Shown here: in pieces, positions 1-33,640 of the stretch | Position numbering within the stretch: position 1 is the stretch's first letter | How the letters are laid out: each line of letters begins with the position of its first letter | Notes under the pieces: generated by a model | Database searches by the model: none | Told to the model about the DNA's origin: nothing | What the model saw: only the letters and a program-made list of their open reading frames with translations | Origin: a virus | DNA: 33,640 nucleotides | Strand: one strand, 5' to 3' | IMG/VR virus record: IMGVR_UViG_3300004369_000069 | Coordinates: 1 to 33,640 of that record | Made by a program: the position numbers and the translations under genes

Positions 1-837
1 ACGTTGGCTAAGATTGAGGATGTTGCCGCAAACAGTATTTTGGCTCGTACTAGTACGTCGTCTGCTGGTGTTTTGTCAGAGTTGGCTGCTGGTTCTGATA
101 GTGTGTTGCGTCGTGACGGTTCGGGGGCGTTGGCTTTCGGTACCATTGATGGTAATCATATTGCGAATGATTCTATCGATTCTCAGCATTATGTGGATGG
201 TTCTATCGACAGAGTACATTTAACGGCAGATATTATTGATGGCACCAAAATTGGTGATGGTGTTATTGACTCCGAGCACTATGTGGATGGTTCTATCGAC
301 AGGGAGCATCTTGCCGATAATATTATTAATGGCGACAAAATTGCTGATGATATTATTGACTCTCGGCATTATGTTGCTGGTTCTATTGATCATGAGCATC
401 TTGCCAATAATATTGTAGATAACGATATATTAGCAAATATGGGTGCTAACACTGTTAAAGTGCGTAACGCTCCAACGACTGGAGACCCTAGCGATTTAGC
501 GATAGGTACGAATAGAGTTTTGGGTAGAGGCGCCTCGGGTAACCTTGTTTCGACTCAGGTGACCGGTGCTATGATTGTTGACGACGCTATTGATTCTCAG
601 CACTATGTGGATGGGTCTGTCGATAACATACATATCTCTGGGCTTGATGGTGCCAAAATTTCTAGCGGAACGGTTGCCGAGGCACGCATTCATGGCGATA
701 TCCAGCGTAAATTAAACACTTACGGTGTTTCAACTTCGACTTCACGTGCATCAGATGCCGGTAGAACAATTTTTATCAGAGATGATGGTTGGAACAACGC
801 TTATGGAGTAGACTACGATATTTGGATTGAGTACTGA
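1..837 (+). CDS. Repeat-rich tail-fibre protein, 5' end cut by window
   Basis: The frame is open from the first base. A TTG at 4 has no visible ribosome site before it, so the true start probably lies upstream. The middle part contains at least four imperfect copies of a unit of roughly 24 residues built from SxHYVDGSID, EHLADNII and DGxKI-like pieces (about residues 48-150, with a further copy near 195-215). Such hydrophobic-polar periodic units are typical of the fibrous shaft of phage tail fibres. The C-terminal 60 residues are non-repetitive and could be a small tip domain. The stop overlaps the next start by one base (TGATG at 835-839), so the two are translationally coupled. The coding strand is very rich in T and G. 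Assignment rests on composition, repeats and tail-module context; receptor and fold are unknown. Confidence 0.6.
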   Translation, partial: TLAKIEDVAANSILARTSTSSAGVLSELAAGSDSVLRRDGSGALAFGTIDGNHIANDSIDSQHYVDGSIDRVHLTADIIDGTKIGDGVIDSEHYVDGSIDREHLADNIINGDKIADDIIDSRHYVAGSIDHEHLANNIVDNDILANMGANTVKVRNAPTTGDPSDLAIGTNRVLGRGASGNLVSTQVTGAMIVDDAIDSQHYVDGSVDNIHISGLDGAKISSGTVAEARIHGDIQRKLNTYGVSTSTSRASDAGRTIFIRDDGWNNAYGVDYDIWIEY

Positions 838-1619
838 TGGCTTTAAGTGTAAGGAGATCAGGTGTATGGGATACGATTGCTTCTGCCGATGTTGGGGTTA
901 GAGTAGGGGGTACATGGCGTACTGCTGTTAAGGGCGGAGTTAGGATTGGTGGCTCGTGGCGACAGTTTTATGTTGGCTCCGATCCTGTAACCTACACTTT
1001 TGATGCGTCTGCTTCTAAATCTGCCCGAGGCATTAGTTGGGCTACTAGCAGTAACCCTGCGGGTGCAGACTATCCCCGTCAGGGAAGGTATTCAACCAAC
1101 TATCCGTGGTTTGGGCTGGTTCAGTTTACAAACACATCTGGCACTAACAGTAGTGGCGGTAATAAAACCCTTTCTGATGCTTTAGCAATTAGACCGGTTG
1201 TAAAATCTGCTACTTTGCGACTTACACGATGGTCTTCTGCCCACGGACTTACCTATGCGTCTGGCGATATTTATATTGCCAAGTATAATGATTCCATAAC
1301 TGCGACATCTCCTACCCACAATCTTCTTGACTTTAATCATTATGCTTATAAAAACTATCCGGGGTTTCCCGGCCCGTTGACAGACTATATTACATTAGGT
1401 GAGACAACTTACATAGATTTAAATTCTAACGGCCATGTCTCAAATTTAATTGATCATGCTAAGACTAAGCCTCTATCCATCACTAATACTACTAACAACA
1501 CTAATACGGGCGACGGTTTAGGAAGATTCACCTCTTCTCAAGATACCGACTACATTATTTACAACGCTGCCGGAATTGCGTACGCCCCTCTGTTAAGTGT
1601 TACTTTAGATTACACGTAA
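837..1619 (+). CDS. Tail tip / minor structural protein
   Basis: A 260-residue protein starting at the ATG overlapping the previous stop. The N-terminal 45 residues hold two similar Val-Gly-Gly-Thr/Ser-Trp-Arg segments (VRVGGTWRTAV and VRIGGSWRQFY), a short motif often seen at the start of phage minor tail proteins. The remainder is rich in Ser, Thr, Asn and Tyr with alternating hydrophobic residues, suggesting an all-beta domain such as a carbohydrate-binding or distal tail module. No signal peptide or catalytic motif is visible. Its position between a repeat fibre and small adaptor-like genes supports a structural role in the tail tip. I do not recognise a named family for the C-terminal domain. 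Confidence 0.5.
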   Translation: MALSVRRSGVWDTIASADVGVRVGGTWRTAVKGGVRIGGSWRQFYVGSDPVTYTFDASASKSARGISWATSSNPAGADYPRQGRYSTNYPWFGLVQFTNTSGTNSSGGNKTLSDALAIRPVVKSATLRLTRWSSAHGLTYASGDIYIAKYNDSITATSPTHNLLDFNHYAYKNYPGFPGPLTDYITLGETTYIDLNSNGHVSNLIDHAKTKPLSITNTTNNTNTGDGLGRFTSSQDTDYIIYNAAGIAYAPLLSVTLDYT

Positions 1620-1637
1620 TCCCTAAGGGGGTAAGTC

Positions 1638-1808
1638 ATGAAAACAGGAGATTTCTATGTGGACAGAATTTATGAACATGACTTTGCCTGCCCTTGTCGG
1701 TTCTGGGGTAACGTTGTTTGGTTTAGTTCTGACAACTCAATTAAAAAAGAAAAAGTTAAACTTCGAAATAGAAGCCGCACAGGATCATATTTGGATGGAC
1801 TTAGTTAA
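1638..1808 (+). CDS. Possible 56-aa protein overlapping the next gene in another frame
   Basis: An ATG at 1638 is preceded by a purine-rich AAGGGGG (1625-1631) at Shine-Dalgarno distance and opens a 56-codon frame ending with TAA at 1806-1808. Most of it lies inside the gene starting at 1657, in a different frame. The peptide begins MKTGDFYVDRIYEHDF and contains a CPCRFWGNVVWF segment followed by a basic VKLRNR stretch, which reads like a small beta-rich protein rather than a random shadow. It is too short to be sure, and it could be accidental. If real, 1657-1808 codes for two proteins at once. Confidence 0.35.
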   Translation: MKTGDFYVDRIYEHDFACPCRFWGNVVWFSSDNSIKKEKVKLRNRSRTGSYLDGLS

Positions 1809-1956
1809 ACAAAGCCGCATTGAGTACGCTTTGCAGCGTAAGGAAAACAATAGATTGCGATATATCGTACATCATTTGCAGGAAGAAATTTCAGATTTAG
1901 AGGATAAAAACGCAGAGTTGATGCAACAGGTTATCGACTTAAAATCCCAAACATAG
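1657..1956 (+). CDS. Single-span membrane protein with coiled coil (holin- or spanin-like)
   Basis: 99 residues. Start at ATG 1657 is supported by AGGAG at 1646-1650. Residues 8-27 form one hydrophobic segment (LPALVGSGVTLFGLVLTTQL), followed directly by KKKK, predicting a short outside N-terminus and a cytoplasmic basic stop-transfer. Residues 55-99 are a charged heptad-like coiled coil rich in Glu, Leu and Lys. Small phage membrane proteins of this shape are often holins, spanin-like i-proteins or tail-associated membrane factors, but no family-specific motif is present. No lysin gene is visible beside it, so a lysis role is only a guess. Confidence 0.55.
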   Translation: MWTEFMNMTLPALVGSGVTLFGLVLTTQLKKKKLNFEIEAAQDHIWMDLVKQSRIEYALQRKENNRLRYIVHHLQEEISDLEDKNAELMQQVIDLKSQT

Positions 1957-1969
1957 TCAGGAGACTAAC

Positions 1970-2278
1970 ATGAGTGAGCCAGTTCCTTTCAGCGAAAGAG
2001 ATGACGAAGATAGCGTGGATGATTTGCTGGCAATGTTAGCGGAGGCTACTAAACAAATAGATGAACCGCAAGATATGGTTCATGAACTTGTGGGTAATAT
2101 TTTTGATGCGTCTGGGCAGACTGCTGTTTTAGGCAACTTTGTTTTCATTGGCGAAATTGTTGACGAAGAGGGTTTACCTAGACTTATGGTCGTAACTTCC
2201 GACAATTTACCTGAGTGGATTGCTCGTGGGATGATTATGACCGCTGAAGATTTTATTCTGGGTGGGCCGATAGAATGA
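1970..2278 (+). CDS. Small acidic protein of unknown function in tail module
   Basis: 102 residues, start supported by AGGAG at 1958-1962. The first 45 residues are strongly acidic (DDEDSVDDLL) and probably helical. The rest shows a short beta-type pattern (AVLGNFVFIGEIV, GLPRLMVVTSD). The stop overlaps the next ATG (ATGA at 2275-2278), so it is co-translated with the 113-residue tail protein downstream. I recognise no family. The location suggests a minor tail or assembly component, but an accessory role is equally possible. Confidence 0.5.
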   Translation: MSEPVPFSERDDEDSVDDLLAMLAEATKQIDEPQDMVHELVGNIFDASGQTAVLGNFVFIGEIVDEEGLPRLMVVTSDNLPEWIARGMIMTAEDFILGGPIE

Positions 2279-2616
2279 CAGCAGGAAATTTAGACATTAT
2301 CTGTACAAAAGGTGAAAATTTTTCTACATCGATTATTGTAAAAAACCCCGATAACGAGTTAGCGAGTTTAACTTATTGGGGTTCTCGTATGCATGTTAGG
2401 AGCAGTGTGTCGTCCAGTTCGACACTAATAGAGTTAACAACGGAAAATGGTAGGCTTCAACATGATACAGTAAATGCTAAAATAACTATGAGCCTTACAG
2501 CGGAAGAGACCAATAGTATAGAACTCGGTGATCATGTGTATGATTTAGAGTTGTATTCGACGGGTGTTAAAAATGCTGTTTTGCGACTGGTTAAAGGTAA
2601 TTTTATCGTGGAGTAG
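2275..2616 (+). CDS. Small beta-sandwich tail/baseplate protein (BppU N-terminal-like)
   Basis: 113 residues beginning at the ATG overlapping the previous stop. The pattern is that of a widespread family of about 110-residue phage structural proteins: an N-terminal 'low-complexity ligand' strand (DIICTKGENFSTSIIVKN), a central RMHVRSS segment with ELTTENGRL, then LTAEET and a closing VYDLELYSTG...VLRLVKGNFIVE. In relatives this fold resembles the N-terminal domain of lactococcal phage baseplate upper protein. It probably links fibres to the tail tip. Assignment is by remembered pattern, without a search. Confidence 0.55.
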   Translation: MTAGNLDIICTKGENFSTSIIVKNPDNELASLTYWGSRMHVRSSVSSSSTLIELTTENGRLQHDTVNAKITMSLTAEETNSIELGDHVYDLELYSTGVKNAVLRLVKGNFIVE

Positions 2617-2618
2617 TT

Positions 2619-3068
2619 ATGGCAGATTATACGGTAACAGTTGAAGACATTATAAACGCTGTATCTGTTTCGGAAACTGATGCTAACTCTGTAACTGTGG
2701 TCGCTTCAACGTTTGTTAATGATGCCGGTGCGTCCTCTAACTTGTTTTATGCTGCGTCTAACCCAAGCGACAGTTTAGGTAGTTCTGGTGATTTTTATAT
2801 TAATACCACGTCTGGCGAGTTGTGGGGGCCTAAGGGTGAAAGTTCTTGGGATAGCGACCCTTTACCTTTAATTCCTAAAAGATTTACGTATAATCAGGCA
2901 TCTGCGTCTAGTTCGTGGAATATTAGCCATACTTTAAACGGTTTTCCGTCTGTAACTGTTGTTGATTCTGCCGGTACAGTGGTGGTTGGTACGATATCAT
3001 ATAATAGTACAAGCAGTGTGACTGTATCGTTTGAATCAGCGTTTGCTGGTAAGGCGTATCTAACCTAA
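2619..3068 (+). CDS. Tail-fibre accessory protein with shared C-terminal beta domain
   Basis: 149 residues, ATG two bases after the previous stop with GGAG in front. Residues 45-75 contain a GDFYINTTSGELWGPK-type segment, common next to collagen-like or fibre parts in phages. Residues 88-149 (FTYNQASASSSWNISHTLNG through SVTVSFESAFAGKAYLT) form a small beta domain. The end of the 629-residue fibre at 3081-4970 is built the same way (QMTHSLGTTFVVVEVFE ... VTLGFASAPANNAYRVVV), so the two genes share a C-terminal tip domain. This points to a short fibre or a trimerisation/receptor-binding tip. Confidence 0.55.
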   Translation: MADYTVTVEDIINAVSVSETDANSVTVVASTFVNDAGASSNLFYAASNPSDSLGSSGDFYINTTSGELWGPKGESSWDSDPLPLIPKRFTYNQASASSSWNISHTLNGFPSVTVVDSAGTVVVGTISYNSTSSVTVSFESAFAGKAYLT

Positions 3069-3080
3069 TTTGGAGAGGCA

Positions 3081-4970
3081 ATGGCTCAAAAGTTTTTAAC
3101 TAACATTGATTTAAATAAGAATGAGTTGCAGAATGCCAAGATTCAGAATCTTGGCACGGCTCCTGATTCTCCCGCAGACGGACAGATTTACTTCGATACT
3201 GCTGACAATGCTTTAAAGATTTATGATGGTACTTCGTGGGTTAACCTCCATGAAGGCGACATTTCTAATGTGTCTGTGTCTTCGCCTATTACTGGTGGGG
3301 GGTCATCTGGTAGCATTACTATCGGTTTGGCTACTAGTGGTGTTACTGCTGCTTCGTATGGTTCTGCCACAGAGATTCCTACTTTTACGGTTGATGCTTA
3401 TGGCCGCTTGACTGCTGCCAGCACTGCTTCGATTTCGACTACGCTCTCTTTTACTGATGACAGTTCCACGGCGGCTAGTGTTGCCCTGAACGGTGGTACG
3501 TTAAGTATTCTTGGTGGTACTGGAGTTAGCACGGCGGCTAATGATTCTTCTGACTCGGTTACCGTGGCAATTGGACAGGATGTTGGTACTACGGCCAACG
3601 TTACGTTTAACTCTGTAACTGCTAGTTTGACAGGTAATGTTACTGGTGACCTGACAGGTACTGCTGACGTAGCCACTTCTGTTACTGCTTCTGCTAATGA
3701 TGCTACAGCAGAGACTGTTTATCTTACTTTTGTTGATGGGCAGACCGGCTCTCAAGGCATTGAAACAGACGTTGGCCTCACATATAACCCGTCTACTGGG
3801 GTTCTGACTACTACTTCTGTTACAGGTAACTTGACCGGCAACGTTACCGGTGATGTGACTGGTAATCTGACTGGAAATGTTACTGGTAACGTCACTGGCA
3901 ATGTGACGGGCGACCTTACAGGCGATGTCACCGGTGATGTCACAGGTAACCTGACTGGTAATGTGACTGGTAATGTGACTGGAGATTTAACCGGTGATGT
4001 CACTGGTAACGTAACAGGTAACGTGACGGGCAATGTGACTGGTGATGTTACAGGTGATTTGACTGGTGACGTGACAGGTAACGTTACTGCCGGACTAATT
4101 CAAGTCGGTGTTACAGCAAATAACGAAATTGATACTTCTAGCGGCAACCTTCTGATTGACTCTGCTGGCGGACAGGTCACAATTGATGACAACCTTGTTG
4201 TGTCTGGAGACTTGACTGTCAGTGGAACAACAACGACAGTTAACACCGAAACTATCAATCTTGCAGATAACGTAATCCTGATTAACTCTAACGCTACTGG
4301 TTCCGCCACGGAAAATGGCGGTATTGAGATTGAGCGTGGCGATGACACGAACGTAACGTTTATCTGGGATGAGTCAAACGACAGATGGACAATTGGTTCT
4401 GAAAGTCTTGTTGCTGGTACGTTCATCGGTGCCCTGACTGGTAATGTTACAGGTAATGTCACGGGCAACGTCACAGGCGATGTGACAGGCGATCTGACTG
4501 GCAACGTCACGGGTAATGTGACTGGAAACGTTACAGGTAACGTTACAGGTGATCTGACCGGTGATGTTACGGGTGACGTAACTGGTAACGTGACAGGTAA
4601 CTTGACTGGTACAGTGCTCACTGCTTCGCAGACAAACATTACAGGTGTTGGCACTATCACTACCGGCACATGGGAAGCAACCGATGTTGGGGTTGCTCAC
4701 GGTGGTACCGGCGCTTCTGATGCTGCTGGAGCCAAGACTAACCTTGGTTTCATGACTCGCTATTCCGCTTTGATCCCTCAGAGCGGCAGCGAAACCAGCA
4801 TTCAGATGACTCACAGTTTGGGCACAACGTTTGTTGTTGTGGAAGTATTTGAAGTCTCTACTGGCGAAACAGTGGTTTGCGATGTTACTCGTGACGATTC
4901 GAACAACGTCACTTTAGGCTTCGCTTCAGCCCCAGCCAACAATGCCTACCGTGTGGTTGTTATTGGCTGA
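3081..4970 (+). CDS. Long tail fibre with Gly-Asn-Val-Thr-Gly repeat shafts
   Basis: 629 residues, start supported by GGAGAGG just upstream. N-terminal residues 1-60 hold the common phage fibre motif (KNELQNAKIQNL, PADGQIYFDTADNALKIYDGTSWV). Two shafts made of a 4-5 residue unit G-N/D-V/L-T occur at about residues 246-340 and 450-512; each alternates small and beta-branched residues and should form a narrow beta-helical or triple-stranded rod. Between them is a FVDGQTGSQGIETD block and an ISGDLTV-like hinge (VVSGDLTVSGTTTTVNTETI). The C-terminal 65 residues form the tip domain shared with the gene before it. The antisense frames stay open across the repeats but are artefacts of the repetition. 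Confidence 0.75.
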   Translation: MAQKFLTNIDLNKNELQNAKIQNLGTAPDSPADGQIYFDTADNALKIYDGTSWVNLHEGDISNVSVSSPITGGGSSGSITIGLATSGVTAASYGSATEIPTFTVDAYGRLTAASTASISTTLSFTDDSSTAASVALNGGTLSILGGTGVSTAANDSSDSVTVAIGQDVGTTANVTFNSVTASLTGNVTGDLTGTADVATSVTASANDATAETVYLTFVDGQTGSQGIETDVGLTYNPSTGVLTTTSVTGNLTGNVTGDVTGNLTGNVTGNVTGNVTGDLTGDVTGDVTGNLTGNVTGNVTGDLTGDVTGNVTGNVTGNVTGDVTGDLTGDVTGNVTAGLIQVGVTANNEIDTSSGNLLIDSAGGQVTIDDNLVVSGDLTVSGTTTTVNTETINLADNVILINSNATGSATENGGIEIERGDDTNVTFIWDESNDRWTIGSESLVAGTFIGALTGNVTGNVTGNVTGDVTGDLTGNVTGNVTGNVTGNVTGDLTGDVTGDVTGNVTGNLTGTVLTASQTNITGVGTITTGTWEATDVGVAHGGTGASDAAGAKTNLGFMTRYSALIPQSGSETSIQMTHSLGTTFVVVEVFEVSTGETVVCDVTRDDSNNVTLGFASAPANNAYRVVVIG

Positions 4971-5060
4971 TAAGATGTCACGGTAAACATCCGTGGCGCT
5001 GCCGAGTCCATGATTGAGATGGCCGGTAGTTACGCCGTGCAGGCGAGGAAATACCCGACA

Positions 5061-5096
5061 GGGGGTGGGGCTGGTTGTAGTTCCAGCCCCACCTCT
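5061..5096 (+). terminator. Strong stem-loop between two fibre genes
   Basis: GGTGGGGCTGG (5064-5074) pairs perfectly with CCAGCCCCACC (5083-5093) around an 8-base loop, and can be extended by three more pairs including G-U. It lies in the 195-bp gap after the first long fibre gene. There is no clear U tract after it, so it may be a rho-independent terminator of the actinobacterial type or an RNA processing/stability element. Confidence 0.6.
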
Positions 5097-5098
5097 TG

Positions 5099-5107
5099 TG
5101 CTAGAAT
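5099..5107 (+). promoter_or_regulatory. Extended -10 promoter before second fibre transcript
   Basis: TGCTAGAAT (5099-5107) matches an extended -10 (TGn + TAGAAT) and sits directly after the stem-loop. No good -35 is seen 17 bp upstream. Transcription would start near 5114, leaving a leader of about 50 bases before the GTG at 5165. The same TGCTA-type -10 recurs at 24716, 25041, 28102 and 29634. Confidence 0.45.
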
Positions 5108-5164
5108 AAGAGAAGTACTACTGTTGTGCTTGAGGGCACGCTGTTTTAAGGATCGGTTGAGGCC

Positions 5165-6469
5165 GTGGCAAGAAAATTCAAAACTCCTATAACTTTAGAC
5201 GAGTTAGGGTCTGCTTCTTCGCAGGCTATCGCCGCAAATGTGGATGGCGATTCACAGAATCGTATAAATATTGATGCGGGCGGTAAGATTACTTGGGGTT
5301 CTGGTTCTGCCACTGGTGACACGACGCTTTACAGGTCTGATGCGGACACTCTGAAGACGGATGATGCTTTTACTGCCACGTCTTTGGCTGTTACGGGTCA
5401 GTTTACTTTTCCTACGTCGGATGGTTCTGCGGATCAGGTTATTACGACTAATGGTTCTGGTACGTTAACTTGGTCTGATGTTTCTGCGAATGCTACGGTG
5501 TCTGATACGGCTCCGTCTTCTCCTGCTGCTGGTCAGATTTGGTATGAGTCTGATACTGGTAGGACGTTTGTGTATTATGATTCGTTTTGGATTGAGGTTG
5601 GTGCTTCGCCGCCTTCGTCTCCTTTTATTACGGATTTGGATGAGGATACGAAGATTCAGGTTGAGGAGTCTGCGGATGAGGATAAGATTCGTTTTGATAC
5701 TGCTGGTTCGGAGCGGATGATTATTGATGCTTCTGGCAATGTCGGTATCGGTACAACGACACCATCTGTCGCACTTCATGTTGATTCTGGGTCTACTGAC
5801 CAGTTTGCCGCCCCACAAATCTATGTTGCTCCTAGCGGTCACGCTTCATCAGACCGTGCCGCAATCCAGTTGGACGATATTCAGTTATTGACTGACATTG
5901 CTGGTGATGGCACAGAAGACTTTTCTATTTACAGTAATAATGCTGCGGCACATCGTTTTTCAATTGACGGTTCTGGCAATGTGGGTATCAATGACTTTTC
6001 GCCGTCGTACACGTTGGATGTGAACGGTGACATCAACGCCACAGGTAACATAAGGATCGGCGGTACCGCTGTCGGTGAATGGACGGCTTACACGCCGACG
6101 TTTACAGGCTTGACGGTTGGCAACGGCACGCTGTCGTTCTCGTACACGCAAATAAACAAACTTGTACACGTTGTCGGGAGTTTCAATCTAGGCTCCACAT
6201 CTTCCATTGCAACCACTCCGATCATGTCTTTGCCCGTGATTCGTTACACCAGCGGTCTAGAAGTGCTCGGTACCGGCTTTCTCGGCGACACCGGCACTGG
6301 TACTTACATGTTGTTTCCGCTATCTGTCACGAACAACACCGTGATTCTGTTTGACGCTGACCACACCGTCGGCACGACCGTCATAGAAGGCGGGGTCGGC
6401 CCTACCGACCCGTTCTTCTGGACAACCGGCGACCGTATCAACGTGAATCTCACCTACAGGGCGGCATGA
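5165..6469 (+). CDS. Tail-fibre protein, mosaic composition
   Basis: 434 residues from a GTG preceded by AAGGA (5148-5152) and GAGG (5159-5162). It starts like the other fibres (MARKFKTPITLDELGSASSQ) and has a SDTAPSSPAAGQIWYESDTGRTFVYYD-type segment, a helical-looking linker rich in Asp/Glu, then two SGNVGI-type repeats (ERMIIDASGNVGIGTTTPS and FSIDGSGNVGINDFSPS) known from phage fibre shafts and endosialidase-type tails. The last 140 residues (YTPTFTGLTVGNGTLSFSY onward) match a frequent beta-sandwich phage tip module. The coding DNA changes style sharply: T-ending codons up to about 5740, then mixed, then C-rich GC-rich codons from about 6060 to the end, so the tip was probably acquired by recombination. 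Confidence 0.7.
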   Translation: MARKFKTPITLDELGSASSQAIAANVDGDSQNRINIDAGGKITWGSGSATGDTTLYRSDADTLKTDDAFTATSLAVTGQFTFPTSDGSADQVITTNGSGTLTWSDVSANATVSDTAPSSPAAGQIWYESDTGRTFVYYDSFWIEVGASPPSSPFITDLDEDTKIQVEESADEDKIRFDTAGSERMIIDASGNVGIGTTTPSVALHVDSGSTDQFAAPQIYVAPSGHASSDRAAIQLDDIQLLTDIAGDGTEDFSIYSNNAAAHRFSIDGSGNVGINDFSPSYTLDVNGDINATGNIRIGGTAVGEWTAYTPTFTGLTVGNGTLSFSYTQINKLVHVVGSFNLGSTSSIATTPIMSLPVIRYTSGLEVLGTGFLGDTGTGTYMLFPLSVTNNTVILFDADHTVGTTVIEGGVGPTDPFFWTTGDRINVNLTYRAA

Positions 6470-6470
6470 C

Positions 6471-6668
6471 ATGGTGACTGTGATATGCAACGCTGACGGC
6501 TGCGCCAACGACGGCATCGAATACAACGTGCTCGGCACACCACCGTTCGTTGAGTGTGGCGGCTGCAAAGCGCACCTACAGCCGACCGACGAACGGCCCG
6601 ATCCTGAACTGCCGACATGGACTCCCGGCCCTGAATGGGACGCACCCGACCACCCGGAGGCGATCTAA
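6471..6668 (+). CDS. Small zinc-ribbon-like protein
   Basis: 65 residues, beginning one base after the previous stop. Cys6, Cys11, Cys29 and Cys32 form a plausible zinc ribbon (C-x4-C-x17-C-x2-C), followed by a Pro/Asp/Glu-rich tail (residues 38-65) that is likely unstructured. Small ribbon proteins of this shape accompany tail genes in many actinophages, with unknown role. Its codons are C-rich and GC-rich like the 3' end of the preceding fibre gene, so both probably arrived together. Confidence 0.6.
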   Translation: MVTVICNADGCANDGIEYNVLGTPPFVECGGCKAHLQPTDERPDPELPTWTPGPEWDAPDHPEAI

Positions 6669-9244
6669 TGCCTATTAACTTCCCTAATAGCCCCTCGGTA
6701 AACGACACCCACACAGTCAGCAACCGTACATGGCAATGGAACGGAACATACTGGTCTATCGTGGTCAGTAACGCTTCTGATCGTATTGCGACAACAGACT
6801 ACGTGGACTCAACTGTTGAAACTGGTGTGCGCTGGAACGAGGCTGTGGACTTAGCGACTGCGGCTGAACTACCTAATTCCCCCACGTATGACAATGGTTC
6901 TTCTGGCGTTGGAGCCACATTGACGGCTGGCTCTAATGCCCGTATTGTCGTTGATGGTGTGAATGGTGCGGCGGGCGATAGGGTTCTTGTTAAGAATCAG
7001 GCGGCTGCTGCCCAGAACGGTATTTATACTGTTACGACTCAGGGTGATGGTTCAACTGCGTATGTGTTGACTCGTGCTACGGATAATGACACTAGTTTGT
7101 ATGCTGGTGATGCTACGTGGGTTTTGGGCGGGTCTGATAATGCTAATCAGGGTTTTATTCTCACGTCTGAGGGTACTGGTACTGCCGAGGTTCATACGCT
7201 AGGTACGGATTCTTTAACTTACACTCAGTTTTCTGGTGTTAGTTCTGTTGTTGCTGGCACGAATTTGTCAAAGACTGGTAACACGATTAATCTTGATGCT
7301 ACGTTGACTGGTTTGTCGGCTGTTACGTCTACTGCGTTTACTGGCGATTTGACTGGTGATGTTACGGGTGATTTGACAGGTAATGTTTCAGGTAATGTTA
7401 CAGGAAATGTGACGGGCAATCTCACCGGTAATGTGACGGGTGATGTTACGGGTGATTTGACTGGCAATGTGACTGGCAATGTGACTGGTGATGTTACAGG
7501 TACAGCAGATGTTGCGACGAGCGTTACTGTTACCGCTAACAACGCTACGAACGAAACAGTTTATCTTGCTTTTGTTGATGGAGATACAGGCACTCAGGGT
7601 GTTGAAACTGACACAGGGTTGACCTACAATCCTAGTACTGGAGTTATTAGTACTACTTCTGTGACTGGCAATCTCACCGGTAATGTGACTGGCAATGTGA
7701 CCGGAGATGTTACAGGTGACTTGACCGGTAACGTGACCGGTAATGTGACTGGCAATATTACTGGTAATGTGTCGGGTGCCGTGACTGGTGCCGTGACTGG
7801 AAACGTTACAGGGAACCTGACTGGTGATGTCACTGGCGACTTAAATGGTGATGTTACAGGCAATGTGACTGGTAACGTCACCGGAGATTTAACTGGTGAC
7901 GTTTATGCGTCTAACGGAACGAGTAAGATTTTAGAGAACGGTGCTGACGGTACAGATGCTCAACTTACGGGCAGTGTTGTTGGTAATGTTACTGGCGATG
8001 TTACAGGAAACATCACGTCTTCTGGAACGTCCACCTTTTCAGGTACAGTGAATCTTAACGGTGCCACCGTGTCAAATGCGGCGTTCAACTTGACCGGTGA
8101 TTTGACTGGCACGGCTGACACTGCAACGGTTGCCACGAATGTTACGGCCACAGCCAACAACTCTACAGATGAGACAGTTTATCTTACTTTTGTGGATGGT
8201 GCTACAGGCTCTCAAGGTATTGAGACGGACACGGGTCTATCGTACAATCCCAGTACGGGAGTGCTGACGACTACTTCTGTCACAGGCAACTTGACAGGTA
8301 ACGTTACTGGTGATCTAACCGGGGATGTAACTGGAAACGTAACTGGTAACGTAACTGGTAACGTAACTGGAGACGTTACAGGTGACCTGACCGGCAACGT
8401 TACGGGCAATGTCACAGGCAATGTCACAGCAGGTAATATTCAAATTGGGGTTACCGCTACAAGCGAAATTGATACCTCAACTGGTAACTTAACTATTGAC
8501 TCTGCCGGAGGCACAGTCACAGTAGACGACAACCTGATAGTTAGCGGTGATCTAACAGTCAACGGAACAACAACGACCGTCAACTCCACCACACTCAGTG
8601 TAGATGATAAAAATATTGAGTTAGGTTCTGTAGGTACCCCGACAGATACAACTGCTGATGGTGGTGGCATTACCCTTAAAGGAACTACAGATAAAACCTT
8701 CAACTGGGTTGATGCTACTGATTCGTGGACCTCATCAGAACACATTGACCTTGCTTCAGGTAAAGCGTTCTACATTAACAACACTTCTGTGCTGTCGGCT
8801 TCGGCACTTGGTACGGCTGTTGCAGTGTCGCTGCTTTCGACTACTGCTTCTTCTTCTGAGGGTCGCATTGCTTGGGATTCCACGAATGATAAGATTATTG
8901 TTGGTGACGGTTCTACTCAGCGTGAGTTTGCTTCGTCTACTTTGAAGACGAATGCACGGACTGCGAGTTATACGCTTGTTTTGGCTGATAAAGATAAGTT
9001 GGTTGAGATGGGTGTCGGTTCGGCTAACACTTTGACTGTTCCTCCGAACTCTTCTGTTGCGTATCCTGTCGGGACTCAGATCACTGTTTTACAGACTGGT
9101 GCTGGTCAGACGACTCTTACTCCGGGTTCGGGCGTTACTGTTAACGGCACTCCGGGCCTTAAGTTGCGGGAACAGTGGTCTTCTGCTACACTAATCAAGA
9201 GGGGCACAGATACTTGGGTTGCTGTGGGTGACCTTTCCGACTGA
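6668..9244 (+). CDS. Giant tail fibre with multiple repeat shafts
   Basis: 858 residues starting at the ATG overlapping the previous stop (TAATG at 6666-6670) with CGGAGG at 6655-6660; earlier in-frame starts overlap the zinc-ribbon gene and are less likely. The N-terminus (FPNSPSVNDTHTV, WQWNGTYW) is a standard phage fibre anchor motif. Residues 55-200 resemble another common module (VDLATAAELP ... DRVLVKNQAAAAQNGIYTVT). Then follow at least three G-N/D-V/L-T repeat shafts (about 7330-7500, 7660-7900, 8280-8430), each separated by a TVYLxFVDGxTGxQGxETDxG block, so the protein is built from tandem copies of one shaft-plus-block cassette that also occurs once in the 3081-4970 fibre. The C-terminal part has a VSGDLTV hinge, a KFNWVDATDSW-like segment and an ASYTLVLADKDKLVEMG tip domain. 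Confidence 0.75.
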   Translation: MPINFPNSPSVNDTHTVSNRTWQWNGTYWSIVVSNASDRIATTDYVDSTVETGVRWNEAVDLATAAELPNSPTYDNGSSGVGATLTAGSNARIVVDGVNGAAGDRVLVKNQAAAAQNGIYTVTTQGDGSTAYVLTRATDNDTSLYAGDATWVLGGSDNANQGFILTSEGTGTAEVHTLGTDSLTYTQFSGVSSVVAGTNLSKTGNTINLDATLTGLSAVTSTAFTGDLTGDVTGDLTGNVSGNVTGNVTGNLTGNVTGDVTGDLTGNVTGNVTGDVTGTADVATSVTVTANNATNETVYLAFVDGDTGTQGVETDTGLTYNPSTGVISTTSVTGNLTGNVTGNVTGDVTGDLTGNVTGNVTGNITGNVSGAVTGAVTGNVTGNLTGDVTGDLNGDVTGNVTGNVTGDLTGDVYASNGTSKILENGADGTDAQLTGSVVGNVTGDVTGNITSSGTSTFSGTVNLNGATVSNAAFNLTGDLTGTADTATVATNVTATANNSTDETVYLTFVDGATGSQGIETDTGLSYNPSTGVLTTTSVTGNLTGNVTGDLTGDVTGNVTGNVTGNVTGDVTGDLTGNVTGNVTGNVTAGNIQIGVTATSEIDTSTGNLTIDSAGGTVTVDDNLIVSGDLTVNGTTTTVNSTTLSVDDKNIELGSVGTPTDTTADGGGITLKGTTDKTFNWVDATDSWTSSEHIDLASGKAFYINNTSVLSASALGTAVAVSLLSTTASSSEGRIAWDSTNDKIIVGDGSTQREFASSTLKTNARTASYTLVLADKDKLVEMGVGSANTLTVPPNSSVAYPVGTQITVLQTGAGQTTLTPGSGVTVNGTPGLKLREQWSSATLIKRGTDTWVAVGDLSD

Positions 9245-9255
9245 GGTGTGTAGGT

Positions 9256-10215
9256 ATGGCTATAAATAAAGATGTAGGACAAGGTGGAAAAGACCTTTAT
9301 GGTATGGAACTTCAGTTTGTAAGTTATGCAGAGCCTGCTGCTGCTGATGCTGACGAAACAACCTTTTCGTTTAAGCGTGCAATAACGGATAGCGCAGGTC
9401 TTGGAAAGACCGGCAGTGTAAATATTAGATTCAGGTTCAAAGATACTGCCGGAACCGTAGTATACGAGTTTTTAATTGACACTTATGCCAATAGGCAAGT
9501 CAAGGTTGGCGCTTACTCTAAAGTTGGCAATGCGTATACTCTTAAGGCCGGTAAAGCATACAAAATTGAGTGGCGTGCCGAAGACTCAACAGGCATTCTG
9601 ACAGATTACCAAACGTTTGACGTTTCTAGTATTGCGGGCGCTATGCCTGAGGGTCAGGGTGTGAGCGAACCCCGGCAGGGCGTTATCGCCAATGAAAGTA
9701 CCAACTATTTTGTTCCTGTTGTAGAGCCTGCAAATCTTTCTCCACAGGGTACTATTACTGCTAGTGATGGGGATGACGCTTCCATAACTTTCACTATTGG
9801 CGGCAACTTCACTTCAAAACATTTTGGCGTTGAGGATAATGACAACTACACGGCATATGGCGGCAAATACTATATGCGCATGTTGGTTAGAGCAGGTGGC
9901 GTATCGACCTACGATGATATTTTTGAGTACACGGGTGCAACTACTAGGACTATCTCTGGTTTAACAAATGGAACCACATATGATGTACGATATATAATGT
10001 ACAACGATTCTTATAGTGAGGTAGGCTCTCTGGGAATCAAAACTCCTGTTGCTCCCCCGTACTTCCCCCCATTTTTCCCGCCGTTCTTCCCGCCGTTCTT
10101 CCCTCCCTATTTCCCTCCTTATTTCCCGCCGTTCTTTCCGCCGTTCTTTCCGCCGTTCTTTCCGCCATTTTTCCCCCCATTCTTCCCTCCTTACTTCCCG
10201 CCAGCGTTCAAGTAA
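9256..10215 (+). CDS. Minor tail protein ending in a PP[FY]F repeat
   Basis: 319 residues, start preceded by GAGG and TAGG (9243-9253). Residues 45-130 look like one beta domain, and residues 155-255 like a fibronectin-III type domain (FEYTGATTRTISGLTNGTTYDVRYIMYN). The last 53 residues are an almost pure tandem repeat of Pro-Pro-Phe/Tyr-Phe, about thirteen copies, ending in PPAFK. Such a run is rigid, aromatic and sticky and could bind a ligand, form a polyproline-like spike, or be a substrate for the oxygenase genes that begin 38 bp downstream. I have a recollection of similar PPFF tails in other actinophage tail proteins but cannot check it. Confidence 0.6.
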   Translation: MAINKDVGQGGKDLYGMELQFVSYAEPAAADADETTFSFKRAITDSAGLGKTGSVNIRFRFKDTAGTVVYEFLIDTYANRQVKVGAYSKVGNAYTLKAGKAYKIEWRAEDSTGILTDYQTFDVSSIAGAMPEGQGVSEPRQGVIANESTNYFVPVVEPANLSPQGTITASDGDDASITFTIGGNFTSKHFGVEDNDNYTAYGGKYYMRMLVRAGGVSTYDDIFEYTGATTRTISGLTNGTTYDVRYIMYNDSYSEVGSLGIKTPVAPPYFPPFFPPFFPPFFPPYFPPYFPPFFPPFFPPFFPPFFPPFFPPYFPPAFK

Positions 10216-10218
10216 GCG

Positions 10219-10247
10219 TTGACGGTACAGGAAGCGTACTGTAGAAT
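10219..10247 (+). promoter_or_regulatory. Promoter for leaderless oxygenase mRNA
   Basis: TTGACG (10219-10224), 17-bp spacer, TAGAAT (10242-10247), then exactly six bases to the ATG at 10254. The predicted +1 is the A of the start codon and no Shine-Dalgarno site is present. Confidence 0.7.
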
Positions 10248-10253
10248 ATACGT

Positions 10254-10892
10254 ATGGGAGAAGTTTCGATTATACCATCAGGCTACTACGGGGACAGTTC
10301 TGACAACATTGTTGTTTTTGAGAACTTTATCGACCCTGATGACTTATCAATAGTTCAGGCATTCCTGCCCACGATTGACGAGTGGGAAAATGGGAAAGAG
10401 ACTGAGTACGACGAGAATGGTGTGTGCATTTATGATGCATCATACTGGAATGACCGGATGTGTAGCGGCCCTATTATTGATCGCAAAAATCCACAAGTTT
10501 ATAATATCATTGAGAAATACATTGATAAAATGGCGAACGAAGTTGAAAAATTCTTCGATGTTAAAGTCTATGGGCGTGCCCCTGTTTTAATGCGATGGTT
10601 TGAAGGTATAGAGCAACAGCCGCACGCAGATAAAGAATTAAACGATGGTAGCCCTAATCCATTTCCAACCTACGACTTAAACTCTCTGTTTTACTACAAC
10701 GATGATTTTACTGGTGGTGAACTGTATTTCCCACAGCACGATATTGAAATTACTCCCAAGCCCGGATTAGCGTTAATGTTTGTTGGGGACCGCAACTACC
10801 TGCACGGGGTTCGCCCGATTACCAGCGGTGAAAGATGGACTACCCCTTCGTTTTACACGGTAGTAGAAAACTTGCGAGAAGCCACGCCATGA
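10254..10892 (+). CDS. 2OG-Fe(II) oxygenase 1 (prolyl 4-hydroxylase-like)
   Basis: 212 residues. It carries the double-stranded beta-helix signature of Fe(II)/2-oxoglutarate oxygenases: iron ligands His124 and Asp126 (QPHADKE), a FYYNDDFTGGELYFP segment with the usual Gly-Gly-Glu-Leu turn, distal His184 (YLHGV) and the 2-oxoglutarate-binding Arg194 (GERWTTPSFY). Family members couple decarboxylation of 2-oxoglutarate to hydroxylation of a protein or small molecule. All key residues are present, so it should be active. It is the first gene of the island, from a leaderless promoter, and its stop overlaps the next start (ATGA at 10889). Substrate unknown; prolyl-hydroxylase-like sequence does not prove proline as substrate. 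Confidence 0.85.
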   Translation: MGEVSIIPSGYYGDSSDNIVVFENFIDPDDLSIVQAFLPTIDEWENGKETEYDENGVCIYDASYWNDRMCSGPIIDRKNPQVYNIIEKYIDKMANEVEKFFDVKVYGRAPVLMRWFEGIEQQPHADKELNDGSPNPFPTYDLNSLFYYNDDFTGGELYFPQHDIEITPKPGLALMFVGDRNYLHGVRPITSGERWTTPSFYTVVENLREATP

Positions 10893-11461
10893 AAGAGAAA
10901 GACGGTGTAGTAGTTGTACCTAACTTCATATCTCCTGATGTAATGGCAGTGTTTACTGAAGAAATTTCAAAGTTAGAGCGTTACGATGTAGTTGGCCATG
11001 AGCATGATAAGTTTATTCAAATGGGAGAGAGTGACGTTTTGCGTCCCCTAATGGACGATTTAAAACTTAGTGTTAAAAACTTTATTCAAGATTACTACTC
11101 ATGCGTTGTGGGTCAGGAAGAACTCGCATCTCTTGTTAGCGGTCTTCCGGGGTGGGAACTACAAATGCATTCAGATAACTTTGAAGACAAGTCCCTCAAC
11201 TTAAAGACTTACTCAGGATACCCTTCTCGTGATATTTCAACTTTACTGTACTTCAACAACCACGGTGTTGACTTTACTGGAGGGGAATTATTTATGGCAA
11301 AGCAAGACCTTTTTATATTCCCAAAGGCAGGAACCCTTGTAGCGTTCCCGTCATCTGAAGATTATCTTCATCAAGTAGGTAAGATTGAATCAGGTGAACG
11401 GCTTAACACAACTACCTTTTGGCATGTACTTGAAAGATTTGACTCCACCCGCTACGTTTGA
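10889..11461 (+). CDS. 2OG-Fe(II) oxygenase 2
   Basis: 190 residues starting at the ATG overlapping the preceding stop; an upstream in-frame ATG at 10835 would overlap the previous gene by 58 bases and is less likely. Ligands are His94 and Asp96 (MHSDN), the core strand is LLYFNNHGVDFTGGELFMA, the distal His161 (YLHQV), and Arg171 (GERLNTTTFW). It is the same general subfamily as the gene before it (both end with a Gly-Glu-Arg then aromatic strand), and they form a two-gene operon. Compact length suggests only the catalytic core plus a short N-terminal helix region. Substrate unknown. Confidence 0.82.
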   Translation: MKEKDGVVVVPNFISPDVMAVFTEEISKLERYDVVGHEHDKFIQMGESDVLRPLMDDLKLSVKNFIQDYYSCVVGQEELASLVSGLPGWELQMHSDNFEDKSLNLKTYSGYPSRDISTLLYFNNHGVDFTGGELFMAKQDLFIFPKAGTLVAFPSSEDYLHQVGKIESGERLNTTTFWHVLERFDSTRYV

Positions 11462-11467
11462 TACGAT
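11439..11467 (+). promoter_or_regulatory. Promoter for leaderless oxygenase mRNA, inside previous gene end
   Basis: TTGACT (11439-11444), 17-bp spacer, TACGAT (11462-11467), six bases, ATG at 11474. The -35 lies in the last codons of the preceding gene. No Shine-Dalgarno site precedes the start. Confidence 0.6.
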
Positions 11468-11473
11468 AACAAC

Positions 11474-12337
11474 ATGAGTTACGGTAATCACAACACTGAG
11501 TCAAAGTTTAACTACGAGTATATTGGCGATCCTCATTTGGGTATTGTAGTGTACAAGAATTGTTTAGATGGGGTAGATTATGTCCCTACTCGCCTACATA
11601 AAGCGTTGGACGACAGTGAACATGATTACTTCAAGTGGCACGAATCACTGGTTGGTGAAGGCGTCAAGATGCCCGAGTACCGAGACTGTGTAGACTTTAA
11701 AATGGCTGAAGAGTACATCCCAAACACCCCTTCAGAGTTTTCTGAGGTTGTTGGAGTTTACACAGATGTGTCTTCTAGGATTAACGACGGTCTGAAGCAC
11801 TACCAGAGCATGTACAACATCACCATGCGTTACATGGAAGCAATAAACTTTGTTAAGTATGGCCCCGGAGAACACTTTGGCGTTCATACCGACCACGGCT
11901 TCTCGTATATTTGCACTGTCTCTAATATTGTGTATCTTAATGATGGTTACGAGGGCGGGGAGTTACACTTCCCCCTGTTAGACATCACTTACAAGCCTGA
12001 GGCTGGGGACTCTATCTTTTTCCCGTCTACGTACATCTATGCCCATGCATCTCTTCCCGTGACAGAGGGTGTGAAGTATTCAGCAGTCACGATGTTTGAT
12101 TACAATGATGATGCACACAAGCATGGTGGTTTTTCCAGAGATTTTGGTCAAACAAATGAGCAGCCTGCAAAGCCTTCGTTCCCTGACGGTGGGCAGGCAA
12201 TTGTGGCTGGTTTTGATGAAGAGCAGTTACGACAAATTATTCACGAAGAAATTCACAAGTATGCTGTAGCGAGTTGGGAAGCCCAACAACAAGCAGGTAA
12301 TACGAACTATACCTACCAATATGGTGTACAGTCATGA
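11474..12337 (+). CDS. 2OG-Fe(II) oxygenase 3 with helical C-terminal tail
   Basis: 287 residues. His138 and Asp140 (FGVHTDHG), VYLNDGYEGGELHFP, distal His191 (IYAHAS) define the oxygenase core. The basic residue expected to hold 2-oxoglutarate is Lys201 (EGVKYSAVTMF) rather than Arg, as in a minority of the family. About 75 extra residues follow the core; residues 245-275 (DEEQLRQIIHEEIHKYAVASWEAQQQ region) look like an amphipathic helix that could mediate oligomer or partner contact. First gene of a four-gene overlapping operon (oxygenase, DUF6065-like, unknown, peroxidase-like). The stop overlaps the next ATG (ATGA at 12334). Confidence 0.82.
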   Translation: MSYGNHNTESKFNYEYIGDPHLGIVVYKNCLDGVDYVPTRLHKALDDSEHDYFKWHESLVGEGVKMPEYRDCVDFKMAEEYIPNTPSEFSEVVGVYTDVSSRINDGLKHYQSMYNITMRYMEAINFVKYGPGEHFGVHTDHGFSYICTVSNIVYLNDGYEGGELHFPLLDITYKPEAGDSIFFPSTYIYAHASLPVTEGVKYSAVTMFDYNDDAHKHGGFSRDFGQTNEQPAKPSFPDGGQAIVAGFDEEQLRQIIHEEIHKYAVASWEAQQQAGNTNYTYQYGVQS

Positions 12338-13065
12338 GTAAACTTACTTTAGTTAGAACACACCAAGCATCTCCCCATGTTCAACAATCTGATTTGCGGC
12401 GTGGTTGGATGGATGACACCTACAATAAGCACGCCTACCGGTGTTTACCTATTACAATGGCTAATGTAAATGGCTGGGAAGTTTTACTTCCCTGTGATGT
12501 TGTTGTTAAATGGGATGGTGGTAAAACTGTACCTACATTAATTGAAGGAGGCGAGCACGATCATCGCATGGTTGCGAACTGTAACAAGATCGGCATGGTC
12601 GATTTTCAGTTGGGTTGGGCGTTTAATACTGAAGAAGGTCACCACACATGGCTTACGGGTTCCCCTAACTACTTTGTGGAGGGTGCTACCCCGTTGTCTG
12701 CCATTATTCCTAGTGATTGGTGGCCTGACGAAGTTCAGATGGCGTGGAAAATTACAGAGGTGGGGAAAGAAGTAGTATTCCCAAAGGGGACTCCTTTCGC
12801 ATTCTTTTTTGTTTTTGATACTAACTTAATGCCTACCATAGAGTGTACTGTTGAGAACTTGTGGGATAAGCCTCAACTAATGGAAGATCGGATGAAGTAC
12901 AACAAGGCAAAAATGCAAAAAATGCAGGATGAGCCTTGGACGTGGATGAACGGAATCCGTACTGGATTAGACGCTGATGGTAATCGTATAGGCCCTCGTC
13001 ATGACGGCTTGGTAGACTTGCAAGACCCTGAAATACCGGAGGTTCCAAATTGGCTTACGCAATGA
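12334..13065 (+). CDS. DUF6065-like protein
   Basis: 243 residues. The region HAYRCLPITMANVNGWEVLL followed by a Cys-Asp and a WDGG turn, together with a central GMVDFQLGWAFNTEEGHHTWL and PLSAIIPSDWWPDEVQMAWKIT, matches my memory of DUF6065 proteins, small beta-rich proteins of unknown biochemical role that are found with oxygenases in phages and in some biosynthetic loci. Late residues (185-215) are charged and probably helical. Genetic coupling to a 2OG oxygenase upstream and to a small protein downstream suggests it acts in the same modification pathway, perhaps as substrate-binding partner. Family call is moderately sure; function unknown. Confidence 0.55.
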   Translation: MSKLTLVRTHQASPHVQQSDLRRGWMDDTYNKHAYRCLPITMANVNGWEVLLPCDVVVKWDGGKTVPTLIEGGEHDHRMVANCNKIGMVDFQLGWAFNTEEGHHTWLTGSPNYFVEGATPLSAIIPSDWWPDEVQMAWKITEVGKEVVFPKGTPFAFFFVFDTNLMPTIECTVENLWDKPQLMEDRMKYNKAKMQKMQDEPWTWMNGIRTGLDADGNRIGPRHDGLVDLQDPEIPEVPNWLTQ

Positions 13066-13373
13066 CCGTACACACCCCGTTAGGATATGAAAAGTTTCTT
13101 TTACATTTACCCGCTGGAGATGACTGCGGTAGTGCCCATATGTTTAAAGGTAGTTTAGAGTTTACCGAATATAATCGGATGAACGAAACTTATGTTCTTT
13201 CTGCATTCTCTAACGTACCCTTCGACTGCACGGTGCGTATCCAGTGTACACCAGTTGCTGATATGCTGGCGGGAACGGTAGAGATACTTGACCCTCATAC
13301 CAGTAAACCTATTTTGTCGTGCCCAGTTGAGGGTAAGGTTTCTGACAATCCACACCCTTGGAGTGAGCAATGA
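13050..13373 (+). CDS. Small protein of unknown function in oxygenase operon
   Basis: 107 residues if it starts at TTG 13050, which has GGAGG (13039-13043) six bases upstream; 103 residues if it starts at ATG 13062, which makes the usual ATGA overlap with the previous stop. The Shine-Dalgarno spacing favours TTG. The protein has an alternating beta pattern with four Cys (DDCGSAH, FDCTVRIQC, ILSCPVEG) and no membrane segment. No family recognised. It sits between the DUF6065-like protein and the peroxidase-like protein, overlapping both, so it likely belongs to the same pathway. Confidence 0.55.
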   Translation: MAYAMTVHTPLGYEKFLLHLPAGDDCGSAHMFKGSLEFTEYNRMNETYVLSAFSNVPFDCTVRIQCTPVADMLAGTVEILDPHTSKPILSCPVEGKVSDNPHPWSEQ

Positions 13374-13987
13374 GTATTTATGACATTGAGATGAATTCAA
13401 TTGACGGCGATCCGAACTTCTTGCAACAGTTTGAAGGTAAGGTTACTCTCGTGGTCAACACAGTTTCAAAGTTAGGGTACACTCCACGCTGTAGTACGTT
13501 TTGGTCGTTTGCTCGCACTACCCGACAGTTCTGGCAGTTGCAACAAGTGCATGACGAGTTTAAGGACAGGGGTTTTAGCGTTGTTGCTTTTCCGTGTAAT
13601 CAGTTTGGAAAAATGGAGCCGTCTGAGAATAGTGAAATCTCTGCTTGGATGAGACAGTCGTATCCGTTCGTTAATTTCCCCATGTCAGAAAAAATTGACG
13701 TAAATGGTAAGGAAGCCAGCCTAGTTTATTCTGCGTTACTTGGGAACGTGGTTAGGGTTAAGGATGCTTCTCCTGCGGACACTTCTGAGGCTGCTTTTGA
13801 AGGTTGGAATAAGGCTGGCGGTGCGGTTGCACGTATTTCTCACAGTTGGGAAAAGTTTGTTGTTGGTCGTGATGGCCAGATGATTACACGGTTTAATTGG
13901 CAGAGCGATCCGCTAGATGATGTTCCTTTAACTACTGGTGAGAGTTGGACAATCCGTGAGTGTATTGACGAGGTGCTTGACTACTAA
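13370..13987 (+). CDS. Glutathione-peroxidase-fold protein lacking catalytic residues
   Basis: 205 residues, ATG overlapping previous stop. The overall order is that of glutathione peroxidases: VTLVVNTVSKLGYTP (28-39), FPCNQFG (74-80), SEISAW, NFPMSEKIDVNGKEASLVYSAL (103-123), and an SHSWEKFVVGRDGQ segment (157-170). But the peroxidatic Cys/Sec, expected in 'ASxCG(Y/F)T', is Leu35, and the catalytic Trp-Asn pair of 'WNFxKF' is His-Ser in SHSWEKF. A Cys41 lies six residues further on, followed by an insert of about 13 residues (STFWSFARTTRQF). It may be a pseudoenzyme, or a re-built thiol enzyme using Cys41. Distal gene of an oxygenase operon, so a redox or scaffold role is plausible. Confidence 0.7.
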   Translation: MSIYDIEMNSIDGDPNFLQQFEGKVTLVVNTVSKLGYTPRCSTFWSFARTTRQFWQLQQVHDEFKDRGFSVVAFPCNQFGKMEPSENSEISAWMRQSYPFVNFPMSEKIDVNGKEASLVYSALLGNVVRVKDASPADTSEAAFEGWNKAGGAVARISHSWEKFVVGRDGQMITRFNWQSDPLDDVPLTTGESWTIRECIDEVLDY

Positions 13988-14005
13988 TAGGTATAATATT
14001 AGTAG
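13981..14005 (+). promoter_or_regulatory. Perfect 9-bp inverted repeat around a TATAAT box
   Basis: CTACTAATA (13981-13989) and TATTAGTAG (13997-14005) are perfect inverted arms with a 7-base centre; the arms flank and partly include TATAAT at 13992-13997. TTGACG occurs at 13965 but with a 21-bp spacer. The layout suits a promoter overlapped by a repressor operator, driving the gene at 14020 (AGAAAGG at 14006-14012 is its ribosome site). A small terminator hairpin is the alternative. Confidence 0.45.
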
Positions 14006-14019
14006 AGAAAGGTGTTGCG

Positions 14020-14871
14020 ATGCGTTTAAACAACAGCGTACAAAAGATTGCTCTTGAAGATAAGTTGAGTAAGTTGCGTCCTCTTTTGGATGTGTCTATC
14101 CGTGATGCTGGGTTTGACCCTGCCGACTATACCGATGTTCAAGGATTGATTGATATGCTTCCGGGTATGCTGTCTGTAATTAGCGACGGAGACCCTGCTA
14201 GGTTCAGAGGCGGTTACCGGTTGTGGGCATCAGTTCCTCGTTCCGATCATCCTGATCATTGGATGAATCCGCTGTGCTCTTCTACGGAGACGCATATGCC
14301 TATGACCGTTGATGAGTTACACGGTAGGGAAGACTACAAGTCCACTGTCCTGAATCACACGGGTGCTGATTTTCTACGAATGATTGAAAAGCATTTAACA
14401 TTGTTCCATCATGAGGGTTTGGCTCATATCATTTATACCCAAGTTGACTCTGATGTAGGCGCAGGAATTATTGAACAGTTGCAGATGACTCATCCGTATA
14501 CTGCCGCTTGTTCTCTGCATGAGTTCTTTAAACTTCTGCTGGAGTGGCAGTGGGCGTTGTTGCACGCTGATAACACTGAGCCGGTTGCCCAGTTAGCGAG
14601 CGATGTGCTGGAGCATTTTGGACTGCACGTTGATGAAGAAGATTCCAACGAAATTGTTCGGGATTTGATGGCTCTTCCCGATATGCAGGTGGCACAATAT
14701 GTGAGAACCGGAGAGTGTTCTCTGAATCAAGTCACTCCCGATATGCCTTTGTCTTTCAGACTTTGGGCAGCAACTAACAATTTGATGGAAGAGCCTCGCC
14801 CGCTGCTTGCGCAACTATATAAAGATTGTGTATCATATAAGAATACAGAGAACGATTTAGCACGATTGTGA
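14020..14871 (+). CDS. Unknown 283-aa protein, mostly helical
   Basis: Start supported by GAAAGG at 14007-14012. It is predicted to be largely alpha-helical, with acidic and Leu-rich segments (LDVSIRDAGFDPADYTDVQGLIDMLPGML; VAQLASDVLEHFGLHVDEED). A central His-rich stretch (about residues 124-135, LTLFHHEGLAHIIY) contains HHEGLAH, similar in look to HExxH but with the wrong register (H-E-G-L-A-H), so no protease claim. No family recognised. It is first in a run of closely spaced genes leading to a possible methyltransferase and more oxygenases, after a promoter with an operator-like repeat. Function unknown. Confidence 0.6.
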   Translation: MRLNNSVQKIALEDKLSKLRPLLDVSIRDAGFDPADYTDVQGLIDMLPGMLSVISDGDPARFRGGYRLWASVPRSDHPDHWMNPLCSSTETHMPMTVDELHGREDYKSTVLNHTGADFLRMIEKHLTLFHHEGLAHIIYTQVDSDVGAGIIEQLQMTHPYTAACSLHEFFKLLLEWQWALLHADNTEPVAQLASDVLEHFGLHVDEEDSNEIVRDLMALPDMQVAQYVRTGECSLNQVTPDMPLSFRLWAATNNLMEEPRPLLAQLYKDCVSYKNTENDLARL

Positions 14872-14878
14872 GGAAATT

Positions 14879-15097
14879 ATGGCTGTAACCGTTTCAGAAG
14901 CACAACGCCAGAAGGCTAAAGAGAAGGCAATTGATTTTTTGAATCAGAATATTGTCTCTATGGCGATGATGCTGAATGTAGACACTTCAACTCTTGATTC
15001 AAGTTTTGTTATCCCGGTTGCTGAGGCTGACGCTGATTACCCTGCTTACCGGTCTTTGCTGACGATGGTGGAGAACCTAGAAGCACTAGAGTCATGA
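14879..15097 (+). CDS. Small unknown helical protein
   Basis: 72 residues, with GAGGAAA directly upstream of the ATG. Residues 8-35 are helix-like with alternating Lys/Glu (EAQRQKAKEKAIDFLNQNI), the remainder Ala/Asp-rich with a second helix (SLLTMVENLEAL). No Cys, no membrane segment. Overlaps the next gene by four bases (ATGA at 15094). It belongs to a set of three consecutive small genes of unknown role between the 283-residue protein and the possible methyltransferase. Confidence 0.5.
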   Translation: MAVTVSEAQRQKAKEKAIDFLNQNIVSMAMMLNVDTSTLDSSFVIPVAEADADYPAYRSLLTMVENLEALES

Positions 15098-15369
15098 AGA
15101 AGTATACCGTAACTGACGGTGCCGTGGAAACTGAGGCACAAGCCCGAGGTGTTGATATTAATGCTTTTGGCGAGTCCGACGAAGGCCCCGAACCGACTGA
15201 CGCTTCACATGTTGCTGAAGAACCAGTAAAGTTTGATACGTCCACGACAGCGTGGAATGTTCCATCAGGCGACGGGTTTCTGTGCCATTTCTATTCGGGT
15301 GACACTGATCCGTTACGCACTGCGCTGCCCTTGACCGCTGAGAATTTGGATGAGTTTGCTGATGAGTAG
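15094..15369 (+). CDS. Small acidic unknown protein
   Basis: 91 residues starting at the ATGA overlap. Strongly acidic (net negative) with a Thr/Val N-terminus (KKYTVTDGAVETEAQARGV) and a C-terminal TAENLDEFADE. The centre (TTAWNVPSGDGFLCHFYSG) could be a short beta hairpin. No known motif. Its end overlaps the next coding region. Likely co-expressed with its neighbours. Confidence 0.45.
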   Translation: MKKYTVTDGAVETEAQARGVDINAFGESDEGPEPTDASHVAEEPVKFDTSTTAWNVPSGDGFLCHFYSGDTDPLRTALPLTAENLDEFADE

Positions 15370-15661
15370 AACTGGAAATGCTAGTACCCCCGCCTATGAT
15401 GCTGCTGCTGACTTGGCTCACGTAGAACGGGAATTAATTACCGTTATGTATGTTTTGGGTATGGCAACAGACGATATTTCATCTTCATCGTTTGATGATA
15501 TTGTTGCTCAGATCAAAGCGACTTTCCCGTTCTTGCGTTTGGGGGAAGGTCGTAGTTTGGCGTCTAACGATGCGTTAAAGGAAGTTAATGTGCTTCTGAT
15601 GGTTAACGTGCGGCGATTGTGGCACCGCTGGCAGGTAGCAAGGAGTATTGTCAATGGATAA
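15362..15661 (+). CDS. Small unknown helical protein
   Basis: 99 residues if started at ATG 15362, which overlaps the previous stop (TAG 15367-15369); an in-frame ATG at 15350 would give four more residues. Predicted helical, with an acidic first half (YDAAADLAHVERELITVMYVL) and a basic C-terminus (NVRRLWHRWQVARSI). The amphipathic pattern suggests a soluble or peripheral helical bundle. No family recognised. Its end overlaps the next gene by eight bases. Confidence 0.45.
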   Translation: MSRTGNASTPAYDAAADLAHVERELITVMYVLGMATDDISSSSFDDIVAQIKATFPFLRLGEGRSLASNDALKEVNVLLMVNVRRLWHRWQVARSIVNG

Positions 15662-16397
15662 GATTCTAGGTAACAAGTTTTTAATTGCAAACGCTCTTAC
15701 ATATGAGTTTTCTAAAAACTCTTCTCAAGCGTTGGATTATGACTTCTTTGCTGTTTACGACGACATTGTTCGTGCTGTAAACACGGATTGGACTTCTCGT
15801 AACCTTGATCGTAGATCAATTGCGGTGGGAACCGACTATTACCTGCATGTCTGGGATTTACTTTCAGGTAAGGTTTCTGGCTGGAAAGAAATGGTTTACA
15901 TTTCGACAGGAATATATTCGCAAATGGTTGTCGATTTGGTTAAGCCTACTACCGCTCTTGTGGCTTCGCCTGACAGGAACTTTGACTTTGTGGCTGACCT
16001 AAACAGAAAGGGTGTTGCTCTTACGTTTCTTAACAACGATTGTCTACAGGCTTTTGAGGCACACGTTTTGACGCACCCTGAGTATCCGTTTACTGGTGAC
16101 TACACTGTAATTGAAGTTGAAGAACTGGAAGGGATGACCGAGCCACAGTTTGATTTGGTTCATATGCATTCCCCAGACTTGACTATCAACCCTGATTTAG
16201 TAGATAAGATTGTTGACGTTACTAACTCAGGTGGAGCGATTTACATTCCTGTTGCTAACGAGATGATGCGTCTGTACTCACCAGACTACTACATTGAGCC
16301 GCTGTACGACATGTACGAGGCGCTAGACGACCGTACAGACATTACAAGTTATCACATTCCCCACGCTATTGGGTTCCAAATCTTAGTTAAGCAGTAA
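15654..16397 (+). CDS. Possible Rossmann-fold methyltransferase-like protein
   Basis: 247 residues. ATG 15654 lies eight bases after AAGGAG (15640-15645); the earlier in-frame TTG at 15648 is too close to it. Around residues 80-100 (KEMVYISTGIYSQMVVDLVK) and 103-125 (ALVASPDRNFDFVADLN, then ALTFLNNDC) there is a strand-loop-helix series resembling a degenerate S-adenosylmethionine fold, followed by FDLVHMHSP and a GGAIYIPVANEMM strand, as in class I methyltransferases after motif IV. The glycine-rich motif I is poor, so the call is weak. It lies directly before an oxygenase gene, which would fit a modification pathway. Alternative: unrelated Rossmann protein. Confidence 0.4.
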   Translation: MDKILGNKFLIANALTYEFSKNSSQALDYDFFAVYDDIVRAVNTDWTSRNLDRRSIAVGTDYYLHVWDLLSGKVSGWKEMVYISTGIYSQMVVDLVKPTTALVASPDRNFDFVADLNRKGVALTFLNNDCLQAFEAHVLTHPEYPFTGDYTVIEVEELEGMTEPQFDLVHMHSPDLTINPDLVDKIVDVTNSGGAIYIPVANEMMRLYSPDYYIEPLYDMYEALDDRTDITSYHIPHAIGFQILVKQ

Positions 16398-16398
16398 A

Positions 16399-17466
16399 AT
16401 GACAGACGAAAATATTCAGCCCGAAGACTGGCGTAGTGGTGACCCGCACCCTGACACTCCTACAATTGATGACGATGCCGTCAAGGAAATTGGCGAGTTT
16501 GAAGTAGAGGACTTGGGAGGCGGCGTACTAGTTTTTCGCAACGCTGTAAAGGGTGACACCGAAGAAGTTTTCAAGTATATTGACGCACAGTCTGAAGTTT
16601 CTCATCAAAACAGATGGGAATACATCGTTGGTGAGGATGGTGAAAAGTATGGAATCAATGAAGATGGATTCCGTTACCGCCCTGAAGATATTCCAGCAAC
16701 TCCTGTACGCCTGCTTCATCCTGTTACTGAAGAGACGCCTGACGTTCCCCGTGAGTTCTTTCACAACATGGAAGACACTATTTACAAGGCGTTAATTCGT
16801 TACATTGACTACTTCCCCCTCATTGTTGGATGTGTGTGGTGGAAGAACCGTGGACACATTCTTCGCTACGCCGACGAGGGCATCCTCGGCGCTCACTGCG
16901 ACAATGACACAAACTACAAGGTGACTGAAGGGGTCAGATACATGCCTCGTGGGCAGATGGCCGCACGACAGACCTGCGGTTGCCTCGTGTACCTAAACGA
17001 CTCGGTGGATAGTGAGGAAGAGTTAGACGGTACCAACTTCACTGGCGGCGTCCTAGAGTTCTTCCATCTCGGTATTGAGTACAAGCCCAAGAAGGGCGAC
17101 ATTGTGTTCTTCCCCACGAACTATATGGCTTCACATCAGGTCAGCCGAATGGATGCCGGAGTACGTTACAGTTATCTGTCGTTCTTCGGTCAGGGTTCCC
17201 CGCACCAAGAGGCTAATATTAACATTGTTGAACCTGCTGACAGTTATCAGTGGTGCCCTGCGATGTGGATGAACAACATTTACGACGACTACGAAAAGTA
17301 TTGCAAGTCAGAGTATTCACGATTCTCCACTGGCGAAGAGCAGAACATTGGTATCAACCCTGTTTATCAGGGACGATGTGTAGCGCAGTACGGCACTACA
17401 CATGACGCTGAATCCGTAGACGATGCGGCTAATTGTGGAACTGACGGTGTACCAATTGAACCATGA
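16399..17466 (+). CDS. 2OG-Fe(II) oxygenase 4 (WW-GH subfamily)
   Basis: 355 residues, ATG one base after the previous stop. An acidic 35-residue lead precedes EDLGGGVLVFRNAV. The core has CVWWKNRGHILRY, iron ligands His166 and Asp168 (LGAHCDND), YLNDSVDSEEELDG-type insert before FTGGVLEFF, distal His246 (ASHQV) and Arg256 (GVRYSYLSFFGQG). Four proteins here (also at 18294, 19187 and on the - strand at 20495) share the WW[KR]xxGHxxxY segment just before HxD, marking a locally expanded subfamily. About 95 residues after the core include a PAMWMNNIYDDY segment also found in the others. Overlaps the TauD-like gene by four bases. Confidence 0.85.
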   Translation: MTDENIQPEDWRSGDPHPDTPTIDDDAVKEIGEFEVEDLGGGVLVFRNAVKGDTEEVFKYIDAQSEVSHQNRWEYIVGEDGEKYGINEDGFRYRPEDIPATPVRLLHPVTEETPDVPREFFHNMEDTIYKALIRYIDYFPLIVGCVWWKNRGHILRYADEGILGAHCDNDTNYKVTEGVRYMPRGQMAARQTCGCLVYLNDSVDSEEELDGTNFTGGVLEFFHLGIEYKPKKGDIVFFPTNYMASHQVSRMDAGVRYSYLSFFGQGSPHQEANINIVEPADSYQWCPAMWMNNIYDDYEKYCKSEYSRFSTGEEQNIGINPVYQGRCVAQYGTTHDAESVDDAANCGTDGVPIEP

Positions 17467-18284
17467 TTGATATAGTCAGTTGTACGTATGCGGATGTTAT
17501 GCGTGATCCTGAATACTTTGCTTGGAAGTTTCTTCACGATGGGGTTTTTGGTATACGTGGTTTGTACGCAACGGAAGAACAGCAGTTAGATATTATTTTG
17601 GCTATGGGCGATCAGGTGGGTTGGTCGCCTAGACATGCTGATTTCGATGAAAGTTTGCTGAGGCGATATGAGGAAGATCACTCACACACCTTTCAACATA
17701 AAGAGCACACCGAGAAAGACTTGTCTGTGAACTGGCATTTAGAGCATGTTTTTTCTTCACTGGAAAACTCTACAGTGACAGGATTTTGGAATATGCTGAA
17801 GTTTGATTGCCCATCTTCTGTGGGGATGACTTATTTTAGAGACAATTCAAAGTTAATTAATTTTTTACCGGCAGAGGTTATAGACTTTATGAGAAAGTCA
17901 GTAATTTCTAGTTCTGAGATTACTGATATGAAAGGTAATTTAACTTCTGTGAACCATAGAAATGCAATAGAGAAACATCCTTTTAAAGATGTTGAAGTGT
18001 TGCGGATATGTCAGGGAGACATTAGGCTGGTTTCTTTTGATGGGCGTGAGCCTACTTTATCTGAGCACGATCAGTTTCACCAGCACGTGGCAACGATTGA
18101 GACAGAGATAGTTTATAATGCATCTAAGAGGCTAACATGGAATTGGGAAGCCGGAGACTTATTGATAAGCGATTTGTTTGTTATGTCTCATGCTGTTGCT
18201 GGCGGTTTTAAACCGGGGGAGCGAAAGTTCTTGGGTTACTTCTGTAGTCACCCTTCGATTGACAGCGATTATTTGTTTCAGTAA
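17463..18284 (+). CDS. TauD/TfdA-type 2OG oxygenase
   Basis: 273 residues, ATG overlapping the previous stop. Unlike its neighbours it fits the TauD/TfdA branch: His92 and Glu94 (NWHLEH; Glu instead of Asp is known in the branch), a long insert, and near the end WNWEAGDLLISDLFVMSHAVAGGFKPGERKF in shortened form, with distal His243 and Arg254 as 2-oxoglutarate ligand. Relatives hydroxylate small molecules such as taurine, chloro-aromatics, carnitine precursors or amino-acid derivatives, so it may act on a different substrate from the P4H-like set. The stop codon is embedded in the -10 box of the next promoter. T-rich codon use resembles the rest of the phage. Confidence 0.75.
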   Translation: MIDIVSCTYADVMRDPEYFAWKFLHDGVFGIRGLYATEEQQLDIILAMGDQVGWSPRHADFDESLLRRYEEDHSHTFQHKEHTEKDLSVNWHLEHVFSSLENSTVTGFWNMLKFDCPSSVGMTYFRDNSKLINFLPAEVIDFMRKSVISSSEITDMKGNLTSVNHRNAIEKHPFKDVEVLRICQGDIRLVSFDGREPTLSEHDQFHQHVATIETEIVYNASKRLTWNWEAGDLLISDLFVMSHAVAGGFKPGERKFLGYFCSHPSIDSDYLFQ

Positions 18285-18287
18285 AAT
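18259..18287 (+). promoter_or_regulatory. Consensus promoter for leaderless oxygenase mRNA
   Basis: TTGACA (18259-18264), 17-bp spacer, TAAAAT (18282-18287), six bases, ATG at 18294. The -10 box includes the stop codon TAA (18282-18284) of the upstream gene. No Shine-Dalgarno site. Confidence 0.75.
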
Positions 18288-18293
18288 ATCTGT

Positions 18294-19187
18294 ATGTTTA
18301 TCAAGTACAATGATCCAGAGCCTGAAGATTTGGGTGGCGGCGTAGTTATTTTTCGTAACGCTGTTTCTTGTGACTGGGATAAAGTGTATGACGAAATTTC
18401 TGTTTTAGTAGACGAAGAATATGCTAGCATGTACACTGAGGTTACCGACCCTGAAACGGGTGAGGTTGCCTACGAGAACAAGAGCGGCTATCTGTTCGGG
18501 TTGGAAACTTATGAGTCGATGCCTCGCAGGGGATCGTCCCTTCACCTGAACCCCAGTTCGGATGTCCGTGAGTTGTTAAATGAACTAGAGGCTGCTAAAG
18601 ATGCGTGTTTGTTAAAGTATTTTGCATGTTATCCTTTGGCGTACAACTGTGTTTGGTGGAAGGTTAAAGGACACGTAGTGTCTTATGGCGATGGGGTGTA
18701 TCTCGGAGCGCATTCAGATATTAGCGCTGAGTACATTTACGGAGTCCACCGCACTTCGCAAGAGTTAGCGCTACGTAATGTCGTTTCTAATGTGACGTAT
18801 CTGAACTCATCAGTACCTGAAGCCGAACTAGACGGTAGAAACTTTACTGAAGGTACGCATAACTTCAACTACTTAGATATTGATCCTATTATTCCTGAAG
18901 CCGGAACAATCATATTCTTCCCATCGAATTACGTTGCTGCCCACGAAGTTCGTCCGGTAGGAAAGGGTAGGAGAATGTCGTACTTGGGCTGGTACTCTCA
19001 AGGTACTCCCAACCCTGCTGTAAGGGAAGACGTTGTTGACCCCCTACAGAATCCAGAAGGGGCAGAAGTCAGCACTAATGTATGGATGCCTACATTACGA
19101 GAAGACTATCGGGCATTTTTAGACGAGCGTGGCTATGACCACAACTCAGAGCAGTATCGAACTACTTTACTTAATTCGGAGGGATAA
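18294..19187 (+). CDS. 2OG-Fe(II) oxygenase 5 (WW-GH subfamily)
   Basis: 297 residues. It begins almost like gene 16399 (PEDLGGGVVIFRNAV), has CVWWKVKGHVVSY, iron ligands His140 and Asp142 (LGAHSDIS), a long insert, a modified FTEGTHNFNYLD in place of the usual FTGGxLxF, IIFFPSNYVAAHEV with His217, and Arg226/Arg227 (GKGRRMSYLGWY). The tail NVWMPTLREDYRAFLDERGY matches the WMxxxxxDY tail of gene 16399. All catalytic residues are present. The two are paralogs separated by the TauD-like gene. Followed by a TAATG overlap with the next paralog, giving a two-gene operon. Confidence 0.83.
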   Translation: MFIKYNDPEPEDLGGGVVIFRNAVSCDWDKVYDEISVLVDEEYASMYTEVTDPETGEVAYENKSGYLFGLETYESMPRRGSSLHLNPSSDVRELLNELEAAKDACLLKYFACYPLAYNCVWWKVKGHVVSYGDGVYLGAHSDISAEYIYGVHRTSQELALRNVVSNVTYLNSSVPEAELDGRNFTEGTHNFNYLDIDPIIPEAGTIIFFPSNYVAAHEVRPVGKGRRMSYLGWYSQGTPNPAVREDVVDPLQNPEGAEVSTNVWMPTLREDYRAFLDERGYDHNSEQYRTTLLNSEG

Positions 19188-19954
19188 TGATTACATCAGA
19201 GCACATTGGCATGGGGGTGGTTATTTGTCGCAACGTGTTGGACATTGATCCTGACTTTTTTGCAGAATACTGCGGGTGGCTCACTGGTCAGTCTGAGGAA
19301 ACTTTCAAGTTTGAAAAGGATCACGCTGTTAATCAGACAGGATTTAAGTTCAGCCTTGAGGACATCGGCATGGCTCCTCAGAGGTTCCTAGACACTCGTG
19401 GACGCAACCGTGATGAAGAAGTGCCTCAAAAGTATTTAGACTTCGTGGACTCCTGCGAAGATGCGTTGTACCGTGCGTTCGTTGAGTACTGCAATATTTT
19501 TCCTGATGCGGCCACGACTGCTTGGTGGCGACCACAAGGGCACGTTGCCGTGTATGATGCAGGCCAGAACATAGGTCCGCACTGCGACGATCAAGTCCCT
19601 TTTGAGTGGGGCGAGTCTCCGCCTAACCAAGTGTCAATGCACAATAGTACCAGTATTAATCTTTATCTAAACAACTGCGGAACTGATTATACCGGAGGAG
19701 AAATCAACTTTCCTCATGCTGGCCAAGCATTTGCTCCTGAGGCTGGCTCTGTTGCGATCTATCCATCTAGTTACGTTGGCCGTCACGAAGTCTACCCTGT
19801 AGAATCAGGAAGGCGTGTTGCATTTTTAAGTATGGCCTGCTACGGTGTTGATGCCCTTAACAACGAAGTTGTTGGGCAGGATGGCCCTAGAATCTGGATG
19901 CCTAACCTGATTTCCGATAGTCAGGCGGGGTCGATGGGCGGACGCCGGTCATAG
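19187..19954 (+). CDS. 2OG-Fe(II) oxygenase 6 (WW-GH subfamily)
   Basis: 255 residues, starting in the TAATG overlap. Shares HIGMGVVICRNVLD, TAWWRPQGHVAVY, His132 and Asp134 (IGPHCDDQ), LYLNNCGTDYTGGEINFPHAG, distal His200 (GRHEVYPV) and Arg209/Arg210 (SGRRVAFLSMACYG). The C-terminus again has WMPNLISDS. It is convergent with the - strand oxygenase gene and their 3' ends overlap by 34 bases (19921-19954). Probably a tandem duplicate of gene 18294 that has diverged in the linker between core strands. Confidence 0.83.
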   Translation: MITSEHIGMGVVICRNVLDIDPDFFAEYCGWLTGQSEETFKFEKDHAVNQTGFKFSLEDIGMAPQRFLDTRGRNRDEEVPQKYLDFVDSCEDALYRAFVEYCNIFPDAATTAWWRPQGHVAVYDAGQNIGPHCDDQVPFEWGESPPNQVSMHNSTSINLYLNNCGTDYTGGEINFPHAGQAFAPEAGSVAIYPSSYVGRHEVYPVESGRRVAFLSMACYGVDALNNEVVGQDGPRIWMPNLISDSQAGSMGGRRS

Positions 19955-20517
19955 ATTGAGAAGTCTACGTTCGGTGCCGTGTTAGGCTCTGCGGGGTCAA
20001 AGTTAGCGCCAATCACAAGTCTAGTTTCAGATGACTTCTGGCGCTCTGTCCAATGCAAAACATACGACGGAAATATAACGTACAGCCCTGACTGCGGCTG
20101 GATGTGAACATTCTTATTTACGGTGTTGCACCAAGTTGCGGATAGTATGAGTTTCGCAGAGTCTTCATCTGCGATTGGGTAGTACACTGCTGACCAGTAG
20201 TCCTCAGGGTAGATGTGAAAGTTAGCGTGGTGTGAATGAGGTCCCACACTCTTTCCTGCTTGCAAGTTTAGTGCCCACTGTGATTTTAAAACTAGAGTTT
20301 GATCTTCTGCGGCGTATTGCACTAGCCGTGTAAGTCTAGTGAGTAATTCGTTGATTTCTGGAGAGTCCGGTAGCAGGATGTCTTGGTCGTCCCACGGCTG
20401 GGTTCCGTCTCCGCAGGGTTCTCCATATTGTGCGATTTGTTGTGCAATCAATTCATTGTCAACATCTTCTGTTATCCCAAAAAAGTATGGGATATTAACT
20501 AGAGGCATTTTCTGCAT
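19921..20517 (-). CDS. 2OG-Fe(II) oxygenase 7 (PF13759-like)
   Basis: 198 residues on the - strand, last gene of a four-gene operon. Distinct from its neighbours: WALNLQAGKSVGPHSHHANF, a YWSAVYYPI strand, HIQPQSGLYVIFPSYVLHWTE and ETRLVIGANFDP match my memory of the putative oxygenase family PF13759, which uses an HxH-type pair (His94, His96) where other branches have HxD, plus distal His155 and Arg166. The N-terminal 85 residues are helical. It starts 23 bases inside the end of the upstream gene. Function unknown; relatives are frequent in marine bacteria and phages. Confidence 0.72.
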   Translation of the reverse strand: MQKMPLVNIPYFFGITEDVDNELIAQQIAQYGEPCGDGTQPWDDQDILLPDSPEINELLTRLTRLVQYAAEDQTLVLKSQWALNLQAGKSVGPHSHHANFHIYPEDYWSAVYYPIADEDSAKLILSATWCNTVNKNVHIQPQSGLYVIFPSYVLHWTERQKSSETRLVIGANFDPAEPNTAPNVDFSIYDRRPPIDPA

Positions 20518-21355
20518 GATTTATTTCCTTTCGTGTGCCTGTTGAGTTAAAGGCTCTGTGAATTGGTAGTAGTAAGTCTTCGCTAAGTTCGTTGTATTTC
20601 ACGTAGTTTGCATAGTCTTTGAATAGGTCATGCATCCATACTTGTCCACTGTTGATGTTGTGGTCATCTTCGATTATTGTCACCCCGTAATCCGGCGCAG
20701 AGGAACCTTGCCCAAAGTATGACAGGTAGGCGTATCTGTTGCCTGCCGTGATTGGCTTGACTTCATGGGCACAAATAAAGTTTGCTGGAAACAGTAGAAC
20801 GTCTCCGGCTTTGGGGGAGTAGGTCACGTCTGCGTATGGGAAAACAATTTTGCCTCCCTCATAGTCGTCGTTGAGATAAGCAATTGCTGCTAGGACGTGT
20901 TTGATGCCGAGTTGGTAATCAGGCTCATGGTGTGGTTGATAGTTGATGTCGTTGTCTGCGTGAAGCCCTAATGCTGATCCGGGCTTGTATGACAGCACGT
21001 GTCCTTTTGTTTTCCACCATAAGCAAGGTATAATCATGGGAAACTGCGTTGCGTATTTGAGCAAGGCATCGTAGATTTCAGTCTCCAAGTTTTTAAAGTA
21101 GGCTGATTGCCAGTCCTCTTCAAGTTCGTGAAAGTTGTTTATTCTTACACAGTTTGCGTCTAGTTCTTCTGGTGTGAACCGGTGACCGCTTAGGTTGGTG
21201 GCGTGTAGAATCTTACCTTTGTCGTCACGCACGTAGGTGTAGTGGCTGTCTAGGGCGTCTTGCCGTAGAGATTCAATGGCTGGAAAAATGTCAGGCTGAA
21301 TTGTTACGCCGTTTGAAATTTTAACAATGCCTGTCCCCAAGTGTTGAATGCTCAC
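20495..21355 (-). CDS. 2OG-Fe(II) oxygenase 8 (WW-GH subfamily)
   Basis: 286 residues from a GTG (GTGA overlap with the upstream gene's stop at 21352-21355). It has GTGIVKISNGVTIQP, CLWWKTKGHVLSY, His132 and Asp134 (LGLHADND), AYLNDDYEGGKIVFPYADVTYSPKAGDVLLFPAN in shortened form, His197 (CAHEVKPI) and Arg207 (GNRYAYLSYFGQG), and the WMHDLFKDY tail. It is the fourth member of the WW-GH subfamily but on the opposite strand, so an inversion accompanied duplication. Coding strand is A/C-rich, matching the plus-strand T/G bias seen across this window. Confidence 0.84.
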   Translation of the reverse strand: MSIQHLGTGIVKISNGVTIQPDIFPAIESLRQDALDSHYTYVRDDKGKILHATNLSGHRFTPEELDANCVRINNFHELEEDWQSAYFKNLETEIYDALLKYATQFPMIIPCLWWKTKGHVLSYKPGSALGLHADNDINYQPHHEPDYQLGIKHVLAAIAYLNDDYEGGKIVFPYADVTYSPKAGDVLLFPANFICAHEVKPITAGNRYAYLSYFGQGSSAPDYGVTIIEDDHNINSGQVWMHDLFKDYANYVKYNELSEDLLLPIHRAFNSTGTRKEINHAENASS

Positions 21356-22110
21356 TGTGCACTCCTAAACTTTGTGATTGCTGCGTTAAGAGCATGGTAG
21401 GGTTCGCCTAATGCTGTTGTTGTGTTGTAGTCGGTGTGGATAAACGTAAATATGTAATACTTTTGCCCGCCAGTTATTTCTAAACAGGCGTGTTCAAGTA
21501 GACAGGGTAAGAACACGATACTGCCTGCCGATGGGGATAGGTATGTATCTGTTCCGGGGAAATGCAGTTCCCCTCCTTGATAATCGTCGTTAAGGTACAG
21601 TAGAGCCGTCCAATCCATTGTGTTGTCAGGATTATCTGTGTTTCTATCAATGTGTGCTCCCATTGCGGCACCTGTACGATATTTACGCAGGCAGTAGTTT
21701 CTAGTGATGTACTCTGGCATAGTGTTACCGGTAAGGTCAGCCCACACCTGTAAGGCTTTGATGTAGTCTGGTTCGATTAAGTTTATAATTTCGTTTGCGT
21801 GTTTGTGCGCTTTACTGAAGTCTGGTGTGACTGTTATCCGGGGCCAATTTTCGTTTTGATTATTTTCTGTTATATCCCAGTCAAAGTGTTTAGCGACTCC
21901 TCTTCGCTGACCTTCTTCGTAAGAGAATACTTGCTTCCAGCCCTCTTCTGCTTTTACTGGCGACCCATCCCACCACTCGTCCCACGGTGGTATAACACGA
22001 AAAAGTTCATGATTTTTATCCTGTGCATTTATCTGGTCAATGAACTCTGCTGCGTTAGGTAAGGCGTTTTCTATATAAAGAACGTTATCTTGTAACTCAT
22101 GTACTTTCAC
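21352..22110 (-). CDS. 2OG-Fe(II) oxygenase 9 (P4H-like)
   Basis: 252 residues. The first 60 residues contain PPWDEWWDGSPV. The core has NYCLRKYRTGAAMGAHIDRN (His153, Asp155), LLYLNDDYQGGELHFP, LPCLLEHACLEITGG (His207), and Lys217 (GQKYYIFTFIHT) where Arg is usual. Typical of the phage P4H-like group (2OG-FeII_Oxy_3 type). The start overlaps the end of the upstream gene by 14 bases and its stop overlaps the GTG of the downstream gene, so translation is coupled along the operon. Confidence 0.82.
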   Translation of the reverse strand: MKVHELQDNVLYIENALPNAAEFIDQINAQDKNHELFRVIPPWDEWWDGSPVKAEEGWKQVFSYEEGQRRGVAKHFDWDITENNQNENWPRITVTPDFSKAHKHANEIINLIEPDYIKALQVWADLTGNTMPEYITRNYCLRKYRTGAAMGAHIDRNTDNPDNTMDWTALLYLNDDYQGGELHFPGTDTYLSPSAGSIVFLPCLLEHACLEITGGQKYYIFTFIHTDYNTTTALGEPYHALNAAITKFRSAQ

Positions 22111-22798
22111 TGTAAAACTCTCCTGTGCTGAGTGCCATTGGTGGATTATCTTTATGCCATACGTTTACCACCATCACTTGGCGTGTCCCTGACTTAACTA
22201 CTGTTGTCTCGTGGAATCTGCGCCCAGCATCGAAAATAATTAATCTATTTGGCTTGTATGCGATGCGTTCCCTTTCATCAGGCGGGCTTAGATATGTGCT
22301 AACATGATCAGTTTCTAATACTTCTGGAGGAGCGCCTTCAATGCGGGGACGATGGATTTCTAACATCCCTCCTTCGTCTGATTCAGTAAAACCGTACCAG
22401 ATGCACCCACTGATGGGGGCATTAAATGTTTTATCGTAAGCATATTGAAACGTGTCTTCGTCCACATGGTGCGGTAGATACTGGGGTGGAACAAAAGTTC
22501 GTGTCCAGTACTCAAATCCAACAACATCTTCTAGATTAAAGTCTCGTTTGTCGGGGTGTTCCCATATAGCCTGAATGACTTGCTTTTTGAGCGTATCGGC
22601 AGGAGAGTTCCACCAACCATCCCAGAACATGTAGGGAGCGAAGCATGATGCCTCTTCACTATGATACTGCTGTCCCCGATAGTCTCCAAGACTTCCACGA
22701 TCTTCAAAAGTATCCATGGTAGGAGGGAAAAAGGTATCGTCCTGTTTTATGGCTTCTATTAGATTTAGGTCTGTGATGAAGTTGTCTTGCACGTACAT
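22097..22798 (-). CDS. 2OG-Fe(II) oxygenase 10, first gene of minus operon
   Basis: 233 residues. Key residues: His111 and Asp113 (LPHHVDED), a CIWYGFTESDEGGMLEIHRP strand-turn, distal His196 (RRFHETTVVKSG) and Arg206 (TRQVMVVNVW). The N-terminal 60 residues include SCFAPYMFWDGWWNSP, rich in aromatic residues and likely part of a substrate pocket. It differs from the WW-GH group and from the P4H-like neighbours, so this operon holds three to four distinct oxygenase branches. Expressed from a leaderless promoter (22805-22833). Substrate unknown. Confidence 0.8.
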   Translation of the reverse strand: MYVQDNFITDLNLIEAIKQDDTFFPPTMDTFEDRGSLGDYRGQQYHSEEASCFAPYMFWDGWWNSPADTLKKQVIQAIWEHPDKRDFNLEDVVGFEYWTRTFVPPQYLPHHVDEDTFQYAYDKTFNAPISGCIWYGFTESDEGGMLEIHRPRIEGAPPEVLETDHVSTYLSPPDERERIAYKPNRLIIFDAGRRFHETTVVKSGTRQVMVVNVWHKDNPPMALSTGEFYSEST

Positions 22799-22804
22799 GT
22801 AGAT

Positions 22805-22833
22805 ATTTTACTAAAATAAGCCGACTGGTGCAA
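22805..22833 (-). promoter_or_regulatory. Promoter for leaderless minus-strand oxygenase operon
   Basis: Read on the - strand: TTGCAC (22833-22828), 17-bp spacer, TAAAAT (22810-22805), six bases, ATG (22798-22796). Same geometry as the plus-strand leaderless promoters, no Shine-Dalgarno site. It is back-to-back with the thioredoxin start region. Confidence 0.6.
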
Positions 22834-22868
22834 TGGCTTTACTTACTTAAATGTGGTAGTATATGATA

Positions 22869-23255
22869 ATGAGAAGAAACGAAGAACCCACTAAACGAGT
22901 ATTGCTGGCGGAAGGTTATGCTGTACCTGTTGACGAAAAACAATTTGAGCATATTATTTCAACTTCAGCAAAGCCTGTTCTTGTAGATTTTTGGGCAGAC
23001 TGGTGTGGCCCCTGTAAGATGATGTCACCTATCTTAGACGAATTTGCTGCAAAGTATGCTGATGAAATACAGGTAGTTAAAGTTGAGGCCGACAAAGCGC
23101 CCTTGCTGATGGAAAGATTTGATATCTCTAGTATCCCCACGATGATGGTGTTTATTGACGGTAAGGCAGAGCACAGTATGGTGGGGGCACGGCCACTTGA
23201 CATGCTGGAAAAGGAACTCGGTGGATACACCGACGTGATGACTAAGGAAGGCTGA
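22869..23255 (+). CDS. trxA: Thioredoxin
   Basis: 128 residues counted from ATG 22869; ATG 22863 two codons earlier is in frame. TAGTAT at 22857-22862 lies six bases before 22869, matching the leaderless geometry used elsewhere, although its -35 (TGGCTT) is poor. Classic thioredoxin: VLVDFWADWCGPCKMMSPIL with the WCGPC active site (45-49), VVKVEADKAPLLMERFDISSIPTMMVF with the cis-proline at 90, and a GxxP-like end. A 20-residue charged N-terminal extension precedes the fold. Both redox cysteines are present. In the phage it could reduce ribonucleotide reductase, a processivity partner, or keep Fe(II) oxygenases active; no such partner is fixed by the sequence. Confidence 0.9.
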   Translation: MRRNEEPTKRVLLAEGYAVPVDEKQFEHIISTSAKPVLVDFWADWCGPCKMMSPILDEFAAKYADEIQVVKVEADKAPLLMERFDISSIPTMMVFIDGKAEHSMVGARPLDMLEKELGGYTDVMTKEG

Positions 23256-23256
23256 C

Positions 23257-23424
23257 ATGCCAGATTTGTGGGAAGATTTTCCTGAAGAAATGATGGGTGA
23301 TCGTCCTCCTATTTCTATGCTCACAAAGCAGGTAAAGAAACCTAAAGAAGTTTCCGCTAAAGAGTCAGGTAGAGTTGATGATGGGTCTTTTTCAAAAGTT
23401 TTTGGATCACCCGAAGTCAAATAG
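23257..23424 (+). CDS. Small unknown protein after thioredoxin
   Basis: 55 residues, ATG one base after the thioredoxin stop, with GGAAGG a few bases upstream. Sequence begins MPDLWEDFPEEMMGDRPPIS, then a Lys-rich middle (TKQVKKPKEVSAKES) and ends SKVFGSPEVK. It looks intrinsically disordered, with an acidic N-terminus and a basic centre. No family recognised. Cotranscription with thioredoxin is likely from the spacing. Confidence 0.5.
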   Translation: MPDLWEDFPEEMMGDRPPISMLTKQVKKPKEVSAKESGRVDDGSFSKVFGSPEVK

Positions 23425-23433
23425 CGCTAACCC

Positions 23434-23462
23434 TTGACAAATAGCCGCTTAAGTAGTAGGCT
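23434..23462 (+). promoter_or_regulatory. Promoter for leaderless mini-membrane protein / oxygenase mRNA
   Basis: TTGACA (23434-23439), 17-bp spacer, TAGGCT (23457-23462), six bases, ATG at 23469. No Shine-Dalgarno site. The -10 is less typical than the others but the geometry is identical. Confidence 0.6.
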
Positions 23463-23468
23463 GTAAAT

Positions 23469-23561
23469 ATGTCTCTGTTTACAGCATTTTTAATTGGATG
23501 TTCCATTGGTGTAGTTATCTTGATGGCATGGATTCTAAATACTGATGGTGATTGGGAGTGA
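23469..23561 (+). CDS. 30-aa single-span membrane peptide
   Basis: A 30-codon frame beginning MSLFTAFLIG and ending LNTDGDWE. Residues 3-22 form one hydrophobic segment (LFTAFLIGCSIGVVILMAWI). The predicted promoter places +1 on its ATG, and its stop overlaps the next start codon (GTGA at 23558-23561). A dedicated promoter and coupled start argue that it is translated. It could anchor or regulate the oxygenase, or merely serve as a leader peptide that lets ribosomes reach the downstream GTG. Confidence 0.6.
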   Translation: MSLFTAFLIGCSIGVVILMAWILNTDGDWE

Positions 23562-24118
23562 AAGACTTTGAATTAGTGTTTGATGATTTTGCGATTATCA
23601 GAGACTTTACTGCACACTGTGACTCACTACTACAGATGGTACAAAACCCACTTGATGGCGAAATAGTTGAAATGTCTGATCGTTGTTACAATTTCTTCAC
23701 TAAGCATGTAGTGGATGGCGGAAACCCTACTTCACCAGAAGATGTGGTTATACTGGAGTACACCAAGGAAATAAGAGATTCTTTATTAGAAGTCTTTTCG
23801 TTTGATGGCGTGATGAATAACAACCTACCTGCCGTTGTGTATCCAGAAGGGTGCGGCATGGGTCTGCACGATGATATGTACCATAATTCCGATGATCCAG
23901 ACAAACGTGAAAAGGTACACGTTTATAGTTCAGTTCACTATTTGAATGATGATTACGAGGGTGGAGAATTAGTATTCCCTGACGTAGACTTGACTATAAC
24001 CCCTGAAAAGAATATGCTATTACTATTCGGTTGCCACCACAAGCACAGGGGAAACCCGGCAACCGGAGGTATAAAGATTTCATCGACAAAGTTTTGGAGA
24101 GATGCTAATGCAGTTTAG
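23558..24118 (+). CDS. 2OG-Fe(II) oxygenase 11 (P4H-like), GTG start
   Basis: 186 residues from the GTG that overlaps the mini-gene stop; TTG 23552 is an alternative with two extra residues. Core: PEGCGMGLHDDMYHN (His104, Asp106), VHYLNDDYEGGELVFPDVDLTITPEKN in shortened form, a LLLFGCHHKHRGNP segment with distal His161 or His163, and Lys173 (GGIKISSTKFW) instead of Arg. Compact, resembles genes 10254 and 11474. Its 3' end overlaps the methyltransferase gene, so oxidation and methylation genes are coupled. Confidence 0.8.
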   Translation: MKDFELVFDDFAIIRDFTAHCDSLLQMVQNPLDGEIVEMSDRCYNFFTKHVVDGGNPTSPEDVVILEYTKEIRDSLLEVFSFDGVMNNNLPAVVYPEGCGMGLHDDMYHNSDDPDKREKVHVYSSVHYLNDDYEGGELVFPDVDLTITPEKNMLLLFGCHHKHRGNPATGGIKISSTKFWRDANAV

Positions 24119-24689
24119 TCCCAGCGAACAAGAAAATTTCGTTATAGAAATGACACAAATGAAGCATGGAGGGCACTACGTTGAACTAGGTGCTTTTCAT
24201 TCCCACGAGGGTAGCAATACTCGTGTGTTAGAGCAAGATTTTAATTGGCGTGGTGTATCTTTTGAGATTGATGATAAGCGGCGAGAGGAGTTTAATGCTA
24301 ATCGGTCAAACATATGTTTTGGAGATGCTTTAGACTTCGACTACGCCGAATATTTTAGATGGGGAGAATGGCCAAAGCAGATTGACTATTTGCAGGTCGA
24401 TATTGATAACGGGTACGATGAGGCTATGCGTCCAGAGGGAAGCGCTTACACTTCGTTGCTGGGGCTTATTGCTGTCCCGTTAAATTTGTATAGGTTTTCG
24501 GTTATCACGTTTGAGCATGACTCTAATATGTATTTTAGAAATGAGTCGATCCGTGACGCTCAAAGAGAAATCTTGGATGGGCTAGGTTATACTCTAGTTG
24601 TGCGTACAATTCATGAAGATTGGTGGGTTGATCCAACAGCAATTGAGCCTGATGTATACCGACCCCATTTGCGGTGGGAGACCCTGTAA
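24108..24689 (+). CDS. FkbM-like SAM-dependent methyltransferase
   Basis: 193 residues from ATG 24108, eight bases after GGAG (24096-24099); ATG 24102 in the same frame is too close to that site. SAM-binding pattern: GGHYVELGAFHSHEGSNT (motif I), then RGVSFEIDDKRREEFNANR (motif II acidic residue), CFGDALDFD, and DYLQVDIDNGYDEAM (motif IV-like). This arrangement fits the FkbM family, which methylates hydroxyl groups on sugars and small molecules. That would suit a pathway in which an oxygenase adds a hydroxyl and this enzyme caps it, but that is inference. It overlaps the oxygenase by 11 bases. Confidence 0.65.
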   Translation: MQFSPSEQENFVIEMTQMKHGGHYVELGAFHSHEGSNTRVLEQDFNWRGVSFEIDDKRREEFNANRSNICFGDALDFDYAEYFRWGEWPKQIDYLQVDIDNGYDEAMRPEGSAYTSLLGLIAVPLNLYRFSVITFEHDSNMYFRNESIRDAQREILDGLGYTLVVRTIHEDWWVDPTAIEPDVYRPHLRWETL

Positions 24690-24695
24690 CCAGCG

Positions 24696-24724
24696 TTGAC
24701 AGTAGTTGGCTAGTGTGCTAATAT
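24696..24724 (+). promoter_or_regulatory. Consensus promoter of tRNA cluster
   Basis: TTGACA (24696-24701), 17-bp spacer, TGC TAATAT with the -10 at 24719-24724. Predicted +1 near 24731, five bases before the mature tRNA-Ser 5' end. Confidence 0.75.
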
Positions 24725-24735
24725 TGTTTTAACTT

Positions 24736-24825
24736 GGAGAGGTGCCAGAGCGGACGAATGGGTCGGTCTTGAAAACCGTTGAGGTGTTAAAGCCTCCGTG
24801 GGTTCGAATCCCACCCTCTCCGCCA
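24736..24825 (+). tRNA. tRNA-Ser (anticodon TGA)
   Basis: 90 bases including encoded CCA. Acceptor GGAGAGG pairs with CCTCTCC, discriminator G, then CCA. Anticodon loop CTTGAAA gives TGA. The long variable arm (class II, TTGAGGTGTTAAAGCCTCC) and the T loop GGTTCGAATCC are clear. Reads UCA codons. Confidence 0.93.
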
Positions 24826-24826
24826 T

Positions 24827-24900
24827 TGGGGTATAGTTTAATGGTAGAACAACGGCTTCCAAACCCGTTGGTGTGGGTTCGATTCCTACTACCCCTGCCA
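24827..24900 (+). tRNA. tRNA-Gly (anticodon TCC)
   Basis: 74 bases including CCA. D arm GTTTAATGGTAGAAC and anticodon loop CTTCCAA are typical of tRNA-Gly; T loop GGTTCGATTCC. The first acceptor pair would be a U-U mismatch if the 5' end is 24827. Only one base separates it from tRNA-Ser. Confidence 0.9.
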
Positions 24901-24901
24901 A

Positions 24902-24979
24902 GCCTCCGTGGCGTAGTCTGGATAGCGCAAGAGACTTCTAATCTCTAGGTCGCAGGTTCGAATCCTGCCGGGGGTACCA
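24902..24979 (+). tRNA. tRNA-Arg (anticodon TCT)
   Basis: 78 bases including CCA. Acceptor GCCTCCG pairs with CGGGGGT (with G-U pairs), discriminator A, then CCA. Anticodon loop CTTCTAA; T loop GGTTCGAATCC. One base separates it from tRNA-Gly. Reads AGA, rare in many high-GC actinobacteria. Confidence 0.9.
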
Positions 24980-25004
24980 CGCCGGATTAACTAAGTGATG
25001 TAGA

Positions 25005-25036
25005 TTGACCCTCGGTGAGTTTGATCCGGGGGTCAA
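25005..25036 (+). terminator. Stem-loop after tRNA cluster
   Basis: TTGACCCTCGG (25005-25015) pairs with CCGGGGGTCAA (25026-25036), one G-U pair, 10-base loop. It follows the tRNAs by 25 bases but overlaps the next promoter: the -35 TTGATC begins in the loop. No U tract. It could end the tRNA transcript or act as an operator. Confidence 0.5.
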
Positions 25037-25049
25037 ACTATGCTAGAAT
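25021..25049 (+). promoter_or_regulatory. Promoter for leaderless early-type operon
   Basis: TTGATC (25021-25026), 17-bp spacer, TGC TAGAAT (-10 at 25044-25049), six bases, ATG at 25056. No Shine-Dalgarno site. Overlaps the stem-loop above. Confidence 0.65.
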
Positions 25050-25055
25050 AGCCAT

Positions 25056-25346
25056 ATGAGTCACAGTTATGTACGCATATCCCAGAGTGATGAAAGCCCT
25101 TCGATTGCTTTAAGTAACTTGCGTAGGGCTGAGAGCATTTTACGTTCTCAGAATAATAATTTTGACGCCAATATTATGGCTGATGCGTATAATACGCTAG
25201 TTGAATGCATTAAACGGGCGGATGCTATTGTTGACGCTATTGAATGGAATAAGCCCATAGATGATGCTATAGCAGATTACATACATTTCCGTGGCTACCG
25301 TGTAGGGCGAATTATTGAAGAAAAGGAGAATGATATACATGAGTAA
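25056..25346 (+). CDS. Unknown helical protein
   Basis: 96 residues, leaderless start. Mostly alpha-helical and charged (IALSNLRRAESILRSQNNNFDANIMADAYNTLVECIKRADAIVDAIEW), ending in YRVGRIIEEKENDIHE. No metal or catalytic motif, no membrane segment. Its last bases overlap the next start (ATGAGTAA, 25339-25346). It heads a run of small early-type genes. No family recognised. Confidence 0.5.
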   Translation: MSHSYVRISQSDESPSIALSNLRRAESILRSQNNNFDANIMADAYNTLVECIKRADAIVDAIEWNKPIDDAIADYIHFRGYRVGRIIEEKENDIHE

Positions 25347-25539
25347 ACTGTCTAGTATTTGGAACTGGGTCAAGTATGGTAATCCCGCTTTTAAGGGATA
25401 TACATTTGATCTTAAGGACTTTACACCCGTCACTGAGGAAGATTATGAGTCTGTAACTGTTGATTTTCCTAATGTTGTAGGGATTCGCCGCCGATGGTTG
25501 GATCATAAACCTGACCGAAAAGTGGTCGGATACCGATGA
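25339..25539 (+). CDS. Small unknown protein
   Basis: 66 residues from ATG 25339, which overlaps the previous stop; AAGGAG lies at 25323-25328. Aromatic and basic (SIWNWVKYGNPAFKGYTFDL, IRRRWLDHKPDRKVVGYR), with a short acidic middle (TPVTEEDYESVTVD). Looks like a small beta or mixed domain. No motif that allows a function. Probably co-translated with the previous gene. Confidence 0.5.
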   Translation: MSKLSSIWNWVKYGNPAFKGYTFDLKDFTPVTEEDYESVTVDFPNVVGIRRRWLDHKPDRKVVGYR

Positions 25540-25596
25540 TTGCGTTTGGGACGCTAGATGTTTGGTAACCGTTGACAGGTTTAGGTAAGGATGATT

Positions 25597-25839
25597 ATGA
25601 CTGAAGATAACGAGCCGCTAGTTGAGACTTTGCAACTGTTGTTAGAGGCTTCAAAGAGCGGCAAGGTGAGCGTTGTTGCGCTACCTGCTTTGCTGGAGGA
25701 CATTATCCACGAAATCAGGTTCCTTGAAGAGCGTATATCGGCTTACAAGCAGTCTTTGATGTGGTACGGCGGGATTTCCAGAGATGTCAGACCACTTATA
25801 AACGTTAACACACTAATTGAGGACGATACCCCCGAATGA
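25597..25839 (+). CDS. Small helical protein, unknown
   Basis: 80 residues from ATG 25597, five bases after AAGGA (25587-25591); ATG 25591 in frame lies on that site and is less likely. Predicted helical with coiled-coil-like heptads (VETLQLLLEASKSGKVSVV, LLEDIIHEIRFLEERISAYKQSL). Overlaps the next gene by four bases (ATGA at 25836). Small helical pairs like this one and the next often form hetero-oligomers, but no partner is known. Confidence 0.5.
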   Translation: MTEDNEPLVETLQLLLEASKSGKVSVVALPALLEDIIHEIRFLEERISAYKQSLMWYGGISRDVRPLINVNTLIEDDTPE

Positions 25840-26018
25840 CCGAAACCGATATTTCAGAATCTGAAGTAACATTTACGCAGATTGATGCGCTTATCTTACA
25901 GATTGAAGCAATGCTGCATAACGTTGCACGAAAAAACATTGTTGACGCCGCTTCCATGCAGGACGGTCTACTAGACCTTATGCAGAGTGTGCGAGCGATG
26001 AAGGCGGGTGGCGAGTGA
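25836..26018 (+). CDS. Small helical protein, unknown
   Basis: 60 residues beginning in the ATGA overlap. Acidic N-terminus (TETDISESEVTF) followed by two amphipathic helices (IDALILQIEAMLHNVARKNI; MQDGLLDLMQSVRAMKAG). No catalytic or metal motif. Similar character to the preceding protein, so the two may interact. No family recognised. Confidence 0.45.
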   Translation: MTETDISESEVTFTQIDALILQIEAMLHNVARKNIVDAASMQDGLLDLMQSVRAMKAGGE

Positions 26019-26021
26019 CCT

Positions 26022-26195
26022 ATGCGACGATTCTCCAAGTATGCGTTACGTTGGCAGTTATCTACACCCATTTTAGCGCTGTGCGTACAGTTCTTGCCCG
26101 GATCAACCCTGTGGAGAACCGTAGCCGCTAACGCTATAGGAGCCGCAATCTTCTACCACATTGATAGGAGAATCTTCAAAAAGGAGACAGTATGA
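26022..26195 (+). CDS. 57-aa membrane protein
   Basis: Starts at ATG 26022, four bases after the preceding stop, and ends in a TATGA overlap with the next ATG. Two likely membrane-associated stretches: LSTPILALCVQFLPG (13-27) and TVAANAIGAAIFYHI (33-47), framed by basic ends (MRRFSKYALRW, DRRIFKK). This layout, with RWQLSTPILA and an AxxIGAxIFY segment, recalls small membrane proteins I have seen in other actinophages, where function is unknown. It should not be called a holin without other lysis genes. Confidence 0.6.
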   Translation: MRRFSKYALRWQLSTPILALCVQFLPGSTLWRTVAANAIGAAIFYHIDRRIFKKETV

Positions 26196-26455
26196 TTTAC
26201 GAATTTACCGCAGGTACAGAATACTGGTATATTGACACATCTGAAAAGTATGTGAAAATTGTAGATAAAATTACAGATAAAGTTAAGAAAGAGTCCTATT
26301 CGTTAGGTATGGTGGGGCAGTTAGAAGGTCGCCGTGTAGCAACATATGAAGGTACATACGCTATGATTGGTGTATCCCCTGTCATTAAACACGACCACCA
26401 TTTCCTACAAGGTGACGTAAATCGTATCATTTGGATGGGGGATACTCCCAAATGA
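26192..26455 (+). CDS. Small unknown protein
   Basis: 87 residues, AAAAAGGAGAC directly upstream. Beta-type pattern with many Tyr/Lys (YEFTAGTEYWYIDTSEKYVKI), then RRVATYEGTYAMIGVSPVIKHDHHFL. The KHDHH cluster might bind a metal but lacks the context of a known site. Stop overlaps the next start (ATGA at 26452). The base composition begins to shift toward A/C here. Confidence 0.45.
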   Translation: MIYEFTAGTEYWYIDTSEKYVKIVDKITDKVKKESYSLGMVGQLEGRRVATYEGTYAMIGVSPVIKHDHHFLQGDVNRIIWMGDTPK

Positions 26456-26910
26456 CCGAAACCGCCTATAAGCGTTTTGACCAGCGGTTACATGACACAT
26501 ATGATGTAGAAGGCCGGGAAATAGTTAAGAAATACATCCACGACAACTATAAACACCTTACAGTAGTAGACAACCCTGACCAGTATGCGATAGACTTATG
26601 TATCTATAGAGAAGAAACATTAGTAGGATACGCTGAGGTAGAAGTCAGAACGAACTGGAAAACAGAACATTTTCCGTTCAAAACACTGCATGTACCTGAA
26701 CGCAAAACAAAACTATTAAACAATACTTTACCTACACTATTCTTCTCAATAAATGAACAAATGACACACATGTACTACTGTAAAGCACAAACCGTACTAA
26801 ACTCACCCCTAGTCAACGTGCCAAACAAATACGTGTCAAACAACGAACACTTCTACGACGTACAAGTACAACACTTAACAAAAACACCCACAAACTGGAA
26901 GAAAGAATGA
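26452..26910 (+). CDS. Possible PD-(D/E)XK nuclease-like protein
   Basis: 152 residues from ATG 26452. A pattern consistent with the PD-(D/E)XK nuclease fold is present: Asp48 in YAIDLCIY, then a GYAEVEVRTNW strand with Glu62/Glu64, and Lys85 after LHVPERKTK. Similar small phage proteins with 'VEVR.NW' and 'lhvP.RK' occur in marine phages, as I recall, and may be endonucleases such as Holliday-junction or recombination nucleases. Not confirmed. Base composition turns A/C-rich through this gene, with few T-ending codons by its end. Its stop overlaps ATG 26907, the start of a frame I reject; the next gene I call begins at 26915. Confidence 0.45.
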   Translation: MTETAYKRFDQRLHDTYDVEGREIVKKYIHDNYKHLTVVDNPDQYAIDLCIYREETLVGYAEVEVRTNWKTEHFPFKTLHVPERKTKLLNNTLPTLFFSINEQMTHMYYCKAQTVLNSPLVNVPNKYVSNNEHFYDVQVQHLTKTPTNWKKE

Positions 26911-26914
26911 AACA

Positions 26915-27046
26915 ATGCTCAAACACACAACAAAACAAAGACAACTCTGGTCAAACAAACAACCCAAAAACAAAACCATATACCTCTGCATCTGCCCCCA
27001 CAAAGGATGCAAAGCAGACACACACATATCACACAACAGCGACTAA
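26915..27046 (+). CDS. 43-aa Cys-containing small protein
   Basis: A 43-residue frame from ATG 26915 to TAA 27044-27046, ending in a TAATG overlap with the next gene. It has Cys25, Cys27 and Cys32 with a nearby His-rich end (CICPHKGCKADTHISHNSD), compatible with a zinc finger, after a basic N-terminus (MLKHTTKQRQLWSNKQPKNK). The competing frame from ATG 26907 yields a Thr/Gln/Asn-rich peptide without motif. The strong A/C bias makes coding hard to judge. Confidence 0.4.
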   Translation: MLKHTTKQRQLWSNKQPKNKTIYLCICPHKGCKADTHISHNSD

Positions 27047-27198
27047 TGCAACCCCTCTGGCTACCACCTATGTACTGTGAACGATGCGACGTATACTGGG
27101 AATCGAAAGATACCGAATGTTGGCTATGCTCCGACACCGGAGAACAACAACCCCGATACATAACCCCCGAACAACGACTAGAAGAAACCAATGAATAA
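27046..27198 (+). CDS. 50-aa zinc-ribbon protein
   Basis: Starts at ATG 27046, overlapping the previous stop. Two Cys pairs, Cys11-Cys14 (YCERC) and Cys25-Cys28 (CWLC), spaced ten residues apart, form a small zinc ribbon; the end (ITPEQRLEETNE) is acidic. Such mini-ribbons are common in actinophage early regions. It lies inside the A/C-rich island. The last bases overlap the following membrane protein. Confidence 0.55.
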   Translation: MQPLWLPPMYCERCDVYWESKDTECWLCSDTGEQQPRYITPEQRLEETNE

Positions 27199-27448
27199 CC
27201 TACTACTCGCATCAATCATACTAATGCTACTCGTAGGTGCACTCACAGCCCTGTATCTCACCGACAAAATAGTAACCACAATCATCAAAAAACTATCCAA
27301 ACTAAAAGACCCCATGACACAATTCCCCAACCTCAACGACGACACCGCCCAACAACTACTAACCATCCTATGGAGAACAACCCTCACAATACTCGTCATC
27401 CTAGCCATAATCAAAGGATGCACACCCGAACCAATCGAAACACCCTAA
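27191..27448 (+). CDS. Small two-span membrane protein
   Basis: 85 residues; ATG overlaps the previous stop region. First hydrophobic stretch residues 3-25 (NLLLASIILMLLVGALTALYL), basic linker (DKIVTTIIKKLSKLKD), second stretch residues 60-75 (RTTLTILVILAIIKG). Nearly all codons end in A or C. Two-span small membrane proteins include holins and phage-exclusion or antitoxin-like proteins, but nothing here decides. Last gene before the intergenic repeat region. Confidence 0.5.
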   Translation: MNNLLLASIILMLLVGALTALYLTDKIVTTIIKKLSKLKDPMTQFPNLNDDTAQQLLTILWRTTLTILVILAIIKGCTPEPIETP

Positions 27449-27520
27449 CACACCAAACGGCGGCTAAACACCTGCCACGATACCAAAAGCAACCCAATAC
27501 CCATATAACACTATACAGAA

Positions 27521-27576
27521 ACACCCCTATATGAACACACTCAAATGGGTACTCCCACCCACACCCCTATATGAAC
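27521..27576 (+). repeat. 16-bp direct repeat in intergenic region
   Basis: ACACCCCTATATGAAC occurs at 27521-27536 and again at 27561-27576, exactly 40 bases apart, inside the 244-base gap before whiB. Related pieces (CCCATATAAC at 27500-27509) lie nearby. The spacing suggests an iteron- or operator-like site. A short frame (ATG 27531, 32 codons) crosses it and ends in the -10 box; I do not call it. Confidence 0.55.
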
Positions 27577-27603
27577 TCCTATACTGGACAACCAAAACAG
27601 CCC

Positions 27604-27632
27604 TTGACAAAACCGTAACCAAACGGTAACAT
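27604..27632 (+). promoter_or_regulatory. whiB promoter with internal inverted repeat
   Basis: TTGACA (27604-27609), 17-bp spacer, TAACAT (27627-27632). The spacer holds ACCGT (27612-27616) and ACGGT (27623-27627), a 5-bp inverted repeat that could be an operator. Predicted +1 near 27639; a leader of about 54 bases carries AAAGAAAAGG before the GTG at 27693. Confidence 0.65.
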
Positions 27633-27692
27633 AACCATATAAAGGAAGCCTACTAGTATTACCCCCATCCCCCTAAAGAAAAGGTAACACCA

Positions 27693-28082
27693 GTGAACAG
27701 GCTCCACAAAATAACCAAAACCAACCAAACACATATACAAACCCAACAAACACCAAAACCCACCAAAACACCCCAAAATACACCTGAAGAAACCGACAAA
27801 TATCATTGGTCACAGGATGCTTTATGTAAGGATCAGGGGAATAAGATGTTCCCGAAGGAGCATAAGGATTTGTCGTATATTTCGGAGGCTCGTCGTTTGT
27901 GTAGGCAGTGTCCGGTTCGGAAGGATTGTTTGGAGTATGCTTTGTCGTTTCCGCCTTCGGATCAGCATGGTGTGTGGGCTGGGTTGACTCCTCGTCAGTT
28001 GGCGGCTGAGGCTCAGCGTAGGGGTGTGCGTGCGGAGAAGTTTACTTTGGCTCAGATTTGGGCGCAGTTGAATCGTAGTTGA
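27693..28082 (+). CDS. whiB: WhiB-family iron-sulfur regulator
   Basis: 129 residues from GTG 27693. Four conserved cysteines (Cys45, Cys70, Cys73, Cys79 in LCK, LCRQCPVRKDCLEY) should bind a [4Fe-4S] cluster, followed by the GVWAGLT turn (93-99) and a basic C-terminus (RQLAAEAQRRGVRAEK). WhiB proteins bind host sigma factor and modulate transcription; phage copies can interfere with septation or superinfection. Residues 1-35 are a low-complexity Thr/Gln/Pro/Lys tail encoded by A/C-rich DNA, while the domain itself is in T/G-rich DNA. No start codon lies at the domain border, so the tail must be translated. It is the best evidence for an actinobacterial host. Confidence 0.88.
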   Translation: MNRLHKITKTNQTHIQTQQTPKPTKTPQNTPEETDKYHWSQDALCKDQGNKMFPKEHKDLSYISEARRLCRQCPVRKDCLEYALSFPPSDQHGVWAGLTPRQLAAEAQRRGVRAEKFTLAQIWAQLNRS

Positions 28083-28126
28083 TGTGGTGTGTATAGCGTT
28101 GTGCTATCATATTGTTGGAGGCTGTG

Positions 28127-28753
28127 ATGGATTCTAATAAACTTTCTAAAGAGTTTTTGGCTGAGCGTGATGCCCGGATTTTTGGTTTGAAGAAGTCTGG
28201 GTTGTCGAATCAGGATATTGCTAAGAAGTTTAATATGACGGCTGCTGCGGTGGCTGCGGCTACTCGGCGTCAGTTGGGTAGGTTGAATTCTGAGGCGTTT
28301 TTGTCTTATCCTGAGGTGTTGCGTTTGGAGTTGGAGCGTTTGGATGAGTTGCAGAAGTCGTTGTGGCCTTTGACGCAGTTTAGGCGTGAGGTGTTGGATG
28401 ATGGTTCTGAGGTTATGGTGGAGCCTGATCAGCGTTCGGTGCAGACTGTGTTGGGTATTATGGATAGGCGTGCTAAGTTGTTGGGTATGAACGTGGAGAG
28501 GACTGAGGTTGCGATTTCTGGTTTGGGTGGCCAGTCGGAGGTTGTTGATGTTCAGTCTACTTTGGTTGGTAGCCCGAAGGCTAAGTTGTCTTCTGGGGAT
28601 TCTGCGAGGGCGGAGGCGTTGCAGTTGTTGGAGTTGATGGCTTCGTCTGGTGTGTTGGATTCTAGTGTTGTTAATAATATTTTGGATAATGTTAATGTGA
28701 CTGAGGTTGTTGAGGCTGAGGTTGTGGATGAAAGGGACAGTGATGTCAACTAA
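28127..28753 (+). CDS. HTH protein, terminase small-subunit-like
   Basis: 208 residues from ATG 28127, five bases after GGAGG (28117-28121). Residues 17-50 (RIFGLKKSGLSNQDIAKKFN then TAAAVAAATRR) form a helix-turn-helix. A central acidic coiled region (LELERLDELQKSLWP) leads to QRSVQTVLGIMDRRAKLLGM (102-121), a segment typical of phage small terminase-like DNA-packaging proteins. The C-terminal 80 residues are Val/Glu/Asp-rich and probably disordered. A gene regulator with similar HTH is the main alternative. No large terminase is inside the window. Codons are extremely T/G-rich. Confidence 0.5.
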   Translation: MDSNKLSKEFLAERDARIFGLKKSGLSNQDIAKKFNMTAAAVAAATRRQLGRLNSEAFLSYPEVLRLELERLDELQKSLWPLTQFRREVLDDGSEVMVEPDQRSVQTVLGIMDRRAKLLGMNVERTEVAISGLGGQSEVVDVQSTLVGSPKAKLSSGDSARAEALQLLELMASSGVLDSSVVNNILDNVNVTEVVEAEVVDERDSDVN

Positions 28754-29072
28754 TTATTTGAAGGATACGTTTTTTAAGGATGAGGCTCATCGTAAGCGGG
28801 TTGAGGAGGCTATGGAGTCTGTGATGGATTCTGGGTCTGATGAGGTTGTGGATGAGGTTCGGGACAAGCAAGTTTTAATTAGGGTTTCTGAGTCGCAGCG
28901 GGAGCAGTGGCAGAATGCTGCGGAGGCTGATGGTTTGTCTGTTTCTGAGTGGCTGCGTCAGATGGCGGATCATAGGTGGCGTGAGATTTATACGTGTACT
29001 CATGCTGTGGAGAAGCGTCAGTCGTATCCTTGGGCAGAGTTTTGTTTGGACTGTGGCACGAGGCTGCGGTAG
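28743..29072 (+). CDS. Ribbon-helix-helix-like protein with zinc-binding tail
   Basis: 109 residues from ATG 28743, overlapping the previous gene by 11 bases; GAAAGGGAC precedes it. Residues 43-78 (QVLIRVSESQREQWQNAAEA then SVSEWLRQMADHR) look like a ribbon-helix-helix DNA-binding unit (beta strand, helix, turn, helix). The end has Cys85 with His87 and Cys101-Cys104 (CLDCGTRLR), a likely zinc site. The first 40 residues are acidic. Probably a small DNA-binding regulator or nucleoprotein. Confidence 0.5.
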   Translation: MSTNYLKDTFFKDEAHRKRVEEAMESVMDSGSDEVVDEVRDKQVLIRVSESQREQWQNAAEADGLSVSEWLRQMADHRWREIYTCTHAVEKRQSYPWAEFCLDCGTRLR

Positions 29073-29097
29073 GGACGCCATAGGAACGCCATAGAGG
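29070..29097 (+). repeat. TAGGGACrCCATwG element, copy 1 (tandem form)
   Basis: TAGGGACGCCATAG followed by GAACGCCATAG, right at the stop of the preceding gene. Related elements occur at 29602, 30002 and 30740, all within 1.7 kb. Confidence 0.45.
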
Positions 29098-29112
29098 TTT
29101 AGGGTGGGTTAG

Positions 29113-29171
29113 CCCCGTGGGTGGTTGCGGGGTTGGCGAGTCCCGAAAGTTTTGCGGTGTGGGCTTTCGGG
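29113..29171 (+). other. Structured intergenic RNA segment
   Basis: Two hairpins in GC-rich DNA: CCCCG/CGGGG (29113-29132) and CCCGAAAG/CTTTCGGG (29142-29171, 8-bp stem, 14-base loop). It lies in the gene-poor stretch 29073-29290 between a + strand and a - strand gene. It could be part of a small RNA, a terminator or a packaging site; nothing else in this 218-base stretch looks like a gene. Confidence 0.35.
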
Positions 29172-29233
29172 GCGGGGCTGGTTGACCTCTCCGTCTTCAC
29201 CGTGTTTAGGCGGGGCGTTTCTAGGGTAAAAGG

Positions 29234-29269
29234 AAAGGGAACCCCGGCTGGTGTGCTAGGGTTCCCTTT
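29234..29269. terminator. Bidirectional rho-independent-like terminator
   Basis: AAAGGGAACCC (29234-29244) and GGGTTCCCTTT (29259-29269) form a perfect 11-bp stem with a 14-base loop, with T-rich DNA after it on the + strand. It serves the + strand genes ending at 29072 and lies just beyond the 3' end of the - strand mini-gene (29291). Confidence 0.75.
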
Positions 29270-29290
29270 TCTATTGTTTACGTTTTTGTT

Positions 29291-29434
29291 TTACCGCCAG
29301 TATGTTAGGGTTTTGAGTACTTCTCGTTCCATATCATCTGTCCATTGCCGTCGGTCTTGCGGTACCCATACTCCGTTGAAGTAGTGTTGTTTGCGGTGGC
29401 GGCGGCGGGCGGCTAGTTCTTTGAGTTTTGTCAT
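29291..29434 (-). CDS. 47-aa basic small protein with strong ribosome site
   Basis: Minus-strand frame from ATG at 29434-29432 to TAA at 29293-29291. AAAGGAGGTGA precedes the ATG at ideal distance, the strongest Shine-Dalgarno match in the window, and a TTTACT-N17-TATACT promoter lies further upstream. The peptide starts MTKLKELAARRRHRKQHYFN and ends with QWTDDMEREVLKTLTYWR, so it has a very basic first half and an amphipathic second half, fitting a small nucleic-acid-binding or inhibitor protein. It is bounded by a terminator at its 3' end. No family recognised. Confidence 0.6.
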   Translation of the reverse strand: MTKLKELAARRRHRKQHYFNGVWVPQDRRQWTDDMEREVLKTLTYWR

Positions 29435-29462
29435 TTGTGTTTTCACCTCCTTTGACTCTGTT

Positions 29463-29491
29463 AGTATAACTCGGTTGTCTTTGGAAGTAAA
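29463..29491 (-). promoter_or_regulatory. Promoter of the 47-aa minus-strand gene
   Basis: On the - strand: TTTACT (29491-29486), 17-bp spacer, TATACT (29468-29463). Predicted +1 about 22 bases before the start codon, giving room for the Shine-Dalgarno site. Confidence 0.55.
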
Positions 29492-29522
29492 TGGATATGT
29501 TTGTGAAAGCAGTCACAAAGTT

Positions 29523-29601
29523 TGGTACGGGAGTCGGGAATTGAACCCGAGACCACCATTTTATAAGAATGGCTGCAGCAACCAGCGCCGCACCCTCCCG
29601 C
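29523..29601 (-). tRNA. tRNA-Ile-like (anticodon TAT), minus strand
   Basis: 79 bases with encoded ACCA end. Acceptor GCGGGAG / CTCCCGT, D arm GCGGC / GCTGC, anticodon stem CCATT / AATGG with loop CTTATAA (TAT), variable loop TGGTC, T arm TCGGG TTCAATT CCCGA. The linker after the acceptor stem is three bases (GGT) rather than two, so the upper half is slightly unusual. It reads AUA, a rare codon in actinobacteria. Confidence 0.8.
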
Positions 29602-29627
29602 TAGGGACACCATTGGATGTTTTTAGA
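29602..29627 (+). repeat. TAGGGACrCCATwG element, copy 2
   Basis: A 26-bp sequence starting TAGGGACACCATTGGATG and touching the tRNA 5' end. It matches 24 of 26 bases with the copy at 30740-30765. Part of it (TTGGAT) could serve as -35 for the next promoter. Confidence 0.6.
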
Positions 29628-29633
29628 AGTATT

Positions 29634-29642
29634 TGCTAGTAT
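29634..29642 (+). promoter_or_regulatory. Extended -10 promoter for RHH genes
   Basis: TGC TAGTAT (-10 at 29637-29642) with TTGGAT at 29613-29618 (18-bp spacer). Predicted +1 near 29649; GGAG precedes the ATG at 29666. Confidence 0.45.
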
Positions 29643-29665
29643 ATATAAAAGAGTTTGGAGTTGTT

Positions 29666-29881
29666 ATGAGTGAATTTGGTTTTAATCGTGCGGGTCGCCC
29701 GTCTAAACGTGCCGATGTTGATGTGAAGAACGTGGGCATGTCGTTTAAGGTTGATCCCCGTTTGAAGAATTTGTTGCTTGATATTTCTGAGGGGTCTGAC
29801 ATTTCGATGACAGAGTTGTTGTTGATGATGGCTTTGAAGGAAGCGGGCTTGGAATCTTTGGATGAGTATGAGCAGTTCTGA
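29666..29881 (+). CDS. Small ribbon-helix-helix-like regulator
   Basis: 71 residues from ATG 29666 with GGAG six bases before; an earlier in-frame ATG at 29633 lacks a ribosome site. Residues 8-13 (GRPSKR) look like an AT-hook-type basic segment. VDVKNVGMSFKVDPRLKNLL then ISMTELLLMMALKEAGL fits a CopG/Arc-type beta-helix-helix dimeric DNA-binding unit. Its end overlaps the next gene by 20 bases. Probably a transcription regulator of this short operon. Confidence 0.5.
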   Translation: MSEFGFNRAGRPSKRADVDVKNVGMSFKVDPRLKNLLLDISEGSDISMTELLLMMALKEAGLESLDEYEQF

Positions 29882-30206
29882 TAAAACGGTTCGTGTTTCT
29901 TTAGTGTTACCGTTGTGGGTTAAAGAGTTGTTGAACTCTGCTGCTGAGAGTGAGGGTGTTGCTGTCTCTACTTTAGCGTCCCACATATTGGTGGAGGGTG
30001 CTAGGGACACCATAGGCATTCCTAAGCCTCCTCCTGCCCGTGTTCCGATCCCGTCCGTCACTGATGTGCTCCGTTCGTATGTTGAGGGGAGTTCACGATT
30101 GATCGGGCCTTGCGGCGAGGCTTGGCCTTGCGAATACGACGAAAATCTGTCTCAGTATATTGGTGACTGCGAGTTCTGTCATCAGTGTAATGTGCGGGTG
30201 CGATAA
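29862..30206 (+). CDS. RHH-like protein with Cys-rich tail
   Basis: 114 residues; ATG 29862 or 29868 both in frame and both inside the previous gene's end. Residues 8-48 (KTVRVSLVLPLWVKELLNSA then VSTLASHILVEGAR) again look like ribbon-helix-helix. A Pro-rich linker (PKPPPARVPIPS) leads to a Cys-rich tail (Cys84, Cys90, Cys103, Cys106, Cys109), likely zinc-binding. Similar two-part layout to the protein at 28743, suggesting paralogy. Its 3' 149 bases are overlapped in antisense by the - strand gene ending at 30058. It also contains repeat copy 3. Confidence 0.5.
   Translation: MSMSSSDKTVRVSLVLPLWVKELLNSAAESEGVAVSTLASHILVEGARDTIGIPKPPPARVPIPSVTDVLRSYVEGSSRLIGPCGEAWPCEYDENLSQYIGDCEFCHQCNVRVR
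30002..30027 (+). repeat. TAGGGACrCCATwG element, copy 3
   Basis: TAGGGACACCATAGGCATTC lies inside the coding region of the 114-residue protein, encoding ARDTIGIP. Less similar to copies 2 and 4 after the first 13 bases. Confidence 0.4.
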
Positions 30207-30435
30207 GGTTGATGATCTGTTCGTCTAGTCCTTCGATGTGTTTAACTTCTTTGTAGGTTCCTACTCCGAAGGCTCCGCCGTACATTGCGTCGATTGTGTC
30301 GATGCAGTCTTGGTATTTACCGGTGTACAGTAGGGCTTCGTCGGCTAGGTCTACTAGATAGAAGCGTACGCCTAGAGCGCTTTTGATGATGTTGATTATG
30401 TTGCGAGTGTGTTGGTTTTTCGTATAGTTTGTCAT
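30058..30435 (-). CDS. Unknown protein, convergently overlapping its neighbour
   Basis: 125 residues from the ATG in the ATGA overlap at 30432-30435 (an ATG at 30447 is also in frame). Begins MTNYTKNQHTRNIINIIKSA, with LYTGKYQDCIDTIDAMYGGAFGVGTYKEV and a basic end (RRIRKAKPRRKARS). Its last 149 bases lie antisense to the + strand gene. The N-terminal two thirds are unopposed and look real; the C-terminus past about residue 77 might be accidental read-through. No family recognised. Co-transcribed after the replication-type gene. Confidence 0.5.
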   Translation of the reverse strand: MTNYTKNQHTRNIINIIKSALGVRFYLVDLADEALLYTGKYQDCIDTIDAMYGGAFGVGTYKEVKHIEGLDEQIINLIAPAHYTDDRTRSHQYTETDFRRIRKAKPRRKARSIVNSPQHTNGAHQ

Positions 30436-30788
30436 GATTCTAGCCATTCCTCCATTTCTGTTGTTGCTGTTGTTTCTTGTTCGTAAATGTCTACGAACAT
30501 CTCTACCTTCTCGGCGTTGCGGAAGATGAGCGTCAGGTCTGTGTATTTCTTGTTACCGGGGTTCCGCCCTGTATGCCAGTCGGACATGGAGCATCCTAAG
30601 ATGGCTTGCTTACATGTTTCGATTCCGTATGCTTTGATGGCGGTTGCCAGTTTCTTTTTGCGGGTTTCGTCTAAAACTGTTGATGCCCTTTTGTTGAATG
30701 TTTCTTTCCAGAAGTCAAACATGTTGTGTATGTCTCCCGTAGGGACACCATTGAATGTTTCTAGACCGAATAGATTTTGTTCTTGCAT
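30432..30788 (-). CDS. Replication-initiator C-terminal-domain protein
   Basis: 118 residues, AAAGGAGG before the ATG on the - strand. MFDFWKETFNKRASTVLDETRK and KKLATAIKAYGIETCKQAILGC followed by SDWHTGRNPGNKKYTDLTLIFRNAEKVEMF (split motif, residues 46-98) match the conserved C-terminal region found in phage replisome organiser/primosome proteins, where a similar 'AI.GC..SDFH.G.N..G..Y.DL.LI.R...K.E.F' pattern occurs. The usual N-terminal DNA-binding domain is missing, so this is a stand-alone C-terminal module, perhaps a helicase-loading adaptor. It contains repeat copy 4 in codons near 9-18. Confidence 0.6.
   Translation of the reverse strand: MQEQNLFGLETFNGVPTGDIHNMFDFWKETFNKRASTVLDETRKKKLATAIKAYGIETCKQAILGCSMSDWHTGRNPGNKKYTDLTLIFRNAEKVEMFVDIYEQETTATTEMEEWLES
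30740..30765 (+). repeat. TAGGGACrCCATwG element, copy 4
   Basis: 26-bp sequence starting TAGGGACACCATTGAATG, 24/26 identical to copy 2. It is inside the minus-strand replication-type gene, where it encodes ETFNGVPT. Similar DNA kept in coding and noncoding places suggests a site, not a shared protein motif. Confidence 0.55.
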
Positions 30789-30855
30789 GTATAGCCTCCT
30801 TTCTGTGCTATCCTAAATGTTGATCGACTTTTTGGGGTTAGTCGGTTGATCGTAA

Positions 30856-30892
30856 GAAGCGCCGGAGGTTGAGAGGATACCTCCGGCGCTTC
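30856..30892. terminator. Strong symmetrical stem-loop
   Basis: GAAGCGCCGGAGGT (30856-30869) and ACCTCCGGCGCTTC (30879-30892) form a perfect 14-bp stem with a 9-base loop. It lies 13 bases beyond the 3' end of the - strand VWA gene and before the promoter region of the replication-type gene. No U tract. Confidence 0.7.
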
Positions 30893-30904
30893 GATCTTTG
30901 TAGG

Positions 30905-32503
30905 TCAGGCCACCTTCCTGAGATGGTCTTTCCATCGGGGGAGAATCTGAGGCTTGTATGCCGCTCCCTTTTTGAGTTCGTTGAGGTACTTGATTGCCCC
31001 TTCGGGGTTGTACTCCATGTGGACTCTGTGCTTGCGTGCGTACTCTGCGCATTCCCGCTCGTCGTACTCGCCTCCACCTCCGGGTCGATAGACCATGCCG
31101 TCCGTAATCCAGATGACAGGTGTCTTAGCGTTGGTTCGTTGAGCGACTGCGTATTCGATGGCAGGCAGGTCGTTGCCGTTGCCTCCCCAGAATTCGGGAA
31201 GTTCGTTACAAATTTTTCCCTTCTCTCCAAGGATGAAGGCGTTGGGGCGACCGGTTTGCCATGAAGCAGAGTAGCCGATGATGGTGCATCCGGGTGCGGC
31301 TAGCATCATTTCCTTCAAGTCCTCTTTTGAGAGAGACATGGAACCTGAGCAGTCGATTAGCACTACTCCACCGACGGCCTTAACGTACTTGTCGAAGATA
31401 CGCTTATCAGGGTCGGTCAAGAGTCGGTGCATCCGTCGGGGATTACGCCCCATGTTAGAAGCGACTCGTTTACGACCGATGGCTCCGGGGATGGTCATCG
31501 TCATAGGCATACGCTTGAGGTTAAGGTCAAGCCATTTGCCAATGCCTCTTGAACCGATGTTGGAATTCAGTGCGTCTTTAGCCTTTTTCTGAAGTGCGTC
31601 ACGGTCGAAAGTTTTATCTTTCTTTTCCTTAAGTTCTTCAGGGTTGTCCTCTTGGCCTAGTTTGTTGGCTCTGCCACCATCGGACTGGCCACTGCTTTCA
31701 GCCTCAGCCTCGTCGTCATCGTCGTCAGACGTGCTTTCCTCGGCATCTTCTACAGTGTCCTCATCCTCAGGCTCTTCTTCGGGAGCGGGTTGGGGAGCAG
31801 GCATTGATGCGATGGATTCCAGAAGCATTGCGAGTTCGATGGTGTAGTTCATTCCGACGATCATGCCGGTATGAGCGTGTACCTCGGTACTGCCATACTT
31901 TTGCAGAGCCTCAGCGTCTGTGGTGAGGTTAGCGCCGTATGTTTGGCGCTTGATAAGTTTAATCTGCTTTGTCTGAAACTTGACGATTTCCTTTGCGATA
32001 TCTCGCAGAGCGTCAGCCCATTCGGGGATGTGTCGGCGGATACCGACGAGCAGAGGGTTGAGGCTACCGGTGTGTACCGATGCCGCTACTGCGTACACTG
32101 CTTCCGACCACTGGTTGTGTTCGGCTAGCATCTCACCATCCCACTTCTCTGAGCCGGTCTGGAGCGCTTTCATGGGGAAGCCCAGCATGTCAGCGATCAT
32201 GTTTACTCGTGCTTCTTCTGCGGCTCTGATAGCGCCCTCTCCGGTCACGTCAGTGATGAAGGGCGTCAGGTCTTGGGGGGAAACTTTAACGTGGATTTGC
32301 TCATGGCCACGGATGGCACGTGCAAGGTCTGAGTCATCCAAGGGGACTCGCATGATGCGACCAGCGACAGTGATGTAAGGCTCGCCACGTACTGCACGTG
32401 CGTTACCAACATCCCAGCCTCCGGTGTTTCGAATGTCTTGTCGGGTAAAAACCTCAGGCATAGGCCGGTTTCGGTTCTGTACCTCTTGAATCATATCAGT
32501 CAT
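30905..32503 (-). CDS. VWA/metallopeptidase-like protein (CobT-like), MoxR partner
   Basis: 532 residues from the ATG at 32503, with GAGAGGAG five bases before it; an upstream ATG at 32593 is beyond the promoter and is rejected. N-terminal: an HExxH motif (GHEQIH, residues 66-71) and an EEARVN segment (96-101) like a zinc metallopeptidase-type or CobT/NorD-like N-domain. Middle: an acidic low-complexity linker (residues 236-275). C-terminal: von Willebrand A domain with VLIDCSGSMS (MIDAS DxSxS, Asp384) and VIWITDG. Such VWA proteins act together with a MoxR-type AAA+ ATPase, encoded next to it, as a chaperone or remodelling machine. Substrate unknown. Confidence 0.75.
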   Translation of the reverse strand: MTDMIQEVQNRNRPMPEVFTRQDIRNTGGWDVGNARAVRGEPYITVAGRIMRVPLDDSDLARAIRGHEQIHVKVSPQDLTPFITDVTGEGAIRAAEEARVNMIADMLGFPMKALQTGSEKWDGEMLAEHNQWSEAVYAVAASVHTGSLNPLLVGIRRHIPEWADALRDIAKEIVKFQTKQIKLIKRQTYGANLTTDAEALQKYGSTEVHAHTGMIVGMNYTIELAMLLESIASMPAPQPAPEEEPEDEDTVEDAEESTSDDDDDEAEAESSGQSDGGRANKLGQEDNPEELKEKKDKTFDRDALQKKAKDALNSNIGSRGIGKWLDLNLKRMPMTMTIPGAIGRKRVASNMGRNPRRMHRLLTDPDKRIFDKYVKAVGGVVLIDCSGSMSLSKEDLKEMMLAAPGCTIIGYSASWQTGRPNAFILGEKGKICNELPEFWGGNGNDLPAIEYAVAQRTNAKTPVIWITDGMVYRPGGGGEYDERECAEYARKHRVHMEYNPEGAIKYLNELKKGAAYKPQILPRWKDHLRKVA

Positions 32504-32532
32504 ATTTGCTCCTCTCATTTGCTGATGTACTG

Positions 32533-32562
32533 ATTGTATCATATGTAGATGGTTGGTGTCAA
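32533..32562 (-). promoter_or_regulatory. Promoter of the VWA gene
   Basis: On the - strand: TTGACA (32562-32557), 18-bp spacer, TGA TACAAT (-10 at 32538-32533). +1 near 32526, leaving a 20-odd base leader with Shine-Dalgarno. Confidence 0.7.
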
Positions 32563-32572
32563 ATTGTAGTGT

Positions 32573-32607
32573 GGAGAGGGGGAGGCCAACCAATCCTCCC
32601 CCTCTCC
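32573..32607. terminator. Stem-loop between AAA+ and VWA genes
   Basis: GGAGAGGGGGAGG (32573-32585) and CCTCCCCCTCTCC (32595-32607), perfect 13-bp stem with 9-base loop, after the AAA+ gene on the - strand. The VWA gene then has its own promoter, so the two are adjacent but separately expressed. Confidence 0.7.
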
Positions 32608-32653
32608 TGATGTCAGGTAGGGAGCCAAGCGAGAGGCTTCTACCTACCTGAGA

Positions 32654-33370
32654 TTAGCCTCCGACCTGTTGGAACTGGTCAATCTTGATGGCTTCCAAGA
32701 ATGCACCAGCACGAGGGCCGAGAATAAGTTGAGCCGCTTTTTCCTCACCCATCTTGTGAGTCAACTTAGCCATTGACTGGAACAGTCGAAGCGACATGCG
32801 CTCAGAGCCAGCGTCGGCCATGCGGTCTGCGTAAGACCTCCAGTGGTTGGGGAGGGTAAGCAGAGCATCGGGATGGGGTCGGTCGATGCGGATACGGACA
32901 GGGAACCGGTCGGTAAGAGCCTCAGGCAACTCCTCAATCTGTTCCACATTCGTGGTCATGATTACGGTGTAGCCCTTCTCAGGGTAGGTCTTTTCGCCGG
33001 TAACAGGATGCTCCCACTCAGCGGACTCAGCAGAGTCAGTCATGTTGAGTAGGGTTGCGAACACGTCGCCACCAGCCTTGTCGATTTCGTCTACGACGAG
33101 TCGGCCACCGCTACGGCGAGCCTTGATGGCTGAGCCTTCGATGTATTCGAAGCCGCTACCGTTAGGCAAGAAGCCTCCGGTAACATCCATGTTGGTCATG
33201 TCATCGGTGCAGGTGAGTCGGTGTGACTCCTGTCCGGGGGTCTTGTTGACGTGCAGAGCGCTGAACGTCTTGCCGGTGCCGGGAGGGCCGAACAGGATGA
33301 TTCGGTCAACTCCAGCGGCGAGTACGTCGTTGAACGTATCCCAGCAGGTGTAGGTGTCGGTCGTTGTCAT
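32654..33370 (-). CDS. MoxR-type AAA+ ATPase
   Basis: 238 residues, GAAAGG ribosome site before the ATG. Walker A GPPGTGKT (28-35), a MDVTGGFLPNGSGFEYIEG loop typical of MoxR-like ATPases, Walker B LVVDEIDK (91-98), sensor 1 IMTTN (137-141), and an LTDRF arginine-finger-like segment (152-156). The rest (170-238) forms the small helical lid. It should hydrolyse ATP as a ring and drive the VWA protein downstream. It has the shape of host MoxR/CobS-like enzymes but is shorter. The pair could remodel metal centres, nucleoprotein complexes or virion parts; a cobaltochelatase role is unlikely without the third subunit. Confidence 0.82.
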   Translation of the reverse strand: MTTTDTYTCWDTFNDVLAAGVDRIILFGPPGTGKTFSALHVNKTPGQESHRLTCTDDMTNMDVTGGFLPNGSGFEYIEGSAIKARRSGGRLVVDEIDKAGGDVFATLLNMTDSAESAEWEHPVTGEKTYPEKGYTVIMTTNVEQIEELPEALTDRFPVRIRIDRPHPDALLTLPNHWRSYADRMADAGSERMSLRLFQSMAKLTHKMGEEKAAQLILGPRAGAFLEAIKIDQFQQVGG

Positions 33371-33408
33371 GGTTGGTTTCCTTTCGGTAGTGGTTGATTA
33401 CGAATGTA

Positions 33409-33437
33409 ATTTTAGCAGGTTGTCAGACTCTTGTCAA
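33409..33437 (-). promoter_or_regulatory. Promoter of the AAA+ gene
   Basis: On the - strand: TTGACA (33437-33432), 17-bp spacer, TAAAAT (33414-33409). +1 near 33402, leader about 32 bases with Shine-Dalgarno. The -35 lies in the end of the preceding gene. Confidence 0.75.
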
Positions 33438-33640
33438 ATCGTGGAGAACGTCTTCGGCCCATTCTTTCCAAGGCTGGTAGACAACTGAAAGCCTATCTGA
33501 AAGATCGTAGTATCTGACGTAGGGGTGCTCCCCGAATGCTCGCCACTCAACGGAGGGGCTGTCGTACCCAACGTCAAGGGGTCGATTCTCGTCACCGATG
33601 ATGATGCCGTAGCCTGTGCTACCACCTTCAAGTTCGGTGA
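33423..33640 (-). CDS. Unknown protein, 5' end cut by window
   Basis: Minus-strand frame open from the window edge (33640) to TGA at 33425-33423, about 72 codons visible. The peptide includes GGSTGYGIIIGDENRPLDVG, YDSPSVEWRAFGEHPYVRYY and a helical end YQPWKEWAEDVLHDL. It reads well and its frame differs from a competing open frame at 33434-33631, whose Ser/Thr-rich product looks artificial. Function not recognised. It precedes the AAA+/VWA pair and its 3' end contains their promoter. Confidence 0.55.
   Translation of the reverse strand, partial: TELEGGSTGYGIIIGDENRPLDVGYDSPSVEWRAFGEHPYVRYYDLSDRLSVVYQPWKEWAEDVLHDLTRV

What the first reader, a model, noticed from the sequence alone, without database searches (positions are those of the whole stretch)
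26450..27800. Nucleotide-skew island with reversed strand bias
Across most of the window the + strand is rich in T and G, even where genes lie on the - strand (19921-22798). Between about 26.5 and 27.8 kb the + strand is instead strongly A/C-rich, with hardly any T-ending codons, although the genes are on the + strand. It looks like a formerly minus-coded block that was inverted, or the neighbourhood of a replication origin where strand bias switches.
Basis: partly seen in the sequence, partly recalled or inferred. Interest (0 to 1): 0.75.

Follow-up and report, generated by a model that had tools for sequence, protein, structure and literature searches.

The report
Sharp strand-bias flip inside phage gene
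In a family of aquatic phages that probably infect actinobacteria, the DNA changes within about ten bases, in the middle of a gene, from almost only A/C to almost only G/T at freely variable sites; this is best read as the mutational scar of a fixed spot where DNA copying starts, and it gives an unusually precise, testable start site.

Summary
The A/C-rich block (26.5-27.80 kb) ends in an abrupt flip at 27,805 (likelihood interval 27,799-27,814), inside a whiB gene. A mirror-image G/T-rich block follows and fades over about 5 kb. At fourfold-degenerate sites the G+T share goes from 0.04 to 0.97. It depends on position, not on gene strand. The same flip occurs at the same locus in five close relatives and, at shifted points, in five more distant contigs. 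It always reads A/C then G/T: 17 flips against none of the reverse in 2.8 Mb. Where the flip sits elsewhere, the same WhiB amino acids are recoded: 26 of 27 shared codons change third-base class. That excludes inversion, codon preference and assembly error. Convergent-gene relatives argue against transcription. Most likely it is a strand-specific mutational footprint of a site from which leading-strand DNA synthesis departs: mainly rightward, with only 1-2 kb leftward. The main rival is a site-specific break, such as packaging initiation next to a terminase-small-subunit-like gene, that primes synthesis both ways. Three close relatives lack the flip, so it is gained or lost quickly. Origin activity itself is not shown. 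I know of no described parallel with this sharpness and strength.

The parts
26452..27804 (.). left arm: A/C-rich on the + strand, strongest next to the flip, fading leftward with a length constant of about 1.3 kb
27799..27814 (.). flip point (best 27,805), A/C on its left, G/T on its right, inside whiB
   Evidence: maximum-likelihood change point and 2-unit interval
27805..30800 (.). right arm: G/T-rich on the + strand, fading rightward (length constant about 2.5 kb, wide error); includes - strand genes 30058-30788 with fourfold G+T 0.70-0.77
27693..28082 (+). whiB-like gene that carries the flip at about codon 38
   Evidence: Pfam Whib E 2.5e-15; PHROG WhiB; codon strings
27604..27632 (+). 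promoter-like TTGACA-17-TAACAT reading rightward through the flip; a similar TTGAC...box lies upstream of whiB in several relatives, also in ones without the flip
28127..28753 (+). DNA-binding protein, HTH plus helix-hairpin-helix, small-terminase-like arrangement (PHROG 645, labelled 'RNase E')
   Evidence: AlphaFold2 mean pLDDT 69, pTM 0.38; VIA-align Z 6.8 and 5.5 to G20C small terminase for two consecutive parts, inconclusive
28743..29072 (+). ribbon-helix-helix protein (NikA-like)
   Evidence: Pfam PF21983 E 8.8e-8
29666..29881 (+). small conserved protein, possibly ribbon-helix-helix; in right arm
   Evidence: conserved in relatives, 63-71% identity; RHH assignment by eye
29862..30206 (+). 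ribbon-helix-helix protein (RHH_5); in G015, G017 and L203 its homologue lies on the - strand at or near the flip
   Evidence: Pfam PF07878 E 2.1e-6
27191..27448 (+). small protein with two hydrophobic stretches (by eye), almost wholly A/C-ending codons
26452..26910 (+). left-arm gene, weak PDDEXK resemblance
   Evidence: Pfam PF24579 E 1e-4, 23 bits, below its cut-off of 25; 85% identical in G001
27070..27198 (+). short zinc-ribbon-like ORF (CxxC...CxxC by eye)
   Evidence: weak homologues upstream of whiB in L072 and L073

Best explanation
The flip marks a fixed spot from which leading-strand DNA synthesis departs in both directions, and the two arms are its strand-specific mutational footprint. 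To the right, synthesis makes the + strand the leading strand and C->T and A->G changes accumulate on it. To the left, the same happens on the - strand. Near the start the bias is almost saturating at synonymous sites. It fades over 1-3 kb, as expected if the DNA near the start is single-stranded most often, or is copied by a low-fidelity or not-yet-processive polymerase before hand-over. Because the whole + strand, also 50 kb to the left, is mildly G/T-rich, replication in these phages is probably mostly one-way (rightward, theta or rolling circle), with a short leftward excursion. Shown: the flip, its sharpness, symmetry, fading, independence from gene strand, fixed polarity, recurrence and movement between lineages. 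Inferred: that it is mutational, that G/T is the leading strand here, and that synthesis starts at this point.
For: One point, two mirror-image arms, fading with distance. Fourfold G+T 0.04|0.97; both components flip (T vs C 0.18->0.95, G vs A 0.00->0.97) and intergenic DNA follows (0.26 left, 0.77 right). It holds for - strand genes on the right (0.70-0.77). Same locus in G001-G006 and G013, and shifted in G014-G017 and L203. Polarity 17:0 in 130 sequences, 9 distinct lineages. Third-base recoding of identical WhiB residues: 26 of 27 codons between L203 and window, 9 of 11 between G006 and window. In G015, G017 and L203 the flip lies around convergent genes, so the bias runs against transcription on at least one side. 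Precedents: mutational footprint of about 4 kb with strand bias at human origins (PMC9645720); A->G and C->T gradients from single-strandedness in mitochondrial replication (PMC3269015).
Against: No shared sequence motif at the flip beyond controls, no long inverted repeat across it, no excess of DnaA-box-like sites (22 found, 19.2 expected), and no known initiator gene beside it. The long-range skew does not change sign left of the island. Three close relatives with the same gene order (G018, G019, G020) have no flip, so if the site is a general origin its footprint must be gained or lost quickly. A flip sharper than about 10 bases is more precise than replication starts usually leave. That G/T marks the leading strand is taken from bacteria, not shown here; with the opposite polarity the same point would be where forks meet.
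Confidence: 0.58

Rival explanations
1. The flip is a site-specific double-strand break, most likely the terminase's first (pac) cut or an endonuclease site. Both 3' ends invade an intact copy and prime leading-strand synthesis away from the break, leaving the same mirror-image footprint. This would explain nucleotide sharpness better than a bubble origin.
For: Edge sharper than about 10 bp. A gene whose predicted fold aligns in two consecutive parts with the G20C small terminase lies 320 bp to the right. The phages carry a UvsX/RecA-like recombinase. In phage ICP1 the predicted rolling-circle start lies next to the pac site (PMC7145576).
Against: All contigs found run through the flip and none ends at it. 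In G015 the small-terminase-like gene is about 42 kb from the flip. The terminase identity is weak (Z under 8, pTM 0.38). TerL is 65 kb away in G013.
Confidence: 0.2
2. Selection, not mutation: the two arms are kept free of self-pairing bases (A/C-only and G/T-only strands) because a protein or process needs unstructured or strand-labelled DNA/RNA here.
For: Saturation at synonymous sites and conservation at the locus.
Against: The flip point wanders by tens to hundreds of bases with perfect recoding, intergenic and coding sites both follow, it fades smoothly, and it is absent in close relatives. It has no known functional counterpart.
Confidence: 0.1
3. Transcription-coupled asymmetry: divergent transcripts from the flip expose the non-template strand.
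For: Same mirror geometry; the right arm is co-directional with its + genes.
Against: The left-arm genes are read rightward, a rightward promoter-like box lies 170 bp left of the flip, and in L203/G017/G015 the genes around the flip are convergent, so the bias opposes transcription there. It would need strong unseen antisense transcripts.
Confidence: 0.06
4. Inverted or foreign block, or mis-assembly.
Against: Same order and strand in relatives from independent datasets, flip inside one conserved frame, and shifted flips with identical proteins.
Confidence: 0.02

Closest known systems
GC-skew sign change at bacterial oriC (leading strand G/T-rich; described e.g. in PMC7111523)
   Same: Same polarity (A/C to G/T) at one point; independent of gene strand.
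   Different: Here the bias is local (1-3 kb), near saturation, switches within about 10 bp inside a gene and does not continue into a leftward replichore.
Mitochondrial single-strand deamination gradients (PMC3269015)
   Same: C->T and A->G on one strand, strongest at third positions, fading with distance or time single-stranded.
   Different: Genome-wide and one-directional in mitochondria; here two mirror arms of a few kb.
Mutational footprint of human replication origins (PMC9645720)
   Same: Kilobase-scale, strand-biased mutation around initiation sites.
   Different: Weak statistical signal over thousands of origins; here visible by eye in a single genome and sharp to about 10 bp.
Error-prone DNA polymerase I footprint downstream of the ColE1 plasmid origin (from own knowledge, not checked here)
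   Same: Mutations decline with distance from a fixed start over about 1-3 kb.
   Different: Laboratory mutator system; natural long-term composition not comparable.
Vibrio phage ICP1 theta and rolling-circle starts next to pac (PMC7145576)
   Same: Large lytic phage in which a late replication start and the packaging site may be linked.
   Different: Shown by sequencing coverage; I found no report there of a local composition flip.

Membership tests
bidirectional (theta) replication origin with two replichores | sign change of GC/keto skew from A/C to G/T at one point | tested here: met
bidirectional (theta) replication origin with two replichores | opposite skew maintained along both replichores | tested here: not met
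   fourfold G+T on + strand is 0.57-0.68 more than 5 kb left of the flip in window and G001-G004, for genes of either strand
bidirectional (theta) replication origin with two replichores | iterons or clustered DnaA boxes at the site | tested here: inconclusive
   no DnaA-box excess; only one exact 16-bp two-copy direct repeat at 27521/27561; no motif shared above controls
bidirectional (theta) replication origin with two replichores | nascent strands start at the site | not testable with these tools
   needs reads or an infected culture
packaging initiation (pac/cos) site | close to a small terminase gene | tested here: inconclusive
   HTH protein 320 bp away resembles G20C small terminase weakly; far away in G015
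packaging initiation (pac/cos) site | virion DNA ends at the site | not testable with these tools
   no reads; no contig ends at the flip, which speaks against cos but not against headful pac
inverted segment | opposite orientation or order relative to relatives | tested here: not met
   same strand and order in G001-G006 and G013
transcription-coupled strand asymmetry | bias follows the direction of transcription | tested here: not met
   left arm runs against its + genes; convergent genes in G015, G017, L203. Unseen antisense transcription cannot be excluded
WhiB family (gene carrying the flip) | match to the Whib profile above its cut-off | tested here: met
   57.2 bits against 23.6

The most novel reading that the evidence does not exclude
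These phages start DNA synthesis at a base-exact, movable site (possibly a programmed break or nick rather than a melted origin) whose local mutation is so strand-biased that it has rewritten nearly every synonymous site around it, and the site slides along the whiB locus between lineages while the proteins stay the same.
Probability: 0.4. Interest if true: 0.8.

Novelty: new variant of a known kind. Interest (0 to 1): 0.68.

Why it matters
If right, a replication or break start site can be read from sequence alone to about ten bases in uncultured phages, and can be followed as it moves or vanishes between relatives. It also offers a natural experiment separating mutation from selection: the same protein segment recoded by position alone. 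The arms would give a direct measure of how long DNA stays exposed, or how far the first polymerase runs, after initiation.

Tried and rejected
Inversion: rejected by synteny and by the flip inside one frame. Codon preference or host tRNA: rejected because one gene uses opposite codons on the two sides. Transcription: see rivals. A motif at the flip: none above shifted controls. Palindrome or long inverted repeat across the flip: none. DnaA boxes and Rfam families at 25.5-30 kb: nothing. Homologues of the TerS-like and 562-aa proteins among isolated phages: none; WhiB hits in isolates are 30-47% identical and their skew was not examined. Fold search of the TerS-like protein: Foldseek gave no match at E <= 0.001 and VIA-align was weak. 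The G013 row in the alignment was entered in the wrong orientation and is ignored. Mutation-rate check from near-identical contigs G003, G004, G005: six SNPs within 1.5 kb of the flip, too few and confounded by recombined patches elsewhere; not used as evidence.

Full report
What was checked. The window is a 33,640-base viral contig from a phage that probably infects actinobacteria (WhiB gene; whiB as an actinophage marker). No isolated relative was found. The largest relative, a 128-kb contig (G013), is myovirus-like: tail sheath, terminase large subunit, portal, primase/helicase, UvsX-like recombinase.

In 1-kb windows the + strand is A/C-rich at 26.5-27.5 kb (GC skew -0.35, AT skew +0.41) and then strongly G/T-rich at 28-29.5 kb (GC skew +0.37 to +0.49, AT skew -0.28 to -0.32). 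The change point is 27,805, with a 2-log-unit interval of 27,799-27,814. At fourfold-degenerate sites the G+T share is 0.50, 0.29, 0.04 and 0.13 approaching from the left; 0.97, 0.97 and 0.93 just right of the flip; then 0.72-0.79, 0.70-0.77, 0.63 and 0.58. Genes 30058-30788 on the - strand follow the same trend, so the effect belongs to position and DNA strand, not to gene orientation. Both components take part: T over C goes from 0.18 to 0.95 and G over A from 0.00 to 0.97; leucine is CTA/CTC on the left and TTG on the right; intergenic DNA follows. Shuffles of the rest of the window never exceed a contrast of 0.188; the observed value is 0.436.

Relatives. Five close relatives (G001-G004 and G006; G003, G004 and G005 are near-identical) and, more weakly, G013 have the flip at the same locus. 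In G001-G003 it lies at the same codon as in the window. In G006 and G013 it lies some 60-70 bases further into whiB, and in G014 earlier in whiB. In a second gene arrangement (G015, G017, and L203, a contig binned in a metagenome-assembled genome) it lies just after whiB, at or near a ribbon-helix-helix gene on the opposite strand; in G016 it lies 4.9 kb away. Written as third-base classes, the same WhiB segment is nearly all G/T-ending in the window and nearly all A/C-ending in L203: 26 of 27 codons for the same amino acid change class; for G006 9 of 11 do. Protein function and codon preference cannot produce that; position relative to the flip can.

Polarity. Among 130 sequences (2.8 Mb; several overlap) there are 17 full flips from A/C to G/T, representing 9 distinct lineages, and none from G/T to A/C. 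A start of diverging leading strands reads A/C-to-G/T on either strand of the DNA, so the fixed polarity is what such a start predicts.

Transcription. The left-arm genes and the promoter-like box at 27604 read rightward through A/C-rich DNA. In G017 and L203 a rightward whiB meets leftward genes near the flip, so the bias opposes transcription. Unseen antisense transcripts are the only escape.

Extent and direction. A fit over five relatives gives length constants of about 1.3 kb on the left and 2.5 kb (standard error 1.0) on the right. Beyond that, the + strand is mildly G/T-rich on both sides, including 50 kb to the left, whatever the gene strand (0.64-0.68 in G002 and G003). So the left arm is a short local reversal. 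I read this as mostly one-way replication starting here with a short leftward excursion; this is inference. ICP1 is a precedent for a late one-way start near the packaging site. Footprints of initiation on a kilobase scale are known in human DNA, and strand-specific A->G and C->T gradients are known in mitochondria.

Start by melting or by a cut? The sharpness speaks for a base-exact event. The gene next to whiB encodes an HTH protein that PHROGs labels 'RNase E'; its model (pTM 0.38) aligns weakly but in two consecutive parts with the G20C small terminase. A packaging cut that primes synthesis from both ends is therefore a serious rival (0.2). Against it, contigs run through the flip, and in G015 this gene is far from the flip.

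What remains open. G018, G019 and G020 share the gene order (small-terminase-like protein about 67-70% identical to the window's) but have no flip. In the tree of that protein, the window, G001-G003, G006 and G013 form a clade, and G014, which also has the flip, falls outside it. The footprint is thus gained or lost on this time scale. No motif, iteron or initiator explains where it sits. The leading-strand meaning of G/T is assumed from bacteria.

Verdict. Real, conserved and striking; origin-type reading supported, inversion rejected; mechanism likely but not shown. New variant of replication-associated strand asymmetry.

Noticed in passing
window 10835-23255 and 23552-24118: Array of at least seven mutually similar genes; three of them (11474-12337, 16399-17466, 18294-19187) match PHROG 61 (2OG-Fe(II) oxygenase), suggesting an expanded oxygenase/hydroxylase family.
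   Followed up: no
window 30905-33370 (-): MoxR-type AAA ATPase next to a 562-aa protein (the pairing suggests a VWA/CobT-like partner), conserved in all relatives whose contigs reach it; no homologue of the 562-aa protein in isolated phages.
   Followed up: partly
L064:8968-10766, L061:13175-14973, L068:4704-6538: One-sided G/T-rich islands: start abruptly near a promoter-like box, span two + genes and one - gene, and end at the start of the - gene; no A/C-rich arm directly on the left.
   Followed up: partly
G013 (128 kb relative, reversed coordinates) 86-98 kb: Second gradient of G/T bias (fourfold 0.75 falling to about 0.6) starting at the helicase gene, without a sharp flip.
   Followed up: no
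G015 57032: Second abrupt step to G/T-rich DNA (0.42 to 0.74) in the same genome as a flip at 27958.
   Followed up: partly
window 28090-28115 and relatives: Short inverted repeat (GTATAGC...GCTAT, variable spacing) just upstream of the small-terminase-like gene in relatives with and without the flip; possible operator (seen by eye; the fixed-spacing search did not recover it).
   Followed up: partly
L057:2500-6650 and L056: About 4 kb with AT skew up to +1.0 in a 62-64% GC phage contig, perhaps a collagen-like repeat gene.
   Followed up: no
L072, L073, L074 between whiB and the small-terminase-like gene: Relatives without the flip have a longer spacer between whiB and this gene (about 100-260 bp against about 45-110 bp), with a promoter-like sequence of its own.
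   Followed up: partly
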